A DNA stretch of 64,000 nucleotides. Origin: an uncultured Clostridia bacterium. Its GTDB lineage: Bacteria; Bacillota; Clostridia; Christensenellales; Aristaeellaceae. Shown here one piece after another: positions 1 to 64,000 of the stretch. A program made the position numbers and the translations under genes. Every line of letters begins with the position of its first letter. Position 1 is the first letter of the stretch. Location: assembly GCA_946408995.1 (NCBI GenBank), contig CAMJUL010000001.1:51926-115925 (forward strand). Direction: 5' to 3'. The notes under the pieces are model-generated. The model saw only the letters and a program-made list of their open reading frames with translations, had not been told where the DNA came from and did not search any database.

Positions 1-644
1 CCGGGCTTGATGCTGTCTTTCCAATCCGCGGGAGCGCCCTTCTCCTCATACAGCGTGGGAGGCACTTCCACCACCTGGTACTGGGCCATGTCGCCAGGGG
101 AAGCCACGTAGATATTGTCGTAGCCGACGGAGGGGGTCAGCTGACCGGTCCAGCGGTTTTCCACCATAACGGTCTGCTTGTTGAGGATCTTCTCCTGATA
201 GAAGGCCTTCACGGTCTCGTTGATCTTGACGCCCGCGTTGGTCAGGGCGTCCACCAGGTCCACCGCGTCCTCATTGCCGGCCTTCAGGTCGCCGCTGGCG
301 TAGGGGTACGGAGCATAAGCCGCGAGGCCGAAGAGCACGACCTCGTTTTCCTTGGATAGGGGAAGCACGGAATTGTCGTTCTTCATAACGACGGTGCCCT
401 CTTCGCCCTCCCGGATGGCGATGTCCTTGGCAGCGGCCATCATCGCGTCGATGGTGGCGTAATCCTTCTTGAAGCGTGCCGCGTCCTCGTCGTCAATGGT
501 GACGTAGCTCTGGGTGCCCAGCATCCCATCGATCTGGTTGCGGTAGTTGTCCGTCAGGCCCTGGCCAACGCTGGACAGCACAAACAGACAGGCCATCAGC
601 GCCGCGAGTCCCCGGAACAGGGAAACCGTCTTCTTGGATTTCAT
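1..644 (-). CDS. GH3-type glycoside hydrolase, N-terminal part only (runs off the left edge)
   Basis: The visible ~214 residues start with a basic stretch and a hydrophobic segment (LAALMACLFVLSSVG), a signal anchor or signal peptide. About 90 residues in comes EEGTVVMKNDNSVLPL followed by EVVLFG, which is typical of the C-domain of family 3 glycosidases. Its early position suggests the permuted Clostridial GH3 arrangement in which this domain precedes the catalytic barrel; the barrel itself would lie outside the window. I chose the ATG at 644 because AAGGA lies about 10 bases upstream; an ATG at 656 is also possible. It is the last visible gene of the minus-strand operon with GH43 and GH78-like enzymes, so a beta-glycosidase acting on oligosaccharides outside the membrane is likely. 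Family call from motifs; substrate unknown. Confidence 0.7.
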   Translation of the reverse strand, partial: MKSKKTVSLFRGLAALMACLFVLSSVGQGLTDNYRNQIDGMLGTQSYVTIDDEDAARFKKDYATIDAMMAAAKDIAIREGEEGTVVMKNDNSVLPLSKENEVVLFGLAAYAPYPYASGDLKAGNEDAVDLVDALTNAGVKINETVKAFYQEKILNKQTVMVENRWTGQLTPSVGYDNIYVASPGDMAQYQVVEVPPTLYEEKGAPADWKDSIKP

Positions 645-725
645 TCGTTGCTTCATCCTTTCTCTGTTTTGTATGAAAACAAATGCGTCCGCCGGAAAAA
701 CCGCCGCCCGCATCGATTTCCCGCG

Positions 726-2192
726 TCAGGCGAGGTCGAAGGATATAAAATCGAAGGTCCCGCCGCTGCCTTCGATGCTGAAATACAGTGCCTCCTTTTC
801 CCCAAGACCCTTGGGCAGCGTCCCGGTGAAGGCCTGCCGCTCCCTGGCAGTGGACACGGGGATGCGGCATACCACGTCCCCGTTTTCCTGCGTGCGTACA
901 GTGACGGCACAGCCATTGCCATAGCCCTGCAGGTGCACGGTCACTTTTTCCGTCTCCCTCAGGTCGAAATATTTGAAGGCCACGGTGCAGCCCGTACAGA
1001 AATTGGAAACATATTGGTCCTCCCCGCCTTCCCGGTCGCCGCCGCGCTGGGTCAGGAAGGGATCCGCCCCCCGGGGATACTTGAGCATGGAGAGGAACCG
1101 GGTGCCGTTACGTCCGTACACATTGCATGCGATATAGCTGGGATAGGTGCCTTTGCCGCTCAGCGGCCCGCCGTTGAGCCCGCAGGAGGTCATTTCCGCC
1201 TGAAGGAAGCGCCCGTTCTCAAACCGGATCTCCTCCGCACAGGCCTGGCGGGAGGACTGCTTGCGGTTGCTGTGCCGGTGATAAAACACATAGTACCTGC
1301 CGTTGATCTCGATCAGGCTGCCATGCGTGTTGCCCGTGCAGTTGCGGGCGTGCTTTACATCCGGAACGCCTGGCAGGCCGATGTCCCCGCAGCTGACAAG
1401 CACCCCACCGTACTCAAAACCGCCGTCCGGCCGGTCGCTGACCGCGTAGCACAGGTTGTGGCTGTTGAGGGAGCTGTAGATGAAATAATACTTTCCGCCG
1501 AATTTGCGCAGAGAGCTGGCCTCCCCGAAGGGCTGTTCTTCGTAGGGAGTGCCCTTGGCCTCCTTCCCGGTCAGTACGCCGATGTATCTGGGCTCGTTTC
1601 CGGAGATTACGGTCAGCATGTCCTTTGGATCCAATTCAAAAAACATCGGTCCCTGCTTTGTGGGGGCCGAGCCATCCAGAAGGATGGGATTCCCGCCAAA
1701 GGCAAAACCGGTATACAGATACAGGCGGCCGTCCTCGTCCATCAAGCAGCCGGGGTCAAACTGAAAGGGTTCCCCTTTTTTGCCGATGGGCGTCCCGTCC
1801 GCGTACTTGACGTACCCGTAAAACGCATATTGGCCCGCGGGTTCATCGCAGACTGCCACGGAGATCATTTTGGTCCCGCCCATAAAATAATACAGGTAAT
1901 ACCGGCCATCGGGGCCCACCACCATGTCCGGCGCAGCAAGCCCGTTGGTCAGGCGGATCTTGGGGGCCGCCGGGTCCTGTTCCCGTTTGAAAATGCAGCC
2001 GTGATACGTCCAGTTGCCCAGATCGTCCACCGGAGCGGACCAGCACACATAATCCCCCAGGCAGAAGTTGAGTCCGTTGAACAGATCATGGGAGCCGTAA
2101 ACATAGACCCTTCCGTCCACGATATGCGGTTCCCCGTCCGGCACGTACTCCCAGCTCGGAAGATAGGGATTGAAGGCCTGCTTGGTTTTCAT
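726..2192 (-). CDS. GH43 family glycoside hydrolase (arabinosidase/xylosidase type)
   Basis: 488 residues with no signal peptide, so probably cytoplasmic. The five-bladed propeller of GH43 is recognisable: an N-terminal NPYLPSWEYVPDGEP segment with the candidate base Asp, AAPDMVVGPDGRYYLYY with the candidate pKa-modulating Asp, and GEASSLRKFGGKYYFIYSS with the candidate acid Glu. The last ~130 residues form a beta-rich domain containing VTVHLQGYG. The ORF track begins 11 codons upstream, but ATG 2192 follows GAGGAGGG at good spacing. It sits between the GH78-like and GH3 genes in one operon and is a clear paralogue of the GH43 at 11727-13142. Probably removes arabinose, xylose or galactose from imported oligosaccharides; exact linkage cannot be read from sequence. 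Confidence 0.82.
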   Translation of the reverse strand: MKTKQAFNPYLPSWEYVPDGEPHIVDGRVYVYGSHDLFNGLNFCLGDYVCWSAPVDDLGNWTYHGCIFKREQDPAAPKIRLTNGLAAPDMVVGPDGRYYLYYFMGGTKMISVAVCDEPAGQYAFYGYVKYADGTPIGKKGEPFQFDPGCLMDEDGRLYLYTGFAFGGNPILLDGSAPTKQGPMFFELDPKDMLTVISGNEPRYIGVLTGKEAKGTPYEEQPFGEASSLRKFGGKYYFIYSSLNSHNLCYAVSDRPDGGFEYGGVLVSCGDIGLPGVPDVKHARNCTGNTHGSLIEINGRYYVFYHRHSNRKQSSRQACAEEIRFENGRFLQAEMTSCGLNGGPLSGKGTYPSYIACNVYGRNGTRFLSMLKYPRGADPFLTQRGGDREGGEDQYVSNFCTGCTVAFKYFDLRETEKVTVHLQGYGNGCAVTVRTQENGDVVCRIPVSTARERQAFTGTLPKGLGEKEALYFSIEGSGGTFDFISFDLA

Positions 2193-2228
2193 GGTTGCCC
2201 TCCTCGGTTGCCGCTTTCTTCGCACTTA

Positions 2229-3761
2229 TTAAAGAAGATACCGGTCTATCAGATACGCCGGAGTGCAGCTCCAGGCGTGGCAGTAGCTGTTGACCAAAGG
2301 GCTGTCATAAGGGGACGCGGAAAGATCCCCGGGCACATAACACTCCCAATAGGTATCCGCCCCGGCTCGTGCCATGCCGCCCCAGTAATCGCGCAGATGT
2401 TTCTCGGCTTGATCTCCAAGACCCGCTTCCCACAGCGCGGAAACATAATAGTGATGCATATAAGGCGTCAGCATTCCGGGCCCCGGTGCAGCTTCCGCCC
2501 GGTCAAAGGCCCTGGCGGCTCCGTCCTTTGGCATGACCCCTGCAAGGGTCATCCAAACCTGGGAATGGATGGAGATCTGTCCATCGGAGAGGAAGCACCC
2601 CTCCTCCGGAGCATAAAAGCGTTCAAGGGACGCCCTGCGCATGGCCCGCGCCTTTAGGCGGTATCTTTTCCCGCGGTCCCTTTCCCCGTACCGGTCGCAA
2701 AGTGCGGCCGCAGCGTCCAGAGCACAGATCAGTACACCCTGGCAGGAGGCCGTTCGGCTGAGGGAATCGCTCCAGTCGATAAAGCACTGCTCCTTCTGCT
2801 CAGGCGTCAGGATGCCTTCTTCGTCCACCGCATTCTCAATGGCCCAGTCCACCTGTTCAAGCGCCGGCGCATACAGATCCAAAAGGGCCTCGCTGTCCCC
2901 CGTCTCCTCCAGGTACTCCAGAAGGGAGATCGGGTACATCAGCGCATAGTCCAGGAGAAACGTATCGTCTGCGCAAGGCGAAGGCCGGGTAAATACGTTG
3001 GCGCTCATCCGTCCGTCCGGGAACCGGGTGCCGGCAAACAGGTACAGACAGCGCTTGACAAGATCAAAGCTGCGGAAGGTACGGTAGGTCGTCAGGGCCT
3101 GCAGCCTCAGATCTCCGAGCCAAAGCCTCTGGTCCCTCTTGGGGCCGTCCTCCAGGACCTCCTGGGTACAAGCTTTCAGGGTCGCGAGACTGATATCATA
3201 AATCCTGCGAAGCTCCTCGTCCGGAAATGCCCGTTCCCTGAGGGCGCTTTCATCCGCGCTGGTCTCGGCGCGGCAAACGGCGTCTGCGATCAAAAGAGCG
3301 TATTTGGGGGAGGTATCCACCACCGTCACGCAGACGTACCGGAAGGCAAACCGCCTCGGCAGGGCGATCTCGCAGGGCAGCACATCGGCGAAAATCTGCT
3401 CCCGCTGGATCCAGCTGGAGGAGAGCCACCCGCCGTAAGCCTCCGGATCTCCCTCCAGTTCCTGAAGGGTCTCTGCGAAAGCCATGCGCAGCATGGCCGG
3501 AGCGTCCGGATGAGCACCGGATGCGTTCAGGCGCAGGCTCAGACGGCCCACAAGGTGCCTGCCATAGTCCAGCAGCACCCTCTCCCCCTTCCCCAGGGGC
3601 GTTCCGGCAAGCTCCTCCATGGACAGATCCCTGTCCCCTTTAAGACACCTGACAGGCTCGTGGAAGGTATGGACAAGGGACGGCCGGAGCGCTTCCGCTT
3701 TGTCAAGCAGCGCGGCGTCCTGTTTGGGCTCAAACCCCGGGATGATCGAAATCAGCTTCAT
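2229..3761 (-). CDS. Alpha-L-rhamnosidase-like (GH78-type, six-hairpin) glycosidase
   Basis: 510 residues. The middle carries EVLEDGPKRDQRLWLGDLRLQ, which matches the catalytic-region signature of GH78-like (alpha/alpha)6 enzymes, followed by helical repeats and a C-terminal SYCHAWSCTPAYLI segment seen in this superfamily. It is shorter than full multidomain GH78 enzymes, having only a small N-terminal beta domain (LLDYGRHLVGRLSLRL). No signal peptide, so intracellular. The track start is a TTG at 3773; the ATG at 3761 has GGAG six bases upstream and is preferred. It is the first gene of the operon that continues into GH43 and GH3 and is divergent from the AraC regulator, so it probably releases terminal rhamnose. 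GH78 is the best call; a related unsaturated-uronyl or other six-hairpin enzyme is possible. Confidence 0.7.
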   Translation of the reverse strand: MKLISIIPGFEPKQDAALLDKAEALRPSLVHTFHEPVRCLKGDRDLSMEELAGTPLGKGERVLLDYGRHLVGRLSLRLNASGAHPDAPAMLRMAFAETLQELEGDPEAYGGWLSSSWIQREQIFADVLPCEIALPRRFAFRYVCVTVVDTSPKYALLIADAVCRAETSADESALRERAFPDEELRRIYDISLATLKACTQEVLEDGPKRDQRLWLGDLRLQALTTYRTFRSFDLVKRCLYLFAGTRFPDGRMSANVFTRPSPCADDTFLLDYALMYPISLLEYLEETGDSEALLDLYAPALEQVDWAIENAVDEEGILTPEQKEQCFIDWSDSLSRTASCQGVLICALDAAAALCDRYGERDRGKRYRLKARAMRRASLERFYAPEEGCFLSDGQISIHSQVWMTLAGVMPKDGAARAFDRAEAAPGPGMLTPYMHHYYVSALWEAGLGDQAEKHLRDYWGGMARAGADTYWECYVPGDLSASPYDSPLVNSYCHAWSCTPAYLIDRYLL

Positions 3762-3788
3762 GTACGGCTCCAAATCCTTTGCAGGTCC

Positions 3789-3802
3789 GGTATCATGATA
3801 CC
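3789..3802. promoter_or_regulatory. 14-bp perfect palindrome in the leader of the GH78-GH43-GH3 operon
   Basis: GGTATCATGATACC is a perfect inverted repeat just downstream of the predicted minus-strand promoter and about 28 bases before the GH78-like start. It could be a repressor operator or the stem of a small leader hairpin. No family assignment is possible. Confidence 0.4.
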
Positions 3803-3819
3803 GTTTTCATGGCACTCTG

Positions 3820-3848
3820 TCTATAGCAATTATACCTTTTTGTGACAA
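3820..3848 (-). promoter_or_regulatory. Sigma-A-type promoter of the GH78-GH43-GH3 operon
   Basis: On the minus strand TTGTCA and TATAGA are separated by 17 bases inside an AT-rich divergent intergenic region. Transcription would start near 3813, upstream of the palindrome at 3789-3802. Confidence 0.55.
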
Positions 3849-3972
3849 TTTCGCCATGTTAAATTTTAGCCTGCCTTATTGATTTTTTTTGATTTTCAGT
3901 CTTCCGTCCATGGAAATTAACCGCTGTTTTTTTCCATTCTGAAAAAAGCCGGCGCAAAATCCCGCAGGAGAA

Positions 3973-4002
3973 TTGACAGGAGGCAAGGCTTTCCATTATG
4001 AT
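3973..4002 (+). promoter_or_regulatory. Sigma-A-type promoter of the AraC regulator and GPH symporter
   Basis: A consensus TTGACA is followed 18 bases later by TATGAT, about 40 bases before the start of the AraC gene. The divergent layout with the GH operon is the usual arrangement for a local regulator. Confidence 0.6.
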
Positions 4003-4040
4003 AGAGACGGATTTCCTCTGTGAATAAATGGAAAGGGGGC

Positions 4041-5114
4041 ATGGACGGCTTGAATGATGCGCAGCTGATGGAAAGGCTGCATACGCTCAACGAGAGCGAG
4101 CTCTTTTACCGCCGGTACCGCCTGGCCAAATCCTCTCCGGACCTTTTTGACGCGTACCTGCAGACCCTGGACAGGGAACAGGTCCGTCGCCTGGACCTGA
4201 TTGTGCCCGAGTGGCCGGACACAGTTCCCACCGAATACCAGGAGGACAGCTATTTCCCCCGGTCCCAGACGGAAGGGATCCACGTTTTCAAGCACAACTG
4301 CTTTACCCCTGCGATCGCGCACCGGCACAACTTCTTTGAGATGTTTTTTGTCCTGGAGGGTCGGTGCGTCCACCAGGTCCGGGACAGTCACGCCGTTCTC
4401 AGCCCCGGGGATCTGTGCATGATCCGGCCCAACGTGATCCATTCGCTGGACGTAAGCGACGAAAGCGTGATCATCGACGTCCTCATCCGCAAATCCACCT
4501 TCCGCCACTACTTCTATTCCATCCTGCAGGGGGACAACCTGCTGGCCAATTTTTTTCTGAGCACCCTCTGCAGCAAGCGCGGGATTGATTACCTGCTTTT
4601 CCACGCCGGCGGCGAGGAAAGCATGCACCGCGCCTTTGTGGAGTTGTGCATCGAATGCCTGGAGCAGCATGACTACTATTCGGTGATGGTCAACGCCATC
4701 GTCAGCCGGATCTTTGTGCTGCTGCTTCGGCTGCGCCCGGAGCAGTGCCAGCTGCCAGGGGACCCCATGGAAAAATCCGACACCGTCCTCCAAATCGCAC
4801 GCTATCTGAACGCCAACACGGCCTCCGCCACCCTGGGCAGCCTGGCGGAACAATTCCATTATTCGCCGGAATACGCCTCCCGCCTGATCAAGCAGGCCAC
4901 GGGGCGCACCTTTATCCAGCTTCTGACCACGCTGCGCATGGAAAATGCCGAAAGGATGCTGCGCGACACGTCCCTGCCCATTACCGACATTGCCTCAGCC
5001 GTCGGCTATGAGAGCAGCGAGCACTTTATTCGCACCTTCCGCAAGTACGCGGGCCTGACCCCGAGCGGTTACCGGCACAAAAACCGTCCCGGGGGCATCG
5101 GCCTTGCACTGTAG
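4041..5114 (+). CDS. AraC family transcriptional regulator with N-terminal cupin sensor
   Basis: About 357 residues. An AraC-type cupin region runs from roughly residue 75 to 155 (AIAHRHNFFEMFFVLEGRC, then LSPGDLCMIRPNVIH). The C-terminal ~100 residues hold two helix-turn-helix motifs (LGSLAEQFHYSPEYASRLIK and ITDIASAVGYESSEHFIRTFRKY). This is the standard layout of a sugar-responsive activator. The start is uncertain: the track uses GTG 4020 without a Shine-Dalgarno; ATG 4041 is only one base from AAAGGGGG, whereas TTG 4050 lies 10 bases after it. Divergent from the GH78-GH43-GH3 operon and directly upstream of the GPH symporter, so it most likely controls both. It ends in TAG, which shows TAG is a normal stop in this genome. 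Confidence 0.88.
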   Translation: MDGLNDAQLMERLHTLNESELFYRRYRLAKSSPDLFDAYLQTLDREQVRRLDLIVPEWPDTVPTEYQEDSYFPRSQTEGIHVFKHNCFTPAIAHRHNFFEMFFVLEGRCVHQVRDSHAVLSPGDLCMIRPNVIHSLDVSDESVIIDVLIRKSTFRHYFYSILQGDNLLANFFLSTLCSKRGIDYLLFHAGGEESMHRAFVELCIECLEQHDYYSVMVNAIVSRIFVLLLRLRPEQCQLPGDPMEKSDTVLQIARYLNANTASATLGSLAEQFHYSPEYASRLIKQATGRTFIQLLTTLRMENAERMLRDTSLPITDIASAVGYESSEHFIRTFRKYAGLTPSGYRHKNRPGGIGLAL

Positions 5115-5146
5115 AAAAAACACCAAAGAAAGGCAGATGATTCTTC

Positions 5147-6934
5147 TTGAGCCAGACCAAAGCAAGCGTCTTTGACCGTCTCCCGAGCCTCATCAAAAAG
5201 TCCAACGTCACCCTCTTCCCGGAGGGCGCCATGGGCTACCTGGTAGGCCCAACCCTGGCGCTGGTAGCCAACTCCGTCCTGGCCAATTACTTCAACAAAT
5301 ACATGACGGACGTGCTGAACATCAACTCCTGGGCCAGTGAGTTTTTCAAATGGCTGCCCGTCATTTCCGTCCTGTTTGTGGTCCTGGGCAACATCATCGT
5401 CGGCCGCCTGATGGACCGCTCCCAGAGCCGTGCCGGCAAGGCCCGTCCGCTGCTGCTGATTTCTGTGCCAATCAGCTTTCTGGCCCTCCTGATCCTCTTT
5501 GTGATCTCTCCCCTTGCCACCGATACCATCAACCCCCAGGGCCAGAGCCTCGCGCTGGTCTGCATCGCCATCGGATACAATCTGTGGTTCGCCATCGCCT
5601 ATCCCATGTACTATACCCCCCATGCGGCCCTGGTGAACCTATCCACCCGCAACTCCAAGGACCGGACCCTTCTGGCCACCCTTTCCAACGCAACCGCCCT
5701 GGCGGCCATGGGCCTGAGCACCATGATCATGCCCTTCTTCCTGTCGCTTCTGTTCGTATACGACATGAGCGGCAAGGGCACGCCGGTGACCAACGCGGCC
5801 GGCGCCGTGGAGTATTACGTGGACGCCAACGGGTCCGCGCTCTATGACGCCGTGGCTTCCTACAACCACTGGAAGATTTTCGTCATTGTACTGCTGGTGG
5901 TCACCGTCATCGGCGCTCTGGTGGAATTCATGTTCACCCGGGAACGCGTTACCGAGGAAAGCATGGCCCAGGCGGGCTCCTCCGCCCCGGCCACTGCGCT
6001 GCCCGTAAAGCAGCAGCTTAAAATCTGTTTTGCCGACAAATTCTGGATCATCATGATGGTGTTCTTCTTCTGCTACCAGCTTGGCGGTATGATCAAGAAC
6101 GTTTCCCAGCTCTATTTCTGCCAGGCCATGTTCACGGACGCCAGCGGCAATTACACCATCGCCAACGGCGGCAGCATTTCCGGACTGCTGGCCATCATCG
6201 GCGCCATTCCCACCGCGGTGGGTATGGTGGCGGCCCCCATCCTGGCAGGCAAAATCGGCAAGGGCAAAGCCATCTTCTGCGGCGCCGCACTGGCAGTGGT
6301 GGGCGGCCTGCTGGGCATGCTTGCCCCCTCCAACCTGATTCTGGTCTATGTGTCCTTCGTTCTCAAAGCCCTGGGCTCCACCCCCGCCATGTATCTGTCC
6401 ATGGCCCTGCTGGCGGACGTACTGGACCATCAGGAGGCCGTCAACGGCAGCCGGACCGACGGCTTCACCATGACCGTTTATGGCGCCATCATGGCCGGCA
6501 TGACCGGAATCGCCACCGGCATTCTCAACATCGTGCTATCCAACGTTGGATATACGGCCAACAACATCTCCTCCGACGCCATCCGCGGTGCCATGCCCTG
6601 GATCTTCATCGGCGGAGAGACGCTCTGCTACATCGTCATCTTCGTGCTGTTCCTGTTCATGGGCGTCGAGAAATTCGGCAAGTACGACCATGAAGCCATC
6701 GTGGCCGACCAGAAAGCCGCCGCCGCCAAAGAAGGACGGCCCTACGTCTCTCCCGAGGACAAGGTGCGTCTGGAGGAAGGCGAGGAAGCCTACAAGGCCG
6801 CAATGAAGAAGCAGGCAGAGGCCGCCGCCGCGGAGGCCAAGCGTCTGTCCAATCCGGAGGAGGCCCGTAAGGACGAGGCTGTCCGCAAAGAGCTCAATGC
6901 TCTGCGCAGGGCCCACGGACGCAAAGAGATCTGA
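5147..6934 (+). CDS. GPH family sugar:cation symporter (MelB-like MFS transporter)
   Basis: 595 residues with about 12 hydrophobic segments. The N-terminus (FPEGAMGYLVGPTLALVANSVLANYFNKYMTDVL) and GRLMDRSQSRAGKARPLLL after the second segment match the glycoside-pentoside-hexuronide symporter family. The C-terminus has a long charged, alanine-rich cytoplasmic tail (about 90 residues) that is longer than usual for MelB. The start is a TTG preceded by AAAGAAAGG; an upstream ATG at 5137 is out of frame. It lies 32 bases after the AraC gene and very likely imports the oligosaccharide or glycoside hydrolysed by the divergent GH78/GH43/GH3 operon. Substrate not determinable from sequence. Confidence 0.88.
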   Translation: MSQTKASVFDRLPSLIKKSNVTLFPEGAMGYLVGPTLALVANSVLANYFNKYMTDVLNINSWASEFFKWLPVISVLFVVLGNIIVGRLMDRSQSRAGKARPLLLISVPISFLALLILFVISPLATDTINPQGQSLALVCIAIGYNLWFAIAYPMYYTPHAALVNLSTRNSKDRTLLATLSNATALAAMGLSTMIMPFFLSLLFVYDMSGKGTPVTNAAGAVEYYVDANGSALYDAVASYNHWKIFVIVLLVVTVIGALVEFMFTRERVTEESMAQAGSSAPATALPVKQQLKICFADKFWIIMMVFFFCYQLGGMIKNVSQLYFCQAMFTDASGNYTIANGGSISGLLAIIGAIPTAVGMVAAPILAGKIGKGKAIFCGAALAVVGGLLGMLAPSNLILVYVSFVLKALGSTPAMYLSMALLADVLDHQEAVNGSRTDGFTMTVYGAIMAGMTGIATGILNIVLSNVGYTANNISSDAIRGAMPWIFIGGETLCYIVIFVLFLFMGVEKFGKYDHEAIVADQKAAAAKEGRPYVSPEDKVRLEEGEEAYKAAMKKQAEAAAAEAKRLSNPEEARKDEAVRKELNALRRAHGRKEI

Positions 6935-6954
6935 TGGGCCGCATAAACACCGCC

Positions 6955-6992
6955 GGCCCGGATCCCTTCCCAATGGGGCCCGGGCCATTTTT
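6955..6992 (+). terminator. Intrinsic terminator after the GPH symporter
   Basis: GGCCCGG and CCGGGCC form a stem followed by ATTTTT, 20 bases after the symporter stop codon. Confidence 0.6.
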
Positions 6993-7238
6993 AGCTTGGA
7001 AGCGTGCTCTCTGCTTTTCAGTGTCCGGCGTTCTCCGGCACATTGGAAGGCTGCCTTCCAGGCATTTGCGGTTCCTTTGACAAGCCAACGCTTCAGGCCC
7101 TTCCTTTGGCACTGCCAAGGCGTTGGCCCTGCCGCCAGGTGATATGCCTCGGAACTGAACCCTGTTAGCCCTCCCCTGTATCGGGTGCTTTGGTTTTATA
7201 AACAAGTATGTGTTTCATCGCAAAAGGAGGAATACTTC
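6993..7238. other. Intergenic region with several hairpins and no convincing gene
   Basis: This ~245-base stretch has no supported ORF but holds several perfect inverted repeats: TGGAAGGctGCCTTCCA, CCGGcgttctCCGG, and GCCAACGC paired with GCGTTGGC across a 35-base loop. It may be a structured RNA or a long leader of the secreted protein gene. I could not match it to a known RNA family. Confidence 0.35.
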
Positions 7239-8003
7239 ATGCTGAGAAAAACGACCGCATTTCTGACCGTGCTGCTGCTGTTGCTGACCCTGTCCGCCGC
7301 CCTCGGGGAGACGGCCGGTGATGAAAACAAATTTGAAAGCGACTGGGCTTTGGAGGGGGGCCTGGCCGAGATCCTAAGGGAGGAGGAAGGCTGGCGCGTT
7401 TCCCTTTATCTTGCCAACCGGAAGGACGGCGGCGCCCGCTGGGAGTACAACTGCCTGTATGACAGCGCCAAGAACGCGCTTGTTGCCGTCTCCGCCGAAA
7501 AGCTTGAGTTCACCTTTGACAGCATGCTGACAGAGCAGTACTCCGACACCCCTGCCTATGACAGTTTCCCGGAGGGCAAGGCTGCAGTCTTCACCATCAA
7601 TGGGGACGGAAAACTCCTTTGGGACGACCCCATTGAACAAGCGGGGGAAGGCCTGCTCTTCACCCGCATCGGCCGCTTCAGCGGGGAATGGGAAGGGGAC
7701 AGCGTGCATGTTTCGATCCTTTGGGATCGCTATGATCTGTTTTACAGTGTGCTGCTTTCAAGAAGTGCCGAGGATTCCTATACCGATTTTATCATGAACG
7801 GGGTCTACAACCCCGACAGCGGCCGACTGGAAGCCATGGGCACCGCCACTTCTTTCACACAGGATGAAAACGGGGTTTATCAGCCCGGTGAAGAGGATAC
7901 CGAAACCTATGAGGCGTTCTTCTCCATGCTGGACGGAGGTAAATTGCTGTATGAGGCCGAAAACGGGATCGAACTGACCCAGGTCCTGGACAGCAACGGC
8001 TGA
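7239..8003 (+). CDS. Secreted protein of unknown function
   Basis: 254 residues with a clear signal peptide (LRKTTAFLTVLLLLLTLSAALG, then an acidic mature N-terminus), so exported. The mature part is acidic and beta-rich (WEGDSVHVSILWDRYDLFYSVLLS) with no recognised motif. The ORF track starts 18 codons earlier, but AAAGGAGG lies nine bases before ATG 7239. It is monocistronic in appearance: a terminator precedes the upstream intergenic region and a separate promoter follows it for the DUF3842 operon. Function not recognised. Confidence 0.75.
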   Translation: MLRKTTAFLTVLLLLLTLSAALGETAGDENKFESDWALEGGLAEILREEEGWRVSLYLANRKDGGARWEYNCLYDSAKNALVAVSAEKLEFTFDSMLTEQYSDTPAYDSFPEGKAAVFTINGDGKLLWDDPIEQAGEGLLFTRIGRFSGEWEGDSVHVSILWDRYDLFYSVLLSRSAEDSYTDFIMNGVYNPDSGRLEAMGTATSFTQDENGVYQPGEEDTETYEAFFSMLDGGKLLYEAENGIELTQVLDSNG

Positions 8004-8074
8004 GAACCGTCCCTCCCCTTTTCTTGACGAAAACGCGTCCTGCCCTGCTGCTTGGATCGTGCGGAAGAAACGCG

Positions 8075-8103
8075 TTGACAAATGACTCCGGACATGATAC
8101 CAT
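8075..8103 (+). promoter_or_regulatory. Putative promoter of the DUF3842-ECF-larC-kinase operon
   Basis: TTGACA is followed by 17 bases and TACCAT. It lies about 250 bases upstream of the first gene and therefore defines a long leader containing the hairpins and terminator at 8185-8231. Confidence 0.5.
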
Positions 8104-8184
8104 GCGCTTTGTCAGCCCAAGCTGATTTATGATGGCCCGCACAAGCGGCCCACGGCACAGTTCATTCCGGAAAAAAGGTTCCCC

Positions 8185-8231
8185 AAGGCGCCTGAAGGCC
8201 ATTTCATCATGGTCCCCAAGCGCCTTTTTCT
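8185..8231 (+). terminator. Leader terminator (possible attenuator or riboswitch expression platform)
   Basis: AAGGCGC and GCGCCTT form a perfect seven-base outer stem around an inner GGCCAT/ATGGTC stem, followed by a T-rich run (TTTTTCTGTTTT). It lies between the putative promoter at 8075 and the DUF3842 start at 8352. The ~80 bases before it form two further small hairpins (TCAGCccaaGCTGA and one closed by CCGC/GCGG). This looks like transcription attenuation; the ligand class was not recognised. It could instead simply terminate readthrough from the secreted-protein gene. Confidence 0.5.
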
Positions 8232-8351
8232 GTTTTCGGGATGGACAATGTGTTTTGCCCTTTTCAAACGGCGTTCTGCCATAAAAACGCTGCGGGCAAA
8301 GAGGCAGCCGCAGCCCAGGAAAACGGGCAGCCAGCGTAAGGAGGAAAGACC

Positions 8352-8765
8352 ATGAATATCCTGATCGTCGACGGCCAGGGCGGCCGTCTTGGAAGGAAAC
8401 TGCTGGAGAGCATCCGGGAGGCCTGTCCCAAAGCACATCTTATGGCCGTCGGCACCAACAGCATCGCCACGCAGAATATGCTTACCAGCAATTGCGCGGA
8501 TCAGCTGGCCACGGGCGAAAATGCCCTGATCGTGGCCTGCCGCACGGCGCAAATCATCGTGGGTCCTTTTGGCATCGCCACGGCGGACGCCCTGCTGGGC
8601 GAAATCTCCCCTGCCATGGCCAATGCCGTTTCCTCCAGTCCAGCCTACCGGGTCCTGATCCCCATGAACCTGTGCAACACGTATATCGCCGGAGTCGTCA
8701 AGGGATCCGCTTCCATTCTGGAAGACGCCGTCCTGCACGTCCGGCACCTTATGGAGGAAAAATGA
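8352..8765 (+). CDS. DUF3842 family protein
   Basis: 137 residues. The N-terminal MNILIVDGQGGRLGRKLLE resembles the beta-alpha start of a Rossmann-like fold and is the signature of DUF3842, a small Firmicute family without an established activity. The remainder (IATQNMLTSNCADQLATGENALI, GPFGIATADALLGEISPAMA) is well conserved in the family. AAGGAGG precedes the ATG. The gene opens an operon whose next gene starts one base after its stop, so coupling is tight. Association with an ECF S component and LarC suggests a role in metal, cofactor or vitamin handling; that is inference only. Confidence 0.8.
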   Translation: MNILIVDGQGGRLGRKLLESIREACPKAHLMAVGTNSIATQNMLTSNCADQLATGENALIVACRTAQIIVGPFGIATADALLGEISPAMANAVSSSPAYRVLIPMNLCNTYIAGVVKGSASILEDAVLHVRHLMEEK

Positions 8766-8766
8766 G

Positions 8767-9333
8767 ATGACGAAAACCGATCCGCATTCCCCGCAGGCCG
8801 CGTCCCTTCAAACCCGGCGCCTGATTTTCGCCGCCCTGTTCCTGGCCATTGCGCTGGTGCTGCCTTTCCTGACCGGCCAGATCCCCCAAATCGGCTCCAT
8901 GCTCAGTCCCATGCACATCCCCGTGTTCCTTTGCGGCTTTATCTGCGGCTGGCCCTGGGGACTGGCCGTCGGCCTGCTCGCCCCGCTGCTGCGTTCCCTT
9001 TTGTTCGGCATGCCTGTACTTGTTCCCGGCGCCGTGGCCATGGCCTTTGAGCTGGCCGTATACGGCGGCCTTAGCGGATTCCTGCGGAAGGTCCTTCCGC
9101 GGAATGTGGCCTCCCTTTACGCTGCCCTGGTCCTTTCCATGATCGCAGGCCGCATCGTTTGGGGGATCGCCAGGGTCTCTCTCGCAGGAATGACCGGCAG
9201 CAGCTTTACCTGGGCCGCGTTCCTGGCAGGGGCCATTACCAATGCCGTCCCCGGCATCCTTCTGCACCTGGTCCTGATCCCGCCCCTGGTGATGGCCATG
9301 GAGCGAGCCGGATTGTCCCTGAACGACCGATAA
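8767..9333 (+). CDS. ECF transporter S component (substrate-binding membrane subunit)
   Basis: 188 residues with about six hydrophobic segments. The segment GSMLSPMHIPVFLCGFICGWPWGLAVGLLAPLLRSLLFGMP is characteristic of vitamin-type ECF S subunits, which bind the ligand and use a shared EcfA/A'/T module encoded elsewhere; no such module is present here. It begins immediately after the DUF3842 stop, with GGAGG in the upstream gene, and is followed 13 bases later by larC. The substrate is unknown. Because LarC belongs to the nickel-pincer cofactor pathway, whose precursor is nicotinic acid adenine dinucleotide, nicotinate or nickel are reasonable guesses, but other vitamins are equally possible. 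Confidence 0.82.
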   Translation: MTKTDPHSPQAASLQTRRLIFAALFLAIALVLPFLTGQIPQIGSMLSPMHIPVFLCGFICGWPWGLAVGLLAPLLRSLLFGMPVLVPGAVAMAFELAVYGGLSGFLRKVLPRNVASLYAALVLSMIAGRIVWGIARVSLAGMTGSSFTWAAFLAGAITNAVPGILLHLVLIPPLVMAMERAGLSLNDR

Positions 9334-9346
9334 TGGGAGGACATCC

Positions 9347-10627
9347 ATGAAGACCCTGTATCTGGAATGCACCATGGGAGCCGCGGGAGATATGCTGATG
9401 GCTGCCCTTTCCGAGCTGCTTCCCGATCCCCAGTCCTTTATCGACCGGATGAACGGACTAGGCCTTCCCGGTGTGCACCTTGATCGGGAAAAAGCCGTCA
9501 AGTGCGGCATCACCGGCACCCACATGCGGGTGACCGTCCATGGAGAGGAAGAGGAATCCGTGGACGAAAGCATAGATGCGCATGATCCTCACCATTCCCA
9601 TGTCCATCCTCATGATGCGCAGGACGATCCCGGGCATGGACGCGGGCACTTCCATGAGGAGGAGCATGGCCACGGGCATGAACATCCCCATCATCACCAT
9701 GCAGGCGTTTCCGACATCGAAGGAATCCTGGATTCCCTGGATATCTCCGATCGGGTAAAGGCCGACGCCAAGGCGGTGTACGCCCTGATCGCCGAGGCGG
9801 AAAGCCAGGTACACGGCCGTCCCGTCAGCGAGATCCACTTCCATGAAGTAGGAACCCTGGACGCCGTTGCCGATGTGGTGGGCGTCTGTATGCTGATGGA
9901 ACTTCTCGGTGCGGAGGAGATCGAAGCCTCCCCGGTGCACGTAGGCAGCGGCCAGGTCCATTGCATGCACGGCATCCTGCCCGTGCCTGCCCCCGCCACC
10001 GCCCTTCTTTTGAAAGGCATTCCCACCTACGGCGGAAAGGTGCCAGGCGAATTGTGCACCCCCACCGGGGCCGCCTTGCTGAGGCACTTCGTATCCCGCT
10101 TTGGCGACCGCCCCGTTATGGCCGTATCCGCCATCGGGTACGGCATGGGGAAAAAGGATTATCCCCAAGCCAACTGTCTGCGGGCTTTTCTGGGCGAAAG
10201 AGACGGCAAAACCGAGCAGATCACCCGGCTTGAATGCAACCTGGATGACATGACCGGAGAGGAGATCTCCTTTGCCATGGACCGGCTGTTCGAAAGTGGC
10301 GCCAGGGAAGTGTATACGCAACCCATCGGCATGAAAAAAAGCCGTCCCGGCGTGCTGCTCAGCGTCATCTGCCTGCCCGATGAGGCGGATTCCATGGCCC
10401 GGGTCATCATGAAGCACACCACCACGCTGGGCATCCGCCGGCAGGATATGGCCCGGTATGTACTGGACCGCCGGATCGAGGCTGTCCAAACCCCCTTGGG
10501 CCAGGTCCGGATCAAAACCGCCTCCGGCCTTGGTACGGAACGCCGGAAGGCGGAATACGATGATGTGTCCCGCATCGCCAGGGAACACGGATTGACCCTG
10601 CGGGACGTGCGCAGGGGGCTGGAATAA
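9347..10627 (+). CDS. larC: LarC: nickel-pincer cofactor nickel-insertion protein
   Basis: 426 residues. The N-terminal MKTLYLECTMGAAGDMLMAAL motif and the later EIHFHEVGTLDAVADVVGVC, PVPAPATALLLKGIP and CNLDDMTGEE segments match LarC across both its halves. LarC is a CTP-dependent enzyme that inserts nickel into the pyridinium-3,5-bisthiocarboxylic acid cofactor used by lactate racemase and relatives. Residues ~75-120 are extremely histidine-rich (HEHPHHHH and similar), consistent with metal binding. The protein is one continuous ORF, whereas in Lactiplantibacillus it is made by a programmed frameshift from larC1/larC2. No larA, larB or larE is in the window, so the pathway must be completed elsewhere. 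Cotranscribed with DUF3842, the ECF S protein and a kinase. Confidence 0.9.
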   Translation: MKTLYLECTMGAAGDMLMAALSELLPDPQSFIDRMNGLGLPGVHLDREKAVKCGITGTHMRVTVHGEEEESVDESIDAHDPHHSHVHPHDAQDDPGHGRGHFHEEEHGHGHEHPHHHHAGVSDIEGILDSLDISDRVKADAKAVYALIAEAESQVHGRPVSEIHFHEVGTLDAVADVVGVCMLMELLGAEEIEASPVHVGSGQVHCMHGILPVPAPATALLLKGIPTYGGKVPGELCTPTGAALLRHFVSRFGDRPVMAVSAIGYGMGKKDYPQANCLRAFLGERDGKTEQITRLECNLDDMTGEEISFAMDRLFESGAREVYTQPIGMKKSRPGVLLSVICLPDEADSMARVIMKHTTTLGIRRQDMARYVLDRRIEAVQTPLGQVRIKTASGLGTERRKAEYDDVSRIAREHGLTLRDVRRGLE

Positions 10628-10628
10628 C

Positions 10629-11681
10629 ATGTTCAACGAAGCCTTTGAACAGGAACTTTGCCGCTGCCTCTCCCTTGACACGCTCCTGCATCCCGTCAGG
10701 CTTGGACAGGACGGCGTCAAATTCGTTTTTCAGGCCATGCTGGGCATGGGGCATCTGCTCTCCTCCAGGGAGCAGGTCACAGCCCGAATCGCTTTGGAAA
10801 CCGAAGGCCTGTCCCCCGACATGGACGAGCCCCTGTTTGAACCCCTCAGCCCCGACTGGTGCAGGCTGAACCTGCGCAAGGCGCTCGCGCTTGGCATCCC
10901 GCCGCGAATTCTTGCGGGGATGATGCTGGCCTCCGTCAAAGAGCCCTCCTTTTCCCGGCAGGAGGCCGTGGATGCCTGCCAACGTTTGAAGGCTGCCGGC
11001 CTCCTTCCAGATGACACGGATCCCCGGGGCCTCCTGCAGGAAGGCTTCCTGCCCTCCCATTCGCCCGTTTACCGGGAGCAATACCATCCCGCCTATCGGG
11101 TGGTGGCCTCAGACTGGATGTCCCATATGGCGGCCATTTTGGCGATCCTTGAAAAGGACGGCGGAAGCGCTCCCCTCCTGATCACCCTGGACGGGCCCTG
11201 TGCCTCCGGCAAAACCACTCTGGCCAAAGCCCTTTCCGTGGTTCTTGATTGTCCGGTCATCCATACGGACGATTTTGTCATTCCCCACGCGCTCAAAACC
11301 CCGGAACGCCTCTCCGTTCCCGGCGGCAACTGTGATTCGGAGCGTCTTTTACAGGAGGTGATCCTGCCCTTCAAGCAGGGTCTGCCCGTGGTGTACCGTC
11401 CCTATGACTGTGCCGCCCGCCTTCCGGGACCCCAGACCGTGCTGTCCCCCTCCAGAACATTGATCGTGGAGGGAAGCTACAGCAGCCTGCCCCGGATCCG
11501 GGCCCACGCGGACGTCTGCCTGTTTCTGCAGGCCTCCCGGGACCTGAGGGAAAAACGGCTTCGGGAAAGGGAGTCCCCGGACGCTCTCCAAATGTTTTAC
11601 AGCCGCTGGATCCCCCTTGAAGACGCCTATTTTGAAGCCTTTCATCTCCCTGACGAAAAATGCGTCCTGCTCCGATCCTGA
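10629..11681 (+). CDS. Uridine kinase-like P-loop phosphotransferase with an unknown N-terminal domain
   Basis: 350 residues, starting one base after the larC stop. The C-terminal half (from about residue 175) is a uridine kinase-type P-loop NTPase: TLDGPCASGKTTLAKAL is the Walker A, HTDDF a likely Walker B-side or substrate motif, and LREKRLRERE the arginine-rich lid. The first ~170 residues are helical with conserved-looking tryptophans and do not match anything I recognise. The substrate need not be uridine; members of this superfamily phosphorylate nucleosides, pantothenate, phosphoribulose and others. The tight coupling to larC suggests involvement in cofactor metabolism, but that is inference. 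Confidence 0.72.
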   Translation: MFNEAFEQELCRCLSLDTLLHPVRLGQDGVKFVFQAMLGMGHLLSSREQVTARIALETEGLSPDMDEPLFEPLSPDWCRLNLRKALALGIPPRILAGMMLASVKEPSFSRQEAVDACQRLKAAGLLPDDTDPRGLLQEGFLPSHSPVYREQYHPAYRVVASDWMSHMAAILAILEKDGGSAPLLITLDGPCASGKTTLAKALSVVLDCPVIHTDDFVIPHALKTPERLSVPGGNCDSERLLQEVILPFKQGLPVVYRPYDCAARLPGPQTVLSPSRTLIVEGSYSSLPRIRAHADVCLFLQASRDLREKRLRERESPDALQMFYSRWIPLEDAYFEAFHLPDEKCVLLRS

Positions 11682-11686
11682 AAAAA

Positions 11687-11723
11687 CGCCGCACCGTCTC
11701 AGACAAGACCGTGCGGCGCTGTT
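11687..11723. terminator. Bidirectional terminator between the kinase and a convergent GH43 gene
   Basis: CGCCGCAC and GTGCGGCG form a perfect stem with an inner GTCT/AGAC-type extension, a run of A on one side and TGTTTT on the other. It lies in the 45-base gap between two convergent genes. Confidence 0.75.
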
Positions 11724-11726
11724 TTA

Positions 11727-13142
11727 TTATGCCAGGGTAAAACCGGCAAACTGCAGATGTCCCTCCCCCTCAAAGGTGAAATACAGGGACGAGATCCCCT
11801 CCTGTTTTGCAAGCTCCGCCCCGGTGTCATGCCAGACGTTGGCGTATCCCACCGGAATACAGGCCAGCGTTTCCCCTCTCCAGGCGTTTTTGACCCGCAG
11901 GACGCCGTTGGCATACCCCCTTGTCCGGACAGTCACGCTGCGGGTCCCGGTCAGGTCGAAATACCTGAAGCCCGCCGTGGCAGAATTCCGCATGTTGGCG
12001 ATATATCCGATGCCGTGTCCCCCCGGCTCGATCTCCTGGGTGATTTTGGGAAATCTGTCGTCCATCCATCCGGACCAGGGCACATAGACCACCGGCGTAT
12101 CCGTAAACAAATGACAGGCCAGGTATGCCGGAATCCATCCCATGCCCTTCAGGGGCTTCATGCTGCAGCAGGAGGTCAGTTCCGCTTGCCGGATGGCACC
12201 GTCCTTCAGAAAAGTCAGTTTTTCAAAGCATCCCTGTCTGGAATAATTGGTGCCGTTGGTATGCCGGTGATAGAAGATATACCAATCCTCCCCGATTTTT
12301 TCCATGCTGCCGTGGTTGTTGGCGGTATAATACATGGGCATGGAGGCCGGCTTGTAGCTGTCAATCCCCAGATCACATCCGGAAATGATGACTCCGCCAT
12401 AGGAAAAGGGCCCCAAAGGCGATTTTCCCGTAGCATAGCAAAGCTCGTGAAACTGAATGGATGAATAGATAAAATAGTAGGTGTCTTCCCGCTTGCGGAT
12501 GGAGGGCGCCTCAAAAAAGGCATGCCCCTCATATCCGGTCCCCTCCGCGTACATGACCCCTGGAGCAATGAACCGGGGAGCCTCCTCCACGGTCAGCATA
12601 TCCGACCCAAGAACGGTGCACATGGCCCCATGACGGCTCAAGTCTCCCTGCCCGCAGAATCCGGTATAAAGATACGTCCGGCCCGCCTCACACAGCACAC
12701 CCGGGTCAAACTGGGGCTCATCTCCCTCCCGCTCCCCAAGGCGGGTCCCGTCCGGATAATGCACATACCCAAGAAAGCGGTATTGCCCGGCAGGTTCATC
12801 GCAGACCGCGACGGACACAACGCCCCATTTGCTCAGCACGTAATACAAATAATACCGCCCGTCCGGTCCCACCGCTACGTCCGGCGCGTACAGGTTTCCC
12901 TGCAGATCCCCATTCCCTGGATCCTGGTCCTTGCGGTAGATGACCCCCTCGCAGCGCCAGTTCCCAAGGTCATCCACCGGCGCAGACCAGCTTACATAGT
13001 CCCCGGGGCAGTACACATCGCCGCCGAACCGGTCATGAGACCCGTAGACGTAGACCCTGTCCCCGAATACATACGGTTCTCCGTCCGGCACGTATTCCCA
13101 ATTGGGCAGATAGGGATTGACGGCCTGCGGCTTTTCACGCAT
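11727..13142 (-). CDS. GH43 family glycoside hydrolase (second paralogue)
   Basis: 471 residues, no signal peptide. It shares the whole architecture of the GH43 at 726-2192: NPYLPNWEYVPDGEPY near the N-terminus, YAPDVAVGPDGRYYLYY (candidate modulating Asp), FFEAPSIRKREDTYYFIYSS (candidate acid Glu) and a C-terminal beta domain with VTVRTRGYANG. ATG 13142 has AAAGGAGG nine bases upstream; the extra 20 codons in the track are upstream sequence. Its start overlaps the end of the GDPD gene by eight bases, indicating translational coupling. Its location apart from the sugar operons suggests a separately regulated arabinosidase or xylosidase; linkage specificity unknown. Confidence 0.82.
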   Translation of the reverse strand: MREKPQAVNPYLPNWEYVPDGEPYVFGDRVYVYGSHDRFGGDVYCPGDYVSWSAPVDDLGNWRCEGVIYRKDQDPGNGDLQGNLYAPDVAVGPDGRYYLYYVLSKWGVVSVAVCDEPAGQYRFLGYVHYPDGTRLGEREGDEPQFDPGVLCEAGRTYLYTGFCGQGDLSRHGAMCTVLGSDMLTVEEAPRFIAPGVMYAEGTGYEGHAFFEAPSIRKREDTYYFIYSSIQFHELCYATGKSPLGPFSYGGVIISGCDLGIDSYKPASMPMYYTANNHGSMEKIGEDWYIFYHRHTNGTNYSRQGCFEKLTFLKDGAIRQAELTSCCSMKPLKGMGWIPAYLACHLFTDTPVVYVPWSGWMDDRFPKITQEIEPGGHGIGYIANMRNSATAGFRYFDLTGTRSVTVRTRGYANGVLRVKNAWRGETLACIPVGYANVWHDTGAELAKQEGISSLYFTFEGEGHLQFAGFTLA

Positions 13143-13908
13143 GTTCTTCTCCTCCTTTGTTCCGGCGTCCCTGTCCCCCTTCAGGCGGGACGCAGTGTTC
13201 AAAAATAAGGGCGTCCCAGTTTCCCGCGTCCGCCGCCGCCGATTTGGACGTCCATCCGATCAGCGCTGTTCCCTTTTGACGCATGCGCTCCACCGTTCTG
13301 GGCACAGGTCCGATGCGATAGGCGATAAAATCCGGCTTTGTCAGGAAAGAAAGGCGGCATTTCGCAAGCAATCGGGCAGGGAGACGCGGCAGAGGATAGT
13401 TTTCCTCAGGCTGAGCAAGCTGTCCCCGAACGATCTTCGGTGCATTCCTTCTGAACCAGTAAACGATGCGCGGATCGAAGGATTCCACACAGTACATTCC
13501 GGACCAGTCACGCAGGATGGACAGGGTCTTTTGACACAGCTCCCGATTGCGCGGACCGGTTTTCAATTCCACGATCAGTGGGCCAGACCCTTTGGAAAGG
13601 ATTTCCAGTGCCTCCGTAAACAGGGGCACCTTTTCCTGCGTGTTCAGAAGACGTTTTTTCCTGATTTCCGAAAGCGGGTATTCCCACACCTTGCCCTCCA
13701 CGCCGCACATCCGCTGCAGGGAATCGTCATGGAACACCACGACCTGCCCGTCCAAAGTCAGCTGTACATCCAGTTCAACCCCATACCCCTGCTCCACCGC
13801 CTTGCGGAACGCGGCCAGGGAGTTTTCCGGGATGCTACCTTCCCGGTCATGCAGGCCTCTGTGGGCGTAAAAGACATTGCAAAAATCGGCTTTTGTAAAA
13901 GTCCTCAA
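13135..13908 (-). CDS. Glycerophosphodiester phosphodiesterase (GDPD family)
   Basis: 257 residues. The N-terminal FYAHRGLHDREGSIPENSLAAFRKAVEQGYGVELDVQLTLDG contains the HR, E-N and E-x-D catalytic and metal-binding residues of GDPD TIM barrels, followed by VVVFHDDSLQRMCG with the second catalytic His. It hydrolyses glycerophosphodiesters to glycerol-3-phosphate and an alcohol. No signal peptide, so cytoplasmic. The start codon is TTG, supported by GGAGGTG eight bases upstream. It overlaps the downstream GH43 start by eight bases, an odd pairing that may reflect polarity rather than shared function. Confidence 0.88.
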   Translation of the reverse strand: MRTFTKADFCNVFYAHRGLHDREGSIPENSLAAFRKAVEQGYGVELDVQLTLDGQVVVFHDDSLQRMCGVEGKVWEYPLSEIRKKRLLNTQEKVPLFTEALEILSKGSGPLIVELKTGPRNRELCQKTLSILRDWSGMYCVESFDPRIVYWFRRNAPKIVRGQLAQPEENYPLPRLPARLLAKCRLSFLTKPDFIAYRIGPVPRTVERMRQKGTALIGWTSKSAAADAGNWDALIFEHCVPPEGGQGRRNKGGEEHA

Positions 13909-14265
13909 CGTTCGTTCACCTCCGGACGAAGCAGACTGGGAAGAACCGGTACGGTTGCGTATCTCCCTGCCCGATCAGACATCCCGTCCTCGTATCGTTC
14001 TTTCTTTTTCACCATCATACGCCAGACCCGGCGCCATTTCAATCCCCATTTTACGCCATAAAGCAGCGGTTGAACCCTTTCCGTTCAAAAAGCCGGGCCG
14101 TTCAGGCAGGCTCCGCAACACAGTATTCGTCTCCATGAAACAATTCTCCCTGCAACAGAAAATTCAAAGTTAGGTTCTTGCCGTTCGAAAGAACAGCTTC
14201 CGGGTTTCCAGTTTGTCATTTGCCAGACAAATCCCGTTTTGTCAAGCCGCAAAGCCCGCGGGCAT
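13909..14265. other. Intergenic region without a supported gene
   Basis: About 357 bases between the GDPD and transglutaminase-like genes. The short ORFs listed here are shadows. A small perfect palindrome, GCCCGCGGGC (near 14254), lies just after the transglutaminase stop and may help termination; nothing else was recognised. Confidence 0.4.
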
Positions 14266-15393
14266 TCAGTACCCGGTATAGTCAAAATCGAGTACATCCC
14301 TTTCCCCCTCCTCCGTAAACTTCCAGCACCGCAAGAGATTCTCCCGCGGGGAAAAGTCCTCAAGCCGCCGTTCCCACAAAACCGCAAACCGGTCATCATC
14401 GGCTGTGTAATCGGGGTGCGGGTGATCCTGCGAATAATTGCTGACAAAGATGAAGCCCTCCGGATCGTACCCGGTTGCCTCCCGCCGCCCATCCGTCATC
14501 ATGAAATAGGCCAGCGACCTCCCCGTATCCAACGCGAAGGTCGGGTCCACATGGTAATTGACCCCGTTGATCCTCACACAGCTCCACTCATGGGCGCCGC
14601 CCATCACGTTGGCCGCGTCCACCCCCGCCTGCATCAGCAGATACGAATACGCCCGGGCGATCTCAAAGCAGATGCCCATGCCTGTCCTGAACAGGCGATA
14701 GGGGGTGGTGTAGTCCGCGTAGGTTTCATATATCTTCCGCTCGGTTTCATAATCGTACTGATAGGTGCGCGAGAAGTAATCGTACAGGGCCAGCGCCTTT
14801 TCAAAATCCGAATCCGCACCCTCCAGCGCCTCGTTCAGGATGTCTTCCACCTGCCGCGCGAATTCCCCGATCCGCCGGGCGGCTTCCTTACGCGGCACCA
14901 GATAGGTAAAGCTTGCTACGCCGTCAATGACGGAATGCTCCCGGTCATTCGCATAGTCGATCAGCTCCGTCAGCACCGGAAAGCACCGGATGGGGAACTG
15001 CCCCATCACCCAGTCGTATGTGTGCTGGTCCGGGCAGGCAAAGGTATCTTCCCCCGCCATGACCGCGTCCACAAGGTGAAACCAGGCTTCGCACATGGTT
15101 TCGCCGAACACCTCTTCCATATAGGCGGAGCAGACCTTCGGCTGGAAATCATAGCCGCCCTGCCGCGCGGATGTATCCCCTGTTTTCCGTGCTGCCGTTT
15201 CCGTGTCCGTTGTTTCCGGCACCGCTGATTTCTGCCCCGGGGCATCCGGCAAATCAGGTGCTTCCGTTCCTTCCGTTTCAGTGATCCCAGCGCTGCCCGT
15301 CCCCTCCGGCACACAGGCTTCTCCCAGGGCACTGCCCTGAAGCATCACAAATGCCGTGAACACGGCGATCCATCTGATCAGGTATTTCCTCAT
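14266..15393 (-). CDS. Exported transglutaminase-like (cysteine protease fold) protein
   Basis: 375 residues with a signal peptide (RWIAVFTAFVMLQGSALG), then a ~50-residue low-complexity linker rich in Thr, Glu and Pro. The C-terminal half is a transglutaminase-core domain: TGMGICFEIARAYSYLLMQAGV with the nucleophilic Cys, GAHEWSCVRINGVNYHVDPTF with the His and Asp of the triad. Bacterial members usually act as peptidases or peptide hydrolases at the cell surface rather than cross-linkers. The GNAT gene ends 56 bases upstream on the same strand. Target unknown. Confidence 0.8.
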   Translation of the reverse strand: MRKYLIRWIAVFTAFVMLQGSALGEACVPEGTGSAGITETEGTEAPDLPDAPGQKSAVPETTDTETAARKTGDTSARQGGYDFQPKVCSAYMEEVFGETMCEAWFHLVDAVMAGEDTFACPDQHTYDWVMGQFPIRCFPVLTELIDYANDREHSVIDGVASFTYLVPRKEAARRIGEFARQVEDILNEALEGADSDFEKALALYDYFSRTYQYDYETERKIYETYADYTTPYRLFRTGMGICFEIARAYSYLLMQAGVDAANVMGGAHEWSCVRINGVNYHVDPTFALDTGRSLAYFMMTDGRREATGYDPEGFIFVSNYSQDHPHPDYTADDDRFAVLWERRLEDFSPRENLLRCWKFTEEGERDVLDFDYTGY

Positions 15394-15448
15394 TACTCTG
15401 TATACGTCTCCTTGTTTTTGAATACATGGCGATGATCAATTGTTCCTT

Positions 15449-15913
15449 TTACAGCCGCTTGCGCAGCCAGATCTTTTCCTCTGTCCGGCCTTCTTCTGTA
15501 AATCCATGGCGCAGGAACAGCCTGACGGCCGGATTGTCAGCGGCAATGTCATCACACAGAACAGCAACGCCGTTTTCCTTCGCAGCCGCACACAGCAGAT
15601 CCAGCGCTTCCCCGCCATATCCTTTTCCTCTGCGGGGCGCATAGATGATGACGTTCGCGATCTCGTGCCCGGTTCCATCATCATGGTGATACGCAATTTC
15701 GCCGACGAATTGTCCGTCTTCGTCTTTCAGGTATCTGTAATATCTTTTGCCCTCGTGGTTGATCACCCAATGATCATACCAGCCAGCCCATTTTTCTTTG
15801 GGCCATTGGATGGTACCGCCCCATGCATGATTATAGGACATGGTGTCCTCATCGGCCAGCATCATCTGCCGGAAATACAGCTCTTCAAACTTTGGTTCGT
15901 AAAGCGTCAGCAT
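15449..15913 (-). CDS. GNAT family N-acetyltransferase
   Basis: 154 residues. The acetyl-CoA-binding core is visible as GHEIANVIIYAPRRGKGYGGEALDLLCAAAKENGV (the R-x-x-G-x-G/A loop) followed by DNPAVRLFLRHGFTEEG, the usual C-terminal GNAT strand. The N-terminal WGGTIQWPKEKWAGWYDHWV is specific to a small Clostridial subgroup. ATG 15913 is preceded by GGGAGAAAGG. Substrate unknown. The gene borders a decayed region containing a second, broken GNAT. Confidence 0.85.
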   Translation of the reverse strand: MLTLYEPKFEELYFRQMMLADEDTMSYNHAWGGTIQWPKEKWAGWYDHWVINHEGKRYYRYLKDEDGQFVGEIAYHHDDGTGHEIANVIIYAPRRGKGYGGEALDLLCAAAKENGVAVLCDDIAADNPAVRLFLRHGFTEEGRTEEKIWLRKRL

Positions 15914-16004
15914 ATGCCTTTCTCCCGCAGCTCCCGATGGAATGCTATCCGGACAAACCGGATTTCACCATATGCAAATTCAATTTCATCCAATGCCGAC
16001 GGGC

Positions 16005-16295
16005 TCATCTTCTGTCAGCATAAAGAATGTACTTCCGCAGTTCATTACTCTGGTTATACCCCTGCTGTCTTTCGGGTGTGTGCGTTTCGACATAATCGGG
16101 TGGGCAGAATGAACGCTGTGATTCTTCCCATGCCGCTGAATGGATCACCGCGGCCTGATGCAGGTTCGTTTTGTCCACAGCTGCGATCCTGTTATCCTCC
16201 GCAAATACCGGTTTCTGTTCATCGCTTTCGAACCGGAAAAGACATTTAATCCTTTCCGGTTTTGGAACAGGAAAAATCACATACAGCGCCTGCAA
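16005..16295 (-). pseudogene. Remnant of a second GNAT acetyltransferase
   Basis: The ORF contains AAVDKTNLHQAAVIHSAAW and SFCPPDYVETHTPERQQ, which match the N-terminal ~60 residues of a GNAT group (IHS-W-ES motif), but the acetyl-CoA-binding half is missing and the ORF ends after about 96 codons. Its first part overlaps, in another frame, the truncated methyltransferase gene. It appears to be a decay product rather than a functional gene. Confidence 0.5.
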
Positions 16296-16722
16296 GCGGA
16301 ATACTGTTCTCTTTCATGGCTTCATCGATTGCCTTGTGAATCTCTTCCTGATCATACAGATGATACAGCGGTCCCAATACGAGCGTGATATCAAAGGTTT
16401 GATCGGCAAACCCGCTCAAATCCGTGGCATCTCCCTGAATCTCCTGCAGCTTCTCAATCCCTGTGCTGTTCTTTTGCAGGATGGAGAAATTGCTTTCTAC
16501 CAGTTCGATGGCCATCATCCGGAAGCCTTCCTGGGCTAACGCGATGGAATACCTGCCCGTTCCGGCACCGACCTCAAGCGCACGGCAGCCAGGGCCCACG
16601 TAACGATGGATATAGCGCATGGTCACCGCGTATCCCAGCTGCCCATGCCTGCTTCTTTCCAGCCTGGTGCCCTCATCAGCCTGATCATAAAACCCACGGA
16701 TGATCTCCATTCTTGTGCCCAT
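16246..16722 (-). pseudogene. Truncated SAM-dependent methyltransferase
   Basis: ATG 16722 with AGGAGA seven bases upstream opens a class I methyltransferase: RALEVGAGTGRYSIALA is motif I, IELVESN motif II and DITLVLGPLYHLYD motif IV. Relatives of this family are usually ~250 residues, but this one ends at ~158 after KAIDEAMKEN, where the sequence stops resembling a methyltransferase and runs into the GNAT remnant. The N-terminal half is well preserved, so the truncation seems recent. Confidence 0.6.
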
Positions 16723-17029
16723 CGTTTGTTCTCCTAAACAGTAATCCCGGCCATCTGACAGTGGGGGCATTATCAATATTCCCCTTCCATCAAATCCCGG
16801 ATTCCGGTTGACCGGATTTGCTGCAAATACGGTACCATAAAACAGGCGACTCTGAAAGTGATTATTCGTTCTGCAGGCTGATAATCCTGCATAGACAGAA
16901 TCGGCCCCACTGTATCATTTCCCCGGTTGCGTAAAAAAGTGAATGCAAAAAAGAACCGCTGGTATAGTCTTCCAGCGGCAGCTTTGTTTACAGCGTATTG
17001 ATGCCTTTCTCCCATGGGTATTTCTTCAG

Positions 17030-17181
17030 CCCGGATGCTGCTCCTTCAGGTATTCCCTGTGCATCCGTCCCCTTCCTCAAATGGGACGCTGATCAGCTTA
17101 CTCAATCATCAGGTTCAGATAGTACATACCGTCCTTGCTCAAGGTACAGGTGCCGCCACGTTCTTCAAACAGAAATTTCAT
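17030..17181 (-). pseudogene. Degenerate TnpV-like transposon gene
   Basis: From ATG 17181 the minus strand reads MKFLFEERGGTCT then a stop after 27 codons; shortly after, in another frame, comes MHREYLKEQHPG. Both pieces resemble the N-terminus and the YGxMRxEYLKEH segment of TnpV proteins such as the intact one at 63344-63694. It is too short for the ORF track. It suggests that an element related to the one on the right once sat here. Confidence 0.42.
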
Positions 17182-17206
17182 TGTGTTTTTCTCCCGTAAT
17201 TCAGGA

Positions 17207-18775
17207 TTATCCAATCCGGCACGCAGATGCTTGTTCTGAATTTCCGGCCAATACGGTTTTATGGAAAACGCCCGGTCCGGTTTCAGGATTTTTTTCCGTC
17301 ATGCGGAAGGATAGGAATTCCGCATCTCTCTCCTTCGCCGTATCGCACTGCGCAAATATGCCGATCAGCGTACCGGTAAAGGCCCTGCCGGCGTCCGCCA
17401 GGGAAAGGGATGGTACCGTGGCCGCTTCCCGGAAGGCCTGCCCCTCAAAAGCGAAGGACAGGCGGTATGCCTTCCCGGACGCCTCGATTTTCATCCGGAC
17501 CTTCCCTTCTTCCGCCTTCAGACGGACCGGCGTGAATTGCCCGCCCTGCCGGCGCACCTCGATGAACTTCCTTCCCGCCTCTCTCCGAAGACAGAACACA
17601 TAATGCCCGCTGTCGGAAAGATAGATCGCAAGGCCCGCTTCGCTTCCGTCCGCCTGGGGTTCAAAACGGAATTCCACTTCCGTTTCGCAACTCAGATCCG
17701 CCTGCCGCAGGCAAAGGAAGGTGGGACGCCCCAGCGGGTCCGACAGCTTTTCCCTGGAAGGGATCAGATGCAGGCGATCCCCCCAAAAAAGATACCGTTC
17801 CCGAACCGGCTCCCGAACGTTCAGCCATTGGGGCTGCCGGCAGGAAAGATCCGCCTGCCAGTCGGACCCGACAGCCTGCGGGGCCCAAAGGGGGCCTTCA
17901 CACCGGAGATGGCCCCGGCCGTCCCCCATGGCCGGCCAATCGTCCAGCCACCGGACAGGCGTCAGGAAGGTTTCCCGCCCCAGATGGGAATACCAGCCTT
18001 TGTCCGGACGGGTCGCAAGGTATACGGCCCACCACTGGCCTCTTTCGTCTTCCACCAAGTCCCCGTGCCCGGTGCAGGCGACCTCGCCGTCACGGATGTG
18101 CCGGTTGGTCAGCAGCGGGCTTTCGCAATCTTCGTAAGGGCCAAACAGGCTGCGGCTCCTTGCCGCGGTGATCATGTGGTTTTCCTTGGTGCCTCCCTCA
18201 GCGGCCAGCAAATAATACCATCCGTCTTTGTGATACAGATGCGGCGCCTCCAGATACTGGGGCCTGAGGCTGCTCATGCCGTGCCAGATAACCCGGACAG
18301 GGCTCAAAAGCGAGCCCGTATCCACGTCGATCTCTGCCATGGAAATGGCCTCCCGATCGTCCTCGTCCCGCTGGTTGGTACAGTAATAGGCCTTTCCGCC
18401 TTCAAACAGCAGGGATGGATCGATCCCGTCCATCTCCACCCTGACCGGATCGGACCAGCCGTCCGTTGGATCTTCGGATCGGACGATCACGTTCCCCAGG
18501 CCGCAAAATGTCGCCGTCACATAGAACCGTCCCTCATGATGCCTGATGGTAGGCGCCCATACGCCCTGGCCGGCGGCAGCCTGTCCGTAAGGCAGCTGCT
18601 CCGGCCTTTCGATGCAGTTCCCGATCTGAAGCCAGTTCACAAGATCGGTGCTGTGGTAGACGGGAATCCCCGGAAAATACTCAAAGGAGCTGGTGACCAG
18701 ATAATAATCCTTTCCCACACGGCAAATGCTTGGATCCGGATTGAACCCCCGAAGAATCGGATTTTCATATATCAC
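17207..18775 (-). CDS. GH43 beta-xylosidase-type enzyme with C-terminal beta-sandwich
   Basis: 522 residues. It starts with the classic GH43 beta-xylosidase sequence NPILRGFNPDPSICRVGKDYYLVTSSFEYFPGIPVYHS (base Asp in NPDPS), then IDPSLLF (modulating Asp) and YLEAPHLYHKDGWYYLLAAEGGT (acid Glu). Residues ~320-520 form the second beta-sandwich typical of XynB-like enzymes. The track begins at 18871, but GTG 18775, starting VIYENPIL, has GGGAGG upstream and fits family starts. No signal peptide: it would act inside the cell on imported xylo-oligosaccharides. It is the last gene of the glucuronoxylan operon after GH115. Confidence 0.88.
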   Translation of the reverse strand: MIYENPILRGFNPDPSICRVGKDYYLVTSSFEYFPGIPVYHSTDLVNWLQIGNCIERPEQLPYGQAAAGQGVWAPTIRHHEGRFYVTATFCGLGNVIVRSEDPTDGWSDPVRVEMDGIDPSLLFEGGKAYYCTNQRDEDDREAISMAEIDVDTGSLLSPVRVIWHGMSSLRPQYLEAPHLYHKDGWYYLLAAEGGTKENHMITAARSRSLFGPYEDCESPLLTNRHIRDGEVACTGHGDLVEDERGQWWAVYLATRPDKGWYSHLGRETFLTPVRWLDDWPAMGDGRGHLRCEGPLWAPQAVGSDWQADLSCRQPQWLNVREPVRERYLFWGDRLHLIPSREKLSDPLGRPTFLCLRQADLSCETEVEFRFEPQADGSEAGLAIYLSDSGHYVFCLRREAGRKFIEVRRQGGQFTPVRLKAEEGKVRMKIEASGKAYRLSFAFEGQAFREAATVPSLSLADAGRAFTGTLIGIFAQCDTAKERDAEFLSFRMTEKNPETGPGVFHKTVLAGNSEQASACRIG

Positions 18776-18813
18776 GCAAGGATCGCCTCCCTGGATCTGT
18801 CGTCGTTCAGTTC

Positions 18814-20847
18814 CTATTCCCTGTCCGACAGGGCGTATTCCATGGGGATCTCGCCCCTGAGCCGCTTGCACAGTTCGTCATCCGTCAGCTGCACCGTGCG
18901 ATGGGTCTGCAATACCACCCGGTTTTCCTCCGGTGGGACAAGATACCGTTTCTCCCAATCATACAACATCCCGCCGTCTCCCCGGATCCGCAGCCAGCCC
19001 CGCATGGCTGTCAGCACCTGGCAGGTCAGCCCCACCCCTACAAAGCAGTCGTTGTCATACAAATGGGCAAACCGGCCGGAAACGCTTTGCATCGCGTCCA
19101 AGGCCTCCCGGAAAGCGCTCAGGGCCCGGTCGGTCCAAAGATACGCCTGCAGAGTGCGTTCCTTCAGGGCATGCGCACAGGCTTGGCAAAAGGCCGACAG
19201 TCCTTTGCAGCCGGTCTCATGAAGGATGCCGGCAAGCAAAAGGGTATCCTTTATCCGCAGGGCCGCGTCTTCCGGAAGGCCCTCCATCGTCCTGCGGCAT
19301 CCTTCCACATAGTCCTTCCATGCAGGCCGGCCCGATTCGGCGACCCGCCAAAGGTCCCTCAACTGACCTGGAAAAGAGGCCTCCCCAGACACCCAGTTCA
19401 GTTCCGGGAGCGCCTTGTCTGTTTCGCCACGCATCAGGGCCCGCGCCAGCGCCCGAAGGGGAAAATGATAAAACTGGTCTCCCGCACGGTCGTCCCCGTT
19501 TGGACCGTAAAACGGAGCGGTCTTTCCATAATCCAAAAGGAGCCCGGCTGCCCGTTCCGTCCCATAATAGGAGAGGGCGAAGTACCGGGCCGCCTGGGCG
19601 GCGTCGCACCGTCCGTCGGTCCACACTCGTCTGAGGACCTCCAGCAGGAACAAATGGGGCTTGACGGACCCCACGTTGATGTTCCACAGGGTCCCCCCGT
19701 TCCGCGAAAGGACCTTTTCCAGTTCCGCGACAACATTTTCCGCCGGGATCTGGAGCGGCGTGATGTGGTTGGCCGCCTGCAGATCATAAAAACTGACGTG
19801 AAAATAGATGCCGTTCCGCCCGTCTTCGTCCTCGCCGGGCATGGCATCCGTGCGGGGATTGTGGTTCCCCTGCCGGCGTGACACCATTTTGCCGTAGCCG
19901 TTGTCCCCCCAGATCTTGATGACTTCCCGGGGAATGCGCAGGTCCCCCTGCCGGTACAGGCTCATCATTTCCCCGTACAGATTGGTGGAAAAGCAGGCAT
20001 TGGGATCCTTTTCACGCACCATGTCCATCTGCCTTGCGATGACTCTGGAAATCAGTTCCCCCCGTTTCCGGTCGGTATCGAATCCCTGGTCGTCGTTCCA
20101 GAAGGCCTTATCCCCCTGCCCACGGAAGCCGACAGCCCAGACCACCCGTTTTCCGGCGTACAGGTCGACAGCCTCCTTCCAGAGGCCCTCGAATAATTCG
20201 GGGTACAGGGTATAGGAGGGCTGCAGGTCCGGATAGACCCGTCCGAACATCCTCGCCCCCAATACCTCGGTATGATGCTGGGTGATCCAAAGGCCCATGT
20301 CCAGGGCCATTTGGTTCAGGGCGCGGCCGTCATATTCCCGGTCCGTTCCGGGAATGACCATGTTCCCGCCGCAGCGCAGAAGGGCCTCAAACAGCCGTTT
20401 CCACACCCTGGCCCTTTGGGCCTCCTCCTGATGCCAAAGGGTGAAGAGCACCTCGTCGTTCGCAAACCATCCCCGGAACCTTACAGCGTACCTGGGGGAT
20501 TTCCAGGTCATGCAGGGGACCTGAACGGATTGACGCGCCTTGGGCAGGATACCCATCCACCAGTCCAGGGGCCTTATCCCCAGAGCGCGCTCACTGACGG
20601 ACAAAAGCGCGTACATCGCCCCCAAGTCGTCCCCGCAGGTCAGCGTGATCTCCTGGGGCATGACGTCCGCCCTGAAGGACTCCTTCTCAAGGGAAGGGTC
20701 CATCACGACCCGGATCACGTTTTTTTCGCCTTGGCCGGTCAGGATCTCCCGCATGTCCCTTTTCAGGATTTCAACGCCGCTGCGCACAGCAGGCACGTTT
20801 TCGTCCGCCAAAATAGAGGTGGAAAGGGAAAGCAGAAATGGGTCCAT
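18814..20847 (-). CDS. GH115 family alpha-glucuronidase
   Basis: 677 residues. The order of an N-terminal alpha/beta domain (LTCGDDLGAMYALLSVSERALGI), the sequence SPRYAVRFRGWFANDEVLFTLW, and the central barrel segments (WGDNGYGKMV, HVSFYDLQAANHITP, LWNINVGSVKP) match GH115, which removes 4-O-methyl-glucuronic acid from xylan or xylo-oligosaccharides. It is shorter than many GH115 enzymes and carries no signal peptide, implying intracellular action. It lies 38 bases upstream of the GH43 xylosidase and directly downstream of the AraC regulator. Confidence 0.85.
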   Translation of the reverse strand: MDPFLLSLSTSILADENVPAVRSGVEILKRDMREILTGQGEKNVIRVVMDPSLEKESFRADVMPQEITLTCGDDLGAMYALLSVSERALGIRPLDWWMGILPKARQSVQVPCMTWKSPRYAVRFRGWFANDEVLFTLWHQEEAQRARVWKRLFEALLRCGGNMVIPGTDREYDGRALNQMALDMGLWITQHHTEVLGARMFGRVYPDLQPSYTLYPELFEGLWKEAVDLYAGKRVVWAVGFRGQGDKAFWNDDQGFDTDRKRGELISRVIARQMDMVREKDPNACFSTNLYGEMMSLYRQGDLRIPREVIKIWGDNGYGKMVSRRQGNHNPRTDAMPGEDEDGRNGIYFHVSFYDLQAANHITPLQIPAENVVAELEKVLSRNGGTLWNINVGSVKPHLFLLEVLRRVWTDGRCDAAQAARYFALSYYGTERAAGLLLDYGKTAPFYGPNGDDRAGDQFYHFPLRALARALMRGETDKALPELNWVSGEASFPGQLRDLWRVAESGRPAWKDYVEGCRRTMEGLPEDAALRIKDTLLLAGILHETGCKGLSAFCQACAHALKERTLQAYLWTDRALSAFREALDAMQSVSGRFAHLYDNDCFVGVGLTCQVLTAMRGWLRIRGDGGMLYDWEKRYLVPPEENRVVLQTHRTVQLTDDELCKRLRGEIPMEYALSDRE

Positions 20848-20867
20848 CTGTCTTGCGCCTCCTTTGT

Positions 20868-23087
20868 TCAGGGCTCTTCCGCCGGGGACCCGAGGGCCCG
20901 GTACTGCTGGGGGGTATTCCCTGTAAAACTTTTAAATCGCCGGTTGAAGGCGGAAATGTCGTAATACCCGCATTCAGTGGCGATGTCCTTGACGGGCATT
21001 TCCGTGTTCCTCAAAAGATGCTGCGCCCGGTTCATCCTGCACTGCGTAATGCATTCCACGGGCGTTTCCTGGTAAACGCGTTTGAACTCAACCGACAGCT
21101 TGGAATCGCTCATGCCCACTTCCCCGGCGATCCCGGACACGGTAAGCCCGGGTTCGGAAAACCGGTGCAGGATGATCTCGCGCGCCTGCCGGACCGGTCC
21201 GGACTCCTCCTGGGGAGGCTGAGCCGTCTGCAGGGAGGCGATCTTGCCGCAAACCTGCCGAAGGATCGCATCCAGCTCATCCACGGACAGACAGCGGCTC
21301 AGGCGGAACAGATCGTTCAGTTCCCTGGCGCTGACGCCACTCTGCTGGGCTTCCGCGCTGACGGTCGTTATGATCTCGCTGTACATGCACCGAAAGCCGA
21401 ACAGCGAGGACCTGGTATCCCGCATGGCTCTGGAAACCTCCGAAAGGGCTGCGTCCATACGTTTTTCGTCCCCCTTTCGCAGAGCCTGCCGCAGGTGGTC
21501 CACCGCCTGCCGGTTGTAATTGGCCTCGAAGGCTGTGTTCTCCCCCAAATCCCCGAAAAAGATCGGCGCGGAATTGCCTTTTACGAAACGCATCTCAAAA
21601 GCGTTTTCGGCCTCCAGATAGGCCCGCTGTCCTTCTGTCCAGGAGGAATGAAAGGCGCTGATCCCCATGATGATGGAGGCGCTGCATGCCTTCAGCCCCG
21701 CGAACTTGGCCGCAAGGAACTCCCTCAGGCGCTCCTCCCCGTTGGCAAAGGCAATGAGGATCAGGCGATTTTCCGACGAGACCGGATTCAGGGACGCGCC
21801 GCTGACCTCACTGTCAAACAGCCTGTCGATCTTCTCCGCCGTCAGTTCATAGGAGGACTCCGCCGCTTTGGCAATGAGGACGACCGCGAAAAAGCGGGTA
21901 TCCACGTTCACGTTGGCCTCCTCCGCCATCTGCAGGAAGGCGTCCTCATCCCGGAAACCGCCCAGCAAAAACCGCCGCACGAATTCGCCCCGCTGCACGT
22001 CCGCCATGGTTTCGAGCCGAGTGCTCATGGAAGCGTTCTCGTCGATCAAGCGCTGGATGCCGTCCCGGATCTCCCGCAATTCATTGCCGGTAGGCTCGTG
22101 ATCCGCCAGCATGGAATGTACCAGCTTGATGCCCCGCATCCTGGACTGGACGAAGCGGGTGATCAGCAATACCGCTACCGCCGCAACGAAGGCAGACACC
22201 AGCACCAGCGCCTTAACCGATCCGCTGAGGGCCACGGCAAATTCCTCATCCGACACCAAAGCGGCACAGCCCAAACGGCTGCCGCCGTCTTCCCTTAAAA
22301 CATGATATTGTTTGCCGCTGTAACGGAGTTCCTTCCGGCCGTCAGCAGAAGCCTGCAGCAGCGTTTCTCCGGGGATCCCGGATCGATCCTGCGCCGTAAT
22401 GATCTGACCGTTATGCAGAAATATCACATCCGCGTCCCTGAGCCCCAGGTTCGCGCTCCACTTGGAAAACTGATCCCGTTCAACCAGGTACATGACGGTA
22501 CCCACTCTGGCGCCTCCGGGATAACTGAGGGGCACAAGGATCGTGATCACGCGGTGGATGCCCAAATCGCTGCGTACGGAATAGCCCTGCACCGCCTTTT
22601 CCGGCCAGATCGTCAGAAAGGTCGTTTTATCCAGGGCTTTTTCCATTTGTTCCGGAGAAATGCCCTCCAGACACAGCGCTTGTTCCACAAAACGATCCAT
22701 GCGAAAAAAGCTGGTGGAAGAATACACATAATCGTCCCCGGTAAAATGAATAAAGATTTCGTCGAAGCTGTCGTTCACCGCCCGATACGAAGCCAGTTTT
22801 CCGGAAAAGCGGGAGGCTTTTACAGGATCCTCGGCATATTTAACGGGGGTTATCTCGTTGTTCGTCATTTGTCCGGCAATGGAAACCAGGGTGGACACCA
22901 GCTGCTCCTGAGCGTCCTGTACCAGATGCAGATCCGCCTGATAGCGGTTCAAAAGGATCTGGGAGTGAAAATTCGAAAAGGAACGGTATGCAAAAAAGAC
23001 CATCACCATCATCACCAGCAGCAGGATCGCCACGTAAGACGTAAAGTAACGAAGCTGCAATTTGCTGATCCGCCTTTTTTTCGCCAT
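20868..23087 (-). CDS. Membrane-anchored AraC family regulator with extracellular sensor
   Basis: 739 residues. Residues ~12-32 are a transmembrane helix (YVAILLLVMMVMVFFAYRSF), followed by a ~260-residue extracellular Cache-like domain, a second helix (ALVLVSAFVAAVAVLLITRF) and a cytoplasmic part ending in a double helix-turn-helix AraC domain (LTVSGIAGEVGMSDSKLSVEFKRVY, VKDIATECGYYDISAFNRRF). Such one-protein sensors regulate adjacent polysaccharide loci in Firmicutes without a separate kinase. ATG 23087 follows GGAGGAGAAAGGA; the track adds 47 upstream codons. It lies between the esterase and GH115 genes, so it very likely controls this operon. Confidence 0.9.
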   Translation of the reverse strand: MAKKRRISKLQLRYFTSYVAILLLVMMVMVFFAYRSFSNFHSQILLNRYQADLHLVQDAQEQLVSTLVSIAGQMTNNEITPVKYAEDPVKASRFSGKLASYRAVNDSFDEIFIHFTGDDYVYSSTSFFRMDRFVEQALCLEGISPEQMEKALDKTTFLTIWPEKAVQGYSVRSDLGIHRVITILVPLSYPGGARVGTVMYLVERDQFSKWSANLGLRDADVIFLHNGQIITAQDRSGIPGETLLQASADGRKELRYSGKQYHVLREDGGSRLGCAALVSDEEFAVALSGSVKALVLVSAFVAAVAVLLITRFVQSRMRGIKLVHSMLADHEPTGNELREIRDGIQRLIDENASMSTRLETMADVQRGEFVRRFLLGGFRDEDAFLQMAEEANVNVDTRFFAVVLIAKAAESSYELTAEKIDRLFDSEVSGASLNPVSSENRLILIAFANGEERLREFLAAKFAGLKACSASIIMGISAFHSSWTEGQRAYLEAENAFEMRFVKGNSAPIFFGDLGENTAFEANYNRQAVDHLRQALRKGDEKRMDAALSEVSRAMRDTRSSLFGFRCMYSEIITTVSAEAQQSGVSARELNDLFRLSRCLSVDELDAILRQVCGKIASLQTAQPPQEESGPVRQAREIILHRFSEPGLTVSGIAGEVGMSDSKLSVEFKRVYQETPVECITQCRMNRAQHLLRNTEMPVKDIATECGYYDISAFNRRFKSFTGNTPQQYRALGSPAEEP

Positions 23088-23136
23088 TCCTTTCTCCTCC
23101 CTGCTCTTACCGCCTGGCCCAATGCTGGCCTTGATT

Positions 23137-23967
23137 TTACAAGGGTTCCTCGTTTCCCGTCCGCATCCGCGCGCATTTCCCTGAGGAATGATGCAGCGAA
23201 GGATCTTCCGCCACATAAGCGGCTGCATTTATCCCGGCTTCCCTTCCAACCTCGTTATAGGCCGCCTGATAATAATGAAACGCATCCTTCATCAATCCCC
23301 GCTCCCGCATGGTGGAAAACAGCCTGGACACCATGATGACACGGCCGTCCCTTCGGGCAATCTCCTCCTGCCAGGTCATCATGGGCTCATACCGGCAAAA
23401 GCTCCCCTCCACATTGCAATGCCCGATCCTCACCATGAAAAGCCGTTCCACACCGGCTTTGACCATGGCGCCGAGCATCCGGTCAAAGCCCTGCATATAA
23501 GCTTCCTTTTCGGTTCCAGCGTCTCCGTCGGATTCGCCCTGGCACCAGAGGACGAAGGTGTGCAGGACCAAATGCTTGGTTTTGACCAGGTATTCCCTTG
23601 CGTCCCTCAGCCGATCCAGTGCATCGGTGAGATACGGCATGCCGGGCTGCCATTCGGCCATGACGCTGCCTCCCTTGGACGCGGAAACGGCCACCACCGG
23701 CACTTTTGTTCCCGCGTAATACGCGTTCACAAAAGAGGACACCATGGATCCGGTCTTCAGGGTCTCATGGATGCCGTTTATCGCATTTTCGTGAATGCCA
23801 AACGGTTCTGTGATCGGGAACAGCTGACCGGGAGCGGAAACGGCCCGGTATTCCCACCCTGCCCCTGGCTGGACATGGGGGGCCGATTCGGGGAACCGCT
23901 CGCAGGAAACACCCCTTCCCGCCATGTTGGATTGTCCCGCGAACAGGAACAAATCGACTGCCCTCAT
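23137..23967 (-). CDS. SASA-domain carbohydrate esterase (sialate O-acetylesterase/acetylxylan esterase type)
   Basis: About 276 residues. VDLFLFAGQSNMAGRG is the block I nucleophile-serine motif of the SASA (CE6-like) family; WCQGESDGDAGTEKEAYMQGFDRML and VIMVSRLF follow, and DAFHY holds a likely catalytic Asp-His pair. In a glucuronoxylan operon it would remove acetyl groups from xylo-oligosaccharides. No signal peptide. The 5' end is duplicated: a 27-base unit carrying the Shine-Dalgarno and start occurs twice, so translation could begin at ATG 23967 or 23970, or at the upstream copy (24009/23997), adding about 13 residues. Confidence 0.82.
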   Translation of the reverse strand: MRAVDLFLFAGQSNMAGRGVSCERFPESAPHVQPGAGWEYRAVSAPGQLFPITEPFGIHENAINGIHETLKTGSMVSSFVNAYYAGTKVPVVAVSASKGGSVMAEWQPGMPYLTDALDRLRDAREYLVKTKHLVLHTFVLWCQGESDGDAGTEKEAYMQGFDRMLGAMVKAGVERLFMVRIGHCNVEGSFCRYEPMMTWQEEIARRDGRVIMVSRLFSTMRERGLMKDAFHYYQAAYNEVGREAGINAAAYVAEDPSLHHSSGKCARMRTGNEEPL

Positions 23968-24014
23968 CATATCCCCCTCCAAACATGCCCTCATCATATC
24001 CCCCTCCAAACATG
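23961..24014. repeat. Perfect 27-bp tandem duplication across the esterase start
   Basis: Two adjacent identical 27-base units (23961-23987 and 23988-24014) each contain, on the minus strand, GGAGGGGGAT followed by ATGATG. The repeat stays in frame, so the longer protein would begin with a duplicated nine-residue motif. It duplicates the ribosome-binding site and start codons. Confidence 0.9.
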
Positions 24015-24021
24015 CAGGGAT

Positions 24022-24051
24022 GCACCCTGCCCGTGTAAAGGGGCAGGGTGC
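24022..24051. terminator. Strong hairpin between the SBP and esterase genes
   Basis: GCACCCTGCCC and GGGCAGGGTGC form a perfect 11-base stem with an eight-base loop. It has no T-tract on the minus strand, so it may be a partial terminator or a processing/stability element that sets the high SBP to low enzyme expression ratio. Confidence 0.5.
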
Positions 24052-24104
24052 GAATGCACTGTGTTTATTCTACAATAACAGGGAAGGCCTGTCCACCGGG
24101 AGAT

Positions 24105-25637
24105 TCACTGATTGGCCTCCACGTACCGGTCGTACGCGGTCTGGTACAGAGCGATGTACTCGTCCAGGCGGATGTTCTTCAGGGTGTTCTCATAGGTGGT
24201 CCAGCTCTCGTCGGTCACGCCCTTGACGATGAAGTTGGCCAGAGATTCTTTGGCATACTTGTCGATTTCCGCATGGAGCAGGGCACGCTGGGTCGATTCT
24301 TCCACGTTGAAGGTGATCAGTTTCGACAGGATGTTCCAGCTGTTTTTCTCAATGACGCCCGCCGCGTCGTACTCATTGCAGTAGGTGGTCTTTTCGATGC
24401 GGTGAGAGGGCATGTTCACCTTGCTGAAGTACTCGGGACCGGAGCAGTACATCATCGCTGACTGGCCGGGCACCGTGCGGGTACCGTCGCTCATGGGATA
24501 GATGACCACTTTTCCATTCTCGTCATAACCCCAGAATTCGTCTTTGGCGCCGTTGTAGCCCGAGATCATGTTGTCCCAGGCAAACTGGGTATCCAGCCAT
24601 TTGGCGGCCGCTTCCACATCCTTGCAGGTCGCGGTGATCGCAGCTCCGAAGGAGGGAATCTCAAACTACCGCTGCAGTTTGGCCTGATAGCCTTCCGCGG
24701 AGAAGGGGATCACGGCGATGTACTGCTGCCAGATGGCGTCGTCAGTGCCCATGGCAGACATGCGCCAGCGCCAGGTGCAGCCGACGTTGCCGGCGTTGAT
24801 CTTCGCTTCCGAGGCGTTGGAATCCTGGGAAATCGCCTCCACGTCGATCAGGCCTTCGTTATACCAGCGGCTCACAGTCTCCAGCGCGGGACGAAGCCCT
24901 TCCGCCGTCAGGGGAGAATATACCTTGCCTTCGTCGTCCAGGGCCACATGGATCTCATTGTTGGCAACGCCCCAGAAGTTCAGAAGGTGGGCAATGCCGT
25001 CCACCAGGTTGCGCAGGGTGCCGCCCATGGGGATCTCGTTGGAGGGATCGCCGTTGCCGTCGGCATCCTGATCCCGGAACGCGATGAGGACCTTCTCAAA
25101 TTCTTCAACCGTGGTGGGAACACTCAGGCCCAGGTTGTCCAGCCAGACTTTATTGAGGAACAGGTGGCTGTCGGTGTTGATGTTCTGAGGGATCAGCCAG
25201 CCGATCTGATAGGTCTTGCCGTCGGAGGATTTCAGGCTTTGAGCCGTCTGGGGGTCAAAGTCCAGGTACGCCTTGTAGTTGGGCATGTACTGGTCGATGA
25301 TGTCGTCCAGCGGGAGCAGGATCTCCTGATCCACACCGTACATTTCCAGGTCCAGGCCGCCGCGCACAATCACATCGGGATACACGCCGCTGGCCAGCAT
25401 CAGGTTCACCTTCGTGCTCCAGTCGGAGCCTTTGATCTGGTTGAAGGTGGCATGTACGCCGCTCGTGGCGGTGATACCGTTCTCAGGGTCGTTGAAGTAG
25501 GGCATGTTGGAAAAGTCCAGGTCATCGATGTCGCGATACCAGATCATCACGCTGATTTCCTTGGTTTCAGCCAAAGAAGCGGGGATGCAGCCTAAGAGCA
25601 GGATCGCGGCCAGCAGCAGAGCAAGGGTCTTTTTCAT
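24105..25637 (-). pseudogene. Extracellular solute-binding lipoprotein interrupted by an in-frame TAG
   Basis: Two track ORFs (24666-25676 and 24105-24617) are in the same frame and separated only by a TAG at 24666-24668. The intervening codons read FEIPSFGAAITATCKDV and join the halves into one ~510-codon sugar-binding protein. The start ATG 25637 has AAAGGAGG; the signal peptide ends in LLLGC, a lipobox, so the protein would be anchored outside. The N-terminal part alone would lack the second lobe. Downstream of two LplB/LplC-like permeases, it should deliver xylan-derived oligosaccharides. The stop may be a natural nonsense mutation, strain polymorphism or sequencing error; TAG is a normal stop elsewhere here. 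Confidence 0.8.
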
Positions 25638-25704
25638 GGGGTAGCCTCCTTTATCATATTGGATCGGGATACGCATCCCGTAGGGAACAGAATGATCCGC
25701 TGGG

Positions 25705-26634
25705 TCAGCCCTTCACAGAGCCGATCATGACGCCTTTGACAAAGAACTTCTGCATGCACAGGTACAGCACCACAGCGGGAACGGTAGACACGACGATGAT
25801 GCAGTATTTGGCGATTTGGGCCCGGTTCAAAAGTTCCGCGTCCTGGGCGGCCGTGTCGCTGACCATGCTCATAAGCAGTTCACGGCTGGATTCCAGGGAC
25901 GCCAGGATCTCCTTCAGGATGGTCTGCAGCGGAAGCAGCGAGCGGGTCTGCAGGTAGATCAGGCCGGTCCAGTAATCGTTCCACTTGGCCACCCCGTAAT
26001 ACACGCTCAGCACGGCGATGATGGTGCCGCTCAGCGGGATCACAATGCGGATAAAATACTGGATCTGGGTAGCGCCATCCAGATTGGCCGCTTCATAGAG
26101 CGCCTCGGGGATGGTGGAGGTGATATACGTCCTTGCCACCATCACGTTCCAGACCGACACACAGCCCATCAGGATGCACACCCAGGAGTTGTTGTAGAGT
26201 CCTACGTCCCGGATGGTCAGGAAGGTGGGGATCAGGCCGCCGTTGAAAAACATCGTAAAGGCGAACAGGAATGAGAGCAGTTTTTTGCCCGGAAATTTCC
26301 TGGACAGGGTGAAGGCGGCCCCCATGGTCACAGCCAGGCTGATCATGGTTCCCGTCACCGTGTACACCACGGAGTTGAAAAAGGAATGGATCAGCTCCCG
26401 ATTCTGGAACACCGCGTTGTAGCCAAGCAGCGTCATGCCCCTTGGGTACAGCGTCACTTGCCCCGAAGTGACCAGAGCGGGATCCGAAAAGGAGCAGATG
26501 ACCACAAGGTAGATCGGGTACAGGGTCACAAGCAGCACCAGCACCACCATGACCCCCACAAAGAGATCGAAGGAACGGTCCGCCCGGATCGCCTTCTGCC
26601 GGATGGGTTTTGTTTCTTTTGACAAGGCCGTCAT
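25705..26634 (-). CDS. ABC sugar transporter permease, LplC/YtcP-like
   Basis: 309 residues with about six membrane spans. The EAA-type loop YEAANLDGATQIQYFIRIVIPLSGTI, which contacts the ATPase, is clear, as is the conserved TMFFNGGLIPTFL segment typical of the LplC subgroup. ATG 26634 follows GGGAGGG. Second gene of the xylan-type operon, 16 bases after the LplB-like partner. No ATPase is encoded nearby, as usual for importers that share an MsmX-type ATPase. Confidence 0.88.
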   Translation of the reverse strand: MTALSKETKPIRQKAIRADRSFDLFVGVMVVLVLLVTLYPIYLVVICSFSDPALVTSGQVTLYPRGMTLLGYNAVFQNRELIHSFFNSVVYTVTGTMISLAVTMGAAFTLSRKFPGKKLLSFLFAFTMFFNGGLIPTFLTIRDVGLYNNSWVCILMGCVSVWNVMVARTYITSTIPEALYEAANLDGATQIQYFIRIVIPLSGTIIAVLSVYYGVAKWNDYWTGLIYLQTRSLLPLQTILKEILASLESSRELLMSMVSDTAAQDAELLNRAQIAKYCIIVVSTVPAVVLYLCMQKFFVKGVMIGSVKG

Positions 26635-26650
26635 TCCATACCCTCCCTTC

Positions 26651-27607
26651 TCAGAACAGCGTCTCGCCGTTCATCCTGGCGGAAATCTTGTTTGTGGACA
26701 AAACCAGGATAAAATTGACCACGTTTACGAACAGGCCGATGGCCGCCGTGTAAGAGAACTGCCCCGATCCAAGGCCCATGGTGTACACATAGGTACCTAT
26801 GATATCCGAGGTGGCCATGTTTCCGCCGGTCTGCAGAAGCAGGGTCTTCTGCGTGGCGGAGGACAGGAGCGAGCCGCTGTTGAGGATCAGCATCATCGTG
26901 GCGGTGGGCACGATATGCGGCAGGTCGATGTAGCGCACCTTCTGCCATTTGTTCGCCCCGTCGATGGTGGCCGCCTCATAGAGTTCCGGATCCACCCCCG
27001 CCAGGGCTGCGATGTAGAGAATGGAATCCCAGCCCGCGTTCTGCCAGATCCCTGAAATGATGTATACCGGACGGAACCAGGAAGCCTCGTTCATAAAGTA
27101 GATGGATTTCCCGCCCAGGGCCGAGATCAGGTGATTCACAATGCCGTTGGTAGGCGAAAGCAGAATGTAGAGGATGCCGGCCAGCACCACCGTTGAGATG
27201 AAGTGCGGAACGTAGATGGCCGTCTGGGTGAATTTCTTCAGCCGCTGGGACCGGATGTTGTTTACGATCAGGGCCAGCGCGATCGGCATCGGAAAGGAGA
27301 AGAGCAGGCTGAGCACGTTCAGAAGCAGGGTGTTTCCGATGAGCCGGCCGAAGTAATATGCGTTGAAAAAGGTGTAAAAATGCTTGAAACCGTTCATGCC
27401 GGTCCAGGGACTGCCCACGATCCCTCGCACCGCCTTGTAATCCTTGAAGGCGATCTGGATACCGTACATCGGCAGATAATTGAAGATGATCAGGTAGACC
27501 AGCGCGGGAAGAATCAGCACATAAAGCCACCGATTCTGGAGGATGCTTTGACCGAGCTTTTTCCATCGCGAGCGCACAGGTCTTTGTTTGTTGAGCGTCT
27601 TTAGCAC
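26651..27607 (-). CDS. ABC sugar transporter permease, LplB/YteP-like
   Basis: 318 residues from a GTG start at 27607 (AGAGGG eight bases upstream); the track's longer start has no support. Six spans, with PMYGIQIAFKDYKAVRGI after the first helix and the EAA loop YEAATIDGANKWQKVRYIDLPHI. These are hallmarks of the LplB group that pairs with LplC. First gene of the ~10-kb glucuronoxylan operon ending at the GH43. Confidence 0.88.
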   Translation of the reverse strand: MLKTLNKQRPVRSRWKKLGQSILQNRWLYVLILPALVYLIIFNYLPMYGIQIAFKDYKAVRGIVGSPWTGMNGFKHFYTFFNAYYFGRLIGNTLLLNVLSLLFSFPMPIALALIVNNIRSQRLKKFTQTAIYVPHFISTVVLAGILYILLSPTNGIVNHLISALGGKSIYFMNEASWFRPVYIISGIWQNAGWDSILYIAALAGVDPELYEAATIDGANKWQKVRYIDLPHIVPTATMMLILNSGSLLSSATQKTLLLQTGGNMATSDIIGTYVYTMGLGSGQFSYTAAIGLFVNVVNFILVLSTNKISARMNGETLF

Positions 27608-27661
27608 CTTCGATCCCTCTTTTCGGTTTTTTCGGTTGGCCGTTTTTTGTCCGTCAGCGAC

Positions 27662-27690
27662 ATTTTGACACATCCCGTCCCGCCATGCAA
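27662..27690 (-). promoter_or_regulatory. Weak candidate promoter of the glucuronoxylan operon
   Basis: On the minus strand TTGCAT and CAAAAT are spaced 17 bases. The match to consensus is modest, as expected for an activator-dependent promoter. One of the inverted repeats lies directly upstream of the -35. Confidence 0.35.
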
Positions 27691-27693
27691 TCG

Positions 27694-27773
27694 GCAGAAA
27701 TTTCTGCAATCCACCCAAATAGCGCAAAGGCTTGCAAATCAGGCTTTCGCGGAGGCTTTGCAGAAATTTCGGC
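27694..27773. promoter_or_regulatory. Two copies of GCAGAAATTTC(T/G)GC, candidate regulator sites
   Basis: GCAGAAATTTCTGC (27694-27707) is a perfect 14-base palindrome; GCAGAAATTTCGGC (27760-27773) differs at one base. Their centres are 66 bases apart and just upstream of the candidate promoter, so they may bind the local AraC regulator or a repressor. Confidence 0.45.
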
Positions 27774-27891
27774 ATAGCCGTTTTGCTCGTTTTCAGCCCA
27801 TTTCCGCCATATTTTGCCGCCGGTGCATGGGTTCGCCAGGATCGCCCCCGCCTTCTTCACGCCTCCACCCCCGCAGCCGCATCTCAAGCTT

Positions 27892-27924
27892 AAAGGCCCC
27901 CCGCCCGATCAAGGGCAGAGGGCC
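27892..27924 (-). terminator. Terminator after the HAD phosphatase gene
   Basis: On the minus strand GGCCC and GGGCC enclose an inner GCCC/GGGC stem, followed by TTTAAG, about 50 bases after the stop codon. Confidence 0.5.
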
Positions 27925-27973
27925 TGCTTTGCTCGTCTGAGGCGCAGCCGCACTCGTATACCGTTTTCTTTTC

Positions 27974-28798
27974 TCAGTCTTCTCCCCGCAGGATACGGCA
28001 GATCTCCCGAACGTTCTGAAGGGTATAGGTGGGTTTGACGCTTCCGTTTTCAATGTCCGTCAGGGTCGCCTCCCCCGACAGCACACAGATGGAAGCAGAG
28101 CCCGCGTTGTTGCCTGCCGCGATGTCCGTATACAGCCGGTCCCCCACCACCACGGTCTCTTCCGCCGTACAGCCGTATTTCTCCCGCACGGCCAGGACCA
28201 TGGTGGGTTCGGGCTTCCCGATAAAAAGGGGCCATTTTCCGGTGGCATTTTTCAGCATGGTGCAGATGGATCCGCAGTCCGGCACAAACCCGAAGGAAAC
28301 CGGATACACCCAATCCGGATTGGTCGCGATATACGCCGGGTTTTGCGTGCTCAGGATCTCGCAGGTGTTGCGCAGCTTCTGGGAGGTCATTTCCATGTCG
28401 AACCCCACCAGCACCACGTCCACCTTTTCCACCGCCTCGGTCACGTCAATCCCGGCAGCCTTCAGCTCCGCAACCAGGCTCCGGGTGCCCTGACAATAAA
28501 CCTTGGCCCCGGGGAAGTTCTTTTTCAGCCACAGCAGCGTGGCCTGGACGGAGGTAAAAAAATCTTCCTTCCCGGCCGGAATGCCCAGCCGGTTCACTTT
28601 TGTCACATAATCGACCACCGATTTGGAGGAATTGTTTGTGATGAACACATATCTCCCGCCCCGATCCCTGATCGCTTCAAGAAAATCCAGCGTCCCCTCA
28701 AACAGGGTCTCCTCGTTGTAGATCGTTCCGTCCATGTCCAGCAGCCACAGTCTTTTTTCCCTCAGGGCAGCCGTATCCCTGCCATAGTGATCCTTCAT
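27974..28798 (-). CDS. HAD superfamily IIA phosphatase (NagD/PGP-like)
   Basis: 274 residues. All four HAD motifs are visible: LLDMDGTIY (motif I), ITNNSSKS (motif II), GKPEPTMV (motif III lysine) and VVVGDRLYTDIAAG (motif IV). The large cap between motifs II and III places it in the HAD-IIA group that dephosphorylates nucleotides, glycerol-3-phosphate, 2-phosphoglycolate or similar small metabolites. ATG 28798 is preceded by GGAGTGGAG. It diverges from metG and has its own promoter. Substrate unknown. Confidence 0.88.
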   Translation of the reverse strand: MKDHYGRDTAALREKRLWLLDMDGTIYNEETLFEGTLDFLEAIRDRGGRYVFITNNSSKSVVDYVTKVNRLGIPAGKEDFFTSVQATLLWLKKNFPGAKVYCQGTRSLVAELKAAGIDVTEAVEKVDVVLVGFDMEMTSQKLRNTCEILSTQNPAYIATNPDWVYPVSFGFVPDCGSICTMLKNATGKWPLFIGKPEPTMVLAVREKYGCTAEETVVVGDRLYTDIAAGNNAGSASICVLSGEATLTDIENGSVKPTYTLQNVREICRILRGED

Positions 28799-28892
28799 GC
28801 GTCTCCACTCCGTTTAAACGTTGCTTTTGTCTTTCCCGCTCCGCAGGTTCCCGCCCCGGCGTTGACACAGGGGCCGCCGGAACACACCCCGG

Positions 28893-28921
28893 ATTATACC
28901 GGATATTCCCTTGCGAGGCAA
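28893..28921 (-). promoter_or_regulatory. Promoter of the HAD phosphatase gene
   Basis: TTGCCT and a perfect TATAAT are spaced 17 bases on the minus strand, about 95 bases upstream of the start codon. Confidence 0.6.
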
Positions 28922-28947
28922 GACGGAGGTTTTTTTCCCGGAAAGCA

Positions 28948-28977
28948 TTGAAAGAAAAGGGGCAAACATGGTATAGT
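28948..28977 (+). promoter_or_regulatory. Promoter of metG
   Basis: TTGAAA is followed by 18 bases and TATAGT, about 70 bases upstream of the metG start. No T-box element is apparent in this short leader. Confidence 0.6.
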
Positions 28978-29045
28978 ATTTAGGTTCATCGACTGCGTTC
29001 CGCCCCGACAAAAGGACGCGGACGTTCGGAAGGGGGAGCATTCCA

Positions 29046-30983
29046 TTGAAACCATATTATATCACCACGGCCATCGCCTATACCTCCGCCAAGCCGCACA
29101 TCGGAAACACCTATGAGATCGTCCTCGCGGACGCCATTGCCCGTCGGAAACGGGCCGAAGGCTATGATGTCTATTTCCAGACAGGCACGGACGAGCACGG
29201 GCAGAAGATCCAGGCCAAGGCGGAAGCGGCGGGGATCTCTCCCCAGGAATACGTTGACCGGGTCTCAGGAGAGATCAAACGGATCTGGGACCTGATGGAT
29301 ACGTCCTACGACCGGTTTGTCCGCACCACGGACACGGAGCATGTCAAATGCGTACAGAAGATCTTCAAGCGCATGTATGACAAGGGCGACATCTACAAGG
29401 GCAAGTACGTGGGCAAATACTGCACCCCCTGCGAGTCCTTCTGGACCCCCAGCCAACTGGTAAACGGCAAATGCCCTGACTGCGGACGCGATGTCCAGGA
29501 CGCGGAAGAAGAGGCGTATTTCTTCCGGATGAGCAAGTACGCGGACCGGCTGATGGCCCATATCGAGTCCCATCCGGAATTCATTCAGCCCGAGAGCCGC
29601 AAGAACGAGATGATCAACAACTTCCTCAAACCGGGGCTGCAGGACTTGTGCGTGTCCCGCACCTCTTTTACCTGGGGCATCCCGGTCGATTTTGATCCCG
29701 GCCATGTGGTCTATGTCTGGCTGGACGCGCTGACGAACTATATCACCTTCTGCGGCTATGACCCGGAGGGCCATTCCAGCGAGCATTACCGCAAATTCTG
29801 GCCCGCGGACCTGCACCTGATCGGCAAGGATATCATCCGTTTCCACACCATTTACTGGCCCATCTTCCTCATGTCCCTGGAAGAGGAACTGCCCAAGCAG
29901 GTGTTCGGACATCCCTGGCTGCTGGTTTCCAACGGGGATTCCGCAGGGGAAAAGATGTCCAAATCCCTTGGCAACGTCATCTACGCGGACGACCTTGTGC
30001 GCTTCTTCGGCGTAGACGCCGTGCGCTATTTCGTCCTGCATGAGATGCCCTTTGCCAACGACGGCGCCCTGAGCTACGCGCTGATGATCGAACGGATCAA
30101 CGCCGATCTGGCAAACATCCTGGGGAACCTGGTCAACCGGACCATCGCCATGAGCCATAAATATTTCGGCGGCCGCGTCATGGCCCCGGACACGCAGGAG
30201 CCCGTAGACGAGGAGCTTCGCTCTGTTGCCCTGGCGATGCCGGGCAGGGTGGAAGAGGCCATGCGGGGCTTGCATGTGGCCGACGCCATCGACGAGATCT
30301 TTGTGCTGCTGCGCCGTGCCAACAAATATATCGACGAAACCACTCCCTGGATCCTTGCAAAGGATCCGGCCAAGGCATCCCGCCTCGGCACGGTGCTGTA
30401 TAATCTGCTGGAGGCCATCCGGTTTGCCGCGGTCGCCCTGGAGCCCTTCCTTCCCGGCACCAGCACGAAAATTCACCGGCAGCTGAACGTGCCGTTCGGC
30501 GGTCTTGATTCCCTGAAAGCCTTTGACGGCATGCAGGCCGGCGCCTGTGTCGGGGAAGCCAGCATCCTGTTTGAACGCATGGATCCCGCCGTTAAACTGA
30601 AGGAGATCCAGGATTCCCTCGTGTCCGAGGAAAAAGCCCCTGAAGTCACCTTCAAGCCGGACATCCCCTTTGAAACCTTTGAGCAGGTGGACATGACGGT
30701 AGTGAAGGTCCTCGCCTGCGAGAACGTGCCCAAGTCCAAAAAGCTGCTCAAATTCCAGCTGGACGACGGCAGCGGCAAACCCAGGCAGATCCTTTCCGGA
30801 ATTGCGGCCTGGTATAAGCCGGAGGACCTGGCAGGCAAGACCCTGGTGGCCTGTACCAACCTGGCCCCCCGGAAAATGATGGGCTTTGAATCCTGCGGCA
30901 TGCTGCTGAGCGCCGAAAAGGACGGCAAACTGAACCTGGTGATGCTCGACGACGCCATTCCCGCCGGGGCCAAGCTCTGCTGA
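29046..30983 (+). CDS. metG: Methionyl-tRNA synthetase
   Basis: 645 residues; charges tRNA-Met with methionine in the cytoplasm. The class I signature HIGN is near residue 18 and the KMSKS loop near residue 300. Two CxxC pairs (CTPC and CPDC, residues ~127-147) form the zinc knuckle. The C-terminal ~100 residues (FEQVDMTVVKVLACENVPKSKKLLKFQLDDG) are the EMAPII/Trbp111-like tRNA-binding domain common in Firmicutes. The start is a TTG with GGGGGAG seven bases upstream. The gene appears monocistronic, between its own promoter and a double terminator. Confidence 0.97.
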   Translation: MKPYYITTAIAYTSAKPHIGNTYEIVLADAIARRKRAEGYDVYFQTGTDEHGQKIQAKAEAAGISPQEYVDRVSGEIKRIWDLMDTSYDRFVRTTDTEHVKCVQKIFKRMYDKGDIYKGKYVGKYCTPCESFWTPSQLVNGKCPDCGRDVQDAEEEAYFFRMSKYADRLMAHIESHPEFIQPESRKNEMINNFLKPGLQDLCVSRTSFTWGIPVDFDPGHVVYVWLDALTNYITFCGYDPEGHSSEHYRKFWPADLHLIGKDIIRFHTIYWPIFLMSLEEELPKQVFGHPWLLVSNGDSAGEKMSKSLGNVIYADDLVRFFGVDAVRYFVLHEMPFANDGALSYALMIERINADLANILGNLVNRTIAMSHKYFGGRVMAPDTQEPVDEELRSVALAMPGRVEEAMRGLHVADAIDEIFVLLRRANKYIDETTPWILAKDPAKASRLGTVLYNLLEAIRFAAVALEPFLPGTSTKIHRQLNVPFGGLDSLKAFDGMQAGACVGEASILFERMDPAVKLKEIQDSLVSEEKAPEVTFKPDIPFETFEQVDMTVVKVLACENVPKSKKLLKFQLDDGSGKPRQILSGIAAWYKPEDLAGKTLVACTNLAPRKMMGFESCGMLLSAEKDGKLNLVMLDDAIPAGAKLC

Positions 30984-31003
30984 CCCTGCGCCCGGCCGAT
31001 AAA

Positions 31004-31042
31004 AACGCCCCGTCCTCCCCTGCTGCGGGAGGGCGGGGCGTT
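31004..31042 (+). terminator. Long hairpin after metG
   Basis: A 16-base stem (AACGCCCCGTCCTCCC with its complement, one G-T wobble) closes a short loop; followed by a second hairpin at 31055. Confidence 0.65.
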
Positions 31043-31054
31043 ATCATTGAAAAA

Positions 31055-31082
31055 GGACGCCGGTCTCGCCGGCGTCCGTTTT
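31055..31082. terminator. Bidirectional terminator between metG and uxaB
   Basis: GGACGCCGG and CCGGCGTCC form a perfect nine-base stem. GTTTT follows on the plus strand and TTTTTC on the minus strand, so it can stop both convergent genes. Confidence 0.75.
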
Positions 31083-31101
31083 CAATCTTGATTCAAAAAA
31101 G

Positions 31102-32589
31102 TTACAGGCAGGCCTGATAGGCGGCCAGCGCGCCCTCGGCGCGGATCTTCTTGAGGCCGCACTTCACGGCGTCCTCAAGGCCCGGCACCGTGGTCAGATC
31201 CATGTCCCACATCTTGGTGTTGGTCATCACCTGATGCACCAGGGTATCCGCGTCGTCGTTCCGGTGCTCATAATAGAATTCCAGCACCCAGCGGTCATCG
31301 CTGCAAACGTATTCGTTGCCCTTCGGGCGGCGGCACACCAGGCCCCTATCGTCCAAGGCCTGAATATCGTTGGAATAGAAGGCAATATAGGCGGCCAGGC
31401 TCATGGACAGGCAGGTGGGCAGCTTGCCGTTGGCCTCCACATATTCCAGTAGACTGGGCATGTTCCGGGCCTTCCATTTGCTGGTGGAGTTCAGGCTGAT
31501 GGACATCAGCTCGTGATTGACAAACGGATTGTTGAACCGGTCCTCCACCGCCGCAGCGAAGTTTTTGCAGTCTTCCTGATCCAGGGGCAGGATGGGCACC
31601 ACCTCGTCGTACAGCATTTTGTTCATGAAGCCGCGGACGGTGTCGTTGTGCATGCAGTCCCGCACGATGTCAAACCCCGCCAGGTACGCCCCCAGGACAA
31701 ACCCGGTATGGGCGCCGTTCAGGATGCGGACCTTGCGCTTTTTATAGGGAGTCACGTCCGGCACCACGTGTACGTTGACGCCGGCCTTTTTGAAGGGAAG
31801 CCTGTCCTCCAGGCCTTCGGGGCCTTCGATGACCCAAACGCCGAACACCTCGCCCACGTCCAGCAGCGGGTCCTCATACCCATTAGCGGCGTTGAGGGCC
31901 TCCACCTCTTTGGGATCCCGGATGCGTCCGGGTACGATGCGGTCCACCAGCGTGGAGCAGAAAATGTTCTCCTGATTGACCCAGGCGCGGAAGGCATCCT
32001 CCAGCTTCCAGTCGTCGATGTACTGGTTGACGCACTTGAGAAGTTCCTTGCCGTTGTTATCGATCAGCTCGCAGCTGAGCATGACGATGCCCTTCTTGCC
32101 GGCCTTCCACCGCTCATAGAGCAGACGGGTCAGCTTGGCGGGGAAGGAAACTGGGGGCACCTGGTCAAAGGCGGATTCGGCATCATGGACGATGCCCGCT
32201 TCCGTCGTATTGGATACGATGATGTCCAGGTCGTCGGATTTGGCGAACTCCAGGACGGCGTTCCAGTCCTGATAGGGGTTGATGCAGCGGCTGACGCTGG
32301 AGATGACCCGTTTCTGGTCCACCTTGACGCCCTTTTCACTGCCGCGCAGATAAAGGGTATACAGTCCTTCCTGCTTGTTGATCAGATCCGTCAGACCGGC
32401 GGCGATGGGCTGCACCAGGACCACCTTGCCGTTGTACCCGGCCTTTTCGTTGGCAATGTCAAAGAAATAATCGACAAATGCCCTCAAAAAGTTGCCCTCA
32501 CCAAACTGCAGCACCCTTTCCGGGGCTTTGGGAAGGATAAATCCCTCGTAGCCTGAAGCCTTCAGCACGTCATAATTGAGTAGAGCCAT
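31102..32589 (-). CDS. uxaB: Tagaturonate reductase (altronate oxidoreductase)
   Basis: 495 residues of the polyol/mannitol dehydrogenase superfamily. VLQFGEGNFLRAFVDYFFDI near the N-terminus and KVRILNGAHTGFVLGAYLAG with the catalytic Lys-Asn-His region are the UxaB signatures. The enzyme interconverts D-tagaturonate and D-altronate with NADH in galacturonate catabolism. ATG 32589 has GGAGGG seven bases upstream. Its presence shows the host can feed pectin-derived galacturonate into central metabolism, relevant to the rhamnogalacturonan cargo further right. Other uxa/uxu genes are not in this window. Confidence 0.93.
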   Translation of the reverse strand: MALLNYDVLKASGYEGFILPKAPERVLQFGEGNFLRAFVDYFFDIANEKAGYNGKVVLVQPIAAGLTDLINKQEGLYTLYLRGSEKGVKVDQKRVISSVSRCINPYQDWNAVLEFAKSDDLDIIVSNTTEAGIVHDAESAFDQVPPVSFPAKLTRLLYERWKAGKKGIVMLSCELIDNNGKELLKCVNQYIDDWKLEDAFRAWVNQENIFCSTLVDRIVPGRIRDPKEVEALNAANGYEDPLLDVGEVFGVWVIEGPEGLEDRLPFKKAGVNVHVVPDVTPYKKRKVRILNGAHTGFVLGAYLAGFDIVRDCMHNDTVRGFMNKMLYDEVVPILPLDQEDCKNFAAAVEDRFNNPFVNHELMSISLNSTSKWKARNMPSLLEYVEANGKLPTCLSMSLAAYIAFYSNDIQALDDRGLVCRRPKGNEYVCSDDRWVLEFYYEHRNDDADTLVHQVMTNTKMWDMDLTTVPGLEDAVKCGLKKIRAEGALAAYQACL

Positions 32590-32696
32590 AGCGTTTCCCT
32601 CCATTTTTTCGGGATGGCATCCATGCCCTGCCTGGGATCGGAGGCGATGGGCTTTCCAGGGGCTGTAGATTCATCCGCGTTTTGTTATCCGTGGTC

Positions 32697-32725
32697 ATTA
32701 TATCACAGGCCGGCGCGGCGTTCAA
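32697..32725 (-). promoter_or_regulatory. Promoter of uxaB
   Basis: TTGAAC and a perfect TATAAT are spaced 17 bases on the minus strand, just downstream of the ACT-protein gene's stop codon; uxaB can thus be transcribed independently. Confidence 0.65.
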
Positions 32726-32733
32726 CAGCGTCC

Positions 32734-33177
32734 TCAAAGGTTTTTCCCGGAGGTATTCTCCCTTCGGGCCCGCGCTTCTTCCCCTTCGACGCGGTATCCC
32801 GCGTCCTTCAGGGCGTTCAGGGCACGGAGGAAATGATCCTCCTTTACCAGCACGTAATCCGTTTCGAAGGTCGATACGGCAAACAGGGGGACGCCATTCC
32901 CCGAAAGAACGCCGGAGATCCCGGAAAGGATCCCCACCAGCCCAAAGTCCAGACATCCCCGCACCCGGAAGGCCCGCCATCCATCCTCCCGGGCCAGGGT
33001 GCTTTCCGGCACGCAGTCCGTCGGGCAGACCAGGGATTTTTCCAGGTCCGTATGGCCGGTAAACACCCAGGGCAAATCCGCAAGCCCCTCCGGATACGTT
33101 TCCACTTTGCAAACGGAAAAAGCCATCGGCAGCGTCTCCAGCACAGCCGCGGCCCCATGGTCCGCTTTCACAGGCAT
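32734..33177 (-). CDS. ACT domain-containing protein (amino-acid-binding-type regulator)
   Basis: 147 residues from ATG 33177, which follows GGAGGAGG; the track adds 34 upstream codons. The C-terminal half, RVRGCLDFGLVGILSGISGVLSGNGVPLFAVSTFETDYVLVKEDHFLRALNALKDAGY, is the ACT_7/CASTOR-like fold. Small single proteins of this type are widespread in Firmicutes and presumed to sense amino acids, but their partners are not established. It follows the thioesterase gene on the same strand with a 52-base gap, possibly in an operon. Confidence 0.78.
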   Translation of the reverse strand: MPVKADHGAAAVLETLPMAFSVCKVETYPEGLADLPWVFTGHTDLEKSLVCPTDCVPESTLAREDGWRAFRVRGCLDFGLVGILSGISGVLSGNGVPLFAVSTFETDYVLVKEDHFLRALNALKDAGYRVEGEEARARRENTSGKNL

Positions 33178-33229
33178 CTTCCTCCTCCAGCGCGCCCCTC
33201 CGAGGGCGGCGCGTGATGGTCTCCCCGGT

Positions 33230-33961
33230 TCAGGAGCGTTTTCCGAACAGGCAGACTGCCGCAGGACGCCCGTCGGCATGGACGGCGGTCAGATAAACGG
33301 CTTTTTCTTCCTCCCGGCTCATTACGGAAAGCCTTTCCCCCTCCCGGCACTGTGAAAGGAAGCAGATCTCCATCCGGTTCGCATTGAACCTTTTCCAGAA
33401 GGCCTTGTCATAGGCGTCCTGGAAAAGATCGATGTACTTCAGGTTCGTCATATGATCGCTTTTGTCCAGGTCGGAATAGCGCACCGAACGGACATACCTT
33501 TCCGTCATCCCCTCCGCCGTCTTTTCCAAAGGGGTAAAATCCGGAATGCTGTTGGGGATCACCTCCGGAATGTCCGAAGGAAACCCGATGTCGCTCAGCC
33601 GCCGGGGCCGCTGGCGTTCCAGGCTGAACACGCAGTTTTCGATTTTGCCCATGGCTGCGACCGCACCGTGCTGGCAAAGCAGCATATCCACATTGACCAG
33701 CACCGGCTGACGGTACGGTTCCATCCATGCCTGCAGGGCCATGGGTTCCGTATAATCCACCTTACGCACCAGCGAAACGAGACACCGGGTGTATACCCAC
33801 GCACAGCCGTATTGCTCCGGCAGCTCATCATTGCCCTTGTGGATGCTGTGCATAAACCAGGTATGGATATCCTGGAAAGAATGCATGGCCCCCTTCAGGC
33901 CGATCAGGCCGTCCGGATCCGCATCCCGGTACTGGGGCATCAGAATCTGTTCAAATGGCAT
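33230..33961 (-). CDS. Acyl-ACP thioesterase family protein
   Basis: 243 residues from ATG 33961 with GGAGAAGGAG upstream. The track's 451-residue version extends antisense through the flavin reductase and is not credible. Two hotdog folds are recognisable: the N-terminal PQYRDADPDGLIGLKGAMHSFQDIHTWF and the C-terminal RYVRSVRYSDLDKSDHMTNLKYIDLFQDAY, as in bacterial FatA-like enzymes that release fatty acids from acyl-ACP. No signal peptide. Divergent from the flavin reductase gene. Confidence 0.85.
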   Translation of the reverse strand: MPFEQILMPQYRDADPDGLIGLKGAMHSFQDIHTWFMHSIHKGNDELPEQYGCAWVYTRCLVSLVRKVDYTEPMALQAWMEPYRQPVLVNVDMLLCQHGAVAAMGKIENCVFSLERQRPRRLSDIGFPSDIPEVIPNSIPDFTPLEKTAEGMTERYVRSVRYSDLDKSDHMTNLKYIDLFQDAYDKAFWKRFNANRMEICFLSQCREGERLSVMSREEEKAVYLTAVHADGRPAAVCLFGKRS

Positions 33962-34081
33962 GTTTTGTCTCCTTCTCCACGGAAAAGCGCCTTTCCGGAT
34001 AAAGGCTCTTGCTCCGATTACCAAGGTATGGTAACATGAAAAAGTCAAAAAGGCAATGAAGCCTTTCAGGAGGGAAAAAAA

Positions 34082-34654
34082 ATGAAAAAGAATCTTGGCG
34101 TTGTTCAGGCTGTTTACCCGATGCCCGTTCTGATGGTGGCCGCTTACGATGAGGCGGGAAAGGTCAACGTGATGAACGCAGCCTGGGGCATGATCTGCGC
34201 CATGGACAAGATCGCGCTGTTCATCGACGAGGATCACCGGACAACGCAGAACATCCTCAAGACCAAGGCATTCACTGTCGCCCTGGCGGATCAGGCCCAT
34301 ATGGAAGCCGCCGATTTCTTCGGCATCGCCTCGGGCAACAAAATGACCGACAAGTTCGAACGTACCGGCTATCACGCGGAAAAGAGTGTTCACGTCAACG
34401 CTCCCATCATCGAGGAATTCCCCCTGGTGATGGAATGCCAGCTGGCGGAGGTGGTCCATACCGAGAACATGTATGCCATCGTCGGGAAGATCGTCAACGT
34501 TGCCGCCGAGGAAGGCGTCCTTGACGAAAAGGACAAGGTGGACCCCGCCAAACTCAATGCCCTGATCTTCGATCAGTTCAGGCACGGATACTATGTCTCC
34601 GGCGAGCAGGTCGGCAAGGCGTGGAACGCCGGCGCCGGCCTGATGAAACAGTAA
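34082..34654 (+). CDS. Flavin reductase family (FMN-binding split-barrel) protein
   Basis: 190 residues. AVYPMPVLMVAAYDEAGKVNVMNAAWGMIC and QNILKTKAFTVALADQAH are typical of the flavin reductase-like split barrel that binds FMN and uses NAD(P)H. AGGAGGG precedes the ATG. It is followed by a nitroreductase gene on the same strand with a ~160-base gap. Physiological substrate unknown; a flavin-supply or small redox role is likely. Confidence 0.9.
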   Translation: MKKNLGVVQAVYPMPVLMVAAYDEAGKVNVMNAAWGMICAMDKIALFIDEDHRTTQNILKTKAFTVALADQAHMEAADFFGIASGNKMTDKFERTGYHAEKSVHVNAPIIEEFPLVMECQLAEVVHTENMYAIVGKIVNVAAEEGVLDEKDKVDPAKLNALIFDQFRHGYYVSGEQVGKAWNAGAGLMKQ

Positions 34655-34815
34655 GGCTGCCGCTCAGGGCTTTCAGGATCCTCTTGTGCGAATGCAGGGT
34701 CCGTTATCAGCCCCTTTTGCCGGCCCCGACCCTCAAAGGCCATTCCAAGCGCGTATAACAGCACATATGAAGCGGCCCGGAAGCGAAAAAAAAATCAAAA
34801 AGGAGGGTATGACCC

Positions 34816-35328
34816 ATGGAATTCAGGCAAGTCGTAAGGAATCGTTATTCCTGCAAAAAATTCAGCGCGCGTCCTGTGGAGCAGGATAAGCTGGCCGCCA
34901 TCCTGGAGGCGGGCCGCCTGGCCCCCACGGCCAAGAACCTGCAGGAGCAGCGCGTGTATGTCGTTCAGTCCGCGTCGGCCCTTGCCAAAATAGACGCGGT
35001 CACCCCCTGCCGCTACGGCGCGTCCACAGTGCTGGTAGTGGCCTTTGACAGGAACAATGTTTTTACCTATCCCGGCGGCAAACGCGACTCCGGTGTGGAA
35101 GATGCGACCATCGTGGCCACTCACATGCTTTTGGCGGCGGCCAACGAGGGCGTGGACAGCTGCTGGATCAATTTCCTGGATCCGGAAAAGCTTGCCCAGG
35201 CCCTGGAGCTGCCTGAAAACGAGGAAGTGCTGATGGTCCTGGACCTTGGCTATGCCGCGGAGGGCGCCGGGCCACTGCCCAACCACGCCAGCCGCAAGCC
35301 CCTGGAGGAGACGGTCACCCGACTGTAA
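34816..35328 (+). CDS. Nitroreductase family FMN-dependent oxidoreductase
   Basis: 170 residues. EFRQVVRNRYSCKKFSARPVEQDKLAAILEAGRLAPTAKNLQ is the N-terminal FMN-binding segment (R-x-S-x-R/K-x-F and A-P-x-A-x-N motifs), with a shortened core as in small Clostridial members. GGAGGG lies before the ATG. It probably reduces quinones, nitro or enone compounds with NAD(P)H; it may work with the upstream flavin reductase. Confidence 0.9.
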   Translation: MEFRQVVRNRYSCKKFSARPVEQDKLAAILEAGRLAPTAKNLQEQRVYVVQSASALAKIDAVTPCRYGASTVLVVAFDRNNVFTYPGGKRDSGVEDATIVATHMLLAAANEGVDSCWINFLDPEKLAQALELPENEEVLMVLDLGYAAEGAGPLPNHASRKPLEETVTRL

Positions 35329-35418
35329 AAAGCGCTCGGGTTTCTTGCTTCAGGACACGGAATACGCCGCACCGCCTGCGCTGTCCCACATCGACCGATC
35401 CAGGCAAGGAGGGCACCC

Positions 35419-36099
35419 ATGAAGCGCTGTTTCCTGATTCTTCTCTCCTTTGTATTGCTTTTTCTCACCGGAGCAACGCGCGCCTTCGCGGAAAAGTCCC
35501 CGGAAGGCCCGGTCCTGACCAGCCTTTGGTTTTTCCTCGGCGGTTCCATGATGCCCCGATCCTGGGAGGTCCGGTTCGATGTGGATCCCCCCGTGATCCT
35601 GGAAAACGACGGAGAAGCCCGGCCATTCGGCGCGGAGGCCGCCGCGGCCCTCAAACAGGCGGTGCTGGATTTCCGGGTATCCGCCTGGGACGGGTTCCTT
35701 GGCAGCGACCCAAACGTCCTGGACGGGGAGGCCTTTTCCCTGGAATTGACCTATGCCGACGGCACAACGATCCACGCCTCCGGAGAAAATGCTTTCCCTG
35801 AAGGTTATCATGCCTTCAGAAACGGGTTCTATGCGATCCTTCAGCAGGAAAAGCGGGAGTTCCTTGCCGGCGTTTACCGCTGGCGGGACAAACCCACCGG
35901 TGCCGGGGCCACCCTCACCTTGGAACCGGACGGTTCCTTCCTTCTTTCCGCGGAACCATCAGGCGCATTTTCCTGCACCGGGGGCTGGACCTCAGCTTTT
36001 GATATGGTGGACCTGTGGGGGGAGGACACGGCTGGGAACGCGTTTTGGATCTCCTTCGCCCTTGATGGGAAGGCCCTTTTGTACCTGGGTAATGCGTGA
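35419..36099 (+). CDS. Secreted protein of unknown function
   Basis: 226 residues beginning with a signal peptide (RCFLILLSFVLLFLTGATRAFA). The mature part has alternating beta-type segments (LTLEPDGSFLLSAEPSGAFSCTGGWTSAFDMVDLWGEDTAGNAFW) with no recognised motif; the C-terminal ~70 residues resemble the short beta modules seen in exported Firmicute proteins but I cannot name a family. AGGAGGG precedes the ATG, and a strong terminator follows. This is the last chromosomal gene before the mobile element. Confidence 0.75.
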   Translation: MKRCFLILLSFVLLFLTGATRAFAEKSPEGPVLTSLWFFLGGSMMPRSWEVRFDVDPPVILENDGEARPFGAEAAAALKQAVLDFRVSAWDGFLGSDPNVLDGEAFSLELTYADGTTIHASGENAFPEGYHAFRNGFYAILQQEKREFLAGVYRWRDKPTGAGATLTLEPDGSFLLSAEPSGAFSCTGGWTSAFDMVDLWGEDTAGNAFWISFALDGKALLYLGNA

Positions 36100-36124
36100 T
36101 AGGGAACCGTTTTCGTGGTTCCGG

Positions 36125-36164
36125 GGAAAACCGCGCACTGTGAGGTGACGCGGTTTTCCTTTTC
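36125..36164 (+). terminator. Intrinsic terminator after the secreted-protein gene
   Basis: GGAAAACCGCG and CGCGGTTTTCC form a perfect 11-base stem followed by TTTT. It separates the host gene from the recombinase. Confidence 0.8.
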
Positions 36165-36180
36165 CCAGCCACGTCCGATT

Positions 36181-38189
<2,009 letters not shown>

Positions 38190-38582
38190 AAAATCACTTC
38201 CTTATATGTTGGTATAAAATAAAATTTCCCTATCGTACTCTTTTCAGTCCTATTTGCTGCCCGCCCCCGGACTGATCGGGAACATCCCAGCCTGCGATTG
38301 GTTCACATCATAACCTCTCGGCTCCCCGCGTTCCGCCGGGCTGCCCTCATTGTCTGCGACGGCCCACGCTTTCGCGCTTCAACGCTCGGACTGTGACTGG
38401 ACAGAAGTATCATTATGGTCATACAAATATCATGGCAAGCGAGTGGCACCACACCACCCGTTTTGTTCGCTGTGGATCGCTCACTGAGTTCTTTCAGGTC
38501 ATGGCGGCAGTTTACGGGTCGCTCCATCTGTATGGAATGTAACTGGAATGCTGCGTATGAAATTGTAATTGAACATTTTTGA
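38190..38582. other. Intergenic region between the recombinase operon and the XRE regulator
   Basis: About 390 bases with no supported gene; an ORF of 36 codons starting MASEWHHTTRF is present on the plus strand but unsupported. The regulatory sites of the XRE gene lie just to the right. Confidence 0.4.
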
Positions 38583-38670
38583 ATTATCATAAATGATAAT
38601 TTTTCTGTTCGATGCCATTATAGCGCTGGATTCTGCTCTTGTCAAGCTGAAAATTATCAAAACAGATAAT
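38583..38670. promoter_or_regulatory. Paired operators ATTATC-N6-GATAAT upstream of the XRE gene
   Basis: Two 18-base inverted repeats, ATTATCataaatGATAAT (38583-38600) and ATTATCaaaacaGATAAT (38653-38670), each followed by TTTTCTGTT. Identical half-sites, spacer lengths and flanks indicate duplicated binding sites, most likely for the XRE regulator encoded downstream. Centres are 70 bases apart, allowing looping or control of the divergent recombinase side. Confidence 0.65.
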
Positions 38671-38677
38671 TTTTCTG

Positions 38678-38706
38678 TTGAAAAATTCTGCTCATGTCTG
38701 TATACT
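38678..38706 (+). promoter_or_regulatory. Promoter of the XRE regulator
   Basis: TTGAAA and TATACT are spaced 17 bases, immediately downstream of the second operator and about 50 bases before the start codon. Confidence 0.65.
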
Positions 38707-38757
38707 ATGAACGGGGCTGTTGTTTCAGGGAAAACTGACAGAAAGAATGGGAAGAAT

Positions 38758-39636
38758 ATGAAGGTTGGAGACAAAATCAAAAGAATCCGCCAGTTCCGGG
38801 GCATGACGCAGGCGGAATTGGGGAGAAAGCTGGATATGGGAGATACGTCCCAGGCTCGGATCGGCCAATATGAAATTGGGTTCAGAACGCCGTCGAAAGA
38901 ACTGCTGGACAAGATGGCGAAGGCGTTGGATGTGTCCCCCAACGCGCTGTATGATACGACTGGCAGCAACACGACCGAATTGATGGAACTGTTCTTCTGG
39001 CTGGAAGAAGAAAACCCTGGCCTTATGCACGTTTTCCAGATGAAACGGATTCCCGGCGAAAGAGTGGATACCACCGAGGATATCAATGTATATTACCACG
39101 ATAACGCCTATTGGCCCGCCCATGCACCCCATGGATTCTGGCTGAGATACGGTTCCTTCCTGGATGATTGCATGACGGAATGGGCTTTCCGGCAGCATGA
39201 ACTGCGGATTGGTCTGATCACAAAGGAAGAATACTTTGAGTGGAAGATCAATTGGCCTGAAACAAGCGACGACTGTGGAAAGAGAATCCCTTATAAGGAC
39301 TGGCGGAAGCAGCCGGAAGAAGAACGTCAGAAGAAGGAACTGGATACCCTTCGCAGTTTGCTTCCCAAACGGGACAATGATCTCGACGCCCTGCCCAATC
39401 TTCAGCGCCTTTCCGACGAACAGCTTGCGCCGCTGGTGCCTGATTTGCTGGAATGGCTCCGTGATCCGCAAAACCGAATGGCGCGTTATGTCGGCGATCT
39501 GTTGGGGGAACGGCGGGAAATGATGATCCCCATCGTGGAAAAGATCATGGCAGGGGAAGATGAAGAACTAAAATTTGGTATTCGGATGGAATTGATTCCT
39601 CGGATGGAAAAATGGGTGTGGAAAATCCGATACTGA
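38758..39636 (+). CDS. XRE-family regulator fused to a DUF5071-like HEAT-type domain
   Basis: 292 residues from ATG 38758 (GGGAAGAAT upstream; the track begins 55 codons earlier, before the promoter). Residues ~1-65 are an HTH_3 domain: VGDKIKRIRQFRGMTQAELGRKLDMG followed by IGQYEIGFRTPSKELLDKMAKALDVSP. The middle contains WLRYGSFLDDCMTEWAFRQHEL. The last ~70 residues, LVPDLLEWLRDPQNRMARYVGDLL ... LIPRMEKW, resemble DUF5071, a small HEAT-like domain. Probably the element's autoregulated repressor acting on the paired operators. The fusion is unusual. Confidence 0.8.
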   Translation: MKVGDKIKRIRQFRGMTQAELGRKLDMGDTSQARIGQYEIGFRTPSKELLDKMAKALDVSPNALYDTTGSNTTELMELFFWLEEENPGLMHVFQMKRIPGERVDTTEDINVYYHDNAYWPAHAPHGFWLRYGSFLDDCMTEWAFRQHELRIGLITKEEYFEWKINWPETSDDCGKRIPYKDWRKQPEEERQKKELDTLRSLLPKRDNDLDALPNLQRLSDEQLAPLVPDLLEWLRDPQNRMARYVGDLLGERREMMIPIVEKIMAGEDEELKFGIRMELIPRMEKWVWKIRY

Positions 39637-39664
39637 ACGCGCCTCCAATACGAAGAAGATTGTT

Positions 39665-39721
39665 ATGGATAGTCAATACGGATGGGTGAAAGCCGCGGAT
39701 CGACTACCATGGAAAGCTTGA
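39665..39721 (+). pseudogene. Possible N-terminal remnant of an IS5-type transposase
   Basis: A short reading frame MDSQYGWVKAADRLPW resembles the N-terminus of IS5-group transposases (xxYGWxxAADRxPW) and then hits a stop. It lies at the left edge of the cargo, where an insertion or recombination could have taken place. Only 18 codons, so the call is tentative. Confidence 0.3.
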
Positions 39722-39810
39722 GAAATGCAAGATCAGCACTCCATAAATAACATAAAACACAAACTTTGACAAAATTGCCCATGAGCAGGAAGAAAACGGG
39801 GACACGCTGT

Positions 39811-40930
39811 TTAATGTGTCATTAGAACCCGTTTCGTCAGAGAAACCATGCGCGGCAGGCACGCATCAAAGAACATCCGATAGCTTTGGCAGAAGCGGTT
39901 GTTGCTCGGAAGCCCCTCACAGAAAGGCTCCCTGTCTCGGCGACAGCCGCCCATGCAAAGGTTTAAATAAGGGCAGCGTCCACATGCTTCAGGAAGACGC
40001 AGCGATACCTGACGAAAAGCCTTTGATGCGGAATTTTTTTCCATCCGCGCAAGAGACATCGTATTGATATTGCCCATTTCCCATTCATCCAGCACGTAAA
40101 AATCACAGGGATACACGCTGCCATCTGCTTCGGCCAGGAAGTACAGCCCGCACTGTCCGCACATGCCGCATTCTTCGGGCGCAAACCCCGCGAGGATGGA
40201 CAGATAATTATCAAGCCGTCTTTCACTGACCGGGCTGCCTTCTTTGAACGCTCTTTCATAAGCATCAAAGATATCGATCAGAAACTGGCCATCATCGGCA
40301 ATACGCTTCTGGGGAAAGCGAGTATGGGTTATGGCTGCCATCCAGTCCGTCTATGCAGGGGATAAACTGCAAATATTGATGTTCCCGCAGCGCATTCCAG
40401 GTTTCCTGGCTCCGGCGCGCCGTTTCCGCTGTGACAACGCAAAGAATGTTATAAGGGATCCCAAAGTGACGGAGCTTTTCAATGGTACGCATTACGCGGC
40501 GGTATGTGCCGCATCCCCCGGCGTCTTTTCGGAGCGCATCATGCATGTCCTCTGGGCCGTCCAAAGAAACGCCTAAAAGGAAATGGTGTTCAGCAAACAA
40601 AGCCAGCATTTCGTCACTGACAGCATAGCCATTGGTTTGCAGCGCATAAGAAACCGGGAGATGACGGCTGTTGCACCGATGGACTTCGCGAAGAAAACTC
40701 TGGAAATATTCGATTCCCGCCAGCGTGGGCTCGCCGCCCTGAAAGGAGAATGAGACACTGCTGTCAGCGTAAATAAACGCACGCCGGACCAATGCACGCA
40801 TTGTGTCCGGCGTCATGACGCCATAATTTGGAATACGCCTATGGGCGGCTACATCCGCATAAAAACAATTCTGGCAGCGCATATTGCAGGCCGATGAAAC
40901 CGGTTTGATCATCATGCTGAGAACTGGCAC
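39811..40930 (-). pseudogene. Radical SAM sulfatase-maturase-like (anSME/SPASM) gene with a frameshift
   Basis: The first ORF (40292-40930, GTG start with AGGAGGG) has the radical SAM cluster motif CNMRCQNC and FSFQGGEPTLAG, ending after SPEAYCR at a TGA. The second (39811-40341), in another frame, continues with FLIDIFDAYERAFKEG and the SPASM auxiliary clusters (CGMCGQCG, CGRCPYLNLCMGGC). Together they form one ~370-residue enzyme of the anaerobic sulfatase-maturating family, which oxidises Cys or Ser to formylglycine; a related peptide-modifying role is possible. No sulfatase occurs in the window. It follows the DUF4965 gene by 15 bases. Frameshift or sequencing error; no classic slippery site is evident. 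Confidence 0.78.
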
Positions 40931-40945
40931 ACAAAGCCCTCCTGT

Positions 40946-42892
40946 TTATTCCGCTGTTTTTTCTGCTTTCAGCAGGGGCATATAGACGCCGCCCTGCACG
41001 CTGCGGGCGATGAACGCCACGAAACGGCCCGTTTTGGTGTCGTACCAGTCGGAGAAGGGCACCCGGGTGGGTGTTTCCCGCAAATAGCGGGCCAGCGGCG
41101 CGATCAGGGCCTGGAAAACGTCCGGGCTCTGTGCCATGGAAGCGGACCATACCAGCCAGTCCGACTTCGTATAATCCGCCCGGGAATCCAGGGGCAGGCC
41201 GTAGGCGTTCATGCGGCCCAGGTAGCTGCGGGTTTCACGGTCATAGAATTCCTTCGGCAGCAGATTCAGGTTCAAAACCTGATCCCATACCAGATTGTAT
41301 TTCATGCTCCAGCCGATCCCATCAAAGGTGAGGGCTGTAGCGTCCGGCGTTTTCGCCCGGTCAAGCCAGCTTTGCGCCATATCTTTCGCTCGCTTTTCCC
41401 AGCGGTCCGCCTCCTTGTGCTTTTCCATCCTGCACAGCAGCCGGGCGTAGCAGGCAACGCCCACAATGGCTTTGGCGGAGAGGTTCACGTTCCGGGCCAG
41501 ATGTCCGGCGAAGTCGTCCGTGCAAAGCTGTTCGCCGGGGTCTTCACCGTAGGCATCCAGATAGCGCACCCATTTTTCCAGCAAGGCGGCATACTGCCGG
41601 ATCAGCTTATCTTCCGCGCCGAAGGCCAGGGCGGCTTCCAGCATAATGAGCATATTGCCGCATTCCTCTACTGGCATCTGATAACGGGCGTCGTATACGT
41701 CCGTCCCGGCGGGATACAGGTAATAGGGCAGTGGCGTTGTGCCATTTGGCCTATGCTGCCTGGCGGAGTACACCTGGCCGGTGGCATACGGATACCGGCC
41801 CACGTCGTGCGGCGCGAAATCCTCCTGCCATACGGGGAGAGAGGCAAAGCGCAGAACGGGGCGGCACAGGGCGTTGACCAGCTCTGGACAGAATTTGAGG
41901 AACAGGGGAATAGAAGGATAGCTCACGTCCACCGTGCCGATGCAGCCGTTGGAATCGTTTTCTTTTGACAGGAAAGCCATTTCCCCTTCCGGCGTGGCGA
42001 TCAGCTTATGGGCGGCGTAGGTATGCCGCCAGGCTGCCGCGGCAAGGAGAGCGTAATCCTCTCCGCCGATTTCGCGGGCTTCGGAAAGCACCTTTTCATC
42101 CAAAGCGGCGCAGGCGCTTTGGAAGTGATCGTGCCGACCGGCAAATTCCGCCAGGGCCTGGGGCATGGTTTTTCCATCCCGGAAGCCCCAGGCTTTGCAG
42201 CAGGAACCGAAATAGTTGATGGAAGCAATGTCGTCGTAGCCCAGCATCAGGAAACCCTTTGCAGGCGCGTTCCCGACTTTGGCTTCTGCGGCAAACCGCA
42301 GGCCGCCGTTTTCCAAGGTCACTTTCCCCGCCGAAGCCATGTACAGATAGCCCCAGTCCATGGTGATGTGGTCGCCGGAATGGCCCAGCACCCGCTGCTG
42401 CGTCTGGCCGATGAACGCCATGTGAAGCGCATCCCAGGAAAACTGATCCCCCTGCATCGGCGGCTGAACGACGCCGTCATAGCAGAGGGCGGCGGAAGCG
42501 AAGAAGCGCAGGGAAACCGCGTGTTCTTTTCCATCGACAGAAACGAGGGAATAATCCATAAATGTGATGGGCGTGGAAAGGGCGTCCAGATCGTCCGGCA
42601 GGGCGGGTGACCAGAAGGATACTGTCAGCTCCACCCCAGCAGCCGCCATAACGCTGACCGTTTGGGTGGGCGTCACTCGCAGGGCTTTGGTTTCCATAGC
42701 CGGGCGGGAGCTTTGCCCTAAAAAGACATATTCCTTCCCATCGATTGCGATGTGTCCGTCCAGGTGTTTGGGCGCGCCCGACCAGTGAACGGGACAGGCG
42801 GAAGTCAGCGTGTCTCCCGGCATCCAGATGGAAAAATAGGGGTCGTTGGCGATCAGCGGCAGCGCGGGAAGACGGTCCAATTTTGCGTTCAT
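40946..42892 (-). CDS. DUF4965/glutaminase-A-like six-hairpin protein
   Basis: 648 residues, no signal peptide. The N-terminal LPLIANDPYFSIWMPGDTLT, with HWSGAPKHLDGHIAIDGK, is the DUF5127/DUF4964-type beta domain. The C-terminal half (LLAAAAWRHTYAAHKLIA, VDVSYPSIPLFL, DVGRYPYATG, MPVEECGNMLIMLEAALAF, FSDWYDTKTGRFVAFIARSVQGGVYMPLL) is the (alpha/alpha)6 DUF4965/DUF1793 region. Proteins of this family are annotated as glutaminases after a fungal enzyme, but in bacteria they sit in sugar loci and are probably glycosidases. Here it follows the MalG-like permease in the rhamnogalacturonan cluster. Substrate unknown. Confidence 0.78.
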   Translation of the reverse strand: MNAKLDRLPALPLIANDPYFSIWMPGDTLTSACPVHWSGAPKHLDGHIAIDGKEYVFLGQSSRPAMETKALRVTPTQTVSVMAAAGVELTVSFWSPALPDDLDALSTPITFMDYSLVSVDGKEHAVSLRFFASAALCYDGVVQPPMQGDQFSWDALHMAFIGQTQQRVLGHSGDHITMDWGYLYMASAGKVTLENGGLRFAAEAKVGNAPAKGFLMLGYDDIASINYFGSCCKAWGFRDGKTMPQALAEFAGRHDHFQSACAALDEKVLSEAREIGGEDYALLAAAAWRHTYAAHKLIATPEGEMAFLSKENDSNGCIGTVDVSYPSIPLFLKFCPELVNALCRPVLRFASLPVWQEDFAPHDVGRYPYATGQVYSARQHRPNGTTPLPYYLYPAGTDVYDARYQMPVEECGNMLIMLEAALAFGAEDKLIRQYAALLEKWVRYLDAYGEDPGEQLCTDDFAGHLARNVNLSAKAIVGVACYARLLCRMEKHKEADRWEKRAKDMAQSWLDRAKTPDATALTFDGIGWSMKYNLVWDQVLNLNLLPKEFYDRETRSYLGRMNAYGLPLDSRADYTKSDWLVWSASMAQSPDVFQALIAPLARYLRETPTRVPFSDWYDTKTGRFVAFIARSVQGGVYMPLLKAEKTAE

Positions 42893-42924
42893 GTGTACCC
42901 TCCTGTGATTGACAATTTTTTATT

Positions 42925-43776
42925 TTATCCCTTTAATCCCTGTGTGCTGATCCCTTCCACCAGCTGCTTCTGGAAAAAGAAGAAAATGATCAGAATGGGC
43001 ACCAGGGAAAGCACGGACATGGCGAATGTGGCCCCGTAATCGGCCTGGGACGAATCGTTGAACATTTTCAGCGCGTAAGCCACCGTGTACATATGGGGCT
43101 TGTTCAGATACAGCAGCGCGCCCATGAAATCTTCCCAGCTGCCCATAAAGGTGAGCACGCTGACGGTGACGAGGGAAGGAACGATCAGGGGCAGAATGAT
43201 GCGCACGAAAGAAGAATACTTGCCGCAGCCGTCAATGGAAGCCGCCTCGTCCAATTCAAACGGAATGGTGCGGATGAACTGCATGATGAGGAAAATGTTG
43301 AAGCCGCTGCCGAAAAAGGCCGGAACCGTCATGGGCAGAAAGGTGCCCACCCAGCCCATTTCATTGAACAGCACGAACCGGGGAATCATCATCACCTGGC
43401 CGGGCAGCATCATAGTCACGATCATGGCGGTAAACCAGAATTGACGGCCCCTGAACCTGATCCGCGCGAAGCCGTAAGCCACCACGGCGGAGGAAAGCAT
43501 CATGCCCAGGGCGGAAATGACCGCCACCAGCAGGGAATTGCTGAAGAACCGGCCGAAGGTGTAGCCGCCAAATCCCCGCCATCCCGTGGTATAGTGTTCA
43601 AAGCTGGGCGAATCCGTCAGGAGTGTAGAAGCCTTGGTGAATATTTCGCCGTTGGGCTTTACGGATGACGCCGCCATCCACAAAAGCGGATAAATCATGA
43701 GCAGGCTGAACAGCAGCATCAGCCCGTGATAAACCGTCAGGCTGATCCGCCTTTGTACTTTCAAATTCGTTACCAT
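42925..43776 (-). CDS. ABC sugar transporter permease, MalG/YesQ-like
   Basis: 283 residues with six spans. FFSNSLLVAVISALGMMLSSAVVAYGFARIRFRGR and the EAA loop DEAASIDGCGKYSSFVRIILPLIVP identify the MalG group. Starts at ATG 43776, seven bases after the partner permease's stop. Belongs to the second importer in the cargo (SBP at 44784, permease at 43783), most like YesOPQ of B. subtilis. Confidence 0.9.
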   Translation of the reverse strand: MVTNLKVQRRISLTVYHGLMLLFSLLMIYPLLWMAASSVKPNGEIFTKASTLLTDSPSFEHYTTGWRGFGGYTFGRFFSNSLLVAVISALGMMLSSAVVAYGFARIRFRGRQFWFTAMIVTMMLPGQVMMIPRFVLFNEMGWVGTFLPMTVPAFFGSGFNIFLIMQFIRTIPFELDEAASIDGCGKYSSFVRIILPLIVPSLVTVSVLTFMGSWEDFMGALLYLNKPHMYTVAYALKMFNDSSQADYGATFAMSVLSLVPILIIFFFFQKQLVEGISTQGLKG

Positions 43777-43782
43777 GATCTG

Positions 43783-44706
43783 TCACCTGCCTTCCGATTC
43801 GTAGTACACCCAGGCGCTGGAGGAACGGAAAATCAGCGCCGTAAACGCCGCGATGACCAGCAGCATGAACCAGGCCATGGCGCTTCCGTAGCCCATTTCA
43901 TAGTGATTGAAAGCGCGGTTATACAGATGTACGCCGTAATAAAGCGTGGTATTGAGCGGCTTGCCGCCGGTGATCAGGTAACTGGAATTGAAGGCCTGGA
44001 AGGAGCCGATCACCTGATTGATGAGGTTAAAAAACAGAATGGGCGTGATCATGGGCAGGGTGATGCTGAAAAAGCGCCTGACGGGTCCAGCACCGTCCAC
44101 GATCGCCGCTTCGTGGAAGCTGGCCGGAATATTTTTGATCGCAGCCAGAAAAATCAGCATGGAACTGCCAAACTGCCATACGCCTAAGGAAATCAGCACG
44201 CCCAGAGCAGTTTTCGGGTCACCCAGCCAGCGCTGGTTGGAGGGAAGCCCCAGCATGCCCAGCGCCTGGTTGATGACGCCGTTAAAGGCGAAAAGCTGCT
44301 TCCACAGCAGCGCAATGGCCACCGAGCTTCCCATCAGGGAAGGGATGTAGAAAGCGGCGCGGTAATACGAGGTGAGCTTCGTCCCCCTGGACAGCACCAG
44401 CGCCACCAGCAGGGACACTGTCAGCTTCACCGGCACCTGGATCAGGGCGAATTTGAACGTGACCCAGAAAGAAGTCCAAAACAGTTTGTCCTCATAGAAC
44501 ATTTTGCGGAAATTGTCCAGCCCCACCCATTTGGCGGGAGAAAGCACATTGTACTCCGTGAACGCCAGGTACAGGGAGGTAAAGAACGGGATCACCGTGA
44601 ATACGAGCAGCCCGACGATAAACGGCAGAATAAATACATAGCCCGCCACATTGGGCCTGTTCATTCTTTCCCTGAGCGTCAGGCTCCGCGGCGCGTTTTT
44701 TACCAT
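43783..44706 (-). CDS. ABC sugar transporter permease, MalF/YesP-like
   Basis: 307 residues. GYVFILPFIVGLLVFTVIPFFTSLYLAFTEYNVLSPAKWVGLDNF is the canonical N-terminus of UgpA/MalF-type permeases, and HEAAIVDGAGPVRRFFSITLPMITP the EAA loop. GGAGG precedes ATG 44706. Cotranscribed with the SBP upstream and the MalG-like gene downstream; ATPase absent. Confidence 0.9.
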   Translation of the reverse strand: MVKNAPRSLTLRERMNRPNVAGYVFILPFIVGLLVFTVIPFFTSLYLAFTEYNVLSPAKWVGLDNFRKMFYEDKLFWTSFWVTFKFALIQVPVKLTVSLLVALVLSRGTKLTSYYRAAFYIPSLMGSSVAIALLWKQLFAFNGVINQALGMLGLPSNQRWLGDPKTALGVLISLGVWQFGSSMLIFLAAIKNIPASFHEAAIVDGAGPVRRFFSITLPMITPILFFNLINQVIGSFQAFNSSYLITGGKPLNTTLYYGVHLYNRAFNHYEMGYGSAMAWFMLLVIAAFTALIFRSSSAWVYYESEGR

Positions 44707-44783
44707 GAAGAACGCCTCCTTCGGTTCTCTGAAAAAGCGCGCCAGAGGGGATGCCCCTGGCGCGTCGAAAGCACAATTTGTCT

Positions 44784-46064
44784 TTATTGGGCTGCCTGAG
44801 CCGCGGCAAGGATGGCATTGGCTTCTTCGATAAACTGCTGTGCGGTCCCAAGCAGATCGTCGATCATTTCATAGCGCACCTGTTCAGAATACTGACCCAG
44901 CAGCTCGGCCACCTGGGAGTGCACGGTGGGATCGGGATTCATGAGGGGAGAAGCGTTTCCGGGCTGGCTGGCGTATTCGATGAACGCGGCTACCTGCTGG
45001 CCCACTTCGTCCAGATTGCCGGAAACATGGGCGCGCATTTCGCTGGAAATCGGAATGGCGCGTTCCACGCCGATGATGTCAAAGCAATCAGGATCGTTGG
45101 TGAAGAAGTTCAGGAACTTGATGGCGGCGTCCTTCTTTTCGCTCTGCTGCGCCACGCACCAGAACATGGAGGGCTTCAGATAAGTGGCGGAAGCGGTGGC
45201 GTCGTCCAGGTTGGGAATCTGCACCATGGAAATATCCAGGCCGGTGGCGTCGCGGTAAGCGGCCAGCTCGTTGGAATTCTGGAAGCGGGACCAGGAATCG
45301 TTCACCATGGAATCAAAGGCGGTGGCGGCGGTTTCTTCGCCGGGGATCATGCCCCAGCCCTCATGCTGGGCGTCCAGGGCGTCCTGCCACATATCCACGA
45401 TATACTGGGGATCGTCAAAGCCCAGGGCGGAAGCGTCGTCATTGTACAGGTTCAGGCCGTAGTTGCGCAGGCGGAAGCGGAGGATATCGGCGGAGCAGTC
45501 GGTGATAAAGGTGCTGCGCAGGCCGGTGGCTTCCGCGACCTTCTTGGAGATTTCCTTGTATTCGGTCAGGGTGGGCGTCATGGGGATCTCAATGCCTAAA
45601 TCGTTCAGCACATCCCGGCGGTACATCATCACGGGCGCGTTGGTGCCGGTGGAAATGGCGTAGGTAACGCCCTTTACCTGGCCGGTTTTGATGATGTTTT
45701 CGGAAACGTTGCTCACGTCCAGCGCGCCGCTGGCCATGTATTCATCCAGGGGAGCAAGCACATTGTTGGTGGCATACTGAGCCAGATAGGCGTAGTCCAT
45801 CTGGAAGATGTCCGGGGTCTGTCCGCCGGCGACCTGCGCGGCCAGCTTGGTCCAATATCCGCCCCAGTCGGAATAGTCCATGACAAGATCGATTTCCGGG
45901 TATTTTTCTTCAAACTTTTCGATCATGGCCACCGTCAGGTCATGGCGGGTCTGGGAACCCCACCACAGGATGGTCAGCTGGGTCTTTTCTTCAGCGGATA
46001 CCGTGGGCATCGCCAACGCGCAGATCAGCAGCGCGGCGAGCAGCAGAGTCAGGAAACGCTTCAT
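44784..46064 (-). CDS. Extracellular sugar-binding protein (family 1 SBP, YesO-like)
   Basis: 426 residues from ATG 46064; the track's earlier GTG lies inside the AAGGAGGTG ribosome site. A signal peptide (RFLTLLLAALLICALAMPTVSA) is followed by QLTILWWGSQTRHDLTVAMIEKFEEKYPEIDLVMDYSDWGGYWTKLAAQVAGGQTPDIFQMD, a very typical family 1 SBP opening. No clear lipobox, so anchoring is uncertain. Immediately downstream of the YesMN-like regulators with an activator-type promoter in between, so it is probably the main regulated target of that system. Confidence 0.9.
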   Translation of the reverse strand: MKRFLTLLLAALLICALAMPTVSAEEKTQLTILWWGSQTRHDLTVAMIEKFEEKYPEIDLVMDYSDWGGYWTKLAAQVAGGQTPDIFQMDYAYLAQYATNNVLAPLDEYMASGALDVSNVSENIIKTGQVKGVTYAISTGTNAPVMMYRRDVLNDLGIEIPMTPTLTEYKEISKKVAEATGLRSTFITDCSADILRFRLRNYGLNLYNDDASALGFDDPQYIVDMWQDALDAQHEGWGMIPGEETAATAFDSMVNDSWSRFQNSNELAAYRDATGLDISMVQIPNLDDATASATYLKPSMFWCVAQQSEKKDAAIKFLNFFTNDPDCFDIIGVERAIPISSEMRAHVSGNLDEVGQQVAAFIEYASQPGNASPLMNPDPTVHSQVAELLGQYSEQVRYEMIDDLLGTAQQFIEEANAILAAAQAAQ

Positions 46065-46099
46065 AGGGAAGGGCACCTCCTTATGTATTTTGTGCCCCC

Positions 46100-46105
46100 A
46101 TTATA
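46100..46105 (-). promoter_or_regulatory. TATAAT -10 of an activator-dependent promoter before the SBP gene
   Basis: A perfect TATAAT on the minus strand lacks a good -35 at correct spacing. It lies between the response regulator gene and the SBP gene, as expected for a promoter activated by the YesN-like protein. Confidence 0.4.
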
Positions 46106-46150
46106 AACAGGCGCGGGCAAAAAGAAAATTCAATAATTCGATGCGAATGG

Positions 46151-47185
46151 TCACTTTTCCGACATACCGTCCATTCTTGCCCGGTATTCTTTCGTGGTCA
46201 CCCCCGTGTATTTTCGGAACATCTGGCTGAAGTAATGGGGATTTTCGCCCATGCCCACCCGTTCGGCGATTTCATAGCTTCGCATATCCCGGCAGGCCGC
46301 CATCATTTCTTTGGCGTGTTCCATGCGGATTTTCAGCAGATAAGCTGAAAACTTCTGTCCCATGCAGCGGGTGAATTCCCGGCCGATATAATCCGCGTTC
46401 CGAAAGAGCACCCGGTCCGCGATGTATTGCAGGGAAAGCGTTTCGTTCATGTAATGCCCGTTCACGTAATCCAGCATTTTCTGAACGAAATCCCGAACGC
46501 CTCCATTTTCTCCCCGAAGCTGCATAAGGCGTTTGGCCATGATGGGGATCGGGTTTTCCGGGGCGTGCAGCACATCCTGAATGACGGAAAACGCCCATTC
46601 CGCGTGGGACGCCCCCGCGCTGTCGGTCAGGACGCCCAAAAACGCGTCCCGCAGCACGCTGATGTCCTGCACCGTTTTTTCGATTTCAAAGAGCTGTTTT
46701 TCGATAGCGGCTCCATCCTGGCCGCTTTCGGCCCATTCGTTCATGAGCCCCATCAGCCTGCCCACCTGTTCCTCTCTTTCGCCGCTCAGCTGCAGCGCCC
46801 GCTCCCTTCGCCGGGTCACTTCTAAGCCGGCATGTTTGAGCGCCAGCTCCATTTCTTCTTTGGAACAGGGTTTCAGCAAATATTCCTTCACGCCGTATTT
46901 CATGGCTTGCCGGGCGTATTCAAATTCGCTGAAGCCGGAAAGCACCAGCACCTCCAGCATAGGATTCAAAAGAAGCGCTTTCTCGATGAGCTCCAGGCCG
47001 TTCATGCCCGGCATGCGCACGTCCGTCAGCAGGATATCCGGCATATCGTCCATCATGCTGTCCAGCGCGGAAAAAGCATCCGGGCAGCTGGCGGTGAGCA
47101 CAATGTCCGCCGTCTGCCAGTCCACCATGGCGCTGATGCCGTCCCGGATGATGCTCTCATCATCCACAAGCAAAAGCTTATACAT
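46151..47185 (-). CDS. Response regulator, YesN-like (receiver plus AraC DNA-binding domain)
   Basis: 344 residues from ATG 47185. The receiver is clear: LLVDDESIIRDGI (acidic pocket), DILLTDVRMPGMNGLEL (phospho-acceptor Asp), VLVLSGFSEFEYARQAMKYGVKEYLLKPC (Thr/Ser and Lys switch). A linker of ~120 residues follows, then the AraC pair (LSLQYIADRVLFRNADYIGREFTRCMG, SYEIAERVGMGENPHYFSQMFRKYTG). It overlaps the kinase gene by eight bases, so they are coupled. Should activate the downstream SBP-permease genes. Confidence 0.92.
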   Translation of the reverse strand: MYKLLLVDDESIIRDGISAMVDWQTADIVLTASCPDAFSALDSMMDDMPDILLTDVRMPGMNGLELIEKALLLNPMLEVLVLSGFSEFEYARQAMKYGVKEYLLKPCSKEEMELALKHAGLEVTRRRERALQLSGEREEQVGRLMGLMNEWAESGQDGAAIEKQLFEIEKTVQDISVLRDAFLGVLTDSAGASHAEWAFSVIQDVLHAPENPIPIMAKRLMQLRGENGGVRDFVQKMLDYVNGHYMNETLSLQYIADRVLFRNADYIGREFTRCMGQKFSAYLLKIRMEHAKEMMAACRDMRSYEIAERVGMGENPHYFSQMFRKYTGVTTKEYRARMDGMSEK

Positions 47186-48944
47186 GTCCGCTTTCCCCTT
47201 TCGCCCCGTCCAAGGTTTTGGGCAGGCGGGCCGTAACGCGGGTTTTCCCCGGTTCGCTGCTGACCTGGAGGCCGTACTTTTCACCGAAGGTGTGCTTGAT
47301 GCGCTGGTCGATATTCCGCATCCCAATGCCCATCCCCTCGGCCTTCACTTCTCCCCGTTCCAGCTTGTTCAGAATGTCCTCGTCCATGCCGGGACCGTTA
47401 TCCTCGATGGTCAGCAGGATCTCGCCGCCCTCCTGACGGCCTTCGATCAAAATACGGCAAATATCCGTCATTTCTTCCACTGCGTGGTGCACCGCGTTTT
47501 CCACCAGCGGCTGAATGGTCATGGCGGGCACCAGACAGACTTTGATTTCCTCCTCCACGTCAAAGCGCACCTGCATCCGTTCCATATAGCGGATTTCCTG
47601 GATGCGGATGTACGCTTTCGCGGTTTCCAGGTCCTGTTCCACCGTCACGATATCCCGTTTATCGTTCATGGAGGAACGCAGCATCTTTCCCAGCGATTCC
47701 GTCATCACGGCGATCCGGCCGTTTCCTTCCTGCTGCGCCAGACAATAAATGGATTCCAGCACGTTATTCAGAAAATGGGGCCGCACCTGCGCCCGAAGCT
47801 GCTGCATCTGTTTTTCCTGCAAAAGCTGTTGCTGTTCAAAATTCCGTTTCATCATCAGGTGGTAATCCCGCGCCATCCGGTCAAAATGGCGATGCAGCCG
47901 GCCCATTTCATCCCCTCTGTCCCGGTAGGGGGAAGTGCCCAAATCCTCCACGTGGCCGTTTACAGCAAAGGCGTCGAATTTATCCACCAGCCGCCGCAGG
48001 TGTTTGAGTAAGGAATCCGCAAGCAGCATACTCAGCAGCAGCGCCACCGCCACGATGATCCCGTCGATCACCCACGTGCGCAAAGCTACCCGGTCGATGG
48101 TGGCGCTGATGCCGCTGTAATCGATCAGTGTCACATACCGCCATCCGTTGGATGCCGTATACCGGACGCAAAGCAGGTCTTCTCCGGGCTGGCGTATGCG
48201 TTCGTAGCCGTCCTCGCCGGGCGTGATCTGCCGGACCCGCTCGTTCCCGGCATATAGGCAAATACCGTCTTCGCTGTAAACGGCGCAGGTCAGGGGCGTG
48301 CCCAGGGCGTTCAGCGCATGCAGCCGGTTTTCAATGATCGTTTTCAGGTCCAGCTCAATTTGCAGGGTGGCCAGGGTATCCAGGGTCAAACCCTCCATTT
48401 CCCGGATTTCCCGCAGCAGGAACAGGTGGGTCATTTCACCGTCGCGGCTTTCCAGACGCCAAACGGCGCGGCCCTCATGGTTTGCCGCGTCCTGGATGCG
48501 CTCGGGCAGCATATCGGAATCCGGCACATAGGCGTTGCGGAAAAACCGGCTGAAGGTGGTGCCCGCCGGGGTCTTCAATTGCAGGCTGAAGCCGCTGGAA
48601 AACCACAGGGAAAAATTCGCCATGCGGTCGGCAACCTCATTTTTTGCTTCCACCCATGCCGTGGTGTTGATGGGCAGGCGTTTGAGCAGGCCCAGGTTTT
48701 TTTGCAGCACGTTATCGGATAGAATGCGCATGGAAATTTCCTGCACGTCGTCCAGCTCGCTTTGTATCTGCCCGGCGAACAGCGTGATCACCTGCGTGCT
48801 GCTTTGATAGAGCTGCCGGTCATAGGCTTTATAGGGCATACGAAAAGTGGCCAGTACCCCGGAAAGCACCAGAAGCATGGCCAGCGTCAGGATGAAAAGA
48901 AATTTCGTCCTTACTTTGATATTTCTCCAGATATGCTGAATCAT
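47178..48944 (-). CDS. Sensor histidine kinase, YesM-like
   Basis: 588 residues. One transmembrane helix near residues 13-28 and a second near 295-315 (WVIDGIIVAVALLLSMLLADSLL) flank an extracellular Cache-like sensor. A HAMP-like segment precedes the His_kinase motif LRAQVRPHFLNNVLESIYCLA, with the phospho-accepting His in RPHFLNN; then the ATPase domain (VENAVHHAVEEM as N box, IEDNGPGMDE as G1 box). YesM of B. subtilis senses pectin-derived sugars. Located 34 bases after the GH105 gene. Confidence 0.92.
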   Translation of the reverse strand: MIQHIWRNIKVRTKFLFILTLAMLLVLSGVLATFRMPYKAYDRQLYQSSTQVITLFAGQIQSELDDVQEISMRILSDNVLQKNLGLLKRLPINTTAWVEAKNEVADRMANFSLWFSSGFSLQLKTPAGTTFSRFFRNAYVPDSDMLPERIQDAANHEGRAVWRLESRDGEMTHLFLLREIREMEGLTLDTLATLQIELDLKTIIENRLHALNALGTPLTCAVYSEDGICLYAGNERVRQITPGEDGYERIRQPGEDLLCVRYTASNGWRYVTLIDYSGISATIDRVALRTWVIDGIIVAVALLLSMLLADSLLKHLRRLVDKFDAFAVNGHVEDLGTSPYRDRGDEMGRLHRHFDRMARDYHLMMKRNFEQQQLLQEKQMQQLRAQVRPHFLNNVLESIYCLAQQEGNGRIAVMTESLGKMLRSSMNDKRDIVTVEQDLETAKAYIRIQEIRYMERMQVRFDVEEEIKVCLVPAMTIQPLVENAVHHAVEEMTDICRILIEGRQEGGEILLTIEDNGPGMDEDILNKLERGEVKAEGMGIGMRNIDQRIKHTFGEKYGLQVSSEPGKTRVTARLPKTLDGAKGESGHV

Positions 48945-48978
48945 AGCGCCTTATTTCTTTTTTGTGTTGGGGACGGGT

Positions 48979-50097
48979 TTACTTCAGATACAGCGCTTCC
49001 GTCAGCGCCAGAGCCGTGAGAGACTGGCCGTAGGCCATAGGCCGGATCAAAATATCTTTATAGTGCTGGGCGTCCATGCCCATGCCCGTACCGGCGGACA
49101 CATTGCGAACCAAACCGTCGTCGTCCACGTAATCGAGCAGCGCCTCTACTGCTTTCTCGGCTGAGGGCAGATAGGTTTCATCCAGATAACCAAAGCGAAT
49201 GCCTGCCAATATGCCTGCCGCAACAGCGCCTGACCCGGAGGTCTCCAGATAAGAGCTTGGATCGGTCAGGATGGTATGCCATAAGCCGCAGGGATCCTGC
49301 GCCTTGATGAGCGCGTCCACCTGGTTTTTCCAGGCGTTGAGAATAAAGCGTTTGTCCGCGCCGCTGATATGGCCCTCCATGGCTTTCAGGAACATGACCG
49401 CCCCATAGGTGAACCAGGAATTACCCCGGTTCCAGAAGATACCGCCGAAATTGCTGTGCTCTTGGAAGGTCCAGCCATGATAGAGGAAACCGGTGCGGTT
49501 GTCTGCCAAATACTTAATGTGGAGCAGGTATTGGTAAACCGCTTCGTCGATCCATTCCTGATTATCGCGGCGCACGCCCATCTTGCCAAGGAACAGCACG
49601 GCCATGAACAGGGTGTCGGCCCAAAGCTGTTCCGGGTTCCGCCACACATCGTTCCGATCCGTGCCATGGCTGGTCACGTGTTCAAAGCCGCCCATCTGGG
49701 TCTTCGGCAGGGCATGAACCAAATAATCCGCCCGTTCCTCGCACAGCGCTTCCCATTCCGGCAGATCGTAGCGCTCCGTCAGGTCGAACAGGGTAAGGAA
49801 GGGAGCCGTGGTGTTGATATTGACGGAAGGCAGGCCGATGGACAGGTTGTCTTTCACCCATTGGAGCAGGAATGCGTCGTAGTCCCGGTTCCCTCTGGAC
49901 GCCTGCAATTGCAGCAGGCCGTACAGGCCCACGCCTTGGGGCCAGTCCCATTCTTTGATGCCAAAATCCCTGGCGAACATGCCCTTTTTCCGGTCTTCCT
50001 TGGAGGCGTTTTTGGCAGCCTCCGCATCAGCGGCGTCCAGATGCATGAGCTTATGGATGACCAGATCCAGTTTCTCGTTCAGCAACTTCTTGTCCAT
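48979..50097 (-). CDS. GH105 unsaturated rhamnogalacturonyl hydrolase (YesR/YteR-like)
   Basis: 372 residues, no signal peptide. DFGIKEWDWPQGVGLYGLLQL, NPEQLWADTLFMAVLFLGKMG (region of the catalytic Asp known in YteR), GIFWNRGNSWFTYGAVMFLKAM and ETSGSGAVAAGILAGIR match GH105 across its whole (alpha/alpha)6 barrel. These enzymes remove the unsaturated galacturonic acid left by lyases, acting intracellularly on imported rhamnogalacturonan-I disaccharides. ATG 50097 has GAGGAA upstream. Preceded by its own promoter and a LacI-like site. It is the strongest substrate indicator of the cargo. Confidence 0.92.
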   Translation of the reverse strand: MDKKLLNEKLDLVIHKLMHLDAADAEAAKNASKEDRKKGMFARDFGIKEWDWPQGVGLYGLLQLQASRGNRDYDAFLLQWVKDNLSIGLPSVNINTTAPFLTLFDLTERYDLPEWEALCEERADYLVHALPKTQMGGFEHVTSHGTDRNDVWRNPEQLWADTLFMAVLFLGKMGVRRDNQEWIDEAVYQYLLHIKYLADNRTGFLYHGWTFQEHSNFGGIFWNRGNSWFTYGAVMFLKAMEGHISGADKRFILNAWKNQVDALIKAQDPCGLWHTILTDPSSYLETSGSGAVAAGILAGIRFGYLDETYLPSAEKAVEALLDYVDDDGLVRNVSAGTGMGMDAQHYKDILIRPMAYGQSLTALALTEALYLK

Positions 50098-50146
50098 GGT
50101 TCATTCCTCACAATCACGATGAAGGATGCTATCGTTTTTTATTTTC

Positions 50147-50160
50147 TTTGATTCGTAAAC
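50147..50160. promoter_or_regulatory. Candidate LacI operator (site C)
   Basis: TTTGATTCGTAAAC overlaps the start of transcription expected from the promoter at 50162-50190. It shares GATTCGTAAA with the site before the LplC-like gene and ATTCGTAAA with the palindrome before lacI. Confidence 0.5.
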
Positions 50161-50161
50161 C

Positions 50162-50190
50162 ATAGTATTTCATTCTTCATGATCTGTCAA
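50162..50190 (-). promoter_or_regulatory. Promoter of GH105 and downstream genes
   Basis: TTGACA and TACTAT are spaced 17 bases on the minus strand, overlapping the end of the GH130 gene. It lets the GH105-YesMN part be transcribed separately from the upstream importer. Confidence 0.65.
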
Positions 50191-51197
50191 TACACGATTT
50201 TTGTATCTCTCTTCGAGTCTTCTTCCAGGCACAGAGCAATCAGATCGTCGATCTTCGCCTCGGCCAGGGCGATCACTGTATCCGCCGCTCCGTAATAAAT
50301 CCGCAGCCTGCCGTCCGGCATGGGGATAGCTGCGGTGGGGAAAATCACGTTGGTACGGAAGCCCTCTTTCGTTTCATAATCCGCTTCCGGGGCCAGCAGC
50401 GGCACCCGGCTATGCCCGATCATTTTCCAGGGCGCATCTTTATCCAGCAGGATCGCGGCGGCGCAGTACCGCTTGGTCCACTTGTCCTCCCAGCCGTTTT
50501 TGCCGCGTTCCGGATCGATGTCCACCGTATGGGTCACGGCCAGCCAGCCTTTTTCCGTGTATACGGGCGGCGCGCCGGGGCCGATTTTATCGTTGGCGAA
50601 AGGAAAATCTTCCACCCCTGCCACCAAATGGGAATTGCCCCAGTGGATCAGGTCTGGGCTTTCGCTCCACCAGATATCGAAGCGATCCCTGCCCCGGCTG
50701 TAGACGGGCATGGGACGTTCCAAACGTATGTACATCCCCTGGTATTTTTGGGGAAACAGCACCATATTCCGGTTATCCGGCACCGTCATGGAAATCACGT
50801 CGAAATGGTGCAAATCGTCCGTATGGGCGATGCCACCCCGCAGGCCGTGCCCAGTGTCCACGGCGAAGGTCATGTAGACTTCGCCGTCGATCACCGTAAG
50901 CCTCGGATCGTAGGCCCGCTTGATTTCCTCGTCTTTCAAGGAAAAAACGGGCTGCGGCTCCACTTGCCAATGGATGCCGTCCGGGCTCAAGGCAAGGCCG
51001 ATGTTGGTGCCCGAAAAGGAGGCCCTTCCCAAATAACCGTAATCGTTGCGAAAAACCATGGCGTATCCGCCCTGCCAGGGGATCACGCCCGCGTTGAATA
51101 CCAGGTCGCTGGCATACGGTACCTGCTTGCCAGTCAATACGGGGTTCTGAGGATACCGGGAAATACAGGAATGTGAAAAGAGCTGTTCTGTTGGCAT
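50187..51197 (-). CDS. GH130-family phosphorylase/hydrolase
   Basis: 336 residues. YPQNPVLTGKQVPYASDLVFNAGVIPWQGGYAMVFRNDYG is the first blade of a GH130 five-bladed propeller and AYDPRLTVIDGEVYMTFAVD contains the candidate catalytic Asp (DPR motif). The C-terminus (FPTAAIPMPDGRLRIYYGAADTVIALAEAKIDDLI) is also typical. Known members are beta-mannoside phosphorylases, but several subgroups act on other linkages. In a rhamnogalacturonan cluster the substrate is unclear. ATG 51197 preceded by GGAAGG; located 20 bases after the SGNH gene. Confidence 0.85.
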   Translation of the reverse strand: MPTEQLFSHSCISRYPQNPVLTGKQVPYASDLVFNAGVIPWQGGYAMVFRNDYGYLGRASFSGTNIGLALSPDGIHWQVEPQPVFSLKDEEIKRAYDPRLTVIDGEVYMTFAVDTGHGLRGGIAHTDDLHHFDVISMTVPDNRNMVLFPQKYQGMYIRLERPMPVYSRGRDRFDIWWSESPDLIHWGNSHLVAGVEDFPFANDKIGPGAPPVYTEKGWLAVTHTVDIDPERGKNGWEDKWTKRYCAAAILLDKDAPWKMIGHSRVPLLAPEADYETKEGFRTNVIFPTAAIPMPDGRLRIYYGAADTVIALAEAKIDDLIALCLEEDSKRDTKIVY

Positions 51198-51217
51198 GAG
51201 GTCCAGCCTTCCTTCCT

Positions 51218-51808
51218 TTACTCCATTGCGTCGCGGATGGCCCGCGCCGCGTGACGCGCTAATACCGTATAGCCTGTTTCAGTAAAATGCACCCAGTCCG
51301 CTCGATCCGAGGAGGGGATCAGACGCGAGGCTTCATCCAGTCGGTCGAGGCCCACGCCCTCGTCCGCCATGACGCGGCAGGCGATGCGGTTGTATTCGTC
51401 GATTTCCGCCTGGGTGCGCATGGGCACGCCCCGCTGGAATTTCGTCATGGATGCATCGATGCCGGTGGTCAGGGCAAACAGGATTTTTGCGTTGGGAAAC
51501 ACCGTCCGAATTCGTTGGATGATCCGGCGCAGGGTGGCTTCGTACACGTCCGGCGGCACCAGAGGCAGGGGATCGCCTTCAAAATGGCACACGTCCCATA
51601 GGCCGTTGTTCCAATGTACCAGGTCGATTTCCTCCGGGCGCGCGTCTATCATCTGCTCCGCCCAGGTATGCAGAAAGCACAGGGTATTCAATGAAAAACG
51701 GCAGTTTTCCTCCGGAAAATGCACGCCGGCGAAACCGGCCAGCAATTCCCGCACCAATTCGCCGTAGCCCAACCGGATGGAGTCGCCCAACAGGTAAACA
51801 TGTTTCAT
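51218..51808 (-). CDS. SGNH/GDSL hydrolase (probable carbohydrate esterase)
   Basis: 196 residues from ATG 51808. VYLLGDSIRLGYG is the block I GDS motif with the nucleophile Ser, LVHWNNGLWDVCHF holds the block III Asn, and DWVHFTETGY the block V Asp-x-x-His. Related small intracellular esterases occur in pectin loci (for example YesT/YesY of B. subtilis), where they remove acetyl groups from rhamnogalacturonan fragments. No signal peptide. Follows the LplA-like SBP. Confidence 0.85.
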   Translation of the reverse strand: MKHVYLLGDSIRLGYGELVRELLAGFAGVHFPEENCRFSLNTLCFLHTWAEQMIDARPEEIDLVHWNNGLWDVCHFEGDPLPLVPPDVYEATLRRIIQRIRTVFPNAKILFALTTGIDASMTKFQRGVPMRTQAEIDEYNRIACRVMADEGVGLDRLDEASRLIPSSDRADWVHFTETGYTVLARHAARAIRDAME

Positions 51809-51874
51809 AAGTTCCCCGAAAGGGAGGATCATCCCGAAAACGCGCGCGATGATCCTCCCTTTTTCCTTTATTTG

Positions 51875-53377
51875 TTACTTATTGATGCCGGAAGCGCGGA
51901 TCACGTTCATCATGGGCTCGCAGGCGGGCACATACACGTTCTGCAGGTAGGAGGCCATTTCCTCCTCGGTAATCTGGCCGCAGATGTACTGGGTGATCTT
52001 TTCGTTCCGTTCGCTGTACACGCCGTCGTTGGTCAGCTTGGTGGATTCGTCGTTATAGCCGGGAATGGTGCCTTCGCCTAAGTAGGAGATGCGGTATTCC
52101 AGGGAGCTGACGAAATCGTTGGCCGCCATCCAGTTGGCTAATTCAACTTCATTGGTGGAAGTGCCGCCCGCGATGATCATATCCTTGTTGGACAGCTGAT
52201 AATTGATGGTGGCGTAGGAGGCGCACCACTGGTCCGCCAGGGCGGTCTGTTCGGGGGTCAGGGTGATCACGCGGGTTTCTGGATCGAGGGATGTATAGGT
52301 CAGGCCTTCGATGCCCTTGAACAGCAGGGTCACGCACTCGTCAGTATAGCCGTCGTCCAGCACGCGCAGGGTCTCTTCGATGTGCTCGCTGTCCGCGTTG
52401 ATGGCATAGCCGCCCCAGACCTGGGGAGCGTAATACACGCCTACCTTGTCCGCGCCTTCCGGCAGCAGGGAAGGACCGGCCACCACGGTGCCTTCCGGGT
52501 TCACAGCCACAAAGGTGGCGTTGGCGGCCCACTGGGTCACGTGGTTGATGATGATGTCGGTATACAGCGCGCCGATCTTGCCCGCGAAGAACTTATCCTG
52601 ATCCTCGTAGGACTGGGTCAGATACCATTCGGGATCCAGCGCGCCGTTCAGGTACATGTCCCGCAGCCAGGTGAGGTACGTCATATAGCCCTCCTGGCCT
52701 TCCATCACGGTGTATTCGCCGTTTTCATCCGGCACGTCGCTGGGGCGGAGGCCGAAAGCGTGGATCAGGTTGCGGTCGTTGAAATTGCGGATGGAGAAGC
52801 CGTAGGTGTCGTCAATGCCGTTGTCGTCGGGGTCCTGTTTGGCGAAGGCCAGCATGACGTCCGCGAATTCCTGGGCGGTCTTGGGCACTTCCAGACCTAA
52901 CTTTTCCAGCCAGTCGCCGCGATAGGTGATGCAGTCCAGGGGCTTGGTCTGCACCCGGGGCAGGCTGTACAGCCGTCCGTCCACCAGGCAGCCCGCCAGT
53001 TCGTCCTGGGTGAGCACCTTGCAGGCGTTGGGCATGATTTCGGGGGTGAGATAATCAGTCAGGTCCAGCAGCAGACCGTCCCGGGCCCACTGCTGATAGG
53101 TATTGTTCAGGTTCTGAACGTAAATCAGGTCGGGCAGATCGTCGCTGGCCATGACCACGTTCAGCCGGTCGGAATAATTGCTGATGGGCGGCGCTTCCAC
53201 TTCGATGATCACGCCGGTGCGGTCGCCCCAGGCGGCGATCACGGGGTTGTCCTCCACGATGTACGCGGCGGGCAGACGCTGGATCATGGTGATGGTCACC
53301 TTGTCCTCAGCCAGAGCCGCCCCCATGCAGGAGAGGGCAAACAGCAAGGCCAACACGATACTCAGAGTCTTTTTCAT
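51875..53377 (-). CDS. Extracellular sugar-binding protein, LplA/YtcQ-like
   Basis: 500 residues from ATG 53377 (AAGGAAGG upstream). The signal peptide is KKTLSIVLALLFALSCMGAALA. The mature protein (VNMVIRASG at the end; PDLIYVQNLNNTYQQWARDGLLLDLTDYL; AQEFADVMLAFAKQDPDDNGIDDTYGFS with a Ca-binding-like DPDDNGIDD loop) is typical of the long LplA-type SBPs. Directly downstream of the LplB/LplC permeases; likely captures rhamnogalacturonan oligosaccharides. Confidence 0.9.
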   Translation of the reverse strand: MKKTLSIVLALLFALSCMGAALAEDKVTITMIQRLPAAYIVEDNPVIAAWGDRTGVIIEVEAPPISNYSDRLNVVMASDDLPDLIYVQNLNNTYQQWARDGLLLDLTDYLTPEIMPNACKVLTQDELAGCLVDGRLYSLPRVQTKPLDCITYRGDWLEKLGLEVPKTAQEFADVMLAFAKQDPDDNGIDDTYGFSIRNFNDRNLIHAFGLRPSDVPDENGEYTVMEGQEGYMTYLTWLRDMYLNGALDPEWYLTQSYEDQDKFFAGKIGALYTDIIINHVTQWAANATFVAVNPEGTVVAGPSLLPEGADKVGVYYAPQVWGGYAINADSEHIEETLRVLDDGYTDECVTLLFKGIEGLTYTSLDPETRVITLTPEQTALADQWCASYATINYQLSNKDMIIAGGTSTNEVELANWMAANDFVSSLEYRISYLGEGTIPGYNDESTKLTNDGVYSERNEKITQYICGQITEEEMASYLQNVYVPACEPMMNVIRASGINK

Positions 53378-53431
53378 GGGGATACCTTCCTTTTGCTTTT
53401 TTATTTCCACGCCATCCGGCGCTGGATTCCG

Positions 53432-54385
53432 TTAAGAATAGAAAGAGGGCTGACCAAGTTTTTGTGCGATCAGGTTGGAGGAAAACACCAGTACGGCCCC
53501 CACCACGTTTTTGAACAGGCCCACGGCGGTGGAATAGGAATACCGGCCTCCGGCGATGCCCACTTGGTACACGTAGGTCTCGAACACTTCCGCCACGGAC
53601 TGGTTCAGGTTGTTTTTGAACAGGAAAATCTGCTCAAAGCCGTTGTTCATCAGGCCGCCGATGGCTAAGATCAGCATGATCACGATGGTGCCGGAAATGC
53701 CGGGCAGGGTGATATACAGCGTCTGCTGGAAGCGGTTGGCCCCGTCCACCTTGGCTGCCTCATAGTATTCGGGATTGATGGCGGTGAGGGCGGAGAGGTA
53801 AATGATGGTGCCCCAGCCCGCCTCCTTCCAGATATGGGAGCCGATGATCACCGTGCGAAACCAATCCACGGAGCCGAGAAAATTGATTTTCTGCCCGCCC
53901 GAGGCGGCGATCAAATCGTTCACAAGGCCGTCCGTCATGCTCAGCATGTTCACCACGATGCCACCCAGCACCACCCAGGACAGGAAATGGGGCAGGTACA
54001 TGAGCGTTTGCGCCATCCGCTTATACACCTTGGAGCGGATTTCGTTGATCAGCAGCGCCAGGATGATGGGCACCGGGAAGGAAAAAATCAGCCGGGTGAT
54101 GCTCAAAAACAGGGAATTGCGCAGCACGCGGTAAAAGATCTGGCTGCCGAACAGCTCCTGGAAATTGGCGAAATTGTTGAAGGGACTGCCGAAGATGCCC
54201 TTCTTGAAGCTGAAATTCTGAAAGGCCATCATGATGCCGTACATGGGCACATAATGGAACAGGATCAGGTACACCAGTCCCGGTATGCACATCAGGTACA
54301 GCCAGCGCTTTTTCCAAATATACCTTTTCAGGCTGTTCCTTTTTGTCAAGGGTGTCGGCACCCGTTGATTGATGGTTTTTTCCAT
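53432..54385 (-). CDS. ABC sugar transporter permease, LplB/YteP-like
   Basis: 317 residues. PGLVYLILFHYVPMYGIMMAFQNFSFKKGIFGSPFNNFANF and the EAA loop YEAAKVDGANRFQQTLYITLPGI identify LplB. GAGGAGGG precedes ATG 54385. Lies between LplC and the SBP gene. The paralogous pair at 25705-27607 belongs to the host xylan locus and is clearly divergent. Confidence 0.9.
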   Translation of the reverse strand: MEKTINQRVPTPLTKRNSLKRYIWKKRWLYLMCIPGLVYLILFHYVPMYGIMMAFQNFSFKKGIFGSPFNNFANFQELFGSQIFYRVLRNSLFLSITRLIFSFPVPIILALLINEIRSKVYKRMAQTLMYLPHFLSWVVLGGIVVNMLSMTDGLVNDLIAASGGQKINFLGSVDWFRTVIIGSHIWKEAGWGTIIYLSALTAINPEYYEAAKVDGANRFQQTLYITLPGISGTIVIMLILAIGGLMNNGFEQIFLFKNNLNQSVAEVFETYVYQVGIAGGRYSYSTAVGLFKNVVGAVLVFSSNLIAQKLGQPSFYS

Positions 54386-54398
54386 TGATTTTCCCTCC

Positions 54399-55283
54399 TC
54401 ATTCCTTCACGCCGCCCAGAGCCAGGCCGGTCATGAAATACTTTTGCAGGAAAGGATAAATACACATAATGGGCACCGTAGCCACCACGATGGAGGCCAT
54501 TTTCAGCAGGAAAGGCGTGGACACCCGCTCGTCCATGGCCGTCATTTCGTTGACGGCGGATTCAAACAGCAGTTCCCGCAATACCAGTTGCAGGGGCCAG
54601 TTGGCCCGCTTGGTCATATACATGATGGCGTTAAAGTAGCTGTTCCAGTATCCCACGGCGGTGAACAGCCCCAAGGTAGCCAGGATGGGTGCGCTCAAGG
54701 GCAGTACGATGCGCACCAGCACCACCAGGTCGTTGGCACCGTCGATCAGCGCCGCTTCTTCCAGGGAACCGGGCAGGCCCTGAATGTAGTTCTTCATCAG
54801 GATCAGGTTATAGCAGCTCACCAGTCCGGGCAGGATCAGGGACCAGCGGTTGTTCAGCAGCCCCAAGGTGCGGATCAGGAAGTAATTGGGGATCATGCCG
54901 CCGGAAAAGAACATGGTGATGATCCACAGGGTCATGTACACGTTCCGGCCCTTCAAATCCTTTTTGCTTAAGGGATAGCCCGTCAGCACCAGCACGATCA
55001 GGGACAGGATGGAGCCGAAAAACGTGATGTACAGCGTGTTTCCGTAGCCCGTCCAGATATACCGGTAATTGGTCACCATCCGGTAAGCGTCCAAGGTCAG
55101 GCGGGAGGGAAAGAAATCGAAATGGTTTTTCAGGTACAGATCATAGGGCGTGAAGGAATAGATGATAACCAGTAAGATCGGAATAAAGCACAGCAGCGCG
55201 AATACCCCCACGATCAGATGGGAAAAACCGCTGATCACGTATTCATCCGCCGTTTTCCGCACCGCGCTTCTCTTTCCCGGCAT
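54399..55283 (-). CDS. ABC sugar transporter permease, LplC/YtcP-like
   Basis: 294 residues with six spans; MFFSGGMIPNYFLIRTLGLLNNRW is the LplC-specific loop and EEAALIDGANDLVVLVRIVLPLSAPI the EAA loop. First gene of the minus-strand cargo operon, starting 92 bases downstream of the strong promoter at 55375-55403 and after a LacI-like site. No ATPase is encoded. Confidence 0.9.
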   Translation of the reverse strand: MPGKRSAVRKTADEYVISGFSHLIVGVFALLCFIPILLVIIYSFTPYDLYLKNHFDFFPSRLTLDAYRMVTNYRYIWTGYGNTLYITFFGSILSLIVLVLTGYPLSKKDLKGRNVYMTLWIITMFFSGGMIPNYFLIRTLGLLNNRWSLILPGLVSCYNLILMKNYIQGLPGSLEEAALIDGANDLVVLVRIVLPLSAPILATLGLFTAVGYWNSYFNAIMYMTKRANWPLQLVLRELLFESAVNEMTAMDERVSTPFLLKMASIVVATVPIMCIYPFLQKYFMTGLALGGVKE

Positions 55284-55318
55284 CCTGATCTCCGTCCTTT
55301 CATTTCAGATTTGCCATC

Positions 55319-55331
55319 TTGATTCGTAAAG
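55319..55331. promoter_or_regulatory. Candidate LacI operator (site B)
   Basis: TTGATTCGTAAAG lies about 45 bases downstream of the -10 of the minus-strand cargo promoter, in position to block transcription. Confidence 0.5.
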
Positions 55332-55374
55332 TAATTTGTCAAGTTAATTTTTGCTTTCGTCAAGTTACGCGCCT

Positions 55375-55403
55375 ATCATATCCCAGATTTTTCCCCTTGT
55401 CAA
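55375..55403 (-). promoter_or_regulatory. Strong promoter of the rhamnogalacturonan importer operon
   Basis: On the minus strand TTGACA and TATGAT are spaced 17 bases. It drives the cargo genes from the LplC-like permease leftward. Confidence 0.7.
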
Positions 55404-55445
55404 GGGGTAAAATTGTTTTTTAGGGAAAAAATTTTTCCGTTTTTT

Positions 55446-55464
55446 CTGTTTATTCGTAAAACAG
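55446..55464. promoter_or_regulatory. Palindromic LacI-type operator (site A)
   Basis: CTGTTTATTCGTAAAACAG has inverted half-sites CTGTTT and AAACAG. It lies directly upstream of the lacI -35 element and shares ATTCGTAAA with sites B and C. Autoregulation is likely. Confidence 0.55.
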
Positions 55465-55468
55465 TTGC

Positions 55469-55497
55469 TTGACAAGTTGCTTTACAGTTGATATAAT
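55469..55497 (+). promoter_or_regulatory. Consensus promoter of the LacI regulator
   Basis: Perfect TTGACA and perfect TATAAT with 17-base spacing, 33 bases before the start codon. Confidence 0.8.
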
Positions 55498-55530
55498 GCT
55501 TTACGGACCTTGACAGAAGGGGGAAATACT

Positions 55531-56535
55531 ATGAGAAACAGAACCGTCAGCATGGATGATATCGCCAAAGCCTTAGGCGTAAGCAAAAACGCCGTCTCTT
55601 TGGCCCTGCGGGGCAAGGACGGCGTGAGCGAGGACCTGCGCCAGAAAATCGCCGCCAAAGCGAGGGAAATGGGCTACGGCCAGGAAAAACAATCATCCTC
55701 CCAATATATCCTCGCCCTCATTCCTCAGCGCAACACCCACCTGTTGGACGGCATGTTTTATCAGCAGGTTTGCTTCCATATGGAATCCTACGCCCGCTCC
55801 AAGGGGTATCTGCTCACCATATGCAGCGTATCGGAGGCGGAAGAAAAAGCCTGCCTGCCCCATCCCATGCTCAAGCAGATGCCCTTCCAGGGCGTGGCCA
55901 CCATTGGCAACCTTGCCAAGGAATACTGCATGCTGTACCGGAATTGCGGCATCAAATATTTAATGGTAGATCAGTATTACGACGATATCCCCGTGGACAG
56001 CATTACCACCGCCAATACCTCCGCCACCTATATGCTCACCCAGCACCTGATCGAGAAGGGCCATAAAAAAATCCAGTATATCGGCCCCCGCAAGCGCACC
56101 TCCAGCCTGTTTGACCGCTGGCGGGGCTACCAGCAGGCCATGGACGACCACGGCTTCCCCGTCCTGACCAATTCCTATGTGGAAGCGGACAGCCGGGACA
56201 ACGGGGACGATTATTCCCTGCTGAAAAGCGCCCTGGACGCTATGGACGAACTGCCCACCGCCTTCGTTTGCGGCCATGACGTGACCGCCAAGCAGGTGAT
56301 CGATATTTTGGGCGCGCAGGGGCTCACGTGTCCCCGGGATTTCTCCGTGGTGGGCTTTGACGACATTCCGATCCCGGAGGTGGCCCCCCTGAACCTGACC
56401 ACCTACCGCACCCCCAAAGCCGCCATCGCCCAGGCGTCCATTGACTGCCTCATTCAAAACGATTCCCGCTCGCCTCAGAAGTTGGAACTGTACGGCGAAC
56501 TGATCTGCCGGGGCAGCGTGCGGGATGTCCGCTGA
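55531..56535 (+). CDS. LacI/GalR family transcriptional repressor
   Basis: 334 residues from ATG 55531, preceded by AGAAGGGGGAAA. The N-terminal VSMDDIAKALGVSKNAVSLALRGKDGVSEDLRQKIAAKAREMGY is the LacI HTH plus hinge; a periplasmic-binding-protein-type effector domain follows (MLTQHLIEKGHKKIQYIGPRK, AFVCGHDVTAKQVIDILGAQGL, FSVVGFDDIPIPEVAPLNLTTYRTPK). Divergent from the importer operon and cotranscribed with the FAD oxidoreductase. Effector probably a rhamnogalacturonan- or rhamnose-derived sugar. Confidence 0.93.
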   Translation: MRNRTVSMDDIAKALGVSKNAVSLALRGKDGVSEDLRQKIAAKAREMGYGQEKQSSSQYILALIPQRNTHLLDGMFYQQVCFHMESYARSKGYLLTICSVSEAEEKACLPHPMLKQMPFQGVATIGNLAKEYCMLYRNCGIKYLMVDQYYDDIPVDSITTANTSATYMLTQHLIEKGHKKIQYIGPRKRTSSLFDRWRGYQQAMDDHGFPVLTNSYVEADSRDNGDDYSLLKSALDAMDELPTAFVCGHDVTAKQVIDILGAQGLTCPRDFSVVGFDDIPIPEVAPLNLTTYRTPKAAIAQASIDCLIQNDSRSPQKLELYGELICRGSVRDVR

Positions 56536-56560
56536 ACGATCAAAAAAAGGAGAAAAAGCC

Positions 56561-57877
56561 ATGGATATTTTCTATGATGTGATCGTAGCCGGAGGCGGCC
56601 CGGCCGGTGTCTCAGCCGCCATGGCAGCCGCCCGAAGCGGGGCCAAAACGCTGCTGATCGAAGCCAACGGTTCCTTGGGCGGAACGGTCACCAACGGTTC
56701 TCTGCCCGCCTTCTGCCCCTTTGGCAATACGGACGAACCGCTCATTCAAGGGATCGGTTTGGAGATACTGGAAGCCCTGCGGGCAGAAACAAAGCTGCCC
56801 TCCTATTATGAGGACAGCCCGGAAAAGCCGCTTTATAATTGGTTCCCGGTGGACGGGGAAGCGCTGAAACGCATCTTAGATGACAAGGTGCTGTCCAGCG
56901 GGTGCGAATTGCTGCTGCACGCCCATTTTGTGGGCTGTGAAACGGAAGACGGCGTCATTCGCAGCGTCACGGTGCATACGCCCGGCGGCCTGGAAACCTT
57001 CGCCGCAAAGACGTTCATCGACTGCACCGGGGACGGCGTTCTTTCCGCCGAAGCGGGATGCGAAATCCAGTTGGGAAATGAGGAAGGCTTGGTTCAGTCC
57101 GGCACCCTGTGCTTCAAAATCGCACCCTTCGATACCGAACGTTTTATCCGCTACGCCGAAGAAACCGGGGAGGGCGGGAATCTGCTGCACGCCTGCGCCC
57201 GAGCAATTGCCGACGGCGCTTTTCCGGAAGGAGAAACCAAAGTGGCGGGCATTTCCTTTCCCTATCCGGGCGTGGCCGTGCTGAACTTCGGCCATATCTA
57301 CGGTATTGATCCCCTGAACGCGGCGTCCCTGACCCGCGCCGAAGTGGAAGGAAGAAAAATGCTGCCGGAGCTTTTGCGCTTCCTGCGGAATTACGTGCCT
57401 GGCGCGGAAAACGCCGTAATCGTTTCCAGCGGGCCTAACCTGGGCATCCGGGAATCCCGCCGGGTCATGGGCGATTATGTGCTGACGAAGGAAGATTATT
57501 TCCGCCGGGCTGATTTTAACGACGCCATCGCCTATTATTGCTATCCCATCGATATTCACGCCCTGCGGCCCGGTAAACAGACACAGGAATGGAACGAGCT
57601 CTACTATAACCGGCGCTATCAGCCCGGCGAGGCCTACGGCGTCCCCTACCGCTGCCTCACGCCCAAAGGCATAAAAAACCTGCTCACAGCCGGAAAGATC
57701 ATCAGCTGCGATCAGATCATGTTAGGTTCCGTCCGCGTGGTTCCCTGCTGCTTCGCCACCGGCCAGGCCGCCGGTACCGCCGCCGCCATGGCCGCCCGGT
57801 CAGATATTTCCGTCCGGTCCGTTGACCCAACAGTCCTGCGGGATTCCCTGAAGCGGAAAGGCTGCTTCTTAAGATAA
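56561..57877 (+). CDS. FAD-dependent oxidoreductase (PF12831-type)
   Basis: 438 residues from ATG 56561 with AAGGAG upstream. The Rossmann motif YDVIVAGGGPAGVSAAMAAARSGAKTLLIEANGSLGG binds FAD; TFIDCTGDGVLSAEAGC and the C-terminal LTAGKIISCDQIMLGSVRVVPCCFATGQAAGTAAAMAA complete the family pattern. Such enzymes are common in pectin and mucin loci of anaerobes with unknown chemistry, possibly oxidising or dehydrating sugar derivatives. Starts 25 bases after the lacI stop and ends at a strong terminator. Confidence 0.88.
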   Translation: MDIFYDVIVAGGGPAGVSAAMAAARSGAKTLLIEANGSLGGTVTNGSLPAFCPFGNTDEPLIQGIGLEILEALRAETKLPSYYEDSPEKPLYNWFPVDGEALKRILDDKVLSSGCELLLHAHFVGCETEDGVIRSVTVHTPGGLETFAAKTFIDCTGDGVLSAEAGCEIQLGNEEGLVQSGTLCFKIAPFDTERFIRYAEETGEGGNLLHACARAIADGAFPEGETKVAGISFPYPGVAVLNFGHIYGIDPLNAASLTRAEVEGRKMLPELLRFLRNYVPGAENAVIVSSGPNLGIRESRRVMGDYVLTKEDYFRRADFNDAIAYYCYPIDIHALRPGKQTQEWNELYYNRRYQPGEAYGVPYRCLTPKGIKNLLTAGKIISCDQIMLGSVRVVPCCFATGQAAGTAAAMAARSDISVRSVDPTVLRDSLKRKGCFLR

Positions 57878-57913
57878 AGGGACGTGACGGGCAATCATCA
57901 TGCTGAAAGTTGG

Positions 57914-57938
57914 AACAGAAAGCCCTTTCTGTTTTTTT
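57914..57938. terminator. Intrinsic terminator after the FAD oxidoreductase
   Basis: AACAGAAA and TTTCTGTT form a perfect eight-base stem with a GCCC loop and TTTTT tail. An outer GCTGAAAG/CTTTCAGC pair extends it. Confidence 0.8.
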
Positions 57939-57985
57939 GCATTTTTCAGCTTTCAGCAAAGGCATATATCCTTTTACTTCAGGAA

Positions 57986-59125
57986 TTATTCTTCCTGTTC
58001 TGGCCCGATCAGCATTACCTCTCCCAGTTCTCCCTGCTCAAGCGAAATATGCAGGTTCATGATCTCCGTTTCTTCAAAGGAGAACAGGCAGCACTCTCCC
58101 GGCTTTTCGGGGGTAAAATCAAAGGGAAGGCTTAGATTTCCCAGTTCTACAATTCCGGCGATCCTCGTTCCCAGCGCCGGATAGAGAAGCAGCATATCCG
58201 CATGGACAGCAACGGCCCAGGAAAAGGAAACGGTTTTACCCTGCCACACATAGGCGGCGGAGGAAGCGGCCTGGCAGATATCGCCGTCCCGAAGCAGCCC
58301 TCCGGGATCGCCTTCGCATGCTGCCTCCCCTATCCAGTTTACGCACTGGATATCTGCCAGCGGCCTTAACTGCGGCGCTCGCGTGGGGCCGTTGATATAG
58401 GCGGTGCCGTCGTCATGGAATCCGGCCCGGTCAATGTTCAGCCGCCGGTTGCCGGAAGGCCTGTCGGGAAAGGTAGCGCCTTTTATCAGTTGGGCGCGTT
58501 CCTCCTTTGACGGTGTTCTCAACAGGATTGCTTTAACATTGGGATTATTCAGATAGTACCATGCAGGAACATCGTTTAGCTTGTTCACCAGAAGAATAAC
58601 CAGATTTTTCAGAATGCCTTTCTCCGTCCGAACTTCCTGGGCTTCCAAAGATGCCTGCATCAAAATGGTAAACCCTTCAATTTCTTGTTGCTGCATATTG
58701 ACAGGATCATTGATATATCTGGAAGCAAAGTCCATAATCACTACGGTTGCAGCATCCTTCTGGGTTAGCGCTATCTCTACCATTGTTGCGGCAGAATTGT
58801 TATTCTTTCCCCGAAATTCCGCAGCGATTCTGCCGTTCCCTGTAACGTTGGCTTTCACGAGATCAGCAAAGCGATTGGCATATCCCGCTTCATATTTATT
58901 GTAGAAACCACGTATTCCGTCAAACATGATGATGTTCTCATACCCAATATCCTTGAAATAATAGTGAAGGTATTCAGGTAATCTAACAATGGCCCCTTGA
59001 GAAAGACTGCCCTCAAGCGGATAAAGATAGCTATCCAGTATATTTCCTTCGAGGATCAGGCAAGGCTTAATCTTCCTGAATATCTCCATTTCCTGATGCC
59101 ATTTCGAGAGACTTACTTCGCTCAT
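57986..59125 (-). pseudogene. Chimeric ORF: N-terminal half of an AAA-type element ATPase fused to an unrelated cargo-derived tail
   Basis: Residues ~1-220 (FRKIKPCLILEGNILDSYLYP, GAIVRLPEYLHYYFKDIGYENIIMFD, VVIMDFASRYINDP, VILLVNKLNDVPAWYYLNNPNVK) look like the first half of AAA-family ATPases carried by Clostridial mobile elements, which are much longer. After GATFP the composition changes to GC-rich and the remaining ~160 residues (GFHDDGTAYINGPTRAPQLRPLADIQ and beta-rich sequence) are unrelated and resemble nothing I can name. The join near 58465 probably marks the cargo insertion point. ATG 59125 has GGAGG; no Walker motifs in the remaining part, so ATPase activity is unlikely. Confidence 0.6.
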
Positions 59126-59251
59126 GCTTAACCTCCAACCCTTTTGATCGGCTTATTTGTTCTAATACGTTCTCATATCCCGGTTGGTGGATCCCAACAG
59201 AGATGATTCCTTCACCTGTTGAGAAATTTTGAATTCTACTGTTGGCCGTTT

Positions 59252-59416
59252 TCAGATAGCTGTGTAGCGATCTCGATAATCTGTGTTCAGTATCAGAATT
59301 CTTTGGTTGTCCGATCCTCGCAGCAGTAAACCATGATTCTTCGCCTCAATGTACTTCCGGTACAATTCGATGCTGATTCCAAAGGCTTCGGTCGATAATC
59401 TGATGTCTTGGAACAT
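59252..59416 (-). CDS. Possible 54-residue protein after the relaxase gene
   Basis: ATG 59416, seven bases after the relaxase stop, opens MFQDIRLSTEAFGISIEL and ends in ...DYRDRYTAI before a TGA. It is below the ORF-track cutoff. Start without a clear Shine-Dalgarno but close enough for coupling. Composition matches the element backbone. Could be real or a fragment of a longer ancestral gene. Confidence 0.35.
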   Translation of the reverse strand: MFQDIRLSTEAFGISIELYRKYIEAKNHGLLLRGSDNQRILILNTDYRDRYTAI

Positions 59417-59422
59417 TGAAAT

Positions 59423-61105
59423 TCAGCGGGTGCTCAGGACTGATGGCTGAACGCTGTATGTTGATTGCTCACGCTCAATCTGTTGTTCGATTTGCATTTT
59501 CCTTTTTTCTTCTTCCAATAACCGTGCTGCCTCCCTTAAACTTTCTTTATATTTTTCAAAGCTGATCTTATCGTGAATTTCAGATCGAATATCCTCCCGT
59601 GCCTGCTGCTCCAATTCCGGGCGGATAACTTTTCGTATTTTGAGCAGGGAAGCTTGATCGTAATTCCTGGACTTAACGGCCAACTCAGTAAATCTCTGCT
59701 TTCCTTTTCTGATTTTGGAATCCAGTGCAGCGTTGATTGCTGTGATATGGTCATTTGAAGCTTCTTTTTCCGCAATCATGCGCTGAATCTCCTGAATGTC
59801 TTTTGCTTTTTCCCCACCCGCTTTTTGAAGGACAGCGTTCTCTTGCTCCTGTAAACTAATGATTTCGTAATCCAGACGGTCAATTTCATCAGAAAGCGTA
59901 TGTCGCTTCAAAAAACTCATGATCGGCAGAGCGTCCTTCTCTCTTTGAAGCCTATTTCTCGTTTTGATCTTTTCTTTGATCCTTCGCCGAATCAAGGTGT
60001 ATTCATCGCAAAGCCGCTTTGCCCAGGTAATATAGGCTTCGTTCTGCTCCAGCTTTGCTTGGTTATGCAGCTTCCCGTAAATGAAAACGATCACGTTTTT
60101 CCGAATCGTTTCCATCTCGCGGGCAATGCCTTCTATGGTCGGCTTTGCCGCCTGCATGAGTTTTTCCACCCATTCTTTCAGCTTGCGCAGGAGAGCGTTA
60201 TCCTTCCTGATTTGCCGGTTCAATTCGCACCTTTCAGATATGCCGCCTTCTTTCTCCAAAATTCGAGCGGCCGTTCCCTCATGGATAGTGGGCTGCTCGT
60301 CGATACCCCGTGCCGCGTTGCTGCGGTGGTCGATCCGTTCATCATGATCGGCGTTTTCCAAATGCCGATTGACCACGTCTGCCCACGCCGCCCGCCATTT
60401 CTCCAGTTGTTCCTCGCTGTTCCACCGTTCCGTGATGGGATTCTGCCGCCCGAATTTGGTACTCTTGGGATTCTTGCTGGCTCGGGCATAACCTTGGGCT
60501 TCAGCAGCAGACGGAGCCATGTATACCTTTTTCTTGCCGAAGAGATAAGGATACTGCTTCTCCCAGCCGTTTGCCTGTGCCACTTTGTATTCCGTACTGG
60601 TGAAGCCCTTTTCTTCCCCATTGCGGATACAAAGATATTCCTTTTCCGTCTTATTCTGCCAAGTCCCATCCTGGTTCAAAGGCCGAACGGTCAGCAGGAC
60701 GTGGGCGTGGGGATTTGTCCCGTCTGTATCATGGACGGCAACCTGCGCGCACATCCCATCCGAAACAAAATGCTCCTGAATAAACTCGGTCATGATGGCA
60801 ATCCATTCTTTCTTACTCAACTCAATCGGCAGGGCCAGAATCATTTCCCGCGCCAAACGGCTGTCCTTGGATTTCTCGGCGGCTTCCACCGCATTCCACA
60901 GCTTTTCCTTGTCCTGCCATTCCGCCGGTGCCATAGGAGGAAGGAATACCTGATCCCACACCAAGCCCTGTTTCTTCGTGTAATCGTGCTGAATCCCGTC
61001 GTAGTCATTATAAATGGCCGTACAACCGATATAAGCGGCAGCGGCACAGGCAGACCGGCCTTCTCCCCGCGTGATGATCTTGACTTCGTTATGGTAGATC
61101 GCCAT
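59423..61105 (-). CDS. MobA/MobL-type (MOBQ) relaxase
   Basis: 560 residues from ATG 61105, preceded by AAAGGAGGG; the track adds 47 leader codons. AIYHNEVKIITRGEGRSACAAAAYIGC is the N-terminal motif I region with the candidate catalytic Tyr, and VAVHDTDGTNPHAHVLLTVRPL the HxDxxxPHxH metal-binding motif III of MobA/MobL. The C-terminal ~250 residues are coiled-coil-rich. It nicks oriT and pilots the strand in mobilization by a helper conjugative system. The oriT candidate lies just upstream of the gene. Confidence 0.93.
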   Translation of the reverse strand: MAIYHNEVKIITRGEGRSACAAAAYIGCTAIYNDYDGIQHDYTKKQGLVWDQVFLPPMAPAEWQDKEKLWNAVEAAEKSKDSRLAREMILALPIELSKKEWIAIMTEFIQEHFVSDGMCAQVAVHDTDGTNPHAHVLLTVRPLNQDGTWQNKTEKEYLCIRNGEEKGFTSTEYKVAQANGWEKQYPYLFGKKKVYMAPSAAEAQGYARASKNPKSTKFGRQNPITERWNSEEQLEKWRAAWADVVNRHLENADHDERIDHRSNAARGIDEQPTIHEGTAARILEKEGGISERCELNRQIRKDNALLRKLKEWVEKLMQAAKPTIEGIAREMETIRKNVIVFIYGKLHNQAKLEQNEAYITWAKRLCDEYTLIRRRIKEKIKTRNRLQREKDALPIMSFLKRHTLSDEIDRLDYEIISLQEQENAVLQKAGGEKAKDIQEIQRMIAEKEASNDHITAINAALDSKIRKGKQRFTELAVKSRNYDQASLLKIRKVIRPELEQQAREDIRSEIHDKISFEKYKESLREAARLLEEEKRKMQIEQQIEREQSTYSVQPSVLSTR

Positions 61106-61470
61106 TTCGTTCCTCCCTCCTTTCTGGCTCCTCAGAGCCTTTTTCTGGTTTTCTTTCGCAAAAGAGAACGATGCCCGCAGGCATCCAGCCCCCGGCAAAG
61201 CTGCCAGTGGCAGGTTTGCCCAAGCAGTTGCAGGCATGAGCATCATGCCGGAATCTGCCGAAGGCAGAGGTCAACTGCACAGCCGATGCTCGTTCTGTCT
61301 CTGGCCAGAACGACATTGGCTGAAAGGCGTCCGCAGACGCCGCATCCCCCTCGGAGAGCGCACGGCCCGACCAACGGGAGGGATACCACCGCCCGAAGGG
61401 TGGTGAGTAAGTGCGCCCTTCGGGAGATAAGAAACGGAGCGCCTCAGGTTACCCCGAAACGCCCCGTTCG
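61106..61470. other. Non-coding mobilization region
   Basis: Contains the oriT candidate and several hairpins (GGCGTCcgcaGACGCC near 61329-61344, CCCTTCGGG near 61417) but no supported gene. Probably also hosts the relaxase promoter. Confidence 0.5.
61384..61420 (+). other. Candidate oriT with IncQ-type nic region
   Basis: ACCACCgcccgaagGGTGGT (61385-61404) is an inverted repeat followed by GTAAGTGCGCCCT (61407-61419). The latter closely matches the nic region recognised by IncQ/MOBQ relaxases (as in RSF1010 and pSC101), and the hairpin-then-nic layout is the same. It sits in a ~365-base non-coding region immediately upstream of the relaxase gene, which also holds GGCGTCcgcaGACGCC and other repeats. 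Confidence 0.7.
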
Positions 61471-61668
61471 TTAGTTCAGCTTACGTTCTAATTCGCGCTC
61501 CAACTCCGTCAAGTCCATTCCCACGGCAGTCGGAAACACCTTCTCCAGGATCGCTCCTTCCTGGATCAGCCGCCTCGTCCGGGCTTTCCGTTCCTTCACC
61601 CGATCACGAGCCTGGGCTTCTTCCAGCCGGTGTTGCGCTTGGAGCAATTTCTTCTCGTTTTCTGTCAT
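61471..61668 (-). CDS. DUF3847/TraD-like mobilization accessory protein
   Basis: 65 residues from ATG 61668 (GAGGGAG upstream; the track start is 32 codons earlier). NEKKLLQAQHRLEEAQARDRVKERKARTRRLIQEGAILEKV is a charged coiled coil followed by the RKxRTRRLIxxGAxxE motif seen in TraD/DUF3847 accessory proteins next to MobA/MobL relaxases. Probably helps relaxosome assembly. Confidence 0.7.
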   Translation of the reverse strand: MTENEKKLLQAQHRLEEAQARDRVKERKARTRRLIQEGAILEKVFPTAVGMDLTELERELERKLN

Positions 61669-61844
61669 AATCGTCAACTCCCTCTGTTGAAATGCTTGGT
61701 TTCTCTCCATATCGCAAGTCCTTTTCTGCTGATTTGCGATAAAACGGCAGAAAAAAAGCGACAATGTTTGTTCGGATGAAAAGTAACAGCGCCGCTTTCA
61801 AGAATCCTGCCAATTTGAGTTTGAAATATGCAGGATTGGCAGGA

Positions 61845-62279
61845 TCAGAAATTGTCGGCGAATGATAAAGCGTCATCCAGGGAGGCTTCCTGCTTGTTGT
61901 TTTCGCTGGATGCTTCCTCGCTCTCCGGGGTAAAAGATTGCGGATTCACTGCAATCTGTTCGTTTCCGGCCGCTGATTGAAGCAGACCAATGAGCGTATT
62001 CAGAATCACCATCGGCATGGCCTCCTTCGCGCCTTTCTCCACCGTGTCTAATACCGATTGCAGAAAAGCATCTTCCTTCTCTCGGGTTTCCAGGTAGGGG
62101 TCAGCTTCTGCCCGTTCTGCTCTCCCAAAATAATCGTTGACCGCTATCACCACCGCCCGGCTGTATGATTTATACTTCTTCCGATCCATACGCTGTAAAT
62201 GCTCCCAGGCTTCCCGATCATCCGGATTTGCCAGGTTCAGCCGGATATTGGTATTGATCGTTTCTCGTTCCTTCACCAT
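61845..62279 (-). CDS. ParR-like partition adaptor (ribbon-helix-helix type)
   Basis: 144 residues from ATG 62279; it overlaps the ParM-like gene by seven bases. ETINTNIRLNLANPDDREAWEHLQRMDRKKYKSYSRAVVIAVNDYF looks like a ribbon-helix-helix DNA-binding domain, and the acidic C-terminus could contact ParM filaments. The track's 166-residue version uses an unsupported upstream start. The parMR pairing supports the call, since sequence alone is weak. Confidence 0.6.
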   Translation of the reverse strand: MVKERETINTNIRLNLANPDDREAWEHLQRMDRKKYKSYSRAVVIAVNDYFGRAERAEADPYLETREKEDAFLQSVLDTVEKGAKEAMPMVILNTLIGLLQSAAGNEQIAVNPQSFTPESEEASSENNKQEASLDDALSFADNF

Positions 62280-63226
62280 ACGGCAATCCCTGCCTTCGCC
62301 AGTTTCCGCTTCGCCATCATCTCGTATCCTTTGGCGGCGGCACATACGTCGTCATTGATGATGACCCGTTTCGGATCGTATTCCGCAAAGCTCCGAATCA
62401 GGCAGGCACCGCCGCCTACCACAAACAACCGCATCAATTCCGGGTTGTACTCGTGTTCCCGCATCTTACGAAAAATGCCCTGCACATATGCTGCCGCCGT
62501 CTGTCGGATGGAAGCCAGAAACCTTTCGCTGATTTCCGCTGTTCCAAAGCGGAATACCCGCTCAATCACTGATTCGTCTGCTGCCACGCCGAATTGCTTC
62601 ATCAGGTTTTCTTTCACCGCCAGCATACATTGATTGACGCCATACTTTTCCGTATAGCATTTCTGCTCCTGGGGCATCCGGTCATTAATGTACATCACAT
62701 TCATGGTGCCGTTGCCTATATCCGCCAGCATGTTCACCCCGGAAAACTCTCCCAGCTTGTTTGCCACCGCCGCAAAGCCTTGAGGAAATACATCCGCGCC
62801 TACGAATTGGACGTGATAATCCCTTCCATTGAAAGAAAAGTCAGCCGCTTCATTTTTCAGTAGATACTTCCGAAAGCTCTCCCGCTGTTCCCGTACCCAG
62901 GTCAGGGGCAAGCCTGCGGCAATATGCACTTTTGCTGAGTACAACTTCCGAATATTCATTTCCCGCGCGATAGCTGCAAGAGTCAGGATATAGTAGTCCT
63001 CGTCCTGAATCTTGTCTGCGATAAACTCCTTGTGGCCCTCTCCGATCTTGAAGTACCGCCCCTGATAAACCAATAGATTGTTCTTGAAAGTCGGTTCGGA
63101 ATCATAGACCACCACGCCCGTCTTGAAACAAGTATTGACCGTTTTCATGTTCCCAAAGCCATGGTCAATTGCAGTGACCAGTACCTTTTCCTCTGTTCCA
63201 TAGTTGTTGTTCATTGTTTCTTTCAT
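62273..63226 (-). CDS. ParM/StbA-like actin ATPase (plasmid segregation type)
   Basis: 317 residues. TAIDHGFGNMKTVNT is the phosphate 1 loop, MLADIGNGTMNVMYIND the phosphate 2 loop and LFVVGGGACLI the adenosine motif of bacterial actins. ParM filaments push replicons apart. Presence in an integrating element suggests a replicating or stabilised circular phase. AAAGGAAAG precedes ATG 63226. Confidence 0.88.
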   Translation of the reverse strand: MKETMNNNYGTEEKVLVTAIDHGFGNMKTVNTCFKTGVVVYDSEPTFKNNLLVYQGRYFKIGEGHKEFIADKIQDEDYYILTLAAIAREMNIRKLYSAKVHIAAGLPLTWVREQRESFRKYLLKNEAADFSFNGRDYHVQFVGADVFPQGFAAVANKLGEFSGVNMLADIGNGTMNVMYINDRMPQEQKCYTEKYGVNQCMLAVKENLMKQFGVAADESVIERVFRFGTAEISERFLASIRQTAAAYVQGIFRKMREHEYNPELMRLFVVGGGACLIRSFAEYDPKRVIINDDVCAAAKGYEMMAKRKLAKAGIAVW

Positions 63227-63279
63227 ATGCTTTCCTTTCCGCCGTATAGATCGGCTTTCAAATTGATGTTTGGGTATAG

Positions 63280-63316
63280 AAAAAGCCGTCAGGCTTGAAA
63301 TCTTTCCTGACGGCTT
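63280..63316 (-). terminator. Terminator between tnpV and parM
   Basis: AAGCCGTCAGG and CCTGACGGCTT form a perfect 11-base stem; on the minus strand TTTTTC follows, so it terminates tnpV. Confidence 0.8.
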
Positions 63317-63343
63317 GCCGAGGTTATGTATTTGTGCTATCCT

Positions 63344-63694
63344 TTATGTGAAGATGATCTCCCGGAAGATCACTTCTTCCGCTTGGGCTTTGCAAGCGTT
63401 CATGATGCCGACCCACCTCAGCTGATCGGCAGCTTTGAGCGCTTCTGTGGCTCCAGCAGCTTTCGCTAATGCGGGAACAATTGCTTCCAGCCTACTTTGG
63501 GCGGCGTCCTCCGTTTCGATCAAGTGTTCAAACAAGGTCCCGTTCTGAACCATGAGACCAAACAGAACCGGACGATGCTCCCGCAGATACTCCCTCCGCA
63601 TCCGGCCATACTTGCCGATAGAACGGGTGGTATCGAATCCAACTACGACATTGGGGATCAGGTAACCGTTCTCTTCGTGATAGGTGATATCCAT
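63344..63694 (-). CDS. tnpV: TnpV family transposon-encoded protein
   Basis: 116 residues from ATG 63694 with AGGAGG upstream. MDITYHEENGYLIPNV, YGRMRREYLREHRPVLF and TEALKAADQLRWVGIMNACKAQAEEVIF are the TnpV signatures known from Tn4451-type elements. Function not established. It links this end of the element with the TnpX-like recombinase at the other end. Confidence 0.9.
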   Translation of the reverse strand: MDITYHEENGYLIPNVVVGFDTTRSIGKYGRMRREYLREHRPVLFGLMVQNGTLFEHLIETEDAAQSRLEAIVPALAKAAGATEALKAADQLRWVGIMNACKAQAEEVIFREIIFT

Positions 63695-63949
63695 TCTGTA
63701 CCTCCTTGTTACTCTCCGATGCTTGATTTTACTCGATTTCTTTGCCATGAGCACTGCGGTCTGTCGGCTGTAAATCAAGCGGTTCAGAATGGTTCCTTAT
63801 CACCTCTTACTCCTGGCTGCCGGTTCGGATTCCTTCCCGGCCGGGAACATTCCTGAAGGCGGGCGTTTTGAACGCGAGGATGGGAACCGGGGCGGTTAGC
63901 CGGTCCGGCACATGCCCTTTCTATGGATCCCTGTTACCGCTTACGCTTA

Positions 63950-64000
63950 ATCGGGTAGGAGGGGGTGGCTAACCCCCGTCCTCCCACACCACCGCTCATG
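63950..64000 (-). other. Probable 3' end (domain VI) of a group II intron
   Basis: Read on the minus strand, this segment ends with a GGGGG/CCCCC hairpin, a bulge-like TTAGCC loop and CTACCCGAT, which resembles the 3' terminus of bacterial group II introns downstream of their reverse transcriptase. The upstream parts lie outside the window, so only the last ~51 bases can be judged. If right, the intron lies to the right of 63950 in minus orientation. Confidence 0.4.

Follow-up and report, generated by a model that had tools for sequence, protein, structure and literature searches.

How did an open reading frame that begins as one protein and ends as another come to lie beside the relaxase gene of a mobile element? 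The frame (57986-59125) belongs to a 64,000-nucleotide stretch of DNA (the window) from an uncultured Clostridia bacterium of the family Aristaeellaceae, probably a rumen bacterium. The initial annotation saw here a fossil junction at which an AAA gene had been cut short and fused to sequence from the cargo. Our analysis agrees with this, identifies the cargo-side part as the end of a GH43 glycosidase gene within a MobA-bearing element, and leads to a different account of how the junction arose.

The element and its cargo

The region at ca. 36085-63814 is predicted to be a large-serine-recombinase integrative mobilizable element (IME) inserted in a chromosomal gene. Its borders and main parts are as follows.

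36085-36086: left end, CT core; CCTGG common to the right end
36085-39634: left module, 93 to 95% nucleotide identity in sister elements
36181-37908, minus strand: large serine recombinase with Resolvase, Recombinase, Zn_ribbon_recom, and DUF4368 domains
38593-39636, plus strand: HTH/DUF5071 protein, within the left module
39635-58478: present cargo, carbohydrate-use genes
59475-63814, minus strand: right module with MobA/MobL (MobQ) relaxase, DUF3847, an unknown protein, ParM-like protein, and TnpV; 88 to 91% nucleotide identity in sister elements
63813-63814: right end, CT core; the flank continues the gene beginning at 35419

When the flanks were rejoined in silico, they formed a 250-aa ORF similar across the join to genes of two relatives from the same genus (G009 and G082). 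The relaxase matched MobA_MobL (1.4e-86) and scored over the NCBIfam cut-off for MobQ. The features by which an IME is recognized were thus found together, namely, a terminal large serine recombinase, a relaxase, a short identical end sequence, and a reconstructable empty site. Between the end modules, the cargo encodes a sulfatase maturase, a GtaA-like protein, two ABC uptake systems, a two-component system, GH88, GH130, GDSL, and LacI proteins, an FAD oxidoreductase, and a GH43 stump. At its left edge, the anaerobic sulfatase-maturase-like radical SAM gene (39811-40930, minus strand) is split by a frameshift near 40300. Past the interrupted gene, the contig ends in a G-rich palindromic sequence (63890-64000), possibly a repeat, for which an Rfam search gave no match.

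Serine-recombinase IMEs with variable cargo are already known (PMC5704250). Like the Tn4451-type IMEs in that review, the window element combines a serine recombinase, a MobQ-type relaxase, and a TnpV homologue with a very short end repeat, insertion into a gene, and variable cargo (PMC5704250). Unlike most of the reviewed IMEs, which measure 5 to 15 kb (PMC5704250), it reaches 27.7 kb with 20 kb of carbohydrate-use cargo. It also differs from the Tn4451 type in that other copies of its family lie in intergenic palindromes. Literature searches on rumen IMEs, on IMEs with polysaccharide cargo, and on the candidate defense family PDC-S37 returned nothing closer than this review.

Two truncated genes in one reading frame

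The hybrid ORF and its surroundings, up to the right module, comprise the following.

57986-59125, minus strand: chimeric ORF, 379 aa, AAA N-part joined in frame with GH43 C-part
57986-58478, minus strand: GH43 C-part, ca. 160 terminal codons of a gene for a GH43-family glycosidase, with its natural stop
58468-58485: junction 1 (AAA/GH43), DNA junction at ca. 58479
58479-59125, minus strand: AAA N-part, a Clp-type AAA+ ATPase gene up to codon ca. 216, without Walker A or AAA domain
59126-59377, minus strand: C-terminal remnant of a radical SAM (NrdG-like activase) gene, frameshifted by two single-base deletions
59378-59474: junction 2 zone, ca. 97 bp, no match in 308 family genomes

Searched separately, the two halves fell into distinct families, as the initial annotation had anticipated. 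Over residues 1-219, the chimera was 77% identical to the corresponding residues (1-219) of a Clp-type AAA+ protein of 624 aa. Its residues 218-376 matched the last third (residues 315-473) of a 476-aa GH43 protein (G025:C3) with 47% identity; this part was also 52% identical (67% in DNA) to the C-terminus of a 628-aa GH43 encoded elsewhere in the genome, on contig C35. The abrupt change in composition and similarity that had been noticed near 58465 was confirmed and placed at ca. 58479, where GC content switches from 42.8% on the AAA side to 58.0% on the GH43 side (GC3 of 0.46 and 0.63, respectively); nucleotide similarity to the AAA gene spans 58479-59366 and ends at junction 1. A Pfam search with the 379-aa chimera gave no match.

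Neither part reaches its catalytic domain. In the 624-aa relative, Walker A lies at residue 353 and Pfam AAA_2 at 344-518, so that the label "AAA-type" given to the ORF holds insofar as the retained residues are the N-terminal part of an AAA+ protein, although they stop before the ATPase domain by which a Clp-type AAA+ ATPase is recognized. Along similar lines, the chimera shares with the GH43 glycosidases (476 and 628 aa) ca. 160 C-terminal residues and the natural C-terminus; unlike them, it has lost nearly all of the five-bladed propeller with the catalytic residues that defines GH43 (Pfam GH43 at 48-338 in the 476-aa relative). The product, which lacks both the ATPase domain and the active site of the glycosidase, most likely has no function, and the chimera in itself is ordinary debris.

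The missing AAA C-terminal half was absent from the left cargo edge, as had been reported, and from the rest of the genome, where the only match was to a ClpB-like 863-aa ORF (C28). The missing GH43 N-terminal half was likewise absent from its own genome, with matches only to more distant GH43 genes. The proposal that a deletion accompanied the event therefore stands, with DNA lost on both sides of the junction.

The initial annotation did not mention that the fragment is also cut on the side facing MobA. The radical SAM remnant lies directly upstream of the AAA piece, in the gene order of an intact pair on an Aristaeella lactis plasmid, and the two form a radical SAM-AAA fragment of ca. 0.9 to 1.0 kb that is truncated at both ends. 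The 116-bp zone beside MobA had no match in 308 genomes, and the ca. 97 bp of junction 2 are perhaps decayed radical SAM sequence; no direct repeat common to junctions 1 and 2 was found. The AAA part aligns without indel to the 624-aa relative; its 648 bases show no frameshift, and 54 of the 55 residues invariant across 19 homologues are retained, which suggests that the AAA cut is probably recent. Since the radical SAM remnant has two deletions in ca. 290 bases, the two cuts may not share one history.

Intact relatives and sister elements

We searched for the N-terminal half in 200 family genomes and for the full chimera in 396 order genomes. Contig-truncated copies aside, the N-terminal half occurred in ORFs of ca. 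620 to 700 aa and the GH43 half in ORFs of ca. 480 to 1105 aa. No ORF outside the window joined both halves in the 396 genomes; homologues of the same two-part architecture across genomes, named beforehand as the contrary finding, were thus absent from this set. In G025 and G024, the loci that carry GH43 were examined for an intact parent arrangement, with the glycosidase adjoining an FAD oxidoreductase; the glycosidase was present, the FAD oxidoreductase was not.

The only close intact radical SAM-AAA pair found was that of the A. lactis plasmid (NZ_CP069422.1), which was also the single match in a protein-level plasmid search with the AAA N-part; IMG/VR held no relatives of this part. The plasmid pair is the nearest relative (78% amino acid identity over the AAA N-part and 72% nucleotide identity over ca. 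890 bp including the radical SAM end, in identical order), but it is intact, while the window keeps only ca. 950 bp truncated on both sides. It belongs to an operon with the order DUF4011 helicase-kinase-FHA-radical SAM-AAA-PP2C-kinase, whose helicase matches PDC-S37. The plasmid region 15062-32924 encodes the DUF4011 helicase, two kinases, FHA, an NrdG-like radical SAM protein, a Clp-type AAA protein, PP2C, and DUF6273. A more distant AAA orthologue (57% class) was found in a conserved chromosomal CotH-DUF4956-VTC locus (L047 to L050) in four Aristaeellaceae genomes examined; a PGA_cap gene was seen in L048. The first ca. 220 codons do match an ATPase family, as claimed, but the full-length ATPases expected next to MobA/MobL were found in the CotH-DUF4956-VTC locus or in the kinase/FHA/PP2C operon, none of them with MobA.

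The sister elements G251 (C16, ca. 18344-49900) and G185 (C73, ca. 1788-29285) have both end modules at 88 to 95% nucleotide identity and differ in everything between them (19 to 24 kb), with overall lengths of ca. 27 to 32 kb against 27.7 kb in the window; a third, partial sister was found in G134. Cargo is swapped among them: G251 carries pectin-type glycan genes, G185 carries Gabija, Hma, and PDC-S59, and G134 carries PD-Lambda-5 and a Druantia-like protein. Judged by these comparisons, they make up a family of serine-recombinase mobilizable elements with near-constant end modules and exchangeable cargo for glycan use or defense. Both ends of G251 and G185, and the right ends of G134 and G248, are bordered by inverted arms of ca. 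19 bp (GGGGGAAACCACNCTTTGG...), as though the elements had entered the loop of a palindrome between genes, whereas the window copy interrupts a gene.

Origin of the hybrid

We consider it probable that the chimera is a leftover of an earlier, possibly defense-type cargo in the MobA-side slot that now holds carbohydrate-use genes; that it was once cargo, and in what order the events took place, is what we infer. The slot would formerly have held the radical SAM-AAA pair, probably within a kinase/FHA/phosphatase operon like that of the A. lactis plasmid. Later rearrangements would have removed everything upstream of the final part of the radical SAM gene and everything downstream of AAA codon ca. 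216, and illegitimate recombination would have joined this codon to GH43 codon ca. 316 at the margin of the carbohydrate cargo; agreement in reading frame had a one-in-three chance. The end modules would have stayed constant while the cargo changed, with the chimera as debris within. Points that weigh against this course are the uneven decay of the two gene remnants, the unmatched ca. 97 bp next to MobA, the draft state of the genome, and the failure to find, among the elements examined, a sister that could serve as an intermediate.

A full operon may never have been present, and a ca. 1-kb radical SAM-AAA fragment may have been acquired by illegitimate recombination, either together with the carbohydrate cargo or beside it. 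Truncation on both sides would fit such an acquisition, as would the fact that no sister with an intact radical SAM-AAA operon adjoining MobA, the expected intermediate, was found among the elements examined; we nevertheless regard it as unlikely, since the order and orientation of the operon are preserved and whole cargo modules occupy the same slot in the sisters. The initial annotation had instead taken the junction as the point where cargo entered a backbone gene of the element, next to MobA, and had posited a cargo-free ancestor with that gene intact. The AAA piece does adjoin MobA and lacks its C-terminal half, but the gene is absent from G251, G185, and G134, which have other genes at this position between end modules 88 to 95% identical, and neither AAA nor radical SAM genes occur at ca. 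25 related MobA loci (mostly with flanks of ca. 1.5 kb). Given also that the fragment is truncated upstream and that its intact relatives are chromosomal or in the kinase/FHA operon, we rejected the AAA gene as backbone, an origin that now seems very improbable.

An assembly artifact joining unrelated contigs at 58479 or near 59430 was rejected as the main explanation and has only a slight chance of being correct. The genome is a draft of 129 contigs and the window ends at a contig end; against this, the two end modules lie, together with the chromosomal flanks on either side, on a single contig, spaced as in the sisters, the C35 GH43 paralogue is too distant to have caused the join, and the junctions share no direct repeat. 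Least credible of all, and hardly tenable, is that the fusion has yielded a new functional gene, whose product could, for instance, be a binding protein that combines the AAA N-domain with a GH43 accessory domain. Its 379 codons are open in frame and nearly all family-invariant residues of the AAA part are kept, although agreement in frame has the one-in-three chance given above and residue retention fits a recent event equally well; we rejected a functional fusion because the chimera was found in only one of the genomes searched and both catalytic domains are missing.

Returning to the reading as a leftover of former cargo, the MobA-side slot may alternate between antiphage defense and carbohydrate-use modules, in which case the ca. 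1-kb stump would be the datable trace of one such switch, in which a kinase/radical SAM/AAA defense-type operon gave way to glycan cargo; we put this forward tentatively. The value of the chimera lies in its use as a marker of the rewriting of a cargo slot in a mobilizable element family of Aristaeellaceae and relatives, and the sisters, with defense systems or pectin-type glycan genes between near-identical end modules, offer a natural system for the study of cargo exchange.
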